From positions 1-47,599 of the IMG/VR virus record IMGVR_UViG_3300043436_004191: DNA of 47,599 bases; one strand, written 5' to 3'. A program made the translations under genes and the position numbers. Below the pieces are notes generated by a model that saw only the letters and a list, made by a program, of their open reading frames with translations, was not told the DNA's origin and ran no database searches. Shown one piece after another: positions 1 through 47,599 of this stretch. Origin of the DNA: a virus. Within the stretch, counting starts at the first letter, position 1. Each line of letters starts with the position of its first letter.

Positions 1-671
1 TTCAAGCAGAACACATTACTAGAATTATTAATAGTCTAGATGGTACTGCTACTACCGATATCATAGCAACAGGCTCGTTTACGGGGTCATTTACTGGAAA
101 TGGTAGTAGCTTAACTGGTGTTATTGGTGAGTGGGATGGCACTTTGAATGGGAATGCACAAATTACCGGATCATTAACAGTAACAGGTGCTGGTTCGGTG
201 GTAGATTTCACGGCAGCAACTGCAATCAGCGAATCGGCTGTTAATATTACAACTAGCTTGAGAGTTCCTGGTAGTTTTAATACTGATTATTTTCTTGCAG
301 AAAGCGGATCATATAATCTAGAAAGTATGATCAATTCAGGCGGTACTGTTGATATAGATTTAAAACATGCAGCTCCATTATTTATTACACTTCCAGCTCC
401 GGCGCAATATGTTGGATCTCAATATACATTTACATTTCAGAGAAATACTCCAAATGCCAGTGCATATGTTCGTTTTGGCGAAGCAACTACAAGACTAGCA
501 GCAACTGTTGTTGATGTTACCGGAAATTCGTTTATGACAAAAGCAACAACTATAGTTTCATCATCACTAGGAACGCCAACCCCAGAAACAAGAATAGATC
601 TTATTGCAGGAAAGACTTTTTGGCATATGAACATAGTAACGGAAAATGGCAACAATTGGTACTCTGCTTAA
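1..671 (+). CDS. Fibre-like structural protein, C-terminal part (5' end outside window)
   Basis: The frame is open from base 3, so only the C-terminal ~222 residues are present. It begins with Gly/Ser/Thr-rich beta repeats of the GSFTGSFTGNGSSLTGV type, followed by GSLTVTG-like segments and a region rich in small residues. Such repeats are usual in fibre or whisker proteins of large marine phages, where they form trimeric beta-structures on the virion surface. No peptidase or chaperone motif is visible at the C-terminus. The leader-bearing late genes that follow within 15 bases support a late structural role. The exact virion position cannot be told from this fragment. Confidence 0.6.
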   Translation, partial: QAEHITRIINSLDGTATTDIIATGSFTGSFTGNGSSLTGVIGEWDGTLNGNAQITGSLTVTGAGSVVDFTAATAISESAVNITTSLRVPGSFNTDYFLAESGSYNLESMINSGGTVDIDLKHAAPLFITLPAPAQYVGSQYTFTFQRNTPNASAYVRFGEATTRLAATVVDVTGNSFMTKATTIVSSSLGTPTPETRIDLIAGKTFWHMNIVTENGNNWYSA

Positions 672-683
672 CAAGGATAAAAT

Positions 684-1061
684 ATGATACGAGAAGATTA
701 CAACGAACACGAAGGCAAAATGGCAAAACAGGATGCAATGGAATGTGCAGACGATGCTCAAGCAGTTGCTAATATGATTCACGAAACGGATGATTTGCCA
801 GAATGGGTAGAAGCTAAAATAACATTGGCTGCTGAATATATGAACACAGTAAAAGATTGGTTAACATATAATAAAGCTGGTGATGCCCGGTCTGCCATGA
901 AAATGCAATTAAAGGCATTGATGCCAGAACGCATAGAAAAGATAGATGATAAATGGGTTGTATATCCTAGCAAAGGCGGAAATAGATTAGGTACCCACGA
1001 CACTAAAAAATCAGCTTTAAAACAGTTAGCCGCAATCGAAATAAATAAAGGTAAACGATGA
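684..1061 (+). CDS. Conserved T4-type phage protein, two short domains, unknown function
   Basis: 125 residues. The ATG follows AAGGATAAAAT, a good ribosome binding site. The first half is helical and acidic and contains EWVEAKITLAAEYMNTVKDW, a segment I recognise from unnamed proteins of marine T4-like phages. The C-terminal part (VVYPSKGGNRLGTHDTKKSALKQLAAIE) resembles a short domain found at the ends of phage structural or internal proteins. It overlaps the next start codon by four bases (ATGA), suggesting translational coupling. No enzymatic motif is visible. A minor virion or head-associated role is inferred from context only. Confidence 0.6.
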   Translation: MIREDYNEHEGKMAKQDAMECADDAQAVANMIHETDDLPEWVEAKITLAAEYMNTVKDWLTYNKAGDARSAMKMQLKALMPERIEKIDDKWVVYPSKGGNRLGTHDTKKSALKQLAAIEINKGKR

Positions 1062-1471
1062 ATTTATTAAAATACTTGCTAGTAGAACAACGTACGGGTT
1101 GCCCGATTGCAACTCAAGATATGAATGTTAATCTCAAGAATCGAAAAAACGCAATCAATGAATACATGTATGGACCATTGGATCCAAATCAGCCAAATAA
1201 AGAATATTGGCAAAAAATTGCATTAGAATGGAATTTGGACGATATCGAACAAGCAAAGAGTGCTAGATGCGGTAACTGTGCTGCATTTGATATTACAGAT
1301 AAAATGCAATCATGTATTGCCAAAGGTATAGGTTCTGAACCAGGTAGCGACGCCATGGATACTATTAATGCAGGAACATTAGGATACTGTAAATTTTTGA
1401 AATTTAAATGTGCTGCAAAAAGAACATGTAGTGCATGGGTCGAAGGCGGTCCGATTAAATCTAAATCATAA
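1058..1471 (+). CDS. Cysteine-rich phage protein with prohead-type leader
   Basis: 137 residues with seven cysteines, six in the C-terminal two thirds (CGNC, SCIAKG, GYC, FKC, RTC). The order CxxC followed by spaced single Cys and a Trp (SAWVEGGP) recalls high-potential iron-sulfur proteins, but with extra Cys, so metal or Fe-S binding is possible and not shown. I recognise the family from marine T4-like phages, where it has no firm function. The N-terminus MNLLKYLLVE fits the hydrophobic/basic leader ending in LxE that is repeated on other late proteins in this window. The start overlaps the upstream stop by four bases. Confidence 0.65.
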   Translation: MNLLKYLLVEQRTGCPIATQDMNVNLKNRKNAINEYMYGPLDPNQPNKEYWQKIALEWNLDDIEQAKSARCGNCAAFDITDKMQSCIAKGIGSEPGSDAMDTINAGTLGYCKFLKFKCAAKRTCSAWVEGGPIKSKS

Positions 1472-1472
1472 A

Positions 1473-1961
1473 ATGCCAAATAAAATACAAAATATAATTA
1501 ACGAAGATTTGCGAGATTGGTTGGGCACTGGCGACAAAGGTGGTGTTGGCGGCGGAGGATGGGATCGCTACAATTCACAAGGTGATCGAGTCGGAAAATG
1601 CGGAGATGCCAAAGACGGAGATCCATATTCTGCTTGTTTGTCTAAAGAAAAAGCAGAAAAGCTAGGTAAAGATGGCAGAGCTAAATTCGTACGAAGAAAA
1701 CGAGCCGCACAGAAAAAAGGTGGCGATGCAGCAAAAGGCGGAGAACAAAAAAAAGGTCAAAAGCCAATTCGGGTAAAAACGGAACTCGCAGAAAAATTAA
1801 ATTTATTTCTGGAAAAGAATGTTCCAAATGATCCTAATAAATGGTCGTATGCAAAGAGCCAAGCAAAAAAGAAGTATGATGTATATCCCTCAGCATACGC
1901 AAATGCATGGGCTTCAAAAAAATATAAAGAACTTGGTGGAACATGGAGAACAGCAAAATGA
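1473..1961 (+). CDS. DUF5872-like basic phage protein with leader
   Basis: 162 residues from the ATG two bases after the previous stop; an upstream in-frame start would overlap the preceding gene and lacks a better ribosome site. Residues ~25-95 carry GGWDRY, GKCGDAKDGDPYSACLS, FVRRKRAAQKKGGDAAKGGE and KKGQKP, which I associate with DUF5872. The C-terminal ~45 residues (KWSYAKSQAKKKYDVYPSAY, then ANAWASKKYKELGG) form a second conserved block often fused to it in phages and large viruses. It is strongly basic, so nucleic-acid binding is plausible. The N-terminus MPNKIQNIINE ends in IxE like the other leaders. Molecular function unknown. Confidence 0.7.
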   Translation: MPNKIQNIINEDLRDWLGTGDKGGVGGGGWDRYNSQGDRVGKCGDAKDGDPYSACLSKEKAEKLGKDGRAKFVRRKRAAQKKGGDAAKGGEQKKGQKPIRVKTELAEKLNLFLEKNVPNDPNKWSYAKSQAKKKYDVYPSAYANAWASKKYKELGGTWRTAK

Positions 1962-2599
1962 TAACACTTAAACGCATATTAACAGAATCAAAACAACTAG
2001 AATTTAAACGGTTGCCATTAACATATGGATTAACAGATCTGTCTCCTATTATAGATGCAGAAACCATGCAAGAACATTATACAAAACATTATAAAGGCTA
2101 TACTGATAAATTTAATTCAGCTTGTACAGAATTTAATTATACTTCCGATAAACATGGTTTATTAGAGCGAGCCATTGATATTTGTAAAAAATATTATAAA
2201 AAAGATGTTATTAGAAATAACGGCGGTGGATATATAAACCATTTGTTGTATTTTGAAAATATGACACCTAATTATAAACCACCTAGTTCAAAATTAAAGG
2301 CAATGCTAGATGATGCTTTCGGAAGTATTTCTAAATTTAAAGAACAGTTTAAACAAGCTGGACTAGATAGATTTGGTTCGGGTTGGGTTTGGTTGTGTGT
2401 AAATAATGGTAAATTGGAAATATCTACAACATCAAATCAAGACAATCCATATTTTGATAGTAGTATATCAGGAACACCGATATTGGCAATGGATGTTTGG
2501 GAGCATGCATATTATTTAAAACATCAAAGCAACCGGGCTTCATATATCAACGATTTTTTTAGAGTTATTGATTGGCAGGTAGTTGAAACGAGAATATAG
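1958..2599 (+). CDS. Fe/Mn superoxide dismutase with prohead-type leader
   Basis: 213 residues. It would convert superoxide to hydrogen peroxide and oxygen. All four metal ligands are visible: H40 (HYTKHYKGY), H95 (GYINHLLYF), D179 and H183 (DVWEHAYYLKH). The usual NHxxFW segment reads NHLLYF, and the conserved GSGWVWL is present. The catalytic domain starts near residue 17 (FKRLPLTYGLTDLSP). It is preceded by MITLKRILTE, which matches the leaders on neighbouring late genes and ends in a possible protease site after E10. The ATG at 1958 overlaps the upstream TGA; an in-frame ATG at 1943 is possible but would spoil the leader. Packaging in the virion is inferred. Confidence 0.9.
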   Translation: MITLKRILTESKQLEFKRLPLTYGLTDLSPIIDAETMQEHYTKHYKGYTDKFNSACTEFNYTSDKHGLLERAIDICKKYYKKDVIRNNGGGYINHLLYFENMTPNYKPPSSKLKAMLDDAFGSISKFKEQFKQAGLDRFGSGWVWLCVNNGKLEISTTSNQDNPYFDSSISGTPILAMDVWEHAYYLKHQSNRASYINDFFRVIDWQVVETRI

Positions 2600-2608
2600 A
2601 AAAAAATT

Positions 2609-3421
2609 ATGATACGTTTAAAACCATTACTAACAGAAACCGTTAAAGATGCATCTTTTATCGACCGGTTAAAGAAATATGAAAACAGTAAAGGAAATCC
2701 GAGCGGGGGATGGGATCCATCAAAGCAAAAATGGTTTCCACATGGAAGCCCAGAAGGTGGCACTAAAACTATTGCATATGGTCATAAATTACAGTCAAAT
2801 TCTGAATATCCAAACGGAATTACAGATACAGACGCGTCCAAACTTCTAGAACGCGATATTGACAATGCAATTACCAAAATAAAAAATGCATTAAAGATTA
2901 CTAATTTTGATTCGCTTCCGTCATATGTACAGCAAGCGCTTGTTAACGCAACTTTCCGGGGTGAATTAAAATATGGACACACGGCAGTTGGATATATGAG
3001 AAACCGCCAATGGGATAAAGTAGCAAATGAATATTTAGATAATGATAATTACAGATCTGGATCTGATGGACTTAGGGCCCGAATGGAATGGAATGCAAAT
3101 CAATTTCGCAAATATGGTGAAGAACAATCATTATCACAACTAATTCAACTTAAAAATACAGATGTGCAGATAGTTAAGCCAATAGTAAACCCTGGCCAGC
3201 AAATAACTATTCGAATAGTAAACCCATCGTTAAAACAAGTAGATGCGGATTTTAAAGTTGTCGTAGCTCAAATATACAGTAATACCGGGGAGTTAATAAA
3301 AAAACATCGATGGGAAGATATTGAACAAGGAATCCTTCAATTCAATGCCCCAGCAGAAGCTGGTAACTATATTATAAAATTGAATCGATCGGCAACCGTA
3401 CCAGTGCGAGTTGCTGACTAA
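2609..3421 (+). CDS. GH24 T4-type lysozyme with leader and beta-sandwich C-terminal domain
   Basis: 270 residues. Residues ~16-170 look like T4-type lysozyme (peptidoglycan muramidase): E25 (KKYENSKG) as catalytic acid, then T54 and GH in TIAYGHKL, with an insertion between them. The downstream LPSYVQQALVNATFRGEL and WNANQFRKYG segments fit the all-helical lobe. Residues ~185-265 form a beta-rich domain (NPGQQITIRI, then VAQIYSNTGELIKKHRW and AEAGNYIIKLN) whose pattern recalls type A type IX secretion sorting domains or FlgD/Ig-like domains. The first ten residues, MIRLKPLLTE, match the prohead-type leaders nearby. No holin or signal peptide is seen here. It may be a virion lysozyme rather than the lysis enzyme. 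Confidence 0.8.
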   Translation: MIRLKPLLTETVKDASFIDRLKKYENSKGNPSGGWDPSKQKWFPHGSPEGGTKTIAYGHKLQSNSEYPNGITDTDASKLLERDIDNAITKIKNALKITNFDSLPSYVQQALVNATFRGELKYGHTAVGYMRNRQWDKVANEYLDNDNYRSGSDGLRARMEWNANQFRKYGEEQSLSQLIQLKNTDVQIVKPIVNPGQQITIRIVNPSLKQVDADFKVVVAQIYSNTGELIKKHRWEDIEQGILQFNAPAEAGNYIIKLNRSATVPVRVAD

Positions 3422-3460
3422 ATATTTGGAATTTATTATTTATTTATTTATAATAAGTAT

Positions 3461-3694
3461 ATGAATGATAGTAATCAATTAGACCGATTAATAAAAATAT
3501 CAATGTTGTTTCTTGAATCTTTTAATGATACTCATTCTAAACAACAAGTATTAGATTTATTTCCAAAATATTGGAATCTAGAAAAATGCAATGTGGTTTT
3601 AGATAATCTACTAGCATATTGCATACAGTCAGAAAACGAGTTTTGGGAACAAGCAGCTGTTATAAGAAATGTCAAAGAAAAAATTAACTCATAG
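3461..3694 (+). CDS. Small hypothetical protein upstream of ClpS
   Basis: 77 residues, helical and acidic, not recognised. It follows a 40-base AT-rich gap (TATTTATTTATTTATAATAAG) that could hold a late promoter. Its end overlaps the start of the ClpS-like gene by 26 bases in another frame, so the two are probably co-translated. A partner role for ClpS is only a guess from position. Confidence 0.55.
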   Translation: MNDSNQLDRLIKISMLFLESFNDTHSKQQVLDLFPKYWNLEKCNVVLDNLLAYCIQSENEFWEQAAVIRNVKEKINS

Positions 3695-3950
3695 AGGAAC
3701 ATACCAATTAATAATATTTAATGATGATCATCATACATTCGATGAAATTATTAATTTATTGATAAGTTATGCTGGCCATTTGCCGACACAGGCTCTACAA
3801 TGCGCTAGTATAATTCACAATACTGGTAAATATCCGGTAGTAGAAGATAAATATGATGTTTGTTATGACACATACCAATGTTTACTAGAATATAATATAG
3901 TTATGGAAATTATAAAAAAACGTAAATATGATGCTAATTCACACAGTTAA
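3669..3950 (+). CDS. clpS: ClpS-like adaptor of ATP-dependent Clp protease
   Basis: 93 residues. In bacteria ClpS binds proteins with destabilising N-terminal residues and hands them to ClpA/ClpC-type unfoldases. The signature is clear: Y12QLIIFNDDHHTFDE with the N18-D19-D20 triad, and ASIIHNTGK with H50, the residues that form the N-degron pocket in known ClpS proteins. The order NDDxxTFDEVI, then QAxQCAxIxHxxGK, is that of Bacteroidota ClpS. There is almost no flexible N-terminal extension, which in E. coli ClpS is needed for delivery, so the protein might bind degrons or ClpA without delivering. No Clp ATPase or protease is in the window, so a host Clp partner is assumed. Confidence 0.85.
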   Translation: MSKKKLTHRGTYQLIIFNDDHHTFDEIINLLISYAGHLPTQALQCASIIHNTGKYPVVEDKYDVCYDTYQCLLEYNIVMEIIKKRKYDANSHS

Positions 3951-4131
3951 AAAACAATTATTAAGTATGCGTATTGCAGTACTACATGCTACATATCATC
4001 GCAATTTAAAAAAAGCAACTCTCGCTAAAATGAAAAAAAATCTAGTCGACTTTCAAAAATATATTTATAAGTCAGAAGATGCATGGCGAAAAATGGTAAG
4101 ATTGATAACAAAACAAAATTTATATAAATAA
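3928..4131 (+). CDS. Small basic hypothetical protein
   Basis: 67 residues, very basic (many Lys/Arg/His), helical, no known domain. It overlaps the end of clpS by 23 bases; a second ATG directly follows the first, so the start could be 3931. The basic charge would suit nucleic-acid binding, but nothing else supports it. Confidence 0.5.
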   Translation: MMLIHTVKKQLLSMRIAVLHATYHRNLKKATLAKMKKNLVDFQKYIYKSEDAWRKMVRLITKQNLYK

Positions 4132-4142
4132 AAAATAAAACA

Positions 4143-4529
4143 ATGGGTAAAAAAGATGCATATTCGGGAATGGCACCAAAAGACATTTCTACATTAGCAA
4201 TGGATCGATTCATTCGACGAAATGAACAAAAAAATCAATATACACAAACATTACCGGCTAGAAGAAAAGATGATAGTATACCAATTCATATGTGGCCGTT
4301 AAAAGATCAATTGCAATACTGGGAAAATAGATCAGACCAAGACCGATTCCATGAAAAATATATGTCGTATAGTCTCTGGCATGATGAAGTAAAGCGTATA
4401 TCTGGTGTGTATCCGGCAACTTTTTTAGATTATACTTCTAAACTCAAAACGGAAATTCGTGCAATGTATGATCAATGTATGAACCCCAAATTAGCAGTAT
4501 TAGAACTAAGAAAACATGGTGTATACTAA
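4143..4529 (+). CDS. Hypothetical late protein
   Basis: 128 residues, not recognised. It is rich in aromatic and charged residues (PIHMWPLKDQLQYWENR, YMSYSLWHDEV) with no membrane segment or leader. Its TAA overlaps the ATG of the HNH gene (TAATG), which points to coupled translation. Confidence 0.55.
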   Translation: MGKKDAYSGMAPKDISTLAMDRFIRRNEQKNQYTQTLPARRKDDSIPIHMWPLKDQLQYWENRSDQDRFHEKYMSYSLWHDEVKRISGVYPATFLDYTSKLKTEIRAMYDQCMNPKLAVLELRKHGVY

Positions 4530-5086
4530 TGGCTGATAAAAAGGAATATTCTTATATTTATGGCATCGGTCGTAGTTCGTTAAATTTAAGTGAATCTGAT
4601 ATTAGATATGCCATAGAAAATACAAAATCTAATGCAGAGGCTGCTAGATTTCTTAAGGTGTCATTTACGTCGTATAAGAAATATGCTAAAATGTATATCG
4701 ATCATGGTACCGGTAACACATTGTATGATTTACACACTAACCAAGCCGGTAAAGGAATTAATAAGGAGACACCGAATGCAACATCTGGTAGATATTCTAT
4801 AGAAAAAATATTAGCCGGAGAACATCCTAATTATCCTGTGTGGAAAATACGAAATCGCGTATTGGCACTAGGAATTATGCCAGAAGAATGTAGTAGTTGC
4901 GGATATTCAGAAAGGCGTATAACAGATGACACGGTGCCACTTCTATTAGATCATATTGATGGAGATAAAACCAATCATTGTGTAGAAAATTTACATATGC
5001 TTTGTTTGAATTGTTATTATCAACAAGCTGGCAATCCGTTCAACGAGCAAAAGGAACAGTACTGGAATTATAATAATTTATCCTGA
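4529..5086 (+). CDS. HNH endonuclease-like zinc protein with N-terminal helix-turn-helix
   Basis: 185 residues from the ATG overlapping the upstream stop; an upstream in-frame ATG lies deep inside the previous gene. Residues ~20-60 (ESDIRYAIENTKSNAEAARF, then LKVSFTSYKKYAKMYI) look like a helix-turn-helix that could read DNA. The C-terminal half holds CSSCGYSE, then LLLDHIDGDKTNHCVENLHM and LCLNCYY: two CxxC zinc pairs framing an HNH-type beta-beta-alpha core with D-H and N. Such stand-alone HNH proteins are common in T4-like phages and may be homing endonucleases or recombination/packaging nucleases. No intron or inserted gene boundary is evident next to it. Confidence 0.7.
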   Translation: MADKKEYSYIYGIGRSSLNLSESDIRYAIENTKSNAEAARFLKVSFTSYKKYAKMYIDHGTGNTLYDLHTNQAGKGINKETPNATSGRYSIEKILAGEHPNYPVWKIRNRVLALGIMPEECSSCGYSERRITDDTVPLLLDHIDGDKTNHCVENLHMLCLNCYYQQAGNPFNEQKEQYWNYNNLS

Positions 5087-5099
5087 TATATATTAGTAT

Positions 5100-5858
5100 A
5101 TGATTTATCTCAAAAAATTAGTAACAGAAGGTCGATATGATTCATTAACAGGCGCACTGTCTAAAACATTGTTACAGACAATAAAAAACAGTTATACAGC
5201 TATTAATAGCCCAGATGGAAAATTTGCTGGAATTAAGATATATTTTAAAAAAGGCGAAACAGTACCGGAAATTACAGCATCTAATTTCAAAGAAATATAT
5301 TTTCAAGAAGTAGAAAATACTGATATTCCTATAGAATTTTATTTATCACTTAAAGTTCAGTGGATTCAAGGATTTGCTGATCTTCGAAAAGGTGGTGATG
5401 CTTGGAATGATAGCTGGGAAGAAATTCCAGATGATGGCTCTGACCTACCATTGGTTGAAATCCGATTTGAAATTGATCCATCGGAATACCCTGCCGTATT
5501 AAGTGAAATAGCAATGGACCTTCGTGACACTCTTCGACACGAAATAGAACATCTTACTCAAAGCGGTCCGAATTTGATATCAGGTAAATTTATCCCATCA
5601 GATTCGGAATTGAGATCTAAAATAGAAACTGGCGAATTGCCGGCAAAAGAATACTTTATGTTGCCAAAAGAGGTAGATGCAAATATTCAAGGATTATATT
5701 TTTCTGCTAAAAAACGAAGAGTTGCATTTAAACAAGTAGTTGATGAATATCTAAATTTATTTGTTATAGACAATACAATCAGTAAAGAAGATAAACAAGA
5801 AATAGTTAATACGTGGCGGAGACGATTGCCAGCTCTTGGAATCAAACAGGAATTATAA
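5100..5858 (+). CDS. HExxH zinc metallopeptidase-like protein with leader
   Basis: 252 residues. The key motif is H147-E-I-E-H151 in RDTLRHEIEHLTQSG, the zinc-binding HExxH of metallopeptidases; a downstream KEYFMLPKEVDANIQG may supply the third ligand (E). I recognise this architecture from unnamed proteins of marine T4-like phages. The first ten residues, MIYLKKLVTE, fit the leader seen on other late genes, with V in place of L/I before TE. A GATATATATTAG stretch in front may be a late promoter. Substrate unknown; peptidoglycan, host protein or virion maturation are all possible. Confidence 0.65.
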   Translation: MIYLKKLVTEGRYDSLTGALSKTLLQTIKNSYTAINSPDGKFAGIKIYFKKGETVPEITASNFKEIYFQEVENTDIPIEFYLSLKVQWIQGFADLRKGGDAWNDSWEEIPDDGSDLPLVEIRFEIDPSEYPAVLSEIAMDLRDTLRHEIEHLTQSGPNLISGKFIPSDSELRSKIETGELPAKEYFMLPKEVDANIQGLYFSAKKRRVAFKQVVDEYLNLFVIDNTISKEDKQEIVNTWRRRLPALGIKQEL

Positions 5859-6215
5859 ATGGAAGAAATAACTCTTTGCACTACATGTGCTATAGCACTA
5901 GTAAAAGATATTAATGAAGGTAAATTGACTTTAACAGAAGCAAAATACCAGGGAAGAAAAGTTACGCTGAACAAACCAATGCGTACTGGTACTAATGAAC
6001 CTAAAAAATTCAAAGTGTATGTTAAAGACCCGACAACTGGGAATGTTAAAATGGTTCGATTTGGTCATCAAGGCGGTGGAGTCAATCCAGATAAAAAAAC
6101 AATGCGAATAAAAAAGTCAAACCCTGCGCGACGAAAGTCATTTAGAGCAAGACATAACTGTGATAATCCGGGATCTAAAACTAAAGCAAGATACTGGTCA
6201 TGTAAAATGTGGTAA
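5859..6215 (+). CDS. Conserved T4-type phage head-associated-like basic protein
   Basis: 118 residues starting directly after the previous stop. Residues ~27-118 (YQGRKVTLNKPMRT, KKFKVYVKDPTTGNVKMVRFG, NPARRKSFRARHNCDNPGSK, ARYWSCKMW) form a very conserved block in marine T4-like phages, usually unnamed and near head genes. The block starts right after KLTLTE, so a prohead-type cut after E would release it intact. It is basic with a C-terminal Cys/His-containing tip that could bind metal. A head or core role is inferred from family context. Confidence 0.65.
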   Translation: MEEITLCTTCAIALVKDINEGKLTLTEAKYQGRKVTLNKPMRTGTNEPKKFKVYVKDPTTGNVKMVRFGHQGGGVNPDKKTMRIKKSNPARRKSFRARHNCDNPGSKTKARYWSCKMW

Positions 6216-6279
6216 CAAAACTACAGTTTTATTTGTATTTTAACATAAATTTTATTATTTTACTAAAAAAAGTATTATT

Positions 6280-6486
6280 ATGTCTATATCCAATGAAGAA
6301 TACTATGAAGAGTTATTATATAACGCACATCATCTAGGAATTCATGATCATGTGTTACAATTGGCTAGTTCAATTAGAACAAACAATGAATCGCTAGATC
6401 TAGTAGATGCGTACGCTACTGCATTTCATCGACTAACCGAGTATGAATACCCTAAATTTGAAAATAACGAACACCATACGCATTAA
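6280..6486 (+). CDS. Small hypothetical protein
   Basis: 68 residues, acidic and helical with a His-rich C-terminus (NNEHHTH). Not recognised. It follows a 64-base AT-rich gap with no clear terminator. Confidence 0.5.
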   Translation: MSISNEEYYEELLYNAHHLGIHDHVLQLASSIRTNNESLDLVDAYATAFHRLTEYEYPKFENNEHHTH

Positions 6487-6507
6487 TTAATATTGTTGGA
6501 TACTTGA

Positions 6508-6681
6508 TATACAAAAACAATTTGTTGTTGTAAACCGACGATAATAAAGAAATACAAACAACATACAATCAAACGAGGTGTAATACGAAAAGACCAATTG
6601 GATGCTGGTTACTTTGATATGGATTTTTGTGAAACGTATTATAGAATCAAAAAAGAAGTATTCGCATACAAAAAAACATAA
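6508..6681 (+). pseudogene. Open frame without a usable start, possible gene remnant
   Basis: The frame ending at the TAA at 6679 is open back to 6508 and reads like protein (TIKRGVIRKDQLDAGYFDMD, then FCETYYRIKKEVFAYKK), yet has no ATG before 6619. The same frame continues after the stop into the next gene, 63 bases before its first ATG. Either this is the broken 5' part of a longer gene, or a small protein with a rare start (ATA or TTG after CGAGG). Confidence 0.25.
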
Positions 6682-6744
6682 GAATTGTTTCTTGGATTAA
6701 CGCAAAACAATTCTTATACTCATTATGAATTTAAATTAGTAGTT

Positions 6745-7326
6745 ATGAAAAATGATGAAATTGTTATCGGAAAACCTAAACAAAACACCGCGATAACAGA
6801 AAGAAAACAATTTAACGGCCGAACCATACTAATGCCAGTGTATGTGTCAAATCATATTACTGATGAAATGATTGACTTATTTTTATCTAGCGGCCAATCA
6901 ATGACAGTTAATGCCGGTCGTATATCGGAACAGGTAGTACTACCATATCTCGAAAAACATTTTGATAATAAAGGAAAAGTAGTAGATGCGGATGGGTATG
7001 ATCACTTATTCGAAAGTGGTATTCGTAATGAGCATAAAAAGTTAGTAATACGTAAAACTTCCGCTAGCGCCAAAAATATAGGAAAAAACAAGCAAGGCAA
7101 ATGTGATACAATTTCATTTCACCATGCAGGAGTTAACTCAATATTTGTTATTGATTCTAATACATTTTATAAACATGTTATACTAAATTATGACATCACC
7201 AGCAACTGTTGGGATGTAAATTTTTATACAGATATGAAGCTCCAGGGCAAAGGAAAGCGTATAGGATGTAATGCATGGAAAAACACAGAAATGTTATTAA
7301 ATTTTGCAACTAAATTAGAATTATAA
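6745..7326 (+). CDS. Hypothetical protein, weak PD-(D/E)xK nuclease resemblance
   Basis: 193 residues from the first ATG; the frame is open 60 bases further upstream without an ATG. RISEQVVLPYLEKHF, then DADGYDHLFESG and NEHKKLVI give a spaced E, D and ExK pattern as in restriction-like nuclease folds, but this is weak and I would not call it on its own. No leader and no membrane segment. It stands alone before a strong terminator. Otherwise unrecognised. Confidence 0.5.
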   Translation: MKNDEIVIGKPKQNTAITERKQFNGRTILMPVYVSNHITDEMIDLFLSSGQSMTVNAGRISEQVVLPYLEKHFDNKGKVVDADGYDHLFESGIRNEHKKLVIRKTSASAKNIGKNKQGKCDTISFHHAGVNSIFVIDSNTFYKHVILNYDITSNCWDVNFYTDMKLQGKGKRIGCNAWKNTEMLLNFATKLEL

Positions 7327-7349
7327 ATACTTATTAATAATTTTACTAG

Positions 7350-7390
7350 TAAAAATACAGCAGCAAATTTGGTTGTTTGCTGTATTTTTA
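7350..7390. terminator. Strong hairpin terminator
   Basis: TAAAAATACAGCA (7350-7362) pairs perfectly with TGCTGTATTTTTA (7378-7390), a 13-bp stem. The T-run lies in the 3' arm, so it should stop transcripts of the preceding gene; the symmetric A-run would let it work on the other strand too. It isolates groEL from upstream genes. Confidence 0.8.
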
Positions 7391-7416
7391 CTATTATTTA
7401 AATAAATAAAAACTAA

Positions 7417-9042
<1,626 letters not shown>

Positions 9043-9053
9043 TTAATAATTCA

Positions 9054-9104
9054 TTTTGGCTCTTAACATAACTTCGATGGGGGTTCATATGTTAAGAGCC
9101 AAAA
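9054..9104. terminator. Long perfect hairpin after groEL
   Basis: A 17-bp perfect stem (9054-9070 with 9088-9104; core GGCTCTTAACATA / TATGTTAAGAGCC) and a 17-nt loop. On the plus strand the stem is followed by As, not Us, so it is not a classical intrinsic terminator for groEL; it may be an mRNA end protector, processing site or weak terminator. Confidence 0.55.
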
Positions 9105-9120
9105 AAAACTATAAAAAAAT

Positions 9121-9489
9121 ATGGCAATAACAATAATTGATATTGATGATTTCAATGGTGAGATCGTACGAGATAATACGACATATACTATACAAGACAA
9201 CAATTTATTGCAAAATTTAACATTATCAAAAACTAGCCTGTGCGGAGGTAAATTTACAGCAGGACATAGTCACAAAGGATTGGATGAAGTATATTATTTT
9301 ATTAAAGGAAACGGCATCATGCGAATCGATGATGAATATACTATAGTTGAACCGGGCAAGATTATCTTAGTACCTGGAGGCGCATTCCATCAAGTAATTA
9401 ATTCAGATGATTCTCACCGATTGGATTTTATTTGTGTATTTCAAAAATATGATCGAAACGATTCATCAGCAACATATATTACTACATGA
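9121..9489 (+). CDS. Cupin-fold protein
   Basis: 122 residues, one cupin barrel. Motif 1 is GHSHKGLDEVYYFIKGNG (two His, Glu) and motif 2 is PGKIILVPGGAFHQVIN (His), the usual four metal ligands of the cupin_2 family. Cupins include sugar isomerases, dioxygenases and binding proteins, and the sequence does not say which. It begins 16 bases after the hairpin behind groEL and overlaps the next gene by ATGA. In phages such proteins may modify sugars or metabolites; unknown here. Confidence 0.8.
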   Translation: MAITIIDIDDFNGEIVRDNTTYTIQDNNLLQNLTLSKTSLCGGKFTAGHSHKGLDEVYYFIKGNGIMRIDDEYTIVEPGKIILVPGGAFHQVINSDDSHRLDFICVFQKYDRNDSSATYITT

Positions 9490-9728
9490 TTATTCCTACA
9501 AACATATTTGTTAACAATGATACTGCGTATATTGTAATAGAAACACAGCCTGTTAGTAAATTCTGTGAATCTGGATCTGCAGAGCCAAGCCTGGATATTG
9601 TAAAATGTTATCGGGATTGGTGTTCTGCAGATCATGTTTTAAAACAGAATGATCGGTTTTTGTTTTGCGAAACCATTCAGGATGCTGAAGTTATTAATGA
9701 GGATACTGGATCGGCAGTTAATGAATAA
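9486..9728 (+). CDS. Small hypothetical protein coupled to the cupin
   Basis: 80 residues with four Cys (FCES, KCYRDWC, FCET), acidic C-terminus. Not recognised. Its ATG overlaps the cupin stop codon (ATGA), so the two are probably translated together and may act in one step. Confidence 0.55.
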   Translation: MIIPTNIFVNNDTAYIVIETQPVSKFCESGSAEPSLDIVKCYRDWCSADHVLKQNDRFLFCETIQDAEVINEDTGSAVNE

Positions 9729-9739
9729 TTCAATATTTT

Positions 9740-9919
9740 ATGTCAGCAATTAAACCTAATAAAAATTTCTATAATGAACCTCCGGATGTCATTAATATAA
9801 AGCCCCAGTATAGTTCATCTACAACTAGATTGCAACCGCACGTGGGATTGATACCAAATAAAAGATTGCGAGATGTATATGAACGATTCTTTAAAGAAAA
9901 AACTAATCAGACTGATTAG
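9740..9919 (+). CDS. Short hypothetical protein
   Basis: 59 residues starting 11 bases after the previous stop. It is basic at the C-terminus (NKRLRDVYERFFKEKTNQTD) and has a proline-rich N-terminus (NEPPDVINIKPQ). Not recognised. Spacing and coding-like composition support it. Confidence 0.5.
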   Translation: MSAIKPNKNFYNEPPDVINIKPQYSSSTTRLQPHVGLIPNKRLRDVYERFFKEKTNQTD

Positions 9920-9920
9920 G

Positions 9921-9934
9921 ATATTTATAAATAA
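9921..9934 (+). promoter_or_regulatory. Late-type promoter candidate
   Basis: GATATTTATAAATAAA just before the secreted-protein pair. It contains TATAAATA, the T4 late promoter box, and matches the GATATTTATAnATAA pattern found before other late genes here. Confidence 0.5.
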
Positions 9935-9945
9935 AAAACAAATCT

Positions 9946-10299
9946 ATGAAAACATTACTATCTTTAACTTTATTACTATTTGTTTCTCTAAACTCATATA
10001 GTATTCCAATAAAACCCAAACCCATTGCAGTTGCCACTATAGACTCAAACTATAGAGTTACAATTCCTGCAATACCAATACAACGATTCTACTATATAAA
10101 CATTTCTCATTTATCTTTTGAAAATGAAGAAGAAGCAATTAAAATATTCAAATACTATCTTACAGCGAATTTAGTTACACCGGTAATTTACTACAAAGAA
10201 AAGTACATTATGCTAGAAATTTTAATAGAATACATTCCTGACGGTTCTGACCATACAGAATTGCAGTTTTATCTTGATCATCTAACAAAACCTAAATAA
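9946..10299 (+). CDS. Small secreted protein with signal peptide
   Basis: 117 residues. MKTLLSLTLLLFVSLNSYSI is a typical signal peptide for Sec export, cut near residue 19. The mature part is beta-rich with an acidic helix (SFENEEEAIKIFKYYL) and no known domain. It lies 12 bases before the 1009-residue secreted protein and is probably in the same operon; it may be a periplasmic partner of that protein. This is inference from position. Confidence 0.6.
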   Translation: MKTLLSLTLLLFVSLNSYSIPIKPKPIAVATIDSNYRVTIPAIPIQRFYYINISHLSFENEEEAIKIFKYYLTANLVTPVIYYKEKYIMLEILIEYIPDGSDHTELQFYLDHLTKPK

Positions 10300-10311
10300 A
10301 TCAATAAAAAT

Positions 10312-13300
10312 ATGAAATTATTAAAATCAATTTTACTGACAGTATTAGCTTTACCATTATTCTTTGGAAATGTTAATGCACAAATAGTAGGCAGCAATTG
10401 CTTTCTAATGGGGATCAACCAAGAAGTTGGAATTCATTCTAATGGATATGAAGGCACTTCACCTGGATCAATTCCTGCTCCCTTCCCAACTCATTATCGA
10501 GGGTTTACTTCACGTTTAGCGTTTTTATCTAATGCGGATTTGAGCGTCCCTTGGTCAACTTCTAACTATATGGGAGATGTAATTATGCCAGGTTCACCCG
10601 AAGGACGTTTCGGAATGGAGGTTGATGGGGTTACACAATTTAACAGTTCTGCGGCTGGATCAGGTATTACAAGTTTTGGTCTTTCAAACTATACGATTTA
10701 CGGAAAATGTAAATCAGTAGATTGGGATGGAATCTACGCTGGTATCCAAATCAACATGAACTATATTATGGATACCACTAAAACGTATTACCGAATTATA
10801 ATTACGTTGACGAACACCAATCCTATTGCTAAAAATAACGTGTTCTTTTACAAATCATTAGACCCAGACAACAATCAAGATGTTGGATGGGGATTTGCAA
10901 CAACAAATACAATTGAAGCTAACCCAACACCTTTCTGCCCTAAATCATTGGTTTCGGCACTTTCTGTAAGTGGTGGTGATACTCCTGCTTGGTTTGGTTT
11001 AGGAGGAATCGGTGCTGATATCCGTGTATCTAGTGGTGGTTTCTTTGTTGAAGATGGTTCTGACGTTTATGATGGAACAGGTCCAATGATTGGTACGCCA
11101 GGTTATGTAACTTTTGCCGATCAAGCAATAGGTATTGCCCACAAAGATATATCTATTGCTGCTGGTGCTTCATCTCAATTTGAATTTGTGGTTGTTATGG
11201 CTGAGGCAGAATTAGAAGAAGCACTTTTAGCTCAATATTATTTAGATTATGATGGTGCCGATCCTTATGCTCTTTGTACATATGAAGTTGAACCTGATAC
11301 ATTATATCAAGATTGCGCTGGCTCAACTACCCTATCGCTCACTGGTCCAATGTTAGGTTCTTATACTTGGACTTGGACTGACGCTATTACTGGTGAAATT
11401 GTTGGAACAGGTCCAGAAATTGAAGTGACACCTGCTGGAACAACTCATTATATTTGTACCGGAGTGCCAATTGGTGATTGTTTTATATTAGATATTGTTC
11501 GTGAGGTGGTGGTAGTTGCAACAGGAATAGGTCCTGACATGGTAATTGCGCCAATCGGTCCGCAATGTGGTTCATTTGATCTGGGAGATTTAGTAATAAC
11601 TGATTTAGAAGGAATCCCTGGAACTTTCATTGAATTTTACACTGAAGAGCCTGATGGTATAGATGACCCTACGGATATTTGGCCTGGTGGTCCAATTGGT
11701 CCAACAGACGAAATTTGGGTATTAATGGGAGATCCAACGGGTGGTTGTTATGATGTCGAGTTACTAGACATAGATTTTATTGAAATTAGCGCTGGTGAAG
11801 ATAACGTACCTTTCTTATTGTGCAACAGCGGATTTTTGACCGTAGATGCTTTTGATTTCTTAGTAGACACTATATTAATCGAGGATGGATTTATATGGGA
11901 AGAAGTTATTCCAACTGGAGGCGCGTTTAACCCTTTAACGGGTGTTTTTGATCCTACTGGATTGCCTGCTGGCGACTATGTTTTAAGATTTATAGCAACT
12001 GGCGGTGATTTGTGTGATAACGATACCTCACTTCATACAATAACCGTTTATGATCAGCCAAGTGCTGGTGCTGACGGAGATGGAGACATTTGTAATGAGC
12101 CAGGTCTGTTCTTCGACTTAAACACATTACTTTCTGGACATGATGGTGGTGGAGCTTGGTCTGAGATAACTGCTACTGGTGGTGCTTTTGACGAAGCTAC
12201 AGGTGTTTTAACAGTAGGTGGCGGAATTGCTGCTGGTGATTATACATTTGAATATAAAGTGATTGGAACAGCTCCTTGTATTGACGATGTATCTTCATTC
12301 ACAATTACAGTGCTTCCTGAGCCTGCTGTTGATGCAGGTCCTGATCAATTGGTTTGTATCGGTGATGAAACTTCAGTAACTGCTTCTGGTGATCCAGCAA
12401 CTTATACTTGGACTCCAGGAGGTATCTTTAACGGTGTTCCTTTTACACCAGGATTATTGACCTTAACTTACACTGTTTTGGCTACTGATGCAAATGGATG
12501 TATTAACACGGATGATTTGGAAATCACGGTTTACCCGCTTCCAGTAATTTCATTTACTGCTTCTGATTTAGAAGGATGTACACCTTTCAATGTAAATTTT
12601 ACAATCGTTTCGGATATTGAAATCGTAACTACTGATTGGTTCTTTGGAGATGGTGACATCGCAACTGGTGTTACCTTCCCTACGACATCACATACGTACT
12701 TGTTTGGTGGGTTATATGATGTACGAGCAACAGTAACTGATATTTATGGATGTGTTAGTTCAGTTGAATACAATGACTATATCACTGTAGAAAATCAGCC
12801 GATTGCAGCCTTCCAAATGAATCCAACTTCAGTTTTCACTGACGATACAGAAGTTAATTTGATTAATCAATCACTTTATGCTTCTGATTATATCTGGAAT
12901 TTGTGGTACATTTCTTTTTTAAGCAATGAAGTGAATCCTATCCACTTCTTCCCAGATGATATTGGAGATGTTTTCTATCCAGTTACATTAATTGCTAGTA
13001 ACTATTTAGGATGTGCTGATACAGTAACACAATTTATGAACGTAAAAGGAATCATCTTATTCTATATTCCTAATACCTTTACTCCAGATGGTGACGAATC
13101 TAATAACGTCTTTAAACCAGTTTTTGTTTCAGGATATGATCCATATGATTTTCATTTAATGATTTTTAACCGTTGGGGTGAAATTATTTTTGAATCATAT
13201 GATGTCAATGGTGCATGGGATGGAACTTATGGTACACGTGAAATAGTTCAAGATGGAGTTTATCCTTGGCAGATTGATTTTAAAGAACTACACACCGACA

Positions 13301-13341
13301 AACGACATACACATAAAGGGCATGTTACCGTGACACGGTAA
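10312..13341 (+). CDS. Large surface protein with PKD/Ig-like repeats and type IX secretion (type B) C-terminal domain
   Basis: 1009 residues. Residues 1-23 are a signal peptide ending FFGNVNA-Q. Residues ~24-300 form a beta-rich domain of unknown type. Then come Ig/PKD-like repeats; the clearest PKD unit carries WFFGDGDIATG and SHTYLFGGLYDVRATVTD near residue 780. The last ~95 residues (YIPNTFTPDGDESNN, then VFKPVF, FNRWGEIIFES, WDGTYG, VQDGVYPWQIDFK and GHVTVTR) are a gliding-motility-associated C-terminal domain, the sorting signal for the Bacteroidota type IX secretion system. It should be secreted and attached to the cell surface of the host, or used as a virion adhesin. Base composition is visibly more GC-rich, with GGT/GCT/ACT codons unlike its neighbours, which suggests recent gain from a host. 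Confidence 0.88.
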   Translation: MKLLKSILLTVLALPLFFGNVNAQIVGSNCFLMGINQEVGIHSNGYEGTSPGSIPAPFPTHYRGFTSRLAFLSNADLSVPWSTSNYMGDVIMPGSPEGRFGMEVDGVTQFNSSAAGSGITSFGLSNYTIYGKCKSVDWDGIYAGIQINMNYIMDTTKTYYRIIITLTNTNPIAKNNVFFYKSLDPDNNQDVGWGFATTNTIEANPTPFCPKSLVSALSVSGGDTPAWFGLGGIGADIRVSSGGFFVEDGSDVYDGTGPMIGTPGYVTFADQAIGIAHKDISIAAGASSQFEFVVVMAEAELEEALLAQYYLDYDGADPYALCTYEVEPDTLYQDCAGSTTLSLTGPMLGSYTWTWTDAITGEIVGTGPEIEVTPAGTTHYICTGVPIGDCFILDIVREVVVVATGIGPDMVIAPIGPQCGSFDLGDLVITDLEGIPGTFIEFYTEEPDGIDDPTDIWPGGPIGPTDEIWVLMGDPTGGCYDVELLDIDFIEISAGEDNVPFLLCNSGFLTVDAFDFLVDTILIEDGFIWEEVIPTGGAFNPLTGVFDPTGLPAGDYVLRFIATGGDLCDNDTSLHTITVYDQPSAGADGDGDICNEPGLFFDLNTLLSGHDGGGAWSEITATGGAFDEATGVLTVGGGIAAGDYTFEYKVIGTAPCIDDVSSFTITVLPEPAVDAGPDQLVCIGDETSVTASGDPATYTWTPGGIFNGVPFTPGLLTLTYTVLATDANGCINTDDLEITVYPLPVISFTASDLEGCTPFNVNFTIVSDIEIVTTDWFFGDGDIATGVTFPTTSHTYLFGGLYDVRATVTDIYGCVSSVEYNDYITVENQPIAAFQMNPTSVFTDDTEVNLINQSLYASDYIWNLWYISFLSNEVNPIHFFPDDIGDVFYPVTLIASNYLGCADTVTQFMNVKGIILFYIPNTFTPDGDESNNVFKPVFVSGYDPYDFHLMIFNRWGEIIFESYDVNGAWDGTYGTREIVQDGVYPWQIDFKELHTDKRHTHKGHVTVTR

Positions 13342-13370
13342 TTGTATTATGAAAAATCTTACTTAAAAGG

Positions 13371-13402
13371 TTTGGTTAATTGAAATAAATTTCGTATATT
13401 TA
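13371..13402 (+). promoter_or_regulatory. Bacteroidota-type promoter
   Basis: TTTG (13371-13374), 20 nt, TATATTTA (13395-13402). This fits the TTTG / TAnnTTTG pattern of Bacteroidota vegetative promoters. It starts the rightward block after the secreted-protein operon. Confidence 0.7.
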
Positions 13403-13430
13403 AACTATAAGAAATAAAAAGATAGGTTAT

Positions 13431-13682
13431 ATGGAAAATTTCAGAAACGCAATACTGATAGTTCTTGGTACTGCTTTAATATACGCTCTAATCAGACACT
13501 TTGTTAAGCAGGATGAGATGCAATGTGATGCGGTAGTGTTTCTTGAGGGTGAATTGAGTATAGACGTAAGGGAGGTTACCTTCTACGATAGTAACACGTC
13601 TACCATTCACTTATGCGATGGAGAAATTCTACGAATGCCAACTAAAAGCATAATTAAAATTGTAGATAAAGATGTTCAATAA
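13431..13682 (+). CDS. Small membrane-anchored protein
   Basis: 83 residues. Residues ~6-22 (NAILIVLGTALIYALI) form one membrane helix, followed by a soluble beta-rich part. The ribosome site is GATAGGTTAT. It overlaps the next gene by 11 bases. Function unknown. Confidence 0.55.
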   Translation: MENFRNAILIVLGTALIYALIRHFVKQDEMQCDAVVFLEGELSIDVREVTFYDSNTSTIHLCDGEILRMPTKSIIKIVDKDVQ

Positions 13683-14244
13683 GATAGGAGCATGGTGGCG
13701 ATGGAATGGTCGCTACATGCACAAAGAGTTTGCTAGAGGAGTAAAAAATCTATGGAGATGGTTTCCAACTATTTGGAAAGATCGTGATTGGGATGGTCAC
13801 TACATATACGAACTACTTCGTAAGAAAATAGAGTTCCAAGCTGATTACATTGGTAGAAGAGACTTTCATACAGAAGCTAAACGCGATGCTGAGCGAATGA
13901 GACTAGTTGCTAGGTTAATTAAGCTTCAGCAAGATGAAACTTATGCAATGGAGTACATGGATTACGAGACCACTGAAATTTGGTTTGAGCCTTGTAAAGA
14001 TAAACCAGACTTTTCGGAGATGAAATCTAAAACGACAGAAGAGAAGTATGACGAGTTCTTTAGCAAATATCCTAGACAACACAAAAGAGCGTTGAGTGGT
14101 GATCTGAATAGGTTCAAAAGATCGAAGATTGATCCGGAGAATAAACACCTACTTGCAATGGAAATTTCACACGGTAACCAAGAACGATGCCGAAAGCTAA
14201 TCTTCAGTATCATGCACGATCACATTGAAAGATGGTGGGACTAA
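13672..14244 (+). CDS. Conserved phage hypothetical protein (WFPxIWKDRDWD family)
   Basis: 190 residues. The segment WRWFPTIWKDRDWDGHYIYE, with LLRKKIEFQADYI after it, is a block I recognise from many phage proteins of unknown function, as are the central EAKRDAERMRLVARLIKL and the C-terminal HDHIERWWD. It is soluble, helical and Trp-rich. Context is early/middle metabolism genes. Confidence 0.65.
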   Translation: MFNKIGAWWRWNGRYMHKEFARGVKNLWRWFPTIWKDRDWDGHYIYELLRKKIEFQADYIGRRDFHTEAKRDAERMRLVARLIKLQQDETYAMEYMDYETTEIWFEPCKDKPDFSEMKSKTTEEKYDEFFSKYPRQHKRALSGDLNRFKRSKIDPENKHLLAMEISHGNQERCRKLIFSIMHDHIERWWD

Positions 14245-14281
14245 TGTAAAAGTACAAAAAATTTTTATTTTAAAAAACAAT

Positions 14282-14980
14282 ATGAAAAATATACACATAT
14301 TACCAACATCGCAACTAAGTAGATTGGTTAAAATCTACAATGAAGCAGATAAAAAATTATTTGAATTAAAATTAAACATTGAAGTAAACGACAACTTTAA
14401 AGAATACCAAAACATCTACATCACTTCTGATGAAGAAATTAAAGAAGAAGATTGGTGCTTAGATATTTTTTTACAAGCTATATTTCAAGCAAATAGTTTT
14501 ATAGGTATAAAAACTAAAAACACAGCAAGAAAAATCATTCTAACAACAGACCAAGACTTAATTGCAGATGGTGTTCAAGCTATTGATGATGAGTTTTTAG
14601 AATGGTTTATTAAGAATCCAAGTTGTGAGGAGGTTAAAATAGAATCTTGGCAAACTAAAGGTGAATGGGAATTGGATTACAAAATCATCATTCCAAAAGA
14701 AGAACCTAAACAAGAACCGCTTGAAGAAGTTGCTGAAAAAGTATTAGCTAACAACATTGATGGATTAAGAGATGCTTTACAAGATGATGATTTATTTTTA
14801 TTTTACAAAGGAGTTATTCAATGCTATGGAGAAGCTATGGCTAATTACCAAGCAAAAAGAATGTATAGTGCGGAAGATATGACAGAAGCATTTATTGCTT
14901 GTTGGAAAGCAAATGTTCCTGATGGAATTGAATGCAAAGTATCATTTAATGAATGGTTTGAACAATTTAAAAAGAAATAG
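14282..14980 (+). CDS. Conserved hypothetical protein of Bacteroidota phages and hosts
   Basis: 232 residues. The ATG at 14282 is chosen over one at 14225 that lies inside the previous gene. Residues ~1-150 (HILPTSQLSRLVKIY, NIYITSDEEIKEEDWCLDIF, KIILTTDQDLIADGVQAIDD, EFLEWFIKNPSCEEV) form a block common in flavobacterial phage and plasmid genes of unknown role. A charged linker (PKEEPKQEPLEE) leads to a C-terminal helical domain, AEDMTEAFIACWKANVPDGI. No catalytic motif recognised. Confidence 0.65.
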   Translation: MKNIHILPTSQLSRLVKIYNEADKKLFELKLNIEVNDNFKEYQNIYITSDEEIKEEDWCLDIFLQAIFQANSFIGIKTKNTARKIILTTDQDLIADGVQAIDDEFLEWFIKNPSCEEVKIESWQTKGEWELDYKIIIPKEEPKQEPLEEVAEKVLANNIDGLRDALQDDDLFLFYKGVIQCYGEAMANYQAKRMYSAEDMTEAFIACWKANVPDGIECKVSFNEWFEQFKKK

Positions 14981-15023
14981 GAATATGAGAGTAGAAAATA
15001 AGCTCTAAAGAACTATTGAATAT

Positions 15024-15605
15024 ATGGCAAAGTTATATTTTAGATACTCAACAATGGCTTCTGGTAAATCTTTAGATCTACTAAAGACAGCATACAACTA
15101 CGAAGAACGAGAAAAGACGGTAGTGTTAATCACATCTAGGATGGATGATAGATTTGGTAAAGGTTTCATTTCATCTAGAGTAGGCACTCCATTTAAAAGA
15201 GAAGCAGAAACATTCTCAAAAACAACAGACCTACATCAACTAGTACAAGATAAATATAAAGATGTTAGCTGTGTGTTTGTAGATGAGTCTCAATTTTTAA
15301 CCAAAAAACAAGTATGGCAATTAACTGATATTGTAGATGAAATGCACTGTGATGTTATTGCTTATGGACTACGAAGTGATTTTAGAGGTGAACCATTTAT
15401 AGGATCAACCTACCTAATGACACTATCCGATGACATACAAGAACTTAAAACGGTATGCACCTATGGAGATAGAGCTACCATGAATATGCGAATCCAGGAA
15501 GGCCTTCCTATATTTGATGGAGACACAGTTTTAATAGGTGGCAATGATTCATATATTCCTGTGTGTAGAGAGTATTATAAAAAAATGAGAAACCTGCATT
15601 CATAA
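15024..15605 (+). CDS. tdk: Thymidine kinase
   Basis: 193 residues, the usual length. It phosphorylates thymidine to dTMP with ATP, feeding phage DNA synthesis. Visible are the P-loop in FRYSTMASGKSLDLL, the CVFVDESQFL Walker B, the lasso-region YGLRSDFRGEPF, and YIPVCREYYKK near the end. The zinc-site pair that is normally CxxC reads VCTYGDRA, so one Cys is missing; C-terminal VCREY likewise keeps only one. The zinc lobe may be altered. It has a partner, thyA, about 4 kb downstream. Confidence 0.92.
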   Translation: MAKLYFRYSTMASGKSLDLLKTAYNYEEREKTVVLITSRMDDRFGKGFISSRVGTPFKREAETFSKTTDLHQLVQDKYKDVSCVFVDESQFLTKKQVWQLTDIVDEMHCDVIAYGLRSDFRGEPFIGSTYLMTLSDDIQELKTVCTYGDRATMNMRIQEGLPIFDGDTVLIGGNDSYIPVCREYYKKMRNLHS

Positions 15606-15606
15606 A

Positions 15607-15638
15607 TTTGGATATATGAAATAAGTTTCGTATATTTA
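15607..15638 (+). promoter_or_regulatory. Bacteroidota-type promoter
   Basis: TTTG (15607-15610), 20 nt, TATATTTA (15631-15638), followed by AAAAAGATAGGTT before the next ATG. Same spacing as the other early promoters. Confidence 0.7.
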
Positions 15639-15661
15639 CGATATAAATAAAAAGATAGGTT

Positions 15662-16264
15662 ATGATAGAAAATTTAGAACTAGTTAAACCTTTACTTAAT
15701 TTTGAAGAAAAAGGTGATTTTTACATGCTCTATATATTTAAGCGCAAGAAAGATCAACCCGAAGACGAACGTGATAACCATCAATCTGTACGTACAATAA
15801 GATCTTATTGTATTAAATCAATTGAGCAATTAGAATCAAAATATGAGGAGATACAATTGCTGTGTGAGATGTTTAAGGCAAGAGCTTATATTCATATACA
15901 AAAACAAAATCATAAGGATGTTTCTTTAAATATGATGGTTGCCTTAGCTCAACGTATTCAAGATGGAAACCTAGAACAACAAAACTTATTTGATTCAGTA
16001 GTAGGACAACTTAAAACTTATGAAAAAAGATGGATTGTAGATGTTGATACCAAAGATATTCAAGAGCTGCGAAACATTCAAGTAACTGTTAACCGATGCA
16101 AGCCCGAAGGACCTAAAACTAAGTTTTTAATTCCAACTAAAAGTGGATATCATTTAATCACTGATAGGTTTGATGTAATGGAGTTTAAGAAATATTATCC
16201 GGAAGTTGATATCCAAAAAAAGAATCCGACGTTATTATATCATCCGAATAGTTTGGATTCCTAA
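15662..16264 (+). CDS. Conserved phage protein, possibly primase-like
   Basis: 200 residues. RWIVDVDTKD (two acidic residues in a beta strand) followed by TKFLIPTKSGYHLITDRFDV recalls the D-x-D and sK-x-G-x-H elements of archaeo-eukaryotic-type primases, and I have seen similar proteins in phages of Bacteroidota. The N-terminal half is helical (IKSIEQLESKYEEIQLLCEM). The match is by eye and partial, so a nucleotidyl-transfer role is only a suggestion. Confidence 0.5.
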   Translation: MIENLELVKPLLNFEEKGDFYMLYIFKRKKDQPEDERDNHQSVRTIRSYCIKSIEQLESKYEEIQLLCEMFKARAYIHIQKQNHKDVSLNMMVALAQRIQDGNLEQQNLFDSVVGQLKTYEKRWIVDVDTKDIQELRNIQVTVNRCKPEGPKTKFLIPTKSGYHLITDRFDVMEFKKYYPEVDIQKKNPTLLYHPNSLDS

Positions 16265-16283
16265 AAAATCTTTCGTATATTTA
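16252..16283 (+). promoter_or_regulatory. Bacteroidota-type promoter overlapping gene end
   Basis: TTTG (16252-16255, inside the last codons of the preceding gene), 20 nt, TATATTTA (16276-16283). Drives the first repeat-family gene. Confidence 0.65.
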
Positions 16284-16331
16284 CAATATAAATAAAAAGT
16301 AGGATTTGAATTTAAAATTAAGAAATAAGTT

Positions 16332-16646
16332 ATGAAAACAATAGCAAAACAATTGAATGTAAAAGATTTTCCATTTGTAATTAAAGATAAAAATAATAAT
16401 GAAATTTATTGTGAAACTTCAACGGGTTATTGGTGCAAACGTGAATTTAATAAAAATAATAACCGAATTTATTGTGAAACCTCAAATGGTTATTGGTGCA
16501 AACAAGAATTTGATAAAAACAATAACCAAATTTATTTTAAAGATTCAAATGGTTCTATTATTGACAATCGTCCAAAGTCAACACCCGAATACACAATGGA
16601 TGAGTTAATTGCAAAAGTAGGATTTGAATTCAAAATTAAAAAATAA
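16332..16646 (+). CDS. 22-residue-repeat protein, paralogue 1 of 5
   Basis: 104 residues. An N-terminal cap (MKTIAKQLNVKDFPFVIKD) is followed by three repeats of the form (E/K)(F/Y)(D/N)KNNNxIYxExSxGxW, and a C-terminal cap DNRPKSTPEYTMDEL ending FKIKK. The repeats resemble the WxxEYDxxGNxIYYExSxG units of phage and Bacteroidota proteins, predicted to be beta-hairpins. Paralogues are at 27116, 27537, 31197 and 31516. Function unknown; AT-rich DNA repeats underlie the units. Confidence 0.65.
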   Translation: MKTIAKQLNVKDFPFVIKDKNNNEIYCETSTGYWCKREFNKNNNRIYCETSNGYWCKQEFDKNNNQIYFKDSNGSIIDNRPKSTPEYTMDELIAKVGFEFKIKK

Positions 16647-16673
16647 AAAAGTTTAAACAAATCTGGTAGAAGA

Positions 16674-16705
16674 CTAGGAATATTGTAATATTATTCTTAT
16701 CTTTA
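16674..16705 (+). promoter_or_regulatory. Early array-type promoter
   Basis: CTAG (16674-16677), 20 nt, TATCTTTA (16698-16705), preceded by GTTTAAAC. First member of the CTAG promoter family that fills 25-32 kb. Confidence 0.65.
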
Positions 16706-16729
16706 AGTATATAAAAGCTATTAAAAAAT

Positions 16730-17449
16730 ATGATGCGAATAACATTATTAAGCGATTCACATAATAAACACCATGAGATAACTAATGATCTACCAGGTGG
16801 CGACTTATTAATCCATGCTGGCGATTTTATGAACTCAGGTTATAGCCAATACGAAGCAGAAGACTTCTTCAATTGGTTTGATAAAATCAACAACTATGAT
16901 ACAAAGGTCCTAATTGCAGGTAACCATGATCGCCTAATGCAGGATAGATCAGATGAGGTAAAAGGCATCTTAACTGGATATAAAACCATCGAGTATCTTC
17001 AAGATGAAGATTTAGTGCTATACTATGATGGACACAATGGAGATAGGCCCGAAGACAACATTCGCATATACGGTTCACCTTGGCAACCTTATTTTCATAA
17101 TTGGGCATTTAATTTACCTAGAAATGGTGAAGAGTTACAAGCTAAGTGGGAAGCAATTCCAACCAACACTGATATCCTAGTAACACACGGACCTGCTCAG
17201 ACATACTTAGATGCAGCCGGTGCTCCTTACAATACTCCGCTATTAGGATGTGAGTTATTGAAAGAGCGTATTGAATTAATCAAACCTAAGATTCATGTGT
17301 GTGGTCACATTCATGGCGGGTATGGTTATTACTTTAATGGACATACTCATTTCTTTAATGCCTCATTGCTTAATGAACAATACAATTATACAAATAAACC
17401 ATTCACATTTGATTGGAATAAAGACACAAATATAATAGAATTTTTATGA
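16730..17449 (+). CDS. Calcineurin-like metallophosphoesterase
   Basis: 239 residues. All metal-binding motifs are present in order: LLSDSHNKH (DxH), HAGDFMNSG (GD), AGNHDRLM (GNHD), VTHGPAQ and VCGHIHGGYG (GHxH). The family cuts phosphomonoester or diester bonds; here the compact form resembles small cytosolic phosphatases or cyclic-nucleotide phosphodiesterases. A second ATG directly follows the first codon. It overlaps the next gene by four bases. In a phage it could act on host signalling nucleotides or nucleic-acid ends; substrate not readable. Confidence 0.88.
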   Translation: MMRITLLSDSHNKHHEITNDLPGGDLLIHAGDFMNSGYSQYEAEDFFNWFDKINNYDTKVLIAGNHDRLMQDRSDEVKGILTGYKTIEYLQDEDLVLYYDGHNGDRPEDNIRIYGSPWQPYFHNWAFNLPRNGEELQAKWEAIPTNTDILVTHGPAQTYLDAAGAPYNTPLLGCELLKERIELIKPKIHVCGHIHGGYGYYFNGHTHFFNASLLNEQYNYTNKPFTFDWNKDTNIIEFL

Positions 17450-17817
17450 GTAAAATACCAAACAGAGGAATACCAATGGCATTAACTGAAGATAATGTCT
17501 TGAAGATTGCTGTTGAGCAAGGAGTAATTGAAAACGAATTTAATTGGAAATTAGTTCGAGACCGAGATGGACTAACCAATCAATCTAAAGAGGTAACATG
17601 GATTGAATGGAATGAAGATGGGACCTTTAAAGCAAAACACAATGAACCTGCTATTGGGCTTTCATTGCTTATGTCTCCGCTTAATGCTCATGGCTATACA
17701 TGGCAGTGTACTAGTGTAACTGAGATTGTTGAGGAGCGGCTTGATGATGGGTATATTAAGTTTAAAACAGAAAATAGTACATATGAACTATTTAAAATGC
17801 ATAGTAAAATCAAATAA
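17446..17817 (+). CDS. Hypothetical protein coupled to the phosphoesterase
   Basis: 123 residues, beta-rich, with EVTWIEWNEDGTFKAKHNEP and GLSLLMSPLNAHGYTWQC. Similar small proteins occur in Bacteroidota phages without a named function. The start overlaps the preceding stop (ATGA). Confidence 0.55.
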   Translation: MSKIPNRGIPMALTEDNVLKIAVEQGVIENEFNWKLVRDRDGLTNQSKEVTWIEWNEDGTFKAKHNEPAIGLSLLMSPLNAHGYTWQCTSVTEIVEERLDDGYIKFKTENSTYELFKMHSKIK

Positions 17818-17841
17818 TAATTCTTTATAATAATATAAGTT

Positions 17842-18258
17842 ATGAATATAAAACAGAGATGGTTGCGATATATTGCAAACCAAAAAACAGTCACCCAGGA
17901 AGTAGTTTCCACAGATCCGATTGAACAAAAAGGTGCTAACATCTTTTTATCCATGCTAAAAGAACCTCATAGTGTTATGAGTGTTGCCCCGTTAAGTGGA
18001 GAGAAAATGATAAATAATCCTGAAAGGAAGATGTTGATTATTTTGTCATATAACAATCTAACAATAATAAACAGTGTCTATCAATATGAGATTAGGATGA
18101 AGGAATCTCTAGTTCAAAAATTAATACTGCATTTTGATGATACACAAGAAAGACGTGCAAATATAATCAAACGACGGGCTTATAAAACGGTTAGACAGAG
18201 TTTAGATTTAATTGATACCGAGTTAAAAACGTCTAATCTGAAAGTAGATTTAAGTTAG
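17842..18258 (+). CDS. Hypothetical protein
   Basis: 138 residues, basic at both ends and helical at the C-terminus. No known motif. It has a simple AT-rich leader (TAATATAAGTT) and probably belongs to the same transcript as the phosphoesterase. Confidence 0.5.
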   Translation: MNIKQRWLRYIANQKTVTQEVVSTDPIEQKGANIFLSMLKEPHSVMSVAPLSGEKMINNPERKMLIILSYNNLTIINSVYQYEIRMKESLVQKLILHFDDTQERRANIIKRRAYKTVRQSLDLIDTELKTSNLKVDLS

Positions 18259-18279
18259 TAGGGTAAATAAAAAACCAAA

Positions 18280-18435
18280 ATGAAAATAGATAAATACACA
18301 ATATATGGTCAGGCTTACATCCTACCGTTTATTAAGATAACATACGACAAAAGTCTTTATGGTGAATATGAATTTATATTTGGCTGGCTTAATATAGAAA
18401 TAACAATATCATTTGAACCAAAACAAACAAAATGA
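18280..18435 (+). CDS. Short hypothetical protein
   Basis: 51 residues, beta-rich and aromatic (YTIYGQAYILPFIKITY). Its stop overlaps the next ATG (ATGA), which supports it as a real coupled gene. Not recognised. Confidence 0.5.
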   Translation: MKIDKYTIYGQAYILPFIKITYDKSLYGEYEFIFGWLNIEITISFEPKQTK

Positions 18436-18677
18436 AAACAATACTAAAATACAGTGACTCAGAAGATGACCAATTTGCATTGCGACGAGCTTTGAGATCA
18501 ACGGATATGGCAAGTCTGTTGTTTGATATACAAAGAAACATGAAGGCGAGGATTCTTTGTGAAATTGAGAATGCTAATGCAACGGAAGCTGAGTATGCCT
18601 TGTTAGATAAGATATGGGAAAACATCAACGAAGAGTTTGAAGCTCATGATATAAATATTGATCGCTTAATAAATTAA
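18432..18677 (+). CDS. Small conserved phage protein
   Basis: 81 residues, helical and acidic. The opening MKTILKYSDSEDDQFALRRA, with LRSTDMASLLFDIQ after it, is a pattern I recognise from small phage proteins of unknown function. It is translationally coupled to the 51-residue protein upstream. Confidence 0.6.
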   Translation: MKTILKYSDSEDDQFALRRALRSTDMASLLFDIQRNMKARILCEIENANATEAEYALLDKIWENINEEFEAHDINIDRLIN

Positions 18678-18688
18678 AAAACACGTCA

Positions 18689-19063
18689 ATGATTAACACA
18701 CTACACTTACTAATTTTACTTGCACTCAACACATCTAACACAACAACTGTCAGTTGGTATGGAGAAAGATTTAACGGTAGACAAACTGCTAGTGGAGAAG
18801 TTTATAACATGAACAATTATACGTGTGCTTCTGCAACGCTTCCTTTTGGAACTCGAGTACTAATAACAAATCCATCTAATAATAAATCAGTTATTGTTAG
18901 AGTAAACGATCGTGGGCCGTTTGCTATGAATCAGGCTGGTGAACCTATTAAGCCACTAAGACCCCATCCAAAAAGATTATTTGATTTATCTAAAGCGGCA
19001 TTTAAATCAATATCTAACACCAGTTCGGGTGCCATTGCTGTTAATTTCGTAGTAATAAAGTAG
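18689..19063 (+). CDS. RlpA-like double-psi beta-barrel protein with signal peptide
   Basis: 124 residues. The first ~16 residues are hydrophobic (MINTLHLLILLALNTSN) and may be an export signal. The rest is a near-minimal RlpA domain: SWYGERFNGRQTASGEVYNM, ASATLPFGTRVLITN, IVRVNDRGPF, and FDLSKAAFKSI, with the conserved D of the NDRGPF loop. RlpA proteins are lytic transglycosylases acting on peptidoglycan stripped of stem peptides. No SPOR domain is present. A role in lysis or cell-wall remodelling is likely. Confidence 0.85.
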   Translation: MINTLHLLILLALNTSNTTTVSWYGERFNGRQTASGEVYNMNNYTCASATLPFGTRVLITNPSNNKSVIVRVNDRGPFAMNQAGEPIKPLRPHPKRLFDLSKAAFKSISNTSSGAIAVNFVVIK

Positions 19064-19080
19064 ATTTTTTGTATACTTAA

Positions 19081-19112
19081 TTTGGATATATGAAATAAAG
19101 TTCGTATATTAA
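19081..19112 (+). promoter_or_regulatory. Bacteroidota-type promoter for the RNA cluster
   Basis: TTTG (19081-19084), 20 nt, TATATTAA (19105-19112). It lies about 20 bases before the first tRNA-like sequence, so it probably drives the RNA cluster 19130-19680. Confidence 0.65.
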
Positions 19113-19131
19113 AGTATAAGATAGAGAGTGG

Positions 19132-19195
19132 ACAGCGTGCCATTGGGGAGGGGCCAAGAAAGTTACGCATACAGGTTCGAATCCTGTCCTGACTA
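19132..19195 (+). ncRNA. tRNA-like fragment A with T-arm and acceptor 3' strand
   Basis: The 3' end (ACAGG TTCGAAT CCTGT, CCTGACT, A) is identical to that of the tRNA-like genes at 19411 and 29898. The matching 5' acceptor strand AGTCAGG is missing; instead GGACAG at 19130-19135 could pair with CTGTCC, and GCGT with ACGC. It may be a recombinant or decayed copy, or a different small RNA. Confidence 0.4.
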
Positions 19196-19410
19196 CAATG
19201 AGTAAGAGATACTCAGCAGTCTAATCAAAGACTCATTTAATCTATGATCGGTTCTAAAGAGGACATCGTTAACGCCTCTTTCATGGGAATAAAGCTAGGT
19301 AACAGAGGCGCCCAGTAGTTTGGCTGTTTTCAACGGGGATGCCCAGCAGGTTTTTAAGAAATAGAAAACCGATACAACTACTCATCAGTAATCTCAAGGT
19401 GGGGAAACAT
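19196..19410 (+). other. Structured non-coding interval in the RNA cluster
   Basis: No gene seen. ACGCCTCTT (about 19270) can pair with AGAGGCGCC about 30 bases on, and ATCGGTT near 19245 with AACCGAT near 19370, enclosing it. The interval is probably part of the RNA transcript from 19081 and may be a spacer or an unknown small RNA. Confidence 0.35.
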
Positions 19411-19519
19411 AGTCAGGTGGCGGAATGGTAGACGCTAGAAGTGAATAGATAAGTAAGTACGTTTTCACTTAAAAACAATTATACTACTCATCATACAGGT
19501 TCGAATCCTGTCCTGACTA
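19411..19519 (+). tRNA. tRNA-like gene B, non-canonical middle
   Basis: AGTCAGG (19411-19417) pairs with CCTGACT (19512-19518). A Leu-type D arm (TGGCGGAATGGTAGACGC) and a perfect T arm are present. Between them no 5-bp/7-nt anticodon arm can be drawn; instead AAGTGAA pairs with TTCACTT around an 18-nt loop, and a 25-nt AT-rich segment follows. Identity cannot be given. It could be a type II tRNA with an insertion or a tRNA-like RNA of another kind. Confidence 0.5.
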
Positions 19520-19601
19520 CAAAATACAGTTATAACAAATGCCTGGGCTGGAATGCTAGACAAACTTCAGGGACATGTAGGTAGTGACTTTACCACTAAA
19601 A

Positions 19602-19675
19602 GGGCCTATAGCTCAGTTGGTTAGAGCACCTGACTCATAATCAGGGGGTGCCTGGTTCGAGCCCAGGTAGGCCCA
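19602..19675 (+). tRNA. tRNA with CAU anticodon (Met, or Ile if modified)
   Basis: A full cloverleaf: acceptor GGGCCTA/TAGGCCC, D arm GCTC..GAGC, anticodon stem CCTGA/TCAGG with loop CTCATAA (anticodon CAT), T arm CCTGG TTCGAGC CCAGG. Followed by A and CA, so CCA is not fully encoded. Whether it reads AUG or AUA (lysidine-modified) cannot be decided from sequence alone. Confidence 0.92.
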
Positions 19676-19692
19676 CAATACAAAAACAAATT

Positions 19693-20868
19693 ATGATTAA
19701 TAAGCTAGATAAACAATACACAGACCTACTTCAAGACATCTTAGATAACGGAGTCCCTAAGTCAGACAGAACTGGTACAAGTACACTTTCAGTATTCGGA
19801 AGACAGATCCGACACAAGATGTCAGAAGGGTTTCCTTTGTTGACTACCAAGAAGATGCCATTTAAAACAATCACAACAGAACTTCTTTGGTTCTTACGAG
19901 GTGATACAAACATTAAGTATTTGGTTGATAATGATTGTCATATTTGGGATGGAGATGCGTATAAGAATTATATATTTAATTCAGAGTGGTTTCCAATTTC
20001 AAGTGTAAATGGTGGATTTATCGGAACTAAAACTGATAGCGATGAAATAATGACTCAAGATTTATTCATCAACAAAATCAAAACAGATGATGAGTTTGCT
20101 AAGAAGTGGGGTGATTTAGGTCCTGTATATGGTAAGCAATGGAGAAGTTGGGGCGGATATTTCTCTAAAGGGCATGCAAAAAAAGATGGAACATTAGGTA
20201 TAGAATTTCCAGGCATAGACCAAATCTCAAACCTAATCAACGACCTTAAAACAAATCCAGACTCAAGACGATTAATGGTTAATGCTTGGAGTGTAGGTGA
20301 ATTGGATAAGATGACACTTCCACCTTGCCATTATGGATTTCAAGTTTATACAAGAGAGTTGAGTTTGGAAGAAAGGTTAGCACTAGTTAAAAATAATGTA
20401 ATGAGTTTTGATGAATTATCTAAAACAACTTATGATGAATTTCTCAAAAAGAATAATATCCCAACCAGAGCAATCTCTTTAATGTGGAATCAGCGTTCAG
20501 TGGATACGCCATTAGGTCTTCCGTTTAATATTGCTTCTTATGGATTGTTATTAGAAATCATTGCTAAGGCAGTGAATATGATTCCTGATGAGTTGATTGG
20601 TAACTTAGGAGACTGTCACATCTATCGTGATCAAGTTGATGGTGTTAAAGAACAAATAACAAGACATTCATTTGCCTTACCGACATTAAACATTAACACA
20701 GAGTTTTGGCCAACGGAAAGCGGAGAATGTGGTATAGGTCTTATAGATGCTATAGCAGTATTCAACGGATTTACTAATGACAACTTTTGTAAGTGTTTAA
20801 TAGAAGACGATTTGCAATTAAGTAATTATCAGTCACACCCAACTATAAAATTTCCATTGAGTAATTAG
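19693..20868 (+). CDS. thyA: Thymidylate synthase
   Basis: 391 residues; makes dTMP from dUMP with methylene-tetrahydrofolate. Visible are SDRTGTSTLSVFGRQIRH, LLWFLRGDTNIKYL, GPVYGKQWRSWG, DSRRLMVNAW, the active-site Cys in LPPCHYGFQVY, and RSVDTPLGLPFNIASYG with LGDCHIYRDQVDG. It is longer than the usual ~265-280 residues because of insertions after the WDGDAYKNY segment and after YTRELSLEERL. The ATG at 19693 follows the tRNA directly; an earlier in-frame ATG lies inside the tRNA. Works with the thymidine kinase at 15024. Confidence 0.95.
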   Translation: MINKLDKQYTDLLQDILDNGVPKSDRTGTSTLSVFGRQIRHKMSEGFPLLTTKKMPFKTITTELLWFLRGDTNIKYLVDNDCHIWDGDAYKNYIFNSEWFPISSVNGGFIGTKTDSDEIMTQDLFINKIKTDDEFAKKWGDLGPVYGKQWRSWGGYFSKGHAKKDGTLGIEFPGIDQISNLINDLKTNPDSRRLMVNAWSVGELDKMTLPPCHYGFQVYTRELSLEERLALVKNNVMSFDELSKTTYDEFLKKNNIPTRAISLMWNQRSVDTPLGLPFNIASYGLLLEIIAKAVNMIPDELIGNLGDCHIYRDQVDGVKEQITRHSFALPTLNINTEFWPTESGECGIGLIDAIAVFNGFTNDNFCKCLIEDDLQLSNYQSHPTIKFPLSN

Positions 20869-20883
20869 CGATATTTATTATAA

Positions 20884-21528
20884 ATGAACTATCAGTTAAT
20901 ATATGATAATATCATAACTCGTGCTATTACAGAATCGAGATATAAAAGTACTGATCAATACTTTGAATGCCATCATATCGTTCCTAGATGTATGGGCGGT
21001 AGTAATAAAAAAACTAATTTAGTATTATTAACGGCCCGAGAACATTTTATAGTACATTGGTTATTAATTAGAATACATCCGGATAATAGAAAGTTAGCTC
21101 ATGCATTTTGGGCAATGTGTAATCTTAAAGGTAAAAGTTTAGATAACAGAATAACGCCTAGTTCCCGCACATATATGGAAGCAAAAGAACATCAATCTAA
21201 ATTAGGTATGTCTGAAGAACAAAAACAGAAACTTAGAAAACCAAAACGAGATAGTTCTAAAATGGGTAAACATGATAAACATGGTATCAAAAATCCATTC
21301 TATGGTAAGACTCATTCTATAGAAGCTAAGCAAAAGATGCGTACTGCTATAAAAGAAAATAGAAAAGAAGGATGGTTACCTGGTAATGCACGACCGGTTG
21401 AAATCGATGGTATACGATATCGTTGCTTATTAGAAGTATCGGAGAAAACTGGAATCGGAAATTCATTGATAATATATCGTATCAAATCAAATAACATTAA
21501 ATATAATAGTTACAAATATATTAATTAA
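20884..21528 (+). CDS. HNH homing endonuclease with NUMOD-type DNA-binding repeats
   Basis: 214 residues. The N-terminal HNH core is ECHHIVPRCMGGSNKKTNLV with LLTAREHFIVHWLL. The middle contains GKTHSIEAKQKMR, typical of NUMOD3, and the C-terminus contains DGIRYRCLLEVSEKTGI, typical of NUMOD1 helix-turn-helix. It sits 15 bases behind thyA as a free-standing gene, and thyA/td is a classic homing target. GATATTTATTATAA just in front is late-promoter-like, as known for T4 homing endonucleases. It likely cuts a homing site in phages lacking it. Confidence 0.85.
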   Translation: MNYQLIYDNIITRAITESRYKSTDQYFECHHIVPRCMGGSNKKTNLVLLTAREHFIVHWLLIRIHPDNRKLAHAFWAMCNLKGKSLDNRITPSSRTYMEAKEHQSKLGMSEEQKQKLRKPKRDSSKMGKHDKHGIKNPFYGKTHSIEAKQKMRTAIKENRKEGWLPGNARPVEIDGIRYRCLLEVSEKTGIGNSLIIYRIKSNNIKYNSYKYIN

Positions 21529-21549
21529 AAAATTATAAAAACAAGTTAT

Positions 21550-21783
21550 ATGGAAAACTACAAAGCGGATTACTACAACCCAGAAACATTTGAAAAAACA
21601 GAAATTGAAACTAAAATACCAATTAATTTAGTAACTGAGATTAAACAGGTTTTAGATAAAATTGATGGTTATATGATAACACCAACTATGGTTAACCCCG
21701 AAGACAACTCGGTAGTGTTTGGTATTATGGATATGAATGATAGGACTTTGAAATATAAATTATCAATCACACCCACCAATTAA
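21550..21783 (+). CDS. Small hypothetical protein
   Basis: 77 residues, acidic, beta-rich. Not recognised. Its last codons and the following ~25 bases are repeated after the next gene (22361-22397). Confidence 0.55.
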   Translation: MENYKADYYNPETFEKTEIETKIPINLVTEIKQVLDKIDGYMITPTMVNPEDNSVVFGIMDMNDRTLKYKLSITPTN

Positions 21784-21803
21784 AGCACCTTTATCAAATT
21801 AAA
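21767..21803 (+). repeat. Direct repeat, copy 1 (gene end and downstream)
   Basis: The 37-base segment beginning ATCACACCCACC and ending CAAATTAAA recurs at 22361-22397 with only about three changes. Copy 1 covers the stop of the preceding gene. Confidence 0.7.
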
Positions 21804-21816
21804 AACAAATAAAATC

Positions 21817-22362
21817 ATGAAATCAAATTTAGCAGAAAAATTATTATCAATCTGTGGAAGTGCAAATAAAACTTATGGTTATAATGATTTAACCGAAGAA
21901 CAACGTATCCAAATAGAATCAGAACTAATTAAACACTTTGAGTTTGATAAAATTATCTGGATGAAACTACCTTCAGGTCTTACTGAAGATAAGACAACTC
22001 CAATTGTTGCGAAATCCATTAAAATATCAGATTCCGATAATCCAACACATAAGCACAAAGTAGGATATGTTTATACTATATGCTTTACTCCAAAAATGTA
22101 TGAATCTGGAGAGTTATATCAACCTGTAAAAGATGGTTGTGTGTTTGCACCTACTACTTATGATCCACAAACATTTGAACCTAAACAAAGTATTACTATA
22201 TCTTGGTCACCTGATTTCCCTCAAGATATTGATGCTCCGGTAAGAACATATGAAGATGATAAACAAATGATTCGTAATATGTTAGAAACCGTATTAGATA
22301 ATCCTGCAGAATATGAACCAAAAGGACACATTGGTTGTGCAGTAAGATTTGCAATTGCATAA
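21817..22362 (+). CDS. Hypothetical protein
   Basis: 181 residues, acidic, beta-rich in the middle (HKVGYVYTICFTPKMY) with a helical C-terminus. Not recognised. It is framed by the two copies of a 37-base direct repeat, as if inserted or amplified by recombination. Confidence 0.55.
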   Translation: MKSNLAEKLLSICGSANKTYGYNDLTEEQRIQIESELIKHFEFDKIIWMKLPSGLTEDKTTPIVAKSIKISDSDNPTHKHKVGYVYTICFTPKMYESGELYQPVKDGCVFAPTTYDPQTFEPKQSITISWSPDFPQDIDAPVRTYEDDKQMIRNMLETVLDNPAEYEPKGHIGCAVRFAIA

Positions 22363-22397
22363 TCACACCCATCAATTAAAGCATCTTTATCCAATTA
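22361..22397 (+). repeat. Direct repeat, copy 2
   Basis: Second copy of the repeat at 21767-21803, here outside coding sequence. It still contains a remnant of the last codons and TAA of the gene ending at 21783. Confidence 0.7.
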
Positions 22398-22401
22398 AAT
22401 T

Positions 22402-22704
22402 ATGACATACGAAAAATTCCAAGAAATGGTAAATGCAATGCAGGCACAAGATGATGTTGTGTCTAAATTATACAAAGTCAAAGTAGACCTAACAGATTTT
22501 GTTGATCCGTACCACCAACTGATTGCTAGCTTGCTAACAGAAATTTACGGCCCAGAAGGATGTGATTGGTTTGCTTGGTTTTGCTATGAAAATGATTTTG
22601 GCAAAGGAAATTGCGAAGCATGGGATGAAAACCAAACCCCAATATGCTACGATTTGAAGTCGCTTTGGGAATACCTAGAAACACTAAAATCAAACAATGG
22701 ATAA
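22402..22704 (+). CDS. Small conserved phage protein (YGPEGxDWFAWFCYE)
   Basis: 100 residues, acidic. LLTEIYGPEGCDWFAWFCYE followed by NDFG is a block I recognise from small phage proteins of unknown function. The C-terminus reads CYDLKSLWEYLE. No catalytic motif. Confidence 0.6.
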   Translation: MTYEKFQEMVNAMQAQDDVVSKLYKVKVDLTDFVDPYHQLIASLLTEIYGPEGCDWFAWFCYENDFGKGNCEAWDENQTPICYDLKSLWEYLETLKSNNG

Positions 22705-22723
22705 AGAACATGCTAATATACTA

Positions 22724-22744
22724 GATAATATTAAACAGAGAGCC
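22724..22744 (+). repeat. Left arm of a 21-nt perfect inverted repeat
   Basis: This 21-mer is the exact reverse complement of 23126-23146. The two arms enclose the gene 22767-23114 together with its ribosome site. Confidence 0.85.
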
Positions 22745-22766
22745 AATATAAACAAAAGGAAACAAC

Positions 22767-23114
22767 ATGGAAACAATGTATTTTATTTCAGGTATCAGTC
22801 TGGTTGTGGTTGTGGCAATTGCTATAGCTACAATATGGTCAGTACTTCAGATAATTAAAAACCAAAAAACAACGGAACACTTACAAAGAGACGTCATCGA
22901 TATCACATCAGACATACAGCGACAACAAGATGTCATGCATCGGGATATCGAGGACACAATTCAACATCAAGCAGCTAGTGTGGATCAACGCATAGATGGG
23001 GTGTATAGGACTATTGATGACGCTAGGCGCTACACTGATTCTAGAATCGACAAACTGATGAATGATCCAAAATTTTGTTTGAACACACAAACAACAAAAC
23101 AACTCAATGATTAA
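22767..23114 (+). CDS. Membrane-anchored coiled-coil protein
   Basis: 115 residues. Residues ~4-28 are one membrane helix (YFISGISLVVVVAIAIATIW); the rest is a charged coiled coil (DITSDIQRQQDVMHRDIEDT). A strong ribosome site, AAAAGGAAA, precedes the ATG. The gene is enclosed by a 21-nt perfect inverted repeat and followed by an intrinsic terminator. The architecture would suit a membrane tether or spanin-like protein, but there is no lipobox or partner gene. Confidence 0.55.
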   Translation: METMYFISGISLVVVVAIAIATIWSVLQIIKNQKTTEHLQRDVIDITSDIQRQQDVMHRDIEDTIQHQAASVDQRIDGVYRTIDDARRYTDSRIDKLMNDPKFCLNTQTTKQLND

Positions 23115-23125
23115 TTAAACAACTC

Positions 23126-23146
23126 GGCTCTCTGTTTAATATTATC
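23126..23146 (+). repeat. Right arm of the 21-nt inverted repeat
   Basis: Exact reverse complement of 22724-22744, five bases before the terminator stem. Pairing across ~380 nt of mRNA would bring the region upstream of the ribosome site to the terminator. Confidence 0.85.
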
Positions 23147-23150
23147 AAGT

Positions 23151-23179
23151 AAAAGCGTCTCAAACCCAGAGGCGCTTTT
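23151..23179 (+). terminator. Intrinsic terminator
   Basis: AAAAGCGTCTC (23151-23161) pairs with GAGGCGCTTTT (23169-23179) with one G-U pair, 7-nt loop, then TC. Ends the rightward block before the large non-coding region. Confidence 0.85.
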
Positions 23180-23639
23180 CTACTGCTCAAACTAATTTGT
23201 AAACCTGCACCATTACGGCTCTAAGAAGTAGAATACCACAACAAACATACACAGCATATATAACATGCATAATTACAATGTAATAGTATAGCAAATAACA
23301 TGTAGTGAAAGTAAATGCTATACTATAACGAATAATCCCAGGCGCATGCAAGTCGTTAATAGAGCAGGTATCCAGATACCCGGTGTCTAGTATCAGGCAA
23401 ATAGACTTGCCGCAAGTGCTAGTATGCAGTATTGTTTGTGGACTCGAGTTGGTGTGGGAGGGGGTATCAGTGTCTAGTATGGCGTGGTAGGCTAGTAAAC
23501 GTATATTTTTACCGATTCTAATTATTTTGATATAGCGTACCTTCATTATTAATAATTTCTGGTACCCATATACCAGTTAAACATTACCACCGCTTAGAAG
23601 TTCTTAAAATAAGTCTTGCATGACATTGATTTTTAGGCT
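23180..23639. other. Non-coding structured region
   Basis: No convincing gene on either strand. It contains perfect inverted pairs TAGTATAGCA / TGCTATACTA (23284-23293, 23316-23325), GCAAGTC / GACTTGC (23348-23354, 23404-23410) and, inside the latter, GGTATC-CA-GATACC (23367-23380). GTGTCTAGTAT occurs twice (near 23383 and 23470). This could be a structured RNA or part of a replication origin. Confidence 0.5.
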
Positions 23640-24044
23640 ATTTCTAGACCATTAAATAAATTTATTTTTAGATTGAATCAGCATTTATTTTTAGATTGCA
23701 ATCTAGTTTTAGACCAAGTCACCAAGTCACCAAGTCACCAGGATCCTGGCAGGTTCTGCAGTCGTTATGTGCGTGTTGATTGCTTCTTGTATATATAGAG
23801 CGCAACCAATAAAGCGCTTTTAGACGGTCTTAGTTCGGTTCTCTATATATAGCGCGCATACTGGATTGTATTTTTAGATTGGATTCAGTTAATTTTTAGA
23901 TGTCTACATGTTATTTTTAGGCAATATCCGGAAATTATAGCAGAAGTTGTTGGTTTGATTTTTAGATTGATCGCCGAAACAAGCACTTTTAGACCGGTTT
24001 AGTTCGGTTCTCTAGCTATACGGAGTAACCTTTTCGGCTATTTT

Positions 24045-24116
24045 TAGATTGTATTCTATTTTTAGAAGTACTTTTAGTTTTAGATTGTATTCTATTTTTA
24101 GAAGTACTTTTAGTTT
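24045..24116 (+). repeat. Exact 36-bp tandem duplication
   Basis: 24045-24080 and 24081-24116 are identical 36-base units containing TTTTTAGA and TTTTAG motifs. Confidence 0.9.
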
Positions 24117-24120
24117 TAGA

Positions 24121-24280
24121 TTGATTTTTAGTTCAACCTTCGCTTGAACTAGATTCTATTTTTAGATGCATCGCCTCGCGCAGTGTATTCTATTTTTAGA
24201 TTGATTTTTAGTTCAACCTTCGCTTGAACTAGATTCTATTTTTAGATGCATCGCCTCGCGCAGTGTATTCTATTTTTAGA
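24121..24280 (+). repeat. Exact 80-bp tandem duplication
   Basis: 24121-24200 and 24201-24280 are identical. Each unit holds a GTTCAA/TTGAAC hairpin, three TTTTTAG motifs and a GC-rich GCATCGCCTCGCGC island. Exact identity implies a recent duplication or ongoing homogenisation. Confidence 0.95.
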
Positions 24281-24298
24281 TTGATTTCTAGTTTTAGA

Positions 24299-24330
24299 TT
24301 TGGATATATGAAGTATTATTCTTATATTAC
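24299..24330 (+). promoter_or_regulatory. Bacteroidota-type promoter leaving the repeat region
   Basis: TTTG (24299-24302), 20 nt, TATATTAC (24323-24330). It is the first promoter of the early array and lies just right of the repeats. Confidence 0.6.
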
Positions 24331-24454
24331 ATATGTAAGTCGGCATATAGAAAATCCAGATCCCCAAAAGTACCGGAGTCTGTATACGGCATGCAAACAT
24401 ATCTCTCTCTGGGATCGGTCTTTCGGGATCGATCCTTTTTTACGTAAAAATACA

Positions 24455-24748
24455 ATGTATATGGAAGAATTAATATTAGTTATAGGTATCGTGTTAGTAG
24501 CAGCATTAATGGCAGCTGCACTGTTTGTGTATGTACGGATCTTCGGCGAAAACGTTTTTATGGCTGGGTTGTTTGCGAGCCTATTTGTATGGACATATAT
24601 ATGGTTCGTTGTGTGTATTGCCGATATGGAGCAGCAGCGGGTTGTGGATCAGATCCGATCTGGCGAATCTCATATCGGTGTGGTATATGAAATTGAGGAT
24701 GGTGACACCGCTTCGGTTAGTTATCGATTATTCCCACGCAAAAAATAA
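24455..24748 (+). CDS. Early two-helix membrane protein
   Basis: 97 residues from the ATG at 24455 (a second at 24461). The frame is open further upstream, but those starts lie in or before the promoter at 24299. Two membrane helices (ELILVIGIVLVAALMAAALF and FMAGLFASLFVWTYIWFVVC) are followed by a cytosolic tail with GVVYEIEDGDTASVSYRLFP. First gene of the early array; small membrane proteins here may act against the host envelope or superinfection. Confidence 0.5.
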   Translation: MYMEELILVIGIVLVAALMAAALFVYVRIFGENVFMAGLFASLFVWTYIWFVVCIADMEQQRVVDQIRSGESHIGVVYEIEDGDTASVSYRLFPRKK

Positions 24749-24770
24749 TTTAAACTTTTTTCAGAAAAAG

Positions 24771-24802
24771 GTTGTTTTATTGAAATATTATCCTTATCTT
24801 TA
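24771..24802 (+). promoter_or_regulatory. Early array promoter (GTTG type)
   Basis: GTTG (24771-24774), 20 nt, TATCTTTA (24795-24802), then AAAAAGAGAGAT before the ATG. Confidence 0.7.
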
Positions 24803-24828
24803 AGTATTATAAATTTAAAAAGAGAGAT

Positions 24829-25203
24829 ATGAAAAAAGAACCAAAAGTAGAGTACGGAATCCAAATCGTTAAACCATGGAGCAAAGAGATGTATGCCCAC
24901 AATGAGCAAGTAGCTGAAATAGTAAGAGCTGAGGTGCATGCAATTTGGTTGTCGGCATTAAATGAATTCCAGGCTGAATTAGGCGAAGAATTTATGTCTG
25001 ATGTCGAATGGCTTGATGTTCCTAGCAATATAAAGAAAATACAGAAAGCCGTTACTTGTCATGGATTTGGCGATGGATATGATGTTGCAGAAGTAGCACA
25101 GCGAGTAGAGCAAGAATTAGAAAATGCCCCTTCTTTCCAACTCAAAGAGATTGCAGAGGCGTTGCAACTAGTATTAGACAAAGGGTTTGTTGGCTTTAAT
25201 TAG
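24829..25203 (+). CDS. Early hypothetical protein
   Basis: 124 residues, acidic and helical (QVAEIVRAEVHAIWLSALNE, LKEIAEALQLVLDKGF). No known domain. Own cassette promoter and ribosome site GAGAGAT. Confidence 0.55.
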   Translation: MKKEPKVEYGIQIVKPWSKEMYAHNEQVAEIVRAEVHAIWLSALNEFQAELGEEFMSDVEWLDVPSNIKKIQKAVTCHGFGDGYDVAEVAQRVEQELENAPSFQLKEIAEALQLVLDKGFVGFN

Positions 25204-25238
25204 CCGGCAAACTTTTCTGAAACAAAGTTAACAAAAGA

Positions 25239-25270
25239 CTAGGACTATTGAATTATTATGCTTATCTTTA
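25239..25270 (+). promoter_or_regulatory. Early array promoter (CTAG type)
   Basis: CTAG (25239-25242), 20 nt, TATCTTTA (25263-25270), preceded by GTTAAC. Confidence 0.7.
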
Positions 25271-25297
25271 AGTATTATAAATTTAAAAAGAGAGAAA

Positions 25298-25537
25298 ATG
25301 GCAACAAAAGTATCATTAGAAAAATTCATAGTCAATTCGAAGTTAACAGGACATTGCGCGATTTTCGGCTTCGATGACAGCGGCCGCTGTTTGATAAAAG
25401 TAAAATTAAAATATGAAAATTACATTTTTAAAAAAATAATTTTGGCACAAGATTATATTCAAAATCCTAAAATGCCGCACTCTTATCAGATTAAAGAAAA
25501 TATATATAAAAAAGATTTTATCAAAAATAAAATATAA
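25298..25537 (+). CDS. Early small basic protein
   Basis: 79 residues. A short beta-rich N-terminal part (CAIFGFDDSGRCLIKVKLKY) and a Lys-rich C-terminus (KENIYKKDFIKNKI) that is notably more AT-rich than the rest. Not recognised. Between it and the next promoter (25538-25614) the bases ACTTAATGTAAAAAAAG repeat the end of the RadC gene at 26869, a sign of cassette recombination. Confidence 0.5.
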   Translation: MATKVSLEKFIVNSKLTGHCAIFGFDDSGRCLIKVKLKYENYIFKKIILAQDYIQNPKMPHSYQIKENIYKKDFIKNKI

Positions 25538-25644
25538 TGCAACAGCTAGCTATATACAGAATATGCACAGCAATCGCGCGTATGAAACAGAAGATGGTAA
25601 TAAGCACTTAATGTAAAAAAAGTTCAAACAAAGTTGCTGAAAGA

Positions 25645-25676
25645 TTAGGACTATTGAAATATTATCCTTATCTTTA
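25645..25676 (+). promoter_or_regulatory. Early array promoter (TTAG type)
   Basis: TTAG (25645-25648), 20 nt, TATCTTTA (25669-25676). Confidence 0.7.
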
Positions 25677-25700
25677 AGTATTAATTTAAAAAAGAGAGAT

Positions 25701-25931
25701 ATGAGAAATTTAGAGAATGCAATTTTTAAAAGCTTCGCAGTAGCGGGCCGGGAAGTTAAAGTGAGAACTTTTTTGGATGATGATATTGCTCAGATCCTAG
25801 TAGACGATGTGTTGGTTGCTGAGTATGGGTTTGGGGGGTGTGGTTGCACATTTATAAATGATGTGGATCCTCGCATATTAATTGACATTATTGCTGAGAT
25901 ATCTCACTACGGGATCGAAAAAATAATTTAA
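25701..25931 (+). CDS. Early hypothetical protein
   Basis: 76 residues, acidic. AQILVDDVLVAEYGFGGCGC suggests a small beta domain with a glycine-cysteine loop. Not recognised; preceded by its own promoter cassette. Confidence 0.5.
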   Translation: MRNLENAIFKSFAVAGREVKVRTFLDDDIAQILVDDVLVAEYGFGGCGCTFINDVDPRILIDIIAEISHYGIEKII

Positions 25932-25948
25932 ACTTTTTTCAGAAAAGA

Positions 25949-25980
25949 CTAGGACTATTGAAATATTATCCTTATCTTTA
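25949..25980 (+). promoter_or_regulatory. Early array promoter (CTAG type)
   Basis: CTAG (25949-25952), 20 nt, TATCTTTA (25973-25980). Confidence 0.7.
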
Positions 25981-26001
25981 AGTATAAATAAAAAGAGAGA
26001 T

Positions 26002-26154
26002 ATGAGCAGAAATAATCAAACCGAAATCAAAAAGTGCCAGTGTTATAATTGTGGCAAACAAACAAATAGAGTTTATAACTTTACCTTACAAAAATGGGCC
26101 AGAACATTTAAATGCATGTGTGGCAGTGAAAGCTTTCGTTGGTATAATTGGTAA
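26002..26154 (+). CDS. Early zinc-ribbon miniprotein
   Basis: 50 residues. KCQCYNCGKQT and FKCMCGSESF give two Cys pairs in zinc-ribbon order, followed by the end RWYNW. The cassette promoter and GAGAGAT ribosome site confirm the start. Such miniproteins often bind RNA polymerase or nucleic acid; function unknown. Confidence 0.6.
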   Translation: MSRNNQTEIKKCQCYNCGKQTNRVYNFTLQKWARTFKCMCGSESFRWYNW

Positions 26155-26171
26155 AAAAAGTTAACAAAAGA

Positions 26172-26203
26172 CTAGGACTATTGAAATATTATCCTTATCT
26201 TTA
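26172..26203 (+). promoter_or_regulatory. Early array promoter (CTAG type)
   Basis: CTAG (26172-26175), 20 nt, TATCTTTA (26196-26203), preceded by GTTAAC. Confidence 0.7.
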
Positions 26204-26239
26204 AGTATAAGAAAAATTAATAAATTTAAAAAGAGAGAT

Positions 26240-26428
26240 ATGATAGAATCAGGCAAATTTGAAAGAGCAGAAAGTTTAGTTAGCTCGACTGCAATGAAAC
26301 AATTTACTCGATCAATTGAGGAAATAACTAAAACGTTGTTAGACGATGGCTTTGATGACAATGAGGTTAAGGAATATTTGGAGCGCTGCGTTGGCTTTAT
26401 AGTAGATGATATAACGTTACCATTATAA
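26240..26428 (+). CDS. Early small acidic protein
   Basis: 62 residues, helical and acidic (IEEITKTLLDDGFDDNEVKE). Not recognised. It shares its promoter with the RadC-like gene 16 bases downstream, which has its own GAGAGAT ribosome site. Confidence 0.5.
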   Translation: MIESGKFERAESLVSSTAMKQFTRSIEEITKTLLDDGFDDNEVKEYLERCVGFIVDDITLPL

Positions 26429-26444
26429 ATTTAAACCGAGAGAT

Positions 26445-26879
26445 ATGACCAAGATTAAAAAGTATGAGCTCAAAAAGAATGCAACCGAATTCGCGCGCGT
26501 TAAAATTACCAATTCGAAGGATGCTGCAGATTTTATTCGCAAATTCTATCTAGATGATATTGGGATATTCGAATCATTTTTTATATTGTTGTTGGACCAA
26601 AGCAACACCACAATTGGCTATGCTAAGATATCTCAGGGCGGAGTAGCAAGCACGGTTGTCGACAGTCGGATTGTAGCAAAGTATGCAATCGAGTCGCTGA
26701 GCACCGCCGTAATATTAGCTCACAATCATCCTAGTGGCAATCTAAATGCATCCCAAGCCGACATAAATTTAACAACGAAAATAAAAGCTGGATTGGCATT
26801 GTTTGATATTCAAGTAATGGACCACGTTATACTTACCGAAGATGCATATACTAGCATGGCAGATGCCAACTTAATGTAA
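26445..26879 (+). CDS. RadC-like JAB/MPN domain protein
   Basis: 144 residues covering only the JAB domain: FFILLLDQSNTTIGYAKISQ, GGVASTVVDSRIV, and the JAMM motif H93-N-H95-P-S-G with D106. All metal ligands are kept, so a zinc hydrolase activity is possible. The N-terminal helix-hairpin-helix of chromosomal RadC is absent, as is usual in phage and plasmid copies. True function of the family is unsettled; antirestriction/anti-defence neighbourhoods are common. Confidence 0.85.
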   Translation: MTKIKKYELKKNATEFARVKITNSKDAADFIRKFYLDDIGIFESFFILLLDQSNTTIGYAKISQGGVASTVVDSRIVAKYAIESLSTAVILAHNHPSGNLNASQADINLTTKIKAGLALFDIQVMDHVILTEDAYTSMADANLM

Positions 26880-26907
26880 AAAAAGTTCAAACAAATCTGT
26901 TAAAAGA

Positions 26908-26939
26908 CTAGGACTATTGAATTATTATCCTTATCTTTA
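26908..26939 (+). promoter_or_regulatory. Early array promoter (CTAG type)
   Basis: CTAG (26908-26911), 20 nt, TATCTTTA (26932-26939). Confidence 0.7.
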
Positions 26940-26962
26940 AGTATAAATAAAAAGAGAGATAT

Positions 26963-27112
26963 ATGAAAGAGGTTCAAATACCGATCAAAGTAAGCCGTAG
27001 AGGTATCAAAGCACTTGTAAAAATGTTTTACCCTACTATAGAAGATTCGGCAATGGATAAAATGAAAACATCCGAGTTATACGATATGTACATTCAATCA
27101 CCTAAAAAATAA
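26963..27112 (+). CDS. Early short basic protein
   Basis: 49 residues (KVSRRGIKALVKMFYPTIED, later KTSELYDMYIQ). Position right after a promoter cassette and GAGAGATAT supports it. Ends in SPKK-TAA, four bases before the next ATG. Not recognised. Confidence 0.5.
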   Translation: MKEVQIPIKVSRRGIKALVKMFYPTIEDSAMDKMKTSELYDMYIQSPKK

Positions 27113-27115
27113 GTT

Positions 27116-27367
27116 ATGAAAACAATCGCACAGCAATTAAATGTAAAAGATTTTCCATTTGTAATTAAAGACAAAAACAATAACAAAATTTATTATGAAA
27201 ATTCAGATGGGTATTGGGTAAAACAAGAATTTGATTCAAACAACAACATAATTTATTGGGAAGATTCAGATGGTGAAATTCTTGACAATCGTCCAAAATC
27301 AACTCCTGAATACACAATGGAAGAATTAGTAGCTAAGTTAGGTTTTGATTTTAAAATTAAAAAATAA
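27116..27367 (+). CDS. 22-residue-repeat protein, paralogue 2 of 5
   Basis: 83 residues with the family N-cap (MKTIAQQLNVKDFPFVIKDK), two repeats (NNNKIYYENSDGYWVKQ and NNNIIYWEDSDGEI) and the C-cap DNRPKSTPEYTMEEL. One repeat shorter than the copies at 16332, 31197 and 31516, so repeat number varies. Confidence 0.65.
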   Translation: MKTIAQQLNVKDFPFVIKDKNNNKIYYENSDGYWVKQEFDSNNNIIYWEDSDGEILDNRPKSTPEYTMEELVAKLGFDFKIKK

Positions 27368-27392
27368 AAGTTTAAACAAATCTAGTAAAAGA

Positions 27393-27424
27393 CTAGGACT
27401 ATTGAAATATTATCGGTATATTTA
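27393..27424 (+). promoter_or_regulatory. Early array promoter (CTAG type)
   Basis: CTAG (27393-27396), 20 nt, TATATTTA (27417-27424). Confidence 0.7.
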
Positions 27425-27450
27425 AGCATAAATAAAAAAAGATAAAGGTT

Positions 27451-27531
27451 ATGTACGCAGCACTAATGACAATTTTTACAGTAGGTCTTATTATGGTATT
27501 TCTGCATATTATTAACAATCCTAAAAAATAA
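27451..27531 (+). CDS. 26-residue membrane peptide
   Basis: MYAALMTIFTVGLIMVFLHI plus six residues: one membrane helix with a basic end. It follows a promoter cassette and AAAGGTT, and ends NNPKK six bases before the next gene. Its size is close to the minimum, but context supports translation. Confidence 0.45.
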   Translation: MYAALMTIFTVGLIMVFLHIINNPKK

Positions 27532-27536
27532 AGGTT

Positions 27537-27788
27537 ATGAAAACAATCGCACAGCAATTAAATGTAAAAGATTTTCCATTTGAAATTAAAGATAAAAACA
27601 ACAACCTAATTTATTATGAAAATTCAAATAATATTTGGTGGATAGGTGAATATGATAAAAACAATAACGAAATTTATTATGAAGATTCATATGGTTATAT
27701 AAACGACAATCGTCCAAAGCCAACTGCAGAGTTTACAATGGACGAGTTGGTTGCAAAGTTAGGTTATGAGTTTAAAATTAAAAAATAA
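27537..27788 (+). CDS. 22-residue-repeat protein, paralogue 3 of 5
   Basis: 83 residues, same caps as the others, with two repeats (NNNLIYYENSNNIWWIG and NNNEIYYEDSYGYI). The C-cap is DNRPKPTAEFTMDEL. Confidence 0.65.
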   Translation: MKTIAQQLNVKDFPFEIKDKNNNLIYYENSNNIWWIGEYDKNNNEIYYEDSYGYINDNRPKPTAEFTMDELVAKLGYEFKIKK

Positions 27789-27813
27789 AAGTTTAAACAA
27801 ATCTAGTAAAAGA

Positions 27814-27845
27814 CTAGGACTATTGGGATATTATCCTTATCTTTA
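27814..27845 (+). promoter_or_regulatory. Early array promoter (CTAG type)
   Basis: CTAG (27814-27817), 20 nt, TATCTTTA (27838-27845). Confidence 0.7.
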
Positions 27846-27868
27846 AGTATAAATAAAAAGAGAGATAT

Positions 27869-27970
27869 ATGATGACATCAAGTGAATTTTTCGAACTAGT
27901 AACGATTATAGTAGTCGGAGCAATATTATTATTGGCTATTAATAAATTAAAAAAGTTTGCAAAAGACTAG
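27869..27970 (+). CDS. 33-residue membrane peptide
   Basis: One membrane helix (LVTIIVVGAILLLAI) with a Lys-rich tail. Its stop codon TAG is the CTAG of the next promoter, so gene and promoter overlap exactly. Promoter cassette and GAGAGATAT in front. Confidence 0.45.
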   Translation: MMTSSEFFELVTIIVVGAILLLAINKLKKFAKD

Positions 27971-27998
27971 GACTATTGAAATATTATCATTATCTTTA
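27967..27998 (+). promoter_or_regulatory. Early array promoter (CTAG type)
   Basis: CTAG (27967-27970, shared with the stop of the preceding gene), 20 nt, TATCTTTA (27991-27998). Confidence 0.7.
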
Positions 27999-28035
27999 AG
28001 TATAAGAAAAATTAATAAATTTAAAAAAAAGAGAT

Positions 28036-28242
28036 ATGGCAATTGGAAAAAAGAATTCGGGATTTCACAAGCAAGGAGCAGTACTAGCTCAATTCAAAAA
28101 AGACGCTAATAGCGATACTCGTAATAGTGCGGTATCGCATGCAATCCTAGCCGGCCAGCAAAAGGCAGAATACCAAAAGAAACGAGCTGAGAAAGACGCA
28201 GCACCGGCGATGTCTTATATGTTTTTAACCACCGGGAAGTAA
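28036..28242 (+). CDS. Early small basic protein
   Basis: 68 residues, Lys/Arg/Gln/Ala-rich and probably helical (AILAGQQKAEYQKKRAEKDA). No known domain. Could bind nucleic acid. Confidence 0.5.
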   Translation: MAIGKKNSGFHKQGAVLAQFKKDANSDTRNSAVSHAILAGQQKAEYQKKRAEKDAAPAMSYMFLTTGK

Positions 28243-28266
28243 TCCGTAACCTTAAAATTTATTATC

Positions 28267-28527
28267 ATGAAAAGAGAGATATTAGAATTAATTGAAGCGG
28301 CAATAACGCGAGCAAATGGGTTAGGAAACGCGCCTGATATGCATGATTTAGTTTGTGTGTTATTAACAGTAAAGGGTGCCCTAGAATATGGGGATATTGA
28401 TGATCTAGTGTTACATATTGATAATTTCTTAATAGAAAAACTAGCCGAGCGCGAGAATGAAAACCAGCATGCATCCATTGTAGTACGAGATCTTATTGAT
28501 TCGATCCCGGGTATCATTTTAAATTAA
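28267..28527 (+). CDS. Early hypothetical protein upstream of sigma factor
   Basis: 86 residues, helical and acidic (IDDLVLHIDNFLIEKLAERE). Not recognised. It shares the promoter of the gene before it and lies 22 bases before the sigma factor; a regulator or anti-sigma role is conceivable but unsupported. Confidence 0.5.
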   Translation: MKREILELIEAAITRANGLGNAPDMHDLVCVLLTVKGALEYGDIDDLVLHIDNFLIEKLAERENENQHASIVVRDLIDSIPGIILN

Positions 28528-28549
28528 ACTAAATCATAAATCATAATAT

Positions 28550-29287
28550 ATGTCAAAAATATTCGTAAGTAGAGGAGCCGTTGTATCAACTTCAGATAGC
28601 ACCAAAAAGTATTTAAATGAAATCAAAAAGCCCGGGTTGTTATCCGCAGCCGAAGAAAAAGAATTGGCACGTTTAGCTAAACAAGGAGACCGAATAGCAC
28701 TCAATCGATTAGTATCATGCAATCTCAGATTTGTTACTCAAGTAGCTCGTAGCTATCAGGGAATGGGTATTCCGATGGAAGATTTAATCGGGTTTGGGAA
28801 TATAGGACTTTTCACGGCCGCCGAACGATATGATCCAGAAAAGGGCTTTAAATTTATTACATATGCCGTTTGGTATATACGAGCCGAAATACAAAAAGCT
28901 TTGAATGATCTAAGCAGAGTTGTTAGAATTCCATCGCATAAAACCAAAACCGAACAGTATTCAGAACAAAGCACAGATGTGCAAATTGGCGATGACGAAA
29001 ATGCAGAGCTCTGGTCATCCCGGTACTTAACAACAGCCGATGAAGCTAGTGGAGGATCTGTCGCTGATTTGCATTATGAGCTCGGCCGGGTAATTGCGCA
29101 ATTGAAACCGAAGGTTGCTGAGGCTGTATGTAGATGTTATGGCCTAGGAGTCGAGTATCCACAGGTAATGGATCAAATTGCTGAGGAGATGAATATCACC
29201 GGGGAACGAGCTAGGCAATTAGTTCGACAAGGAGAAAATGATCTCCGCAATGTATCGGGAATTGATTTACTCCGACAATATCTTTAA
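28550..29287 (+). CDS. Primary-type (sigma-70 family) RNA polymerase sigma factor
   Basis: 245 residues. Region 1.2 is TKKYLNEIKKPGLLSAAEEK; region 2 is LNRLVSCNLRFVTQVARSYQ, then GMGIPMEDLIGFGNIGLFTA and FKFITYAVWYIRAEI; the region 4 helix-turn-helix is MDQIAEEMNITGERARQLVR. It resembles short Bacteroidota RpoD-type factors rather than ECF factors. It would direct host RNA polymerase to a set of phage promoters, perhaps the CTAG-type copies in this array, whose -33 box differs from TTTG. Region 3 and the linker with QIGDDENAELWSS are reduced. Confidence 0.92.
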   Translation: MSKIFVSRGAVVSTSDSTKKYLNEIKKPGLLSAAEEKELARLAKQGDRIALNRLVSCNLRFVTQVARSYQGMGIPMEDLIGFGNIGLFTAAERYDPEKGFKFITYAVWYIRAEIQKALNDLSRVVRIPSHKTKTEQYSEQSTDVQIGDDENAELWSSRYLTTADEASGGSVADLHYELGRVIAQLKPKVAEAVCRCYGLGVEYPQVMDQIAEEMNITGERARQLVRQGENDLRNVSGIDLLRQYL

Positions 29288-29315
29288 AAAAAGTTTAAAC
29301 AAAGTTGGTAAAAGA

Positions 29316-29347
29316 TTAGGACTATTGAAATATTATCCTTATCTTTA
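29316..29347 (+). promoter_or_regulatory. Early array promoter (TTAG type)
   Basis: TTAG (29316-29319), 20 nt, TATCTTTA (29340-29347). Confidence 0.7.
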
Positions 29348-29387
29348 AGTATAAGAAAAATAAATAAATAATTTAAAACCGAGAGAC

Positions 29388-29540
29388 ATGAAAGATAAAA
29401 ATTGTATATTAATAGAATTATTAAAACAAAGCATTATTGATACGGATAAAATGTTTGATGAAGACACTCACTCGCCTAGTTTTATTATTGGGTATTTAAA
29501 AGGAACAATTAAAGCTGTGATTGAGGAATTAAAAGAATAA
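29388..29540 (+). CDS. Early short acidic protein
   Basis: 50 residues, helical (CILIELLKQSIIDTDKMFDE, FIIGYLKGTIKAVIEELKE). Follows a promoter cassette and GAGAGAC. Not recognised. Confidence 0.5.
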   Translation: MKDKNCILIELLKQSIIDTDKMFDEDTHSPSFIIGYLKGTIKAVIEELKE

Positions 29541-29567
29541 AAAAGTTTAAACAAAGTTGGTAAAAGA

Positions 29568-29599
29568 CTAGGACTATTGAAATATTATGCTTATCTTTA
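29568..29599 (+). promoter_or_regulatory. Early array promoter (CTAG type)
   Basis: CTAG (29568-29571), 20 nt, TATCTTTA (29592-29599). Confidence 0.7.
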
Positions 29600-29622
29600 A
29601 GTATAAGAAAAAAGAGAGATAT

Positions 29623-29787
29623 ATGGGAGCATCACAAATCATTTTATTAGTATTGCTAGGCATTAACTTATTAGTAAGTGCATATTTGCATGGAAAGCCT
29701 CAAAACGGAGACCACAATATATTCACATCATTGGTGAATGCAGGGATTCTCATATGGATCCTCATCGCTGGCGGATTCTTTGGATAA
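29623..29787 (+). CDS. Early two-helix membrane protein
   Basis: 54 residues from the ATG after GAGAGATAT; an in-frame ATG at 29587 lies inside the promoter. Helix 1 is IILLVLLGINLLVSAY, then HGKPQNGDHN, and helix 2 is ILIWILIAGGFFG. I recognise the form MGASQIILxxL...HGxPxxGxHN from small proteins of flavobacterial phages. Function unknown. Confidence 0.6.
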   Translation: MGASQIILLVLLGINLLVSAYLHGKPQNGDHNIFTSLVNAGILIWILIAGGFFG

Positions 29788-29897
29788 AAAAGTTATGCAC
29801 AACTGTTGCCTAATCGAATATAAATGCCTATCTTTATAACATAAGAGAGAGAGATAGTTTAGCAGTTGTTCATTGGAGTATTGGATATTAAAAATAT

Positions 29898-29994
29898 AGT
29901 CAGGTGGCGGAATGGTATCCGTATGCCTAGATTGATAAATCGTAAAGTTCGGAAGGCAATTTTACGACTGCAGGTTCGAATCCTGTCCTGACTA
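29898..29994 (+). tRNA. tRNA-like gene C, non-canonical middle
   Basis: Acceptor AGTCAGG/CCTGACT, D arm TGGCGGAATGGTATCCGT and T arm GCAGG TTCGAAT CCTGT are intact. The anticodon stem position (TGCCT) pairs with AGGCA 25 nt away instead of 7, and TCGTAAA within that loop can pair with TTTACGA after it, as in a pseudoknot. Its outer sequence is identical to the gene at 19411. Amino-acid identity cannot be assigned. Confidence 0.5.
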
Positions 29995-30028
29995 CAAAAA
30001 ATAAAAAACAAACAAAGTTAACAAAAAG

Positions 30029-30060
30029 GTTGTTTTATTGAAATATTATCCTTATCTTTA
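30029..30060 (+). promoter_or_regulatory. Early array promoter (GTTG type)
   Basis: GTTG (30029-30032), 20 nt, TATCTTTA (30053-30060), preceded by GTTAAC. Confidence 0.7.
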
Positions 30061-30083
30061 AGTATAAGAAAAAAGAGAGATAT

Positions 30084-31034
30084 ATGACAAATTTATTTAG
30101 AGTAGAAAAGGTAAGTGGCAAACTAGTAGCCCAATGTGTTAATACCGGCAGCGCGGCTCCGGAGGGATTAATCCGAGATGTACAAGTCCGTAACGCATTC
30201 CGAGAGAACGCAATATTAGCAGTAGATCCTGTGTCGGGTCGAGTTACTAGATTAGCCGGCGGTATCTTCAGCAACGCGAATACGAATCCGACGTCGGATA
30301 AACTGAGCTTCTCCCAAGTTGTGCAGCAACGTGATCCCAAGGTAATGTTTGATAATTTAGAGCGATTTACTAAAATGGTAGGTAAAGGTATTCAGCCATC
30401 GTTACTAGTAACCGGTGGTGCTGGATTAGGCAAGACCTTTCTAGTTAAGCAGACGCTCGAGTCATTGGGACTTAAAGAATCCATAGGGTTCGTTCATTAT
30501 AAAGGCAGAGCAACGGCCGCCGGATTGTTTTTGACATTGTTTGAGAATTGTGACCGTGTAATTGTTTTGGATGATTGTGATAGTGTGTTTAAAGATGCAG
30601 ACGCCGTTAATATACTCAAAGCGGCTTTGGATAGCTATGACACGCGACGCATTTCTTATATAACCAGCAAACCACTTAAAGACGAAGATGGAATTCCAGT
30701 CCCACGCAGTTTCGAATTCCGCGGCAAGATTATCTTTATCTCTAATATCGAGCAAACCAATATAGATGATGCAATTAAGTCTCGTAGCTTTGTGGCAGAC
30801 ATCTCAATGAATACCGCGCAAATGTTCCAGAGAATAGAGCAGCTATTAGAAAGCATGGAACCGCGCATCCCGTTGTCAGCAAAGCAACAAGCTTTGTCGA
30901 TCATGCAAGAGTTGCATGGTGAGTTTACTGGAGTAGACATTAATCTCAGAAGTTTTATCAAAGCAGCTCGAATTTGTGCAATGGGCTTCGAAGACCCTAA
31001 GTCGATGATTGCAGAGCAGATTATCCCAGCATAG
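30084..31034 (+). CDS. AAA+ ATPase
   Basis: 316 residues. Walker A is G111-GAGLGKT; Walker B is RVIVLDDCDSVF; a sensor-1-like FISN and an arginine in SRSF follow. The N-terminal ~100 residues are a phage-specific region. Similar stand-alone AAA+ proteins occur in large phages and may remodel replication or host complexes, or serve as clamp-loader-like motors. A DNA substrate is not indicated by any extra domain. It has its own GTTG-type promoter. Confidence 0.85.
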   Translation: MTNLFRVEKVSGKLVAQCVNTGSAAPEGLIRDVQVRNAFRENAILAVDPVSGRVTRLAGGIFSNANTNPTSDKLSFSQVVQQRDPKVMFDNLERFTKMVGKGIQPSLLVTGGAGLGKTFLVKQTLESLGLKESIGFVHYKGRATAAGLFLTLFENCDRVIVLDDCDSVFKDADAVNILKAALDSYDTRRISYITSKPLKDEDGIPVPRSFEFRGKIIFISNIEQTNIDDAIKSRSFVADISMNTAQMFQRIEQLLESMEPRIPLSAKQQALSIMQELHGEFTGVDINLRSFIKAARICAMGFEDPKSMIAEQIIPA

Positions 31035-31123
31035 AAAACATATCTCTCAAAATAGCGGATCCAGCAGCAGCAATGTTGTCGGATTTGCACTGTAAAAAAA
31101 GTTCAAACAAAGTTAACAAAAAG

Positions 31124-31155
31124 GTTGTTTTATTGAAATATTATCCTTATCTTTA
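31124..31155 (+). promoter_or_regulatory. Early array promoter (GTTG type)
   Basis: GTTG (31124-31127), 20 nt, TATCTTTA (31148-31155). Confidence 0.7.
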
Positions 31156-31196
31156 AGTATAAGAAAAATTAATAAATAAATTTAAAAAAGAGAGAT

Positions 31197-31511
31197 ATGA
31201 AAACAATAGCACAAGAATTAAAAATTACAGATTTTCCTTTTGAAATTAATGACAAAAACAATAACGAAATTTATTATGAAACATCAAATGGTGATTGGGA
31301 AAAACGAGAATATGATTCAAACAATAACATAATTTATTATGAAACATCAAATGGTTTTTGGTGTAAAAAAGAATATGATGAAAACACTAACGAAATTTAC
31401 TATGAAGATGCAGATGGGGATATTGTTGACAATCGTCCAAAATCAACTCCAGAGTTTACAATGGAAGAATTAGTAGCAAAGTTAGGGTTTGATTTTAAAA
31501 TTAAGAAATAA
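31197..31511 (+). CDS. 22-residue-repeat protein, paralogue 4 of 5
   Basis: 104 residues with three repeats (NNNEIYYETSNGDWEKR, NNNIIYYETSNGFWCKK, NTNEIYYEDADGDI) between the family caps. It is directly followed, after four bases, by another paralogue: a tandem duplication. Confidence 0.65.
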   Translation: MKTIAQELKITDFPFEINDKNNNEIYYETSNGDWEKREYDSNNNIIYYETSNGFWCKKEYDENTNEIYYEDADGDIVDNRPKSTPEFTMEELVAKLGFDFKIKK

Positions 31512-31515
31512 CAAT

Positions 31516-31830
31516 ATGAAAACAATAGCACAGAAATTGAAGGTAAAAAATTTTCCATTTATAATTAAAGACAAAAACAATAACGAAATTTATTGTGAAG
31601 ATTCAGATGGTGATTGGGAAAAACGAGAATTTGATAAAAACAATAATAAAATTTATTATAAAGATTCGGATGGTTATTGGTGCAAACGAGAATATGATAA
31701 AAACAATAACCAAATTTATTATGAAAATTCATATGGTGAAATTATTGACAATCGACCAAAGTCAACTCCGGAGTTTACAATGGAAGAATTGGTAGCCAAG
31801 CTTGGTTTTGAGTTTAAAATTAAAAAATAA
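31516..31830 (+). CDS. 22-residue-repeat protein, paralogue 5 of 5
   Basis: 104 residues with three repeats (NNNEIYCEDSDGDWEKR, NNNKIYYKDSDGYWCKR, NNNQIYYENSYGEI). The ATG at 31516 is chosen because it aligns with the other paralogues' first residue; an earlier in-frame ATG overlaps the previous copy. Confidence 0.65.
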   Translation: MKTIAQKLKVKNFPFIIKDKNNNEIYCEDSDGDWEKREFDKNNNKIYYKDSDGYWCKREYDKNNNQIYYENSYGEIIDNRPKSTPEFTMEELVAKLGFEFKIKK

Positions 31831-31855
31831 AAGTTTAAACAAAGTTAACAAAAGA

Positions 31856-31887
31856 CTAGGACTATTGAAATATTATCGGTATCTTTA
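31856..31887 (+). promoter_or_regulatory. Early array promoter (CTAG type)
   Basis: CTAG (31856-31859), 20 nt, TATCTTTA (31880-31887), preceded by GTTTAAAC and GTTAAC. Confidence 0.7.
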
Positions 31888-31926
31888 AGTATAAGAAATT
31901 TAATTAATAATTTAAAAATTAAGGTT

Positions 31927-32148
31927 ATGGCAAATATGAGTTATTGTAGATTTAGAAACACATTATCTGACTTTGAAGATTGTGTTGAGTTTTTAGAAAA
32001 TGAAGGTAAAAATCTCTCAAGTGATGAACAACGAGCAGCATTCCGTTTAATTGGAAGAGCTATAGAATTAGCAGAAATGTTTGAAGATATGGGTGAGGAA
32101 GAAATTAAGGAGAGATTAAAAGAAACAGGTGAGGATGAAGAGGATTAA
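31927..32148 (+). CDS. Small conserved phage protein (MANMSYCRFxNTLSD family)
   Basis: 73 residues, acidic. The opening MANMSYCRFRNTLSDFEDCV is highly characteristic of a small protein found in many phages, function unknown. Ribosome site AAGGTT. Confidence 0.7.
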   Translation: MANMSYCRFRNTLSDFEDCVEFLENEGKNLSSDEQRAAFRLIGRAIELAEMFEDMGEEEIKERLKETGEDEED

Positions 32149-32159
32149 ATAGAAATTCG

Positions 32160-32167
32160 TATATTTA
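32160..32167 (+). promoter_or_regulatory. Partial early promoter (-7 box)
   Basis: TATATTTA followed by AGTATAAG, as in the array, but no xxxG box of the usual kind 20 nt upstream (TGAA instead). Weak or degenerate copy. Confidence 0.4.
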
Positions 32168-32208
32168 AGTATAAGAAAAATTAATAATTAAATTTAAAAC
32201 AGAGAGAT

Positions 32209-32400
32209 ATGAAAAATAATAAATTAAAAGTAGAAGCTATCATTCTTTTGCTAGATGATGTTGATGGTGAAACAATGCAATTTATACTTGAAAACGTAGG
32301 AATGGAATATCAGATGCTAAGGCAGTTGATGATGACTATGCCTATAGAGCAAGTAGAATATCTTCTAGCAGAACGAAATGGAATACTCTTAAATAATTAG
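32209..32400 (+). CDS. Early small acidic protein
   Basis: 63 residues, helical and acidic (EAIILLLDDVDGETMQFILE). Similar short proteins occur in flavobacterial phages; function unknown. GAGAGAT ribosome site. Confidence 0.55.
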   Translation: MKNNKLKVEAIILLLDDVDGETMQFILENVGMEYQMLRQLMMTMPIEQVEYLLAERNGILLNN

Positions 32401-32421
32401 AAAAATAAAGTTAACAAAAGA

Positions 32422-32453
32422 CTAGGACTATTGAAATATTATCCTTATCTTTA
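32422..32453 (+). promoter_or_regulatory. Early array promoter (CTAG type)
   Basis: CTAG (32422-32425), 20 nt, TATCTTTA (32446-32453), preceded by GTTAAC. Last copy of the array. Confidence 0.7.
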
Positions 32454-32489
32454 AGTATAAGAAAAATTAATAATTTAAAAAAGAGAGAT

Positions 32490-33311
32490 ATGACACGTAT
32501 TACAATATTAGAACAAAAATTATCACAGTTACAAGAACAACTCAACCGAGACAACGCAGTACGCGAAGAATTAACCCGCACTCGAATCAATCGACTGTCA
32601 GCCATGTTTAATCAGGTATTTGCCGGCACGCTAGAAGCTGACGACGTATTAAAGGTATCGAGTGATAGAGTTCAATTCACAAGACGGGAACCTGGACGTC
32701 ACCACCACAAAGACATATTAGATTTATATTTTAGATCTGCAGAGTGGAGAAGTGAATTAGCAACGACAATTGAAACCTCATTTTATTCCACAACGGATAA
32801 TTCAGAATTTGAACTAAGAAGAATGATCCTAATAGGCAAAGTAGGACAAATTGTATTAGACCAATCCGCAGATATACTCCAGCAATTCAATGCTATTATA
32901 TCAGACACCCAAGCAGAGATACGCGAAGCATATGAGGTAGCCAATACAGTGATACGAGATATTGCCGATATAAAAAAGCAGCTTGCCAATCTGCATGCAG
33001 CCGCCTTACTCGATCGATTGCATACCACCGGCATCGAATTCAATATGCCTAGCAATGATGCATATCGATTACCAACGCTTGATATAACATCCACTCGCCA
33101 GATACGTAGAGTTAAAGATATACGAGTACTAGCAACAACCGCTAGCGGCAAATCCGCAGACATCCGAGTAACAACTATTGATAGTGGATGGGATGCAGTC
33201 ACCGGGCAGTCAGTGGATCGGGAAACGGAACGTGCAGTATACAAAGTCCGCATGAGTAACATTGAATCATTTATTCGCAACAATGCCGATCGAGTGATCC
33301 CGGCTGCATAG
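32490..33311 (+). CDS. Early coiled-coil protein, unknown
   Basis: 273 residues. An N-terminal coiled coil (ILEQKLSQLQEQLNRDNAVR), a central helical region (AEIREAYEVANTVIRDIADI) and a beta-rich C-terminal third. The early segment FTRREPGRHHHKDILDLYFR is His-rich. No known domain. Last gene of the early array, ended by a strong terminator. Codon use is more GC-rich than in the small genes before it. Confidence 0.6.
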   Translation: MTRITILEQKLSQLQEQLNRDNAVREELTRTRINRLSAMFNQVFAGTLEADDVLKVSSDRVQFTRREPGRHHHKDILDLYFRSAEWRSELATTIETSFYSTTDNSEFELRRMILIGKVGQIVLDQSADILQQFNAIISDTQAEIREAYEVANTVIRDIADIKKQLANLHAAALLDRLHTTGIEFNMPSNDAYRLPTLDITSTRQIRRVKDIRVLATTASGKSADIRVTTIDSGWDAVTGQSVDRETERAVYKVRMSNIESFIRNNADRVIPAA

Positions 33312-33337
33312 TTAAAGGATATGCATATACACAGGGA

Positions 33338-33358
33338 GGGGGCTATGCCCCCTTTTTT
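33338..33358 (+). terminator. Strong intrinsic terminator of the early array
   Basis: GGGGGC-TAT-GCCCCC (33338-33352) followed by TTTTTT. Textbook hairpin plus U-run. Confidence 0.95.
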
Positions 33359-33360
33359 AC

Positions 33361-33480
33361 AGGGCGAGGGGTAGGGGGTATTGATAGGGGTTAAAAAGGG
33401 GAGGGTAGGGGGTGCAAATAGGGGGGGTATAGGGGTTTCATTAACACCCCCTGGATACGGGTGGTATATGGGGCTAGTTA
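33361..33480 (+). other. G-rich non-coding tract, potential G-quadruplexes
   Basis: The plus strand has at least eight runs of four or more Gs within about 75 bases (from GGGCGAGGGGTAGGGGG to GGGGGGGTATAGGGG) in an otherwise AT-rich genome. Several sets of four G-runs with loops of 1-11 nt are possible. No gene is seen. Confidence 0.6.
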
Positions 33481-33567
33481 TACCAATTTTTCTCGCACGG
33501 GTAAAATTTTTGCTATATAGACCCTCTTTATTAGAATATACAGTGTATATACTAGTATAATGCCATC

Positions 33568-33690
33568 CTATAACGAATTCTATAACGACGCATGCGTAAG
33601 TCTTATAACAAGCCCTATAACGACGCATTGCGCAAATCCTTTAACGAATCTTATAACGACGCCTATATATACCTGTCAGTGTGTATAACG
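33568..33690. repeat. TATAACGA-type short repeats
   Basis: TATAACGA or a one-base variant occurs at 33569, 33581, 33604, 33616, 33640, 33652 and 33683, with TATAACGACGC at three of them; GCATGCG and GCATTGCG follow two. It looks like an iteron or operator array next to the ends of two opposite transcription blocks. No gene from 33312 to 33705. Confidence 0.6.
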
Positions 33691-33705
33691 TCTGCACCAA
33701 CGGTG

Positions 33706-34377
33706 TTATAGAGTAGGTATTAATTTATACGATTTTTCTCCGAAGATGATCATGGATCGGGTGTCTGCTTGTTGAAATGCATCTAGTTTCTTGAGACGAG
33801 CCAATCGATTGAATTCAATCAATGTAGGCACAGCTGACAACCACTTCCTAGAGTGAATGGTTGATTGCACATACAACATGGCGTCGTGCATTTCCTGCAA
33901 ACATTCAAAGTCCCATTCTATGTGAACTATGGGCTCAACTCGATCGGTACCAAAATAATCCACACACAAATCCAATCCAGCTTTGAACTTGGCGCTTAGT
34001 ATGCGAAGCAATTCTGGTCGTTGCACAGCATACTGTTCCAGCTGTGTTCTGGCTTCTCCTACAATAGGATATTTGTATACAAAATGACTGTGATCTAGCA
34101 CCAATTCACTGTGGGTTTTCTGGGTAAACCACGTGGCAATTACTGCGTTGGTACCGCTTGTTTGTCCGCCGTCTTTGTACCATGTTGCATCTAGGCTTAA
34201 ACTGATGTGATTGTGATGGTAATAAGCTTGTTCGATTTCATTGAGATCGAAGCCTTCATGATCAACATGACACGCTCCAGTTAAAAGAATTTTATCTGCG
34301 ATTGCTGTGGGCAAAGCTTTGCAAACAGCTGATTTTGCAATGCTAGGCATTGGGTGGCATTCATATTCAAACGTCAT
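33706..34377 (-). CDS. Hypothetical protein, minus strand
   Basis: 223 residues, not recognised. His- and Asp-rich N-terminal half (YYHHNHISLSLDATWYKDGG, LVLDHSHFVYKYP), helical C-terminal half. The ATG follows directly after the stop of the upstream gene (TAA-ATG), so both are one operon. The function is not readable; the His/Asp richness could indicate metal binding. Confidence 0.6.
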   Translation of the reverse strand: MTFEYECHPMPSIAKSAVCKALPTAIADKILLTGACHVDHEGFDLNEIEQAYYHHNHISLSLDATWYKDGGQTSGTNAVIATWFTQKTHSELVLDHSHFVYKYPIVGEARTQLEQYAVQRPELLRILSAKFKAGLDLCVDYFGTDRVEPIVHIEWDFECLQEMHDAMLYVQSTIHSRKWLSAVPTLIEFNRLARLKKLDAFQQADTRSMIIFGEKSYKLIPTL

Positions 34378-34779
34378 TTATGGCATTGTTTTAATTAGTT
34401 TTGCAAATTTGGTGTTGGCTGCGGAAAAATCTGCGTCGGCGTCATCAAACAGTTTGACTTGGATTCCAGCGTTTGTGCGGTGCATCACACACACTGTGGC
34501 ATCGAATTGTTCTAATCCATTTAACGTGTACACGATTCCAAAATATGCTTGGTCTTTATTTATGCGAGCTACCAGAGTTGCAGCTGCAATTATCAGGCGC
34601 AAATCTCCGAATTTTGTTAATGGCGCCACAAATACATATTCGCCATTTTTCAATCCCAGATAGCTGAAACTAGCATTATGCCCCATCGATTCAGCAAATT
34701 GTTCCAAGTATGGCGCCGCCATTGACACAATTGTGTCTGTGATAGAATTTTCATCGATAATAGATTTTAACTTGATCAT
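34378..34779 (-). CDS. Leader-bearing hypothetical protein, minus strand
   Basis: 133 residues. The ATG at 34779 is chosen because it follows AAGGACAC; another in-frame ATG 15 bases upstream has no ribosome site. The N-terminus MIKLKSIIDE matches the leader MIxLKxLLTE of the plus-strand late genes and ends in IxE. The rest is a mixed alpha/beta domain (ASFSYLGLKNGEYVFVAPLT) without known family. The late-type promoter box lies immediately upstream. Confidence 0.65.
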   Translation of the reverse strand: MIKLKSIIDENSITDTIVSMAAPYLEQFAESMGHNASFSYLGLKNGEYVFVAPLTKFGDLRLIIAAATLVARINKDQAYFGIVYTLNGLEQFDATVCVMHRTNAGIQVKLFDDADADFSAANTKFAKLIKTMP

Positions 34780-34796
34780 GTGTCCTTGCTGCATTT

Positions 34797-34810
34797 ATAT
34801 ATAAATATCC
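34797..34810 (-). promoter_or_regulatory. Late-type promoter candidate
   Basis: On the minus strand GATATTTATATATAAAT stands just before the leader-bearing gene. Same box as at 35366, 41102, 41750 and 42868. Confidence 0.55.
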
Positions 34811-35049
34811 ATGCAATAAATTCACCAGGCTTATTAACACCGTGTGCCAACCAGCTAGTCCCGGGGCAACATATAGACATTGCCTCCACCATGGAATCTG
34901 TACCTGCGTTGCCAGAGTACTGCCGTTACGTGCGAGATAATGCCCCATTAGCACCGCCATTCGGTGTGGCTTGATCTGATTCACAATCACCGGCCATGTT
35001 ACTGTGATGCAGAGCATATATATAGTAAACAAATCAATTTGGTAAACAC
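34811..35049. other. Non-coding interval
   Basis: No convincing gene on either strand between the minus-strand late promoter and the small plus-strand gene at 35050. Composition is more GC-rich than the flanks. No repeat or strong hairpin seen. Confidence 0.4.
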
Positions 35050-35190
35050 ATGGCAAAAGCAAAAGCAGCAACAACACAACAACACGTCGCTAGCGAGATT
35101 ACCCGTCCTGGGGTTCACAGCAAAACTAAAATGTCGCATAGCAAAAATGCAGACAAATACCGGAAACGGTACCGAGGTCAAGGTCGGTAA
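35050..35190 (+). CDS. Very basic 46-residue phage protein
   Basis: MAKAKAATTQQHVASEITRP, then HSKTKMSHSKNADKYRKRYR and GQGR. I recognise this form (ITRPGVHSKTKxSxxKxSKxYxKxYRGQG) from short conserved proteins of T4-like phages. Strongly basic, likely nucleic-acid or ribosome associated; function unknown. It is too short for usual gene calls, but the family resemblance supports it. Confidence 0.65.
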   Translation: MAKAKAATTQQHVASEITRPGVHSKTKMSHSKNADKYRKRYRGQGR

Positions 35191-35321
35191 TCGGTGGGGC
35201 TTGGTGCACACGGTAAGGGCCACCTGGGTGGACGTGTTTTCACGTGGGTTACAACGTACTAAATCTTTTTTTAAACTTTTCTTGCATTTTGCTTGACACG
35301 TGCACTTTATTAAATAGAATT

Positions 35322-35340
35322 AGCCCATCTGGGGCTTTTT
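35322..35340 (+). terminator. Intrinsic terminator
   Basis: AGCCC-ATCTG-GGGCT followed by TTTTT. The 5-bp stem is short but GC-rich and placed between two transcription units. Confidence 0.65.
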
Positions 35341-35365
35341 TACTATATAATATACATTAGTAATA

Positions 35366-35379
35366 TTTATATATAAATT
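35366..35379 (+). promoter_or_regulatory. Late-type promoter candidate
   Basis: ATATTTATATATAA, 12 bases before the leader-bearing gene at 35392. Confidence 0.55.
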
Positions 35380-35391
35380 AAGAGTATTAAT

Positions 35392-35793
35392 ATGAAAAAA
35401 TTAAAACAACTACTTGAAGGATATGCATGGGAACGAGTTCCGGGTAAGCCATTGCCTACTTTAAAAGGTGTAACGGCCGCGTATGGTGGCACTAATCAAG
35501 TTAATGAAGCGGTTAATACTAATAGAGTTAGCATTCCAATTGGCGGTATTAACGGCAAGTTTCTCGTAATTACTACTAGTGAGAATGATAATACCGTAAT
35601 ATTTAAGCCTGATATGAGCGAGCCATATGATACATTGCAGAATCTCGATCGGGAATATATACAAGATGAATTACATGCGTATTGTGAAAAGAAAACGGGA
35701 TTGAAATTTACTACAAGCGGTGGCGGTGGTACCCGGCAGTATAGGTTTAAAATCGATATGTATTCGATTGCCGATAAAATTACAAACAGCTAA
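35392..35793 (+). CDS. Leader-bearing hypothetical protein
   Basis: 133 residues. MKKLKQLLE followed by GYAWERVPGKPLPTL: the leader ends in LxE and the next segment is Gly/Pro-rich. The body is beta-rich with a GGINGKFLVITTSENDN stretch and a Gly-rich loop (TSGGGGTRQYRFKID). Family not recognised. Late promoter box in front. Confidence 0.65.
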   Translation: MKKLKQLLEGYAWERVPGKPLPTLKGVTAAYGGTNQVNEAVNTNRVSIPIGGINGKFLVITTSENDNTVIFKPDMSEPYDTLQNLDREYIQDELHAYCEKKTGLKFTTSGGGGTRQYRFKIDMYSIADKITNS

Positions 35794-35807
35794 AGCAATA
35801 TATTAAA

Positions 35808-36197
35808 ATGATAAATTTATTAGACTTAACAAATCCACGACACCAACTAATAGTTGTTGAAGAAATATCCCGAGCAAAACGTATTATTAAAGAACAATCT
35901 ATGCGCACCGGTGATACTAACATGTTAGCTGCATTCAAGATTTTAGATTGGATGCAGAACAATAAAAAGCTAGTAGGAAATTTTGTGTATACTACATCAA
36001 CTGGCAATCAGTCATATTTTCAAATAATGCGTGTTTTAGACCGAGGCAACCCAAGTCAATCATACCTTAAAGGATTAATTGATAAATTGGATACATTGGA
36101 AGGTGTTGCTATCGACGATCTAGATTTTTATGACACTGATTCAAAACAAATACCAGGTCGGACTCAGGATTTTCCATTCATTTCTTCTAAAAAATAA
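35808..36197 (+). CDS. Late hypothetical protein
   Basis: 129 residues. HQLIVVEEISRAKRIIKEQS and MLAAFKILDWMQNNKKLVGN are helical; the C-terminus is acidic. No known domain. Probably co-transcribed with the preceding leader-bearing gene. Confidence 0.55.
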   Translation: MINLLDLTNPRHQLIVVEEISRAKRIIKEQSMRTGDTNMLAAFKILDWMQNNKKLVGNFVYTTSTGNQSYFQIMRVLDRGNPSQSYLKGLIDKLDTLEGVAIDDLDFYDTDSKQIPGRTQDFPFISSKK

Positions 36198-36200
36198 AAC

Positions 36201-36389
36201 ATGACCCGTATATTTTTTCAGATTACCGTAACGTATAGCGACACATCTACACAAATAATTTTCATCAATGTTAATTTAATTGAATATATCAGTGAAACTA
36301 CATCAGGTGTGCATATAAAAATGCAAAATGGAAATTCGTGGATTGTTAACGAATCTATATACTCGTTATTAGAACGTTTACAATCGTAA
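36201..36389 (+). CDS. Small hypothetical protein
   Basis: 62 residues, beta-rich (FFQITVTYSDTSTQIIFINV). Three bases after the previous stop. Not recognised. Confidence 0.5.
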   Translation: MTRIFFQITVTYSDTSTQIIFINVNLIEYISETTSGVHIKMQNGNSWIVNESIYSLLERLQS

Positions 36390-36435
36390 TAATCGTATAC
36401 TTGTTATATTTATAATAAAATAAAAAGAATTAAGT

Positions 36436-36621
36436 ATGACATCTCAGGAAATTTTCGAAGAAATGCAGCAGTTGTGGACAATTGTAGAGGTTAATAATAA
36501 ACGATTTCAAGATAAAGGCGTAAAGGCTGCTGGGAGTAGAGCGAGAAAAGCTATTAATGAAATTAAAAAATTAGCTGGTAAATACCGAAGTACGTGTTTA
36601 TCTGAATCAAAGGTGCAGTAA
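36436..36621 (+). CDS. Histone H1-like DNA-binding protein
   Basis: 61 residues. The block NKRFQDKGVKAAGSRARKAI with NEIKKLAGKYR matches the short histone H1-like (Hc1) proteins of Bacteroidota, which have FxxKGNxAAGTRxRKxxQxIKxLAxxIR. It could coat or compact DNA, or mimic the host nucleoid protein. A TATATTTATAATAAAATAA box lies upstream. Its last bases run into the following leader-bearing gene. Confidence 0.7.
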   Translation: MTSQEIFEEMQQLWTIVEVNNKRFQDKGVKAAGSRARKAINEIKKLAGKYRSTCLSESKVQ

Positions 36622-36622
36622 T

Positions 36623-37498
36623 ATGAAATTATTGTTTGAAGAAATAGTAAATGAGTTGTTGAATGAACAAGAAACTACTAATCAAGAAGTATTTACTCCA
36701 CAACAACAAAAATTTCTAGGAAAATTTGCTGAAAAAAATAGTCAATCATTAGGAATATTATATTCTACGTCACCAGAAGGTATAGAAGAATTTATTTTGC
36801 GATCTGGAGAAGCGTTGCAGTTAACGCCAGAGACATTTAATTATTTAATTGATGCTGACATAATTAGCATCGAGCAAATAGGCACTAGACGCGATCCAAT
36901 GTATACAATAAGTTTGAATATTCCAATATCCACTATAGCTGCGTTTGCTGCAACAGGTGATGCTGAAACTGGGGATGCTGAAACTACTCTGTCCGCCGAT
37001 ACATCGACTAGTACAAGTGGTGGCGGAGGTGGCATGACTACTGCTGATTTGGGCAGTGAAACAGAAACACCAGAAACAGAAACACCAGAAGACGCGGTAC
37101 CCGAGCCAATACCAGACACCGGACCAGAGGAATCGTTTCGTAAAGATGGTGAATTGATTTTAGAATATAAACGATTGAATATATATAAGTACAAAAGCAT
37201 TTTAGAACAAAGTGCCCGTTCATTAAAACATATTATTCATGAACAATCCAAATCTCCCAAAGTTTATTCTTCCAATAGTCGGGTGTTAAACAGATTACCA
37301 GCTGGATACATATATTATTTAGAACGTATTATTGAACTCATGTCAAAGCGTCTACATACCGATTTAGAAAAAGAACATTTAGTGGCAGATCTTCTTGATA
37401 ATCTAGCGTTCAATTTTGGATTAACGCCGAATCAGATATTAAGAAGTTACGTTTTTTATAAAAATCAAAATAAATTACGAGCTATTTTAAAAAAATAA
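36623..37498 (+). CDS. Leader-bearing structural-like protein with low-complexity linker
   Basis: 291 residues. The N-terminus MKLLFEEIVNELLNE contains two possible xNE cut sites. Residues ~110-180 are a Thr/Ser/Gly/Glu/Pro linker (GDAETGDAETTLSADTSTST, GGGGGM, TETPETETPED). The C-terminal ~110 residues are helical (YYLERIIELMSKRLHTDLEK, EHLVADLLDNLAFNFGLTPN). Domain-linker-domain layout suits a virion or internal head protein. Not recognised otherwise. Confidence 0.6.
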   Translation: MKLLFEEIVNELLNEQETTNQEVFTPQQQKFLGKFAEKNSQSLGILYSTSPEGIEEFILRSGEALQLTPETFNYLIDADIISIEQIGTRRDPMYTISLNIPISTIAAFAATGDAETGDAETTLSADTSTSTSGGGGGMTTADLGSETETPETETPEDAVPEPIPDTGPEESFRKDGELILEYKRLNIYKYKSILEQSARSLKHIIHEQSKSPKVYSSNSRVLNRLPAGYIYYLERIIELMSKRLHTDLEKEHLVADLLDNLAFNFGLTPNQILRSYVFYKNQNKLRAILKK

Positions 37499-37567
37499 TT
37501 TTGTTTATACAATTTTTTTTACTATATTATATGTATAAAAATAAATAGTAAAAACTAAATTTAAATT

Positions 37568-37774
37568 ATGTATTATACAGCAAAAGTACAATTGACACAT
37601 GAAGTCGACACTCCTAAAGGGGTAACACAAAAAAAATTAACAGAAGTATATCTAGTAAAAGCTTTATCAGTTACTGATGCTGAGGCTAAGGTAGTAAAAG
37701 ACTTCGGATCTGAAATGATCGAGTTTGAAGTAAAGGCAGTAACATCTAGTAAGATCGTTAAAATTTTAATGTAA
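37568..37774 (+). CDS. DUF4494-like protein
   Basis: 68 residues. YTAKVQLTHEV, KKLTEVYLVKALSVTDAEAK, EFEVKAVTSSKIVKIL follow the DUF4494 pattern I know from Bacteroidota and their phages; function unknown. Its stop overlaps the next ATG. Confidence 0.7.
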   Translation: MYYTAKVQLTHEVDTPKGVTQKKLTEVYLVKALSVTDAEAKVVKDFGSEMIEFEVKAVTSSKIVKILM

Positions 37775-38052
37775 TGAGTAGATACACGATCGGCCAACCC
37801 GTTATAGTAACATCTGAAGATAAACATCAAGTAGGAGTTGTTGTTGAAACATTTATCCATAATAACAGCAGACTGTATGATGTTTTATTTGAATCCCGCG
37901 GTGCTATATCAGCAATCAATTCGTCATCATCTCGAAAAACGTATATTAATCGAGAGTTAACAAAAAAATTGTGTGATACAGGCATAATTACGCCTACTGT
38001 AGACTACGATTTTTTGTTTGAAAATGAAATGTTACCTATCACTCGTTGTTAA
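37774..38052 (+). CDS. Hypothetical protein with KOW/SH3-like start
   Basis: 92 residues. YTIGQPVIVTSEDKHQVGVV resembles the start of small SH3-like barrels, followed by a Ser-rich loop. Coupled to the DUF4494-like gene. Function unknown. Confidence 0.5.
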   Translation: MSRYTIGQPVIVTSEDKHQVGVVVETFIHNNSRLYDVLFESRGAISAINSSSSRKTYINRELTKKLCDTGIITPTVDYDFLFENEMLPITRC

Positions 38053-38117
38053 AGACTATTCACAACGAATAACTTACAAATATATAAACTTATATACAAA
38101 TTTAAAACTATAATATT

Positions 38118-38492
38118 ATGAGTAGTATTAATAACTCAGCCGCCGTTTCAGATAAATTCAGGTTAAAATATGGAAATACCTGGGCCGATATGGACTTTAT
38201 CACCGAAAAATTAAATTTTCGTGTTTTTAAGATGCAACCAATGGATTATAATGTTGGTACCTTATACATAGCAAATCAAAAAATAAAATTTGAGTTTAAA
38301 GATTTATTTAGATATGAAACTGAAATTAATAACATGTTGCCAATTATATATTCGTCGAAAACTGAAAATACATTTTTGATTGATATTAAAGGTCAAGAAT
38401 TTCAATTACAAAAACATGAAGTTAGTCGGTTATACGAAACAATCCGGGATGCAAAAATTACCATTTACAGTAAGTATGAATTAGGAATTTAA
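38118..38492 (+). CDS. Hypothetical protein
   Basis: 124 residues, beta-rich centre (KIKFEFKDLFRYETEINNML). Not recognised. A 65-base AT-rich leader precedes it. Confidence 0.5.
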   Translation: MSSINNSAAVSDKFRLKYGNTWADMDFITEKLNFRVFKMQPMDYNVGTLYIANQKIKFEFKDLFRYETEINNMLPIIYSSKTENTFLIDIKGQEFQLQKHEVSRLYETIRDAKITIYSKYELGI

Positions 38493-38515
38493 TTCATATT
38501 TATTAATATATAGTA

Positions 38516-38680
38516 ATGGAGAAACGATATAAATATTTTTCAATACATGATCCTGCTAAAGAAACAATTGGCTTATTCAGTGCGACTACGATCGAGCTGG
38601 CATGGTACAATCTTAGTTTGATTAAAAAATTAGATATCAAAGATCTTCGTAAATTATATGTTATTGTTGAACTAATATAA
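38516..38680 (+). CDS. Short hypothetical protein
   Basis: 54 residues (YKYFSIHDPAKETIGLFSAT, LSLIKKLDIKDLRKLYVIVE). A CATATTTATTAATATATAG late-type box lies directly upstream. Eight bases separate it from the next gene. Not recognised. Confidence 0.5.
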   Translation: MEKRYKYFSIHDPAKETIGLFSATTIELAWYNLSLIKKLDIKDLRKLYVIVELI

Positions 38681-38688
38681 GGATTGCA

Positions 38689-39129
38689 ATGAAATCTGTA
38701 TTAAATGACATTTATATAAGTAGTTACGAATATAATTATATAGTTGATTTAACTAGCAAAGAAAAATTTTTGTATCTAATAGGTAGAATTGAAACAGAAA
38801 CTAGGCGCAATCACGAAATCAATTTAACTGAGTTTTTCAATGAAATCGCCATGGAGCTCCCTGATGAAAGTCATCTAGATGAGTTTGATGAATTGCAATT
38901 TGGGGAGCTAAATGGTAACCAGGTTGATGTGATGTTAGATAATGAACATATATTGATTGAATCTAATAGTCTTAAAAACATCAAAATTACTACGAAAAAT
39001 TTTTTCGAATTAGGATATATACTACAACGAGATCGTGGTACTGAAAAACTGTTTATAAAAAACAAAATAACTAGATTTCTGCGTGTTTATAAAATTACTG
39101 GTAATATAACACCACATAGTTTAAGCTAA
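38689..39129 (+). CDS. Hypothetical protein
   Basis: 146 residues, acidic centre (IAMELPDESHLDEFDELQFG) and basic C-terminus. Not recognised. Same operon as its neighbours. Confidence 0.55.
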   Translation: MKSVLNDIYISSYEYNYIVDLTSKEKFLYLIGRIETETRRNHEINLTEFFNEIAMELPDESHLDEFDELQFGELNGNQVDVMLDNEHILIESNSLKNIKITTKNFFELGYILQRDRGTEKLFIKNKITRFLRVYKITGNITPHSLS

Positions 39130-39134
39130 ATCAT

Positions 39135-39695
39135 ATGGCAAAACAAAAAAACAGTGCCCCACCTAGTTACATACAACAAATCTTTACTAAAGCACAATAT
39201 AATATTGGTGATGCGGTATGTTTTTCTTGGTTAGGTGGGCGGCAATATGGTATAATCGTAAATATAAAAACTGTTAGCAATGAGGAAATTAGTTACACTG
39301 TATCATCGTATGGTACAAAGTATCCGTGTGGCATTGAAGTTAAAGAACACAGAAACCGATATCACAACGCCGGTTTCATACACTACAATAGTGGAGAGGA
39401 TCAAGATGTTATCTCCAGCCGATCAGCAGAAGCAAATTCAGTTGTGGTTAAAAACGGAAAACGGCAAAACGCACATTCAATTGTTAAAGAATCAGCAAAT
39501 GGAACAGCTTTACGTGAATCTGATAACCCAGTACCAGGCCTGCACACAGGATCCAACCCACCTACCATCACGAATAGTAATCAGCCTAGCTCTAAATCAG
39601 CTAATAAAACTAGAAACCCAAGAAGTAAACCCAAACTAGACTCGGCTATTCAGAAGCAAAGAGACTTTTTAAATGCTTTCATAAAAAAAGATTGA
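39135..39695 (+). CDS. SH3/KOW-like phage protein with disordered tail
   Basis: 186 residues. Residues ~20-85 (QYNIGDAVCFSWLGGRQYGI, YPCGIEVKEHRNRY) form a small barrel domain I recognise from phage proteins of unknown function. Residues ~90-165 are Ser/Asn/Pro-rich and probably disordered, and the end DSAIQKQRDFLNAFIKK is helical. A 77-residue frame with its own ribosome site overlaps the disordered part. Confidence 0.6.
   Translation: MAKQKNSAPPSYIQQIFTKAQYNIGDAVCFSWLGGRQYGIIVNIKTVSNEEISYTVSSYGTKYPCGIEVKEHRNRYHNAGFIHYNSGEDQDVISSRSAEANSVVVKNGKRQNAHSIVKESANGTALRESDNPVPGLHTGSNPPTITNSNQPSSKSANKTRNPRSKPKLDSAIQKQRDFLNAFIKKD
39406..39639 (+). CDS. Possible overlapping gene in a second frame
   Basis: 77 residues fully inside the preceding gene, +1 relative to it. 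The start has AGGA five bases upstream of ATG. The product is a plausible helical protein (LSPADQQKQIQLWLKTENGK, THIQLLKNQQMEQLYVNLIT). The host gene is low-complexity exactly here. It could still be chance, as AT-rich phage DNA often leaves long second frames. Confidence 0.3.
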   Translation: MLSPADQQKQIQLWLKTENGKTHIQLLKNQQMEQLYVNLITQYQACTQDPTHLPSRIVISLALNQLIKLETQEVNPN

Positions 39696-39702
39696 TATTT
39701 GG

Positions 39703-39734
39703 TTGGATTAATGATTTTTTATTCTTATATTTAG
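39703..39734 (+). promoter_or_regulatory. Early-type promoter within the late region
   Basis: GTTG (39703-39706), 20 nt, TATATTTA (39727-39734), before the secreted-protein gene. Confidence 0.65.
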
Positions 39735-39776
39735 TATATAGAAATTAAAGAGTTAAACAATTAAACAATTAAAGCC

Positions 39777-40325
39777 ATGAAAAAGATCGTATTAGTATTC
39801 GCAGTTTTAGTAAGTAGTTTTGGGTTTGGTCAGAGTGCCGGTGACAGAATTGCAAATGATGTTGGAAATTATATGGCTAACTCCCCAACTTTTTATAGAG
39901 GAGAGGCTAAATTTGATGATATGCGAGGGATACTCGAAACTATATTAACTAATCCGCAATTAGCAAAAAAAATGATTATGCAGATTGATCCGGCTATTTT
40001 AGATGTGTTAGTATGGGGACAATCGTATTCGCAAGAACCAGCCGAGCAACACAAAACACTTCCTCGTTTTGGAGATGTGATAGATGCTTTACCTGCTATT
40101 ATGGCTGGTCGTTTAAGCAGTGATTATACAGTAATATATGTGTGTAATTGTGATGATGCTTGGAAACTTGAAGAAATTTACATAATGCACAAAGACAATT
40201 CAGAAAGAGCTGATTTCGAAATACAGTTTTGTTACGGTAACGGCACAGATCGATTAGTGAGTGTAATAGTAGAGGAACGATTCGGAGTTTTAACTAAAAC
40301 CATGTTAAGTAAATACCAAAATTAA
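39777..40325 (+). CDS. Secreted hypothetical protein with signal peptide
   Basis: 182 residues. MKKIVLVFAVLVSSFGFGQS is a Sec signal peptide of Bacteroidota style (ending FGQ). The mature part is alpha/beta with three Cys near the middle (VCNCDDAW, FCYGNG). No known domain and no lipobox. It has an early-type promoter and a bidirectional terminator behind it, so it is a single-gene unit. It may alter the periplasm or block superinfection; unproven. Confidence 0.6.
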   Translation: MKKIVLVFAVLVSSFGFGQSAGDRIANDVGNYMANSPTFYRGEAKFDDMRGILETILTNPQLAKKMIMQIDPAILDVLVWGQSYSQEPAEQHKTLPRFGDVIDALPAIMAGRLSSDYTVIYVCNCDDAWKLEEIYIMHKDNSERADFEIQFCYGNGTDRLVSVIVEERFGVLTKTMLSKYQN

Positions 40326-40346
40326 GAAAAATTATAGGTCAGTAAA

Positions 40347-40372
40347 AATGGGTATGTTACGGCATACCCATT
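40347..40372. terminator. Bidirectional terminator between convergent genes
   Basis: AATGGGTATG (40347-40356) pairs perfectly with CATACCCATT (40363-40372), loop TTACGG, between a plus and a minus gene that converge. Confidence 0.75.
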
Positions 40373-40387
40373 ACTACATTTATATTG

Positions 40388-41080
40388 TTATGCACTAAGT
40401 AATTTTTCGGTAGCAAGTTTCCACTTAGCATAGTAGGACGTAGGGTCTGCCGAAGGTACTAACTGTTCAGCACCCGTTATACCCAAATTCGCCGATGCTT
40501 TTAACACCGCTGCAATTTGTTTCTCAACTGCCCGGAATGTGCTTACTTTTTGCGTTGTTCCTGGCTTCGTTTCTCTTACTATGTCGTTAGCAAATTTAGC
40601 TAAATCGTTTCCATCATATGCAATAAACTTAACCGACTCGCCACCTACCATACCACTCGGAGTTTCGGTCGCACTAGCAGCCGGATTTTTCGGGCTAGCG
40701 CTAAATAAAATAGCTCCTGGCTTGATTGCATTTACCGCCGCGGTTACTTTATCATTTACCGTTCCAATTGTACCAACAGCTAAATATAAGTTGGTAAAAC
40801 CTGGTAGTTGGATAACACGCGTGCGGCCTCTTTCGGCTCCATACGCCCCAATCGCCGGATTAAGTGTAGTTGCAAATATCACCGTTTTGGCGTCTTTTGG
40901 GGCTAACGTAAACGGACTTGCTGTATCAGTAAAAAATCCTTCAATTTGCGTTGGATTTTTATATGGCAACGTAGTTACCTGTTCAATCAATTTACGGATT
41001 GCTGCTGCTTCTTCGGCTGCAATATTTTTTGATCGGAATCTTAACATGTTTTCTGCCAAGATGTTTTTTCTGTTTATCAT
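40388..41080 (-). CDS. Leader-bearing Ala-rich late protein (NILAENMLRF type), minus strand
   Basis: 230 residues. The N-terminus MINRKNILAENMLRFRSKN contains LAE, a prohead-type cut site, and is nearly the same as that of the gene at 41252-41728. The mature part is Ala/Thr-rich alpha/beta (KTVIFATTLNPAIGAYGAER, AAVNAIKPGAILFSASPKNP). I recognise the AENMLRFxxKN motif from late proteins of flavobacterial T4-like phages. Function unknown; internal head protein proposed. It is more GC-rich than its neighbours. Confidence 0.65.
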   Translation of the reverse strand: MINRKNILAENMLRFRSKNIAAEEAAAIRKLIEQVTTLPYKNPTQIEGFFTDTASPFTLAPKDAKTVIFATTLNPAIGAYGAERGRTRVIQLPGFTNLYLAVGTIGTVNDKVTAAVNAIKPGAILFSASPKNPAASATETPSGMVGGESVKFIAYDGNDLAKFANDIVRETKPGTTQKVSTFRAVEKQIAAVLKASANLGITGAEQLVPSADPTSYYAKWKLATEKLLSA

Positions 41081-41101
41081 ATTATTAAAATCTTTTAATT
41101 T

Positions 41102-41115
41102 TTATATATAAATAT
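41102..41115 (-). promoter_or_regulatory. Late-type promoter candidate
   Basis: ATATTTATATATAA on the minus strand, followed by AAATTAAAAGATTTTAATA. The same stretch, with one or two changes, precedes the paralogous-leader gene at 41728. Confidence 0.55.
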
Positions 41116-41202
41116 AAGATCTATAAAAAACAGGTATGTTAATTGTTCTCATCTGTTTTATATTAAACATGTTGTTTTTTATAAAAGTTTTAATTTATAC
41201 TA

Positions 41203-41234
41203 CAAATGTACTAACTGTTTTCTGTTTTGTCAAG
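41203..41234 (-). promoter_or_regulatory. Perfect Bacteroidota consensus promoter, minus strand
   Basis: On the minus strand: CTTG (41234-41231), 20 nt, TACATTTG (41210-41203). TACATTTG is an exact TAnnTTTG. It could transcribe the gene at 40388-41080 early, in addition to its late-type box. Confidence 0.55.
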
Positions 41235-41251
41235 TTTTTTTGCAACTTTTT

Positions 41252-41728
41252 TTAAAATACTGGTGCAACTGTTTGTAACGCAGATTTTAAAATGTTATAT
41301 TGGTTAGCTGGAATTTTATATATTTCCATTGTTTCGAGACCATAATTGTCAGTTTTAAAGTTACCTAACCCAGCTTTATTTAACAGTTGTACTATTTGTT
41401 GAATATCACCAGTTACGGTTAAATTATAAGAACCATCTTTTTCAATCAATAATCCCATACCAGTTTTAGCACCTTTAGTTTTGTGTGAACCCCAATTTAG
41501 TGTTTCATTATAGTTACCGGTATAATCTGTGAAAGATAATACTTTACCATTTGTTTTTTGACATAAACTCTTCAATACTAACCATTCTTTATTTGCAAAT
41601 GGTGATTTTTGTGGCGATATATCAGTTTTTGCCGATTGTTCAGCCAAACCTTGTATTTTTTCTACTGCAGACTCCGTTAAATTTTTAATTCGAAATCTAA
41701 GCATATTTTCTGCCAAAATATTTTTCAT
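41252..41728 (-). CDS. Leader-bearing late protein (NILAENMLRF type), minus strand
   Basis: 158 residues. MKNILAENMLRFRIKNLTE holds two candidate sites (LAE, LTE). The mature domain is alpha/beta (GAKTGMGLLIEKDGSYNLTV, GDIQQIVQLLNKAGLGNFKT). Only the leader is shared with the gene at 40388, so the leader moves independently of the cargo. Late promoter box just upstream. Confidence 0.65.
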   Translation of the reverse strand: MKNILAENMLRFRIKNLTESAVEKIQGLAEQSAKTDISPQKSPFANKEWLVLKSLCQKTNGKVLSFTDYTGNYNETLNWGSHKTKGAKTGMGLLIEKDGSYNLTVTGDIQQIVQLLNKAGLGNFKTDNYGLETMEIYKIPANQYNILKSALQTVAPVF

Positions 41729-41749
41729 ATTATTAAAATCGTTTAATTT

Positions 41750-41763
41750 TTATATATAAATAT
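41750..41763 (-). promoter_or_regulatory. Late-type promoter candidate
   Basis: ATATTTATATATAA on the minus strand, 22 bases before the ATG at 41728. It matches the box at 41102. Confidence 0.55.
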
Positions 41764-41786
41764 CTGATAATAAAAAAAACTATATA

Positions 41787-41818
41787 TTTGGATTATGCAA
41801 TAATATTTCATATATTCA
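41787..41818 (+). promoter_or_regulatory. Bacteroidota-type promoter for uvsE
   Basis: TTTG (41787-41790), 20 nt, TATATTCA (41811-41818). Confidence 0.6.
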
Positions 41819-41833
41819 AGAAAAATAAATACT

Positions 41834-42868
41834 ATGATTAGATTTGGATATGCATGCAATAACATGACATTAGGTGTTCAAGGTATCCGTACCGGTCGCA
41901 CCATGATTGACCGTAAATTCAAGGCCGGTGGTATGCCGTTAGCCTCACAGATATCTTTGCAGAACGCCAAAGACTTGCTTCCTATTCTAAAATGGAACGA
42001 ACGACATGACATTCGGTTGTTTCGTATAGGTAGTGAACTGTTTCCTCGCTGGAATCATTATGAGATCAAGGATTTACCTGACTATGATGAAATTTGTCAA
42101 GTATTACAAGAAGCTGGTGATTTTGCTCGAGCGCATGGACATCGTGTTACTACACATCCTGGTCCGTTCCATATACTAGGTAGCCCTAATGAAGAAATAG
42201 TTGCAAACAGCATTATAGGATTAGAACGACATTCTGAAATGTTTGATATGCTTGGTTATGCTCCTAGTTTTGAAAACAAGATCAATATTCATATTGGTGC
42301 CACATATGGTGATAAAACATCTACGATTGCTAGATGGATTAAAAATTATTACGTTTTATCGGAGGCATGCAGATCTAGACTTGTTATTGAAAATGATGAT
42401 AAGGCTTCCATGTATTCTGTGCGAGACTTATATGAGACGGTGCACAGTGTTACCGATATTCCTATTACGTTTGACTATTGGCATCATACATTTAATACTG
42501 GTGATTTATCCGAACAAGAAGCATTCTTCATGGCGCGTAGCACTTGGCAGAAACATGGTGTTACTCAATGCACTCATTACTCAGAATCCCGTCGACATGA
42601 ATATCAACGTCTTATCGAAGGCATTTGTGAACGCAATGGTATTGCATTGTATGATTTGCCAAAATGGCCTAGTTTTGCGAAACAATACAAGGAATTCAGC
42701 AAGATCAAAGAGCAAGCCCATGCAGATTACATTACTTGTTTACCTGACACATATGGTGTTGTAGATTTGGATGTTGTTGTTGAAGCTAAGGCTAAAGAAT
42801 TGGCTATATTAAACGTCGGATTTGATCAATGGGCTAATAAAAATCACGCCACGATTTTACAAGATTGA
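41834..42868 (+). CDS. uvsE: UV DNA damage endonuclease (UvdE/UvsE family)
   Basis: 344 residues. The TIM-barrel family nicks DNA 5' of UV photoproducts. Visible are RFGYACNN, RLFRIGSELFPRW, HRVTTHPGPFHILGSP (metal His), INIHIGATYGDK, SRLVIENDDK (metal Glu) and PITFDYWHHTFN. Length and motif order fit the whole enzyme. It likely repairs phage DNA after sunlight exposure. It has an early-type promoter although surrounded by late genes. No leader. Confidence 0.93.
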   Translation: MIRFGYACNNMTLGVQGIRTGRTMIDRKFKAGGMPLASQISLQNAKDLLPILKWNERHDIRLFRIGSELFPRWNHYEIKDLPDYDEICQVLQEAGDFARAHGHRVTTHPGPFHILGSPNEEIVANSIIGLERHSEMFDMLGYAPSFENKINIHIGATYGDKTSTIARWIKNYYVLSEACRSRLVIENDDKASMYSVRDLYETVHSVTDIPITFDYWHHTFNTGDLSEQEAFFMARSTWQKHGVTQCTHYSESRRHEYQRLIEGICERNGIALYDLPKWPSFAKQYKEFSKIKEQAHADYITCLPDTYGVVDLDVVVEAKAKELAILNVGFDQWANKNHATILQD

Positions 42869-42881
42869 TATTTATATATAA
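42868..42881 (+). promoter_or_regulatory. Late-type promoter candidate
   Basis: ATATTTATATATAA overlapping the stop codon of uvsE, before three small late genes. Confidence 0.55.
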
Positions 42882-42906
42882 TAATAATAATTAAAATAGG
42901 TTTATA

Positions 42907-43086
42907 ATGGCATTTTATCGTTACAAAACAACAGTTACAGACAGTCTCGAAGAGGCATATGATATCGTAAAAAACGTAGGTCGTATGTTGCAAGAAGGAA
43001 AAATTGACAAAGAGTCAACATTGAGCAATTTAGCTAAAGCGTTAAAAAAAATCGAAACAGCTAAGTATTATGTTGATCGCGAATAA
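42907..43086 (+). CDS. Small helical late protein
   Basis: 59 residues, helical and charged (DSLEEAYDIVKNVGRMLQEG, LSNLAKALKKIETAKYYVDR). AATAGGTTTATA before the ATG. Not recognised. Confidence 0.55.
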   Translation: MAFYRYKTTVTDSLEEAYDIVKNVGRMLQEGKIDKESTLSNLAKALKKIETAKYYVDRE

Positions 43087-43104
43087 TTAAAAAAAGGATA
43101 AATT

Positions 43105-43254
43105 ATGTTAAATGTAATTAATGCACCATGGTTTCGGTCTGCAGTACTAGGCGTAGTTGGAGTAGCTTTAATCATTAAAGGCGCCCCGTTTTATGCTGGT
43201 ATCGCATGCGGCATCGGATTTCGTGAATTGTTATTGCAATTTAAAGTAGATTAG
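43105..43254 (+). CDS. Small membrane protein
   Basis: 49 residues with one or two membrane helices (FRSAVLGVVGVALIIKGAPF, YAGIACGIGFRELLL). Strong AAAAAGGATAAATT ribosome site. Similar tiny proteins sit beside the membrane/coiled-coil gene in T4-like marine phages. Confidence 0.55.
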   Translation: MLNVINAPWFRSAVLGVVGVALIIKGAPFYAGIACGIGFRELLLQFKVD

Positions 43255-43265
43255 TCTAATCCAGC

Positions 43266-44264
43266 ATGACGCGAACATTTCCATACATGGTGTTGTTAAC
43301 TTCGTTATCATTAGCTGCTACCGCCGCATATTATAGTGTGTTTGGACTAAGTAAATTGTTTTCGGCACAAGCGTATGCCGTGATTATTATGGCATCGATA
43401 CTAGAATCGGCGAAATTAATCACGGCATCGTATTTGCATAGATTTTGGAAACAAATTAGTGTGTTAATGAAAATATATCTAACATCAGCAGTAGTTGTGT
43501 TGATGCTGATAACGTCGTTAGGCATATATGGATTCCTAGTATCAGCATATCAAGAAACTGCATATGAGCTCGAAAATGTACAACAAGAAGTTGGTATATT
43601 ACAATTAAAGCAAGATCGTTTCAGGGAACAACTAACTGATATACAAGATGAAAATGCATCACTAAATAAAAATATTTCAGAATTAACTATTGGGCTGTCT
43701 AACAACGTTATACAATATACTAATGGCGACGGTCAACTTATTACGACTACTAGTTCGTCTACTAGAACAGCATTGCAAGAACAACTACAAGAATCGAAGA
43801 CTAGGCGGGATATACTTGCTATCAAGGAAATTGCACTAATGGATTCAGTTAGTTCTATTGATATTAAAATGTTAAAATTACAAACCGAATCTGATGCAGC
43901 TGCAGAGATCGGCCCATTAAAATATGTTGCAAAACAATCCGACCGAGATACAGACAGTGTAGTTAATTGGTTTATATTATTGTTTATATTTGTTTTTGAT
44001 CCATTGGCTATCGTGTTGCTTGTTGGGGCAACCCATGCATTTAAAAATTCAAGACCTAACCACAATACAGATGTTGAAATAAAGCAAGACCTTAAATTGG
44101 ATACAATAACAGACCAGATATCCGAACAGGTAACGCAGAAAAAAATAAATATTGAACAAGTACCTAACCAAAATGATATCGAGCGTAAGACCGCCGTTAA
44201 AAATGAAATTGAGGTACCAGCCCACATACCCAATAAAAAACGAAAAATCCTAAAATCAGAATAA
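43266..44264 (+). CDS. Conserved membrane/coiled-coil protein of marine T4-like phages
   Basis: 332 residues. Three N-terminal membrane helices (MVLLTSLSLAATAAYYSVFG, AYAVIIMASILESAKLITAS, YLTSAVVVLMLITSLGIYGF), a long coiled coil (~110-190), another helix (WFILLFIFVFDPLAIVLLVG), then a charged cytosolic tail ending KKRKILKSE. I recognise the AYYSVFGLSKLF opening from a widespread unnamed family. It may organise the inner membrane during late infection; unknown. Confidence 0.7.
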   Translation: MTRTFPYMVLLTSLSLAATAAYYSVFGLSKLFSAQAYAVIIMASILESAKLITASYLHRFWKQISVLMKIYLTSAVVVLMLITSLGIYGFLVSAYQETAYELENVQQEVGILQLKQDRFREQLTDIQDENASLNKNISELTIGLSNNVIQYTNGDGQLITTTSSSTRTALQEQLQESKTRRDILAIKEIALMDSVSSIDIKMLKLQTESDAAAEIGPLKYVAKQSDRDTDSVVNWFILLFIFVFDPLAIVLLVGATHAFKNSRPNHNTDVEIKQDLKLDTITDQISEQVTQKKINIEQVPNQNDIERKTAVKNEIEVPAHIPNKKRKILKSE

Positions 44265-44265
44265 T

Positions 44266-44418
44266 ATGAAAACGTTAACGAAATCAACGCATAGTAAACT
44301 ACAATGTAAATATTGTGAAACATGGGTTGAAAAATCATATGTAACATCCGTTTCAATTGTATGTTCTAGTTGTGTTAGCAAATTAGTAGATGGCAAACAT
44401 TTGGAATTACGAAAATAA
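44266..44418 (+). CDS. Zinc-ribbon miniprotein
   Basis: 50 residues with CKYCETWVEK and CSSCVSKL, two CxxC pairs in ribbon spacing. The ATG lies one base after the preceding stop codon. Could be a transcription accessory protein, but unproven. Confidence 0.6.
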   Translation: MKTLTKSTHSKLQCKYCETWVEKSYVTSVSIVCSSCVSKLVDGKHLELRK

Positions 44419-44448
44419 TTTATTATTTTAATATTAAAATAGTTATAA

Positions 44449-45225
44449 ATGTTAATAGCAGAGAAAATTAAATCAAACTGGGAAGAATACAGAAATAGAG
44501 TAAATACTTTATTTGATTCTAGATCGGCGCAGTTAAATCAAATGTATGATGAATTTGAAGACCGCCTAGTATTAATGCCAGCATCCTCGATGGCGCATTT
44601 TCATAACGCATTTGCCGGTGGCTATATAGACCATGTACTTCGAGTAATGGATTGTACTAAAATGTTGTATGATACATGGCAAATGGCCGGTGCTGATATG
44701 TCAGGTTATACTGAAGAAGAATTAATGTTTGCTGCAATGCATCATGATTTGGGTAAGGTAGGATTTCCAGGTGATGGTAATGAAGTGTATCAGGTAGAAA
44801 CTTCGGATTGGCATCGAAAGAATATGGGAAGGGTGTACAAACACAATGAAAACATTCCTTTTACTATGGTACCAGATCTTTCTATATGGTTATTGCAAAA
44901 TTATAAAATAGAAATGTCTTGGAACGAATACCAATCTATTAAAATCCACGATGGTATGTATGATGATTCAAATAAACCATATTTTGTAGCAAGATCAGAA
45001 AAGGCTAAATTAAAAACAAACATGGCGATTATTTTGCATCACGGCGATCATATGGCGGCTCAGATAGAATATGAGTGTTGGCGAAACCACAAAGCAGGGA
45101 CACCTAATCCTGTTACAGTGAAGGGTAAATTAACTAAAACAAATGGATTAAAAAACTTAGCAGAAAATAACCCAGGTATCGAAAAATCAATTAACGATAT
45201 ATTTGCATCATTTAACGAAGAATAG
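44449..45225 (+). CDS. HD-domain phosphohydrolase
   Basis: 258 residues. Metal motifs: H in GGYIDHVLRV, then FAAMHHDLGKVG (HD pair), a later LSIWLLQN and IKIHDGMYDD, and LHHGDHMAAQIEYECW near the end. This fits HD hydrolases common in T4-like phages, which may act on nucleotides. The start MLIAEKIKSN is helical and not of the leader type. Ribosome context is AT-rich (AGTTATAA). Confidence 0.8.
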   Translation: MLIAEKIKSNWEEYRNRVNTLFDSRSAQLNQMYDEFEDRLVLMPASSMAHFHNAFAGGYIDHVLRVMDCTKMLYDTWQMAGADMSGYTEEELMFAAMHHDLGKVGFPGDGNEVYQVETSDWHRKNMGRVYKHNENIPFTMVPDLSIWLLQNYKIEMSWNEYQSIKIHDGMYDDSNKPYFVARSEKAKLKTNMAIILHHGDHMAAQIEYECWRNHKAGTPNPVTVKGKLTKTNGLKNLAENNPGIEKSINDIFASFNEE

Positions 45226-45234
45226 ATCACGACC

Positions 45235-45534
45235 ATGTTAATAACTTTTATAACAATTAGCACAGTATTATTAATTGGCTGTATATATTTTATGGGCCGG
45301 GCATATATACTAGCCGGGGCAGTAACCGATTTACTAGATTATTATGACGACGCCATTGAACAAAACAAATTTATGTATCGGCAAATTAAAAGTTCATATG
45401 ATCATATGAAACAAATCGATCGGCTTGGGGCATTTGAAAAAGATGATGAAGCTGGTACTACATTTAATTTATTAAAAGAAACTTTAGAAAATTTAAAAGA
45501 AATATATGATGGGTCGGAAGAAGAAAACCAGTAA
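45235..45534 (+). CDS. Small membrane-anchored coiled-coil protein
   Basis: 99 residues. One N-terminal helix (LITFITISTVLLIGCIYFMG), then a coiled coil (YYDDAIEQNKFMYRQIKSSY). It overlaps the sigma gene start by about 26 bases. Small proteins in this position are common before gp55 in T4-like phages; role unknown. Confidence 0.55.
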   Translation: MLITFITISTVLLIGCIYFMGRAYILAGAVTDLLDYYDDAIEQNKFMYRQIKSSYDHMKQIDRLGAFEKDDEAGTTFNLLKETLENLKEIYDGSEEENQ

Positions 45535-46219
45535 TCGATATTGGACAAAAATTACAGAATGTGCAATACAAGCATATAATCAACTAGACGAGTCTCCGGT
45601 AAAACGAGAAAAGATATACCGACGATTCTTGTTCACCCCATTAATGAAAATGGCTGAAAATCGTATAAATCAAATGAAGCCAGATTATATCGATAAAACG
45701 TTTATTGATTTACAGACAGATCTTGTTACATATCTAACTGAACGGCTGCCTAAAATAAAAACAGCTAAAGGAAAAGGGTTTTCATATTTTACTAGAACTT
45801 CATGGAATTATTTAATTGCTGAAAATTCTGCAGAATATAAAAAACTAAAAAGAAAAACAACTGAATTTGATTTGGATGAAGATCGCAACATAATGTCAGA
45901 AATCCACAATTTTGAAATGCAAGATAACATTAAACAATTCATGGATACATATATAAAATATTGTTATAACAATTTAAATTATATATTTTCTAATTCAATT
46001 GATATACATGTAGCTGATTGTATTTTACATTTTTTCGAAGATCGTATCAATATCGAAGAATACAATAAAAAATCATTGTATATATTAATTCGAGAACGAG
46101 CTGGCCTAGATCCGTCTAAAACAAATAATTTAACGCGTGTTATGAAAGTGTTAAAACGTATATATGAAGAAAAATTCGAAGAGTATAAAGAAAGCGAATT
46201 TGTAAAATTGCCTTTTTAA
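45509..46219 (+). CDS. gp55-like late sigma factor
   Basis: 236 residues (an ATG one codon earlier is equally possible). MGRKKKTSNRYWTKITECAI opens it, and the region 2-like core is FTPLMKMAENRINQMKPDYI, LQTDLVTYLTERL and KGKGFSYFTRTSWNYLIAEN, with a basic KKLKRKT after it. This pattern is that of late-transcription sigma factors of marine T4-like phages. There is no region 4, as in T4 gp55, which recognises only the -10 box TATAAATA with the sliding clamp. It would read the GATATTTATAnATAA boxes here. Confidence 0.72.
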   Translation: MGRKKKTSNRYWTKITECAIQAYNQLDESPVKREKIYRRFLFTPLMKMAENRINQMKPDYIDKTFIDLQTDLVTYLTERLPKIKTAKGKGFSYFTRTSWNYLIAENSAEYKKLKRKTTEFDLDEDRNIMSEIHNFEMQDNIKQFMDTYIKYCYNNLNYIFSNSIDIHVADCILHFFEDRINIEEYNKKSLYILIRERAGLDPSKTNNLTRVMKVLKRIYEEKFEEYKESEFVKLPF

Positions 46220-46243
46220 TATTTATTAATAAAGGTTTTTGGC

Positions 46244-46675
46244 ATGGATAAAGATGACAATATATTTAAAAGTACTACATTTTCGGATATAATGTCCGAT
46301 ATATATCATAATTCTAAAAAGAAAGATCGTCAGATATCTAAACTTATAGAACAATTACAGCCATTAATTCGCAATTCATCAGATGCTACGATTATTGTGC
46401 CTTTGATCAAAGAATATATGGATGTATCAGTTAAAAACGATGATCATTTAATTAAATTAGCTGCGATAATTCAGAGATATATATCTACAAAACAAACAAT
46501 TGCGGGTGTTGATAGTTTTATGTCAGATGAAGAAAAGAAACAATTGTTAGCCATCGCCGAAGAAACTTATGAAAATGAATTAAGCGATGAACTAAAACAG
46601 ATCCAACAAGAAGAATATGATCTTAACAAGACAATTGCAGCAGCGAAGGACAAGCTAAATGATAACCGAAGTTAA
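46244..46675 (+). CDS. Conserved phage protein, structural neighbourhood
   Basis: 143 residues, helical (IYHNSKKKDRQISKLIEQLQ, DATIIVPLIKEYMDVSVKND, LIKLAAIIQRYIS). I recognise the block ending VPLIKEYxxVxVKNDxxLxKxAAIxQR from T4-like phages of Bacteroidota and marine hosts, unnamed. It overlaps the baseplate gene by 17 bases. AATATTTATTAATAAAGG box upstream. Confidence 0.65.
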   Translation: MDKDDNIFKSTTFSDIMSDIYHNSKKKDRQISKLIEQLQPLIRNSSDATIIVPLIKEYMDVSVKNDDHLIKLAAIIQRYISTKQTIAGVDSFMSDEEKKQLLAIAEETYENELSDELKQIQQEEYDLNKTIAAAKDKLNDNRS

Positions 46676-47567
46676 GTTAGCAGAAGTAATAGATATTAAT
46701 ACCGATACTAACATTATCGTTGTTAGAACTATTTCAGATAACATCCCGCGCACATATGATTCAGTACGTCCTATAGATTTAAATCTGCTTAAAGTTCCAG
46801 TAATAGGTGAACATGTTACTATAATTAAAGGATTACGACAAGAATCGAATTTAGATGTACGTAGGTATGATTGGTATTATGCAACAACGTATTCTATTCA
46901 ATCAAACATAAATAATAATCTACTGCCGGGCGTAACAGCTATGGCAAATGTACCAGTAACATTTAATGATACTCAAGTAGATAGTTTGCAGTTGTATAGT
47001 GGAGATATTGCGTATCAAGGCCGATGGGGCAACACAATTCGATTGGGTAGTAGCGTAAATGAATCTGTATATACATTTCGACAAAATTGGACTAGCAACC
47101 AAAGAAATAGTCCTATAATAATTATATCAAATAATAATGCTAATACTAAAGTAGAATCTGTCGATGCTGCTAATTCGTGTATTTGGTTAACTAGCGATCA
47201 AAAACTTAGTAATTTTACTACTAATCATAAAATTCAAAGAACAAATACATTTAACTCCCAATTAATTGGCTCCGCAGACCGAGTCGTGTTAAAGGCAAAA
47301 ACAGATGTAGTTGCATTAGATAGTAATGTAGCTATTGAAATAAATGCACCACGAATTCAATTTGGTGTAGATGCCGACAAAGAACCAACTTTACATAGCA
47401 CAAGTATACTTAAAGCTTTAGATGACATTATTGGGATATTAAAAGCCGGGACGGTTGCAGGTGGACCTTTGATTCAAGCAAATAAATTATTAGCTGTGGA
47501 AAGAACATTGGAACAAGCTGCTAATTTAAGTATATGGCAAGATAAATATAAACAACAGGAATTATAA
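46659..47567 (+). CDS. gp5-like baseplate hub/spike protein
   Basis: 302 residues. An OB-like N-terminal part (IIVVRTISDNIPRTYDSVRP, LLKVPVIGEHVTIIKG) is followed by GDIAYQGRWGNTIRLGSS and PIIIISNNNA, a block typical of gp5-type baseplate spike proteins in marine T4-like phages. Then ESVDAANSCIWLTSDQKLSN and a beta-repeat region (DRVVLKAKTDVVALDSNVAI) that suits a triple-stranded beta-helix. No lysozyme domain is present, unlike T4 gp5. The C-terminus is helical. Confidence 0.65.
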   Translation: MITEVKLAEVIDINTDTNIIVVRTISDNIPRTYDSVRPIDLNLLKVPVIGEHVTIIKGLRQESNLDVRRYDWYYATTYSIQSNINNNLLPGVTAMANVPVTFNDTQVDSLQLYSGDIAYQGRWGNTIRLGSSVNESVYTFRQNWTSNQRNSPIIIISNNNANTKVESVDAANSCIWLTSDQKLSNFTTNHKIQRTNTFNSQLIGSADRVVLKAKTDVVALDSNVAIEINAPRIQFGVDADKEPTLHSTSILKALDDIIGILKAGTVAGGPLIQANKLLAVERTLEQAANLSIWQDKYKQQEL

Positions 47568-47570
47568 TAT

Positions 47571-47599
47571 ATGGCCGTAATACCAGCACCACCATTCAA
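47571..47599 (+). CDS. Start of next late gene, truncated by the window
   Basis: ATG three bases after the baseplate gene stop, reading MAVIPAPPF to the window end. Probably another baseplate/tail gene by position. Confidence 0.45.

Follow-up and report, generated by a model that had tools for sequence, protein, structure and literature searches.

A Crocinitomix-type gene pair in a large phage, encoding a predicted type IX secretion cargo and its small exported partner

The window, by which we mean the whole stretch of 47,599 nucleotides analysed here (IMG/VR virus record IMGVR_UViG_3300043436_004191), contains phage-type thymidine kinase, sigma factor and clamp-loader-like genes, and its thymidylate synthase gene is 81% identical at the DNA level to that of the Flavobacterium phage immuto. 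We read the window as part of the genome of a large phage of the lytic type, a relative of Immutovirus. Two adjacent genes for predicted exported proteins lie between phage genes on its plus strand, as listed below (numbers preceded by L designate the individual viral and bacterial loci of our comparison).

9486-9728, plus strand: g80 (80 aa), the phage gene that anchors the insertion site on the left; it is conserved in L004 and also where the module is missing, e.g. in phage L055
9946-10299, plus strand: small exported partner gene (117 aa), with a Sec-type signal peptide and a predicted ferredoxin-like domain
10312-13341, plus strand: gene of the large surface protein, a type B cargo of the type IX secretion system (T9SS; 1009 aa, ATG start, intact ORF)
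10312-10380, plus strand: Sec signal peptide, aa 1-23 of the large protein (basic n-region, hydrophobic core, ..NVNA-Q; read by eye)
10381-11286, plus strand: N-terminal domain, aa 24-325, predicted beta-supersandwich (AF2 and Foldseek)
11287-12540, plus strand: middle region, aa 326-743, repeat-like sequence in repeated blocks of ~85 aa
12541-12789, plus strand: PKD domain, aa 744-826 (PF18911, PKD_4, E 5.6e-13; PF00801, E 1.2e-7)
13066-13332, plus strand: T9SS type B C-terminal sorting domain (CHU_C), aa 919-1007 (PF13585, TIGR04131)
13369-13400, plus strand: intergenic promoter-like phage repeat right after the module (family D10, TTTGGATATATGAAATAAGTTTCGTATATT; five window copies, at 13369, 15605, 16250, 19079 and 24297)
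13431-13682, plus strand: g83, an 83-aa phage gene beside the right anchor, adjoining g190 in L006, L010, L031 and L063
13672-14244, plus strand: right phage anchor gene g190 (190 aa), present in 251 IMG/VR stretches

The large protein begins with a classical Sec signal peptide (MKLLKSILLTVLALPLFFGNVNAQ; translation read by eye and a simple hydropathy rule) and ends with its sorting domain, which reaches aa 1007-1009 of 1009 and thus occupies the extreme C-terminus. A reading of the letters and open reading frames alone (hereafter the sequence-only reading) had described a signal peptide and a full CHU_C-type C-terminal domain (CTD) in this gene. The former is evident in the translation of 10312-13341, and the latter is confirmed by two models above their curated cut-offs: PF13585 at aa 919-1007 (E 2.7e-14, 53.5 bits against a Pfam cut-off of 27) and the T9SS type B sorting domain TIGR04131 (36.8 bits against an NCBIfam cut-off of 35). 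Five conserved CTD motifs, A-E, are required for type B secretion (PMC12618676). The CTD of the window protein keeps every column that is invariant among 19 phage CTDs, with near full-length coverage of the HMM, and is 78-80% identical to that of its ortholog in a second phage, L004. The PKD/Ig repeats of the same reading stand as far as PKD is concerned; the Ig part is not supported by Pfam, which gave zero gathering-level matches for the region of aa ~326-743 in the window copy. The L004 ortholog has a sub-threshold Ig_7 match, and the middle region is probably Ig-like in its sequence. A second PKD-like motif (window 12889-12925, aa 860-871) reads WNLWYISFLS in the window, compared with WNFGDGT in the orthologs. 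A frameshift behind this odd segment (aa ~863-873) is ruled out by the DNA alignment, which is without indels and differs by substitutions only, and the signature of a second PKD-like domain is, on this alignment, lost in the window phage.

The AF2 model of the N-terminal domain (aa 24-325; pLDDT 82.8, pTM 0.87) finds its best PDB matches by Foldseek (E 1e-7, probability 1.0) in GH94/GH116-type N-domains and in the periplasmic domain of YidC, with a TM of about 0.5, and its top BFVD match is a protein of an uncultured member of the Caudovirales (TM 0.76). The domain is predicted to be a beta-supersandwich such as carbohydrate-active enzymes possess, a moderate match (TM ~0.5) that implies no ligand, and glycan binding is only a lead offered by the model. 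The PHROGs search gave no match for the large protein, which, judged by its sequence, is without a recognised enzymatic domain. The unusual base composition pointed out in the sequence-only reading is real as a difference from the neighbours, the large gene having a GC content of 0.387 and an AT skew of -0.09 compared with about +0.13 in the adjoining genes, but it does not indicate recent foreign DNA: the A/T skew and the low purine content recur in the host orthologs, and the GC3 of 0.23 is phage-like, so that the oddity reflects the composition of the protein.

The small gene ends 12 nt upstream of the large one. The AF2 model of its product (pLDDT 90.6) has the order strand-strand-helix-strand-strand-helix, and a search with this fold gave no PDB match at E<0.001. 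An ortholog of ~118 aa precedes the large gene in L004 and in every Crocinitomix locus examined. As for TATAAATA before position 9946, we considered a late-promoter reading and rejected it: 19 occurrences were seen and 12 expected, which is not clearly above chance.

The pair sits at a variable phage locus. The same gene in a related phage, for which the sequence-only reading suggested looking, is indeed present: L004 carries an ortholog of the large gene (64% identical) between the same neighbour genes, likewise trailed by a similar repeat element (9084-9135), and we infer a promoter role for the repeat at 13369-13400. These two phages hold the only two phage alleles of the exact large-protein family that were found. 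A virus contig, L005, which may share the sample of the window, is 100% identical over window positions 2312-11776 and spans the left junction. The right anchor, g190, has a 52% identical counterpart in the isolated Flavobacterium phage immuto. In L055, g80 and g190 are 40 nt apart, an empty site, and in L049, L066 and L069 other small genes occupy the gap; the gene pair is therefore an accessory insertion. The equivalent region of Immutovirus immuto is occupied by genes for tRNA, queuosine, thymidylate synthase and phosphoesterase, and is thus accessory or metabolic and not structural.

Several other features of the window deserve mention. A phage GroEL (Cpn60) is encoded at 7432-9042 and is 55-60% identical to the versions of other large phages. 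The thymidylate synthase (19648-20868, 406 aa) exceeds the length of the Pfam model by ~120 residues, the start listed for it overlaps the end of a tRNA-Met gene (19602-19676), and it is followed at 20884-21528 by a protein with NUMOD3/I-TevI DNA-binding motifs. A gene for a UvdE-type UV endonuclease lies at 41834-42868. Five paralogous short genes (16332-16646, 27116-27367, 27537-27788, 31197-31511 and 31489-31830) encode a 21-residue repeat (NNQIYYE.SDGYW.KREYD-like) that also occurs in a gene of L004 (14799-15107). The non-coding stretch at 23550-24300 contains tandem repeats built on TTTTTAGATTG, among them one of 80 bp that is present 2.2 times at 99%. An intergenic element of ~90 nt (CTATTGAAATATTATCCTTATCTTTAAGTAT...RBS) occurs in at least 16 copies over 24752-32493 and probably represents a family of phage promoters.

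Scanning 84,980 species genomes for the N-terminal domain returned 21 loci, all in Bacteroidota, with Crocinitomix (Flavobacteriales) nearest; the domain was found in 10 of 60 genomes of the family, often as several paralogs. A search for the donor gene among Bacteroidota, proposed in the sequence-only reading, thus led to the Crocinitomix lineage, where the pair occupies a conserved chromosomal locus. The two genes follow psd in five Crocinitomix loci, two of them in named species, C. algicola (L225) and C. catalasitica (L227). These two and L185 and L186 share the order birA-rsfS-ftsH-cdsA-psd-small gene-large gene, and L184 shows the last three of these genes. The phage pair corresponds to this two-gene unit without the housekeeping genes. 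Over its full length, the window protein is 72% identical to that of L184, 62% to that of L185 and 64% to that of L004, while the values are 79% for L004 and L185 and 66% for L184 and L185. The thymidine kinase gene of L004 was not found by DNA search in six host genomes. Gene order and identity indicate that the phage pair is a captured Crocinitomix operon of two genes and, since the source of the genes lies there, we infer that Crocinitomix is the host of the window phage. With Crocinitomix orthologs and a sorting domain above the cut-offs, the earlier proposal that this phage gene encodes a T9SS type B cargo derived from Bacteroidota holds, and display of the protein on the host surface is very likely.

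Compared with L185, the L004 protein is 97, 91, 97 and 89% identical by segment across aa 24-585, falling to 52-60% across aa 586-912, where it is nearer L184. This mosaic has a break at aa ~590 (maximum chi-square 145.5; informative sites 156:10 versus 21:76; permutation p<=0.0005), and the window copy shows a weaker break at aa ~297. In trees of aa 24-585 with ortholog outgroups the two phage copies are not sisters, a single origin for both being rejected in this N-terminal half (AU p 2.8e-10); in trees of aa 600-1009 L004 joins L184 (support 95/98) and phage monophyly has an AU p of 0.047. The window and L004 copies group with different Crocinitomix alleles. These patterns indicate that the large gene has swapped segments between phage and host alleles, in whichever direction. 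On the other hand, the small-gene tree pairs the two phage copies (support 84/95), which is consistent with a single capture, and the small gene would have been captured together with the large gene as a pair. In the simplest history, the phages acquired the pair once, and stretches of the large gene were later traded with host alleles, in whichever direction. Purifying selection on the phage copies is strong, as judged by a simple counting method with dS near saturation in several comparisons: L004 and L185 differ over aa 24-325 with a dS of 0.79 and a dN of 0.02 (ratio 0.025, host-branch evolution included), and the overall dN/dS ratio is 0.12 for the window and L184, similar to the 0.16 between hosts. 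Such low ratios argue that selection keeps the proteins of both phages functional.

Type B cargo is not confined to these two phages. This broader distribution, the partner gene at 9946-10299 and the exchange of alleles with host chromosomes were points that the sequence-only reading had not made. CHU_C genes were found in 10 of the 48 IMG/VR contigs searched, which were mostly picked by g190, and in 3 and 4 copies in two megaphages, and a profile of phage CTDs confirmed 372 IMG/VR stretches. Most of the 80 stretches examined encode signal-peptide proteins of 660-860 aa with a QYCPALGPDQ-type start, and others encode proteins of 188-222 aa. This QYCPALGPDQ-start family with a type B sorting domain (L105-L183) occurs in dozens of virus contigs, some members having SprB repeats, and a 45% identical member is found in megaphage LR745206. 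A terminase was detected in only 12 of 49 records, nearly all CTD-bearing, which makes the phage status of some CTD contigs less firm; some of them may not be phage. Whether the query was the full window protein, the CTD alone or a protein of the QYCPALGPDQ type, only two megaphages were matched among 50,697 deposited phage records, and the window CTD itself is matched in these two records. Four loci (L004:11028-11429, L091, L092 and L100) contain little beyond a signal peptide and a CTD, in 116-136 aa. They could be free sorting domains with almost no passenger, host equivalents being apparently less frequent. Short CTD proteins account for 7 of 18 in phages versus 6 of 154 in hosts (Fisher p 5e-5), the host list being a top-scoring subset that includes draft contigs.

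Type B substrates reach the periplasm through Sec, pass the T9SS and are then brought to their final location by PorP/SprF-like shuttles, which they require (PMC12618676, PMC9143113). PorP/SprF genes were found in none of 20 virus or phage records (18 virus records, which are fragments, and two megaphages) and number 11-17 per genome in four Crocinitomix genomes, so that the phage would supply the cargo and rely on the machinery of its host. During infection, both proteins of the pair would leave the cytoplasm via Sec. The type B CTD would draw the large protein through the host SprA translocon, and a PorP/SprF-type shuttle, which would be that of the host since no phage examined encodes one, would receive it. 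Once anchored at the cell surface, the large protein would expose its N-terminal beta-supersandwich and its Ig/PKD stalk, and the small protein probably helps to fold or export it. The infected cell would thus probably be re-coated with a close variant of one of its own surface proteins. We lean, by a little, towards a like-for-like role, in which a functional surface protein of the host is re-expressed from the phage by way of the host T9SS, so that the host surface function it serves (adhesion or glycan binding) is maintained or raised while infection lasts. This preference comes from the closeness of the phage copy to the host alleles, its continued exchange with them and the analogy with psbA discussed below. 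Exclusion of other phages may accompany this surface function.

Such exclusion taken as the function itself is the main rival to the like-for-like role, although we consider it rather unlikely. Here, a displayed variant of a host receptor protein would mask, replace or titrate the receptor and block the adsorption of competitors. Parts of the gliding motility machinery, to which T9SS-exported adhesins belong, have been proposed as receptors of Flavobacterium phages (PMC7345892), exclusion was proposed by Bellas et al. for the type A cargo of Cryophage (PMC7468147), and the swapping of the exposed N-terminal half between alleles would suit a match or mismatch with receptor variants. However, the large protein has no known link to a receptor, and conservation to the host allele as strong as that seen over aa 24-325 is not obviously needed by an escape or blocking variant. 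The two roles may coexist, and the like-for-like reasoning, drawn from conservation and analogy, does not in itself speak against exclusion. Superinfection exclusion, altered adhesion and aggregation, the effects named in the sequence-only reading, may each apply. It is also conceivable, but improbable, that abundant phage cargo saturates the host PorP/SprF or SprA, reducing adhesin display and gliding and so altering motility and receptor exposure. Type B CTDs pair specifically with their shuttles, and cargo made in excess is secreted only when the matching shuttle is made along with it (PMC12618676). Moreover, several phages encode the 116-136-aa products described above; short CTD ORFs are present in hosts too, however, and a competitor would need neither a strongly conserved, host-like passenger of 900 aa nor a partner gene.

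The remaining two explanations concern the particle and the assembly. Ig-like domains are commonly displayed by phages, and another type B phage protein, in L105, weakly matches a Hoc-like head decoration protein (PHROG 2973, E 4.8e-8), as might be expected if the product were recruited to virions. The Sec signal, the host-like constraint that extends to the T9SS signal, the lack of a PHROG match for the window protein and the location in an accessory/metabolic region away from structural genes all speak against virion recruitment, which the sequence-only reading had offered as an alternative and which we regard as highly improbable. An assembly chimera or host contamination, a concern of the same reading, would account for a composition unlike that of the neighbours and for the chromosomal location of the orthologs. 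Yet the identity of L005 over the left junction, the same gene order in L004, the relatives with an empty site, the phage-like GC3 and the fact that the nearest host gene is only 72% identical make it so very unlikely that it hardly enters the balance.

More generally, and with less than even confidence, we may propose by analogy with psbA that re-coating of the host through its own T9SS is routine among large phages of Bacteroidota. They would use captured type B surface proteins for this, sometimes reduced to a signal peptide and sorting domain, and would update them by trading exposed segments with the alleles of the hosts they infect. Phage T9SS cargo bears on the adsorption, motility and attachment of infected cells; its relevance to the control of adsorption follows from the suspicion that gliding/T9SS surface components are Flavobacterium phage receptors. 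With a host genus, a two-gene operon, two phage alleles, an empty site and an exchange point, the T9SS tag on a phage protein becomes a testable system. Uncultured virus contigs commonly carry type B cargo, yet the CTD of the window protein is matched in only two deposited phage records, both of megaphages, which may explain why such cargo has been largely overlooked.

The closest precedent is the T9SS cargo of Cryophage (Bellas et al. 2020, PMC7468147), in which phage proteins likewise carry T9SS sorting domains and the host machinery is implied; those are type A domains on an endoglucanase, a GH39 protein and a PA14 protein, whereas the window has a type B domain on a large protein without a recognised enzymatic domain, a co-captured partner and an identified chromosomal source. 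In crAss-like phages, also of Bacteroidota, ORFs with BACON repeats lie near or are fused to T9SS sorting domains, partly near structural genes, and a host operon or allele exchange is not described in the parts of that report available to us (PMC6949934). Among cellular proteins, SprB and other type B substrates of Flavobacterium johnsoniae (PMC12618676, PMC9143113) have the same CTD on a large surface protein, and the window gene resembles the orphan substrates of this species in not adjoining a shuttle gene; it differs in lying on a phage and bringing no shuttle with it. The CHU_C proteins of megaphages LR745206 and LR756502 (634-642 kb) combine a signal peptide with a type B domain, the CTD being up to 67% identical to that of the window, and LR756502 shares the N-terminal domain (31%); they have other passengers, number 3-4 genes per genome and are unannotated. 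As for the evolutionary pattern, cyanophage psbA (PMC3900582) is similarly a host-derived gene of lytic phages with intragenic phage-host recombination, although its product is intracellular and serves photosynthesis, whereas that of the window is a predicted exported surface protein. Our literature search found no paper pairing 'gliding motility-associated C-terminal' with 'phage genome'. Phage T9SS cargo of type A has thus already been reported, while the type B form, the captured operon with its partner and chromosomal source, and the exchange of alleles between phage and host appear to be new.
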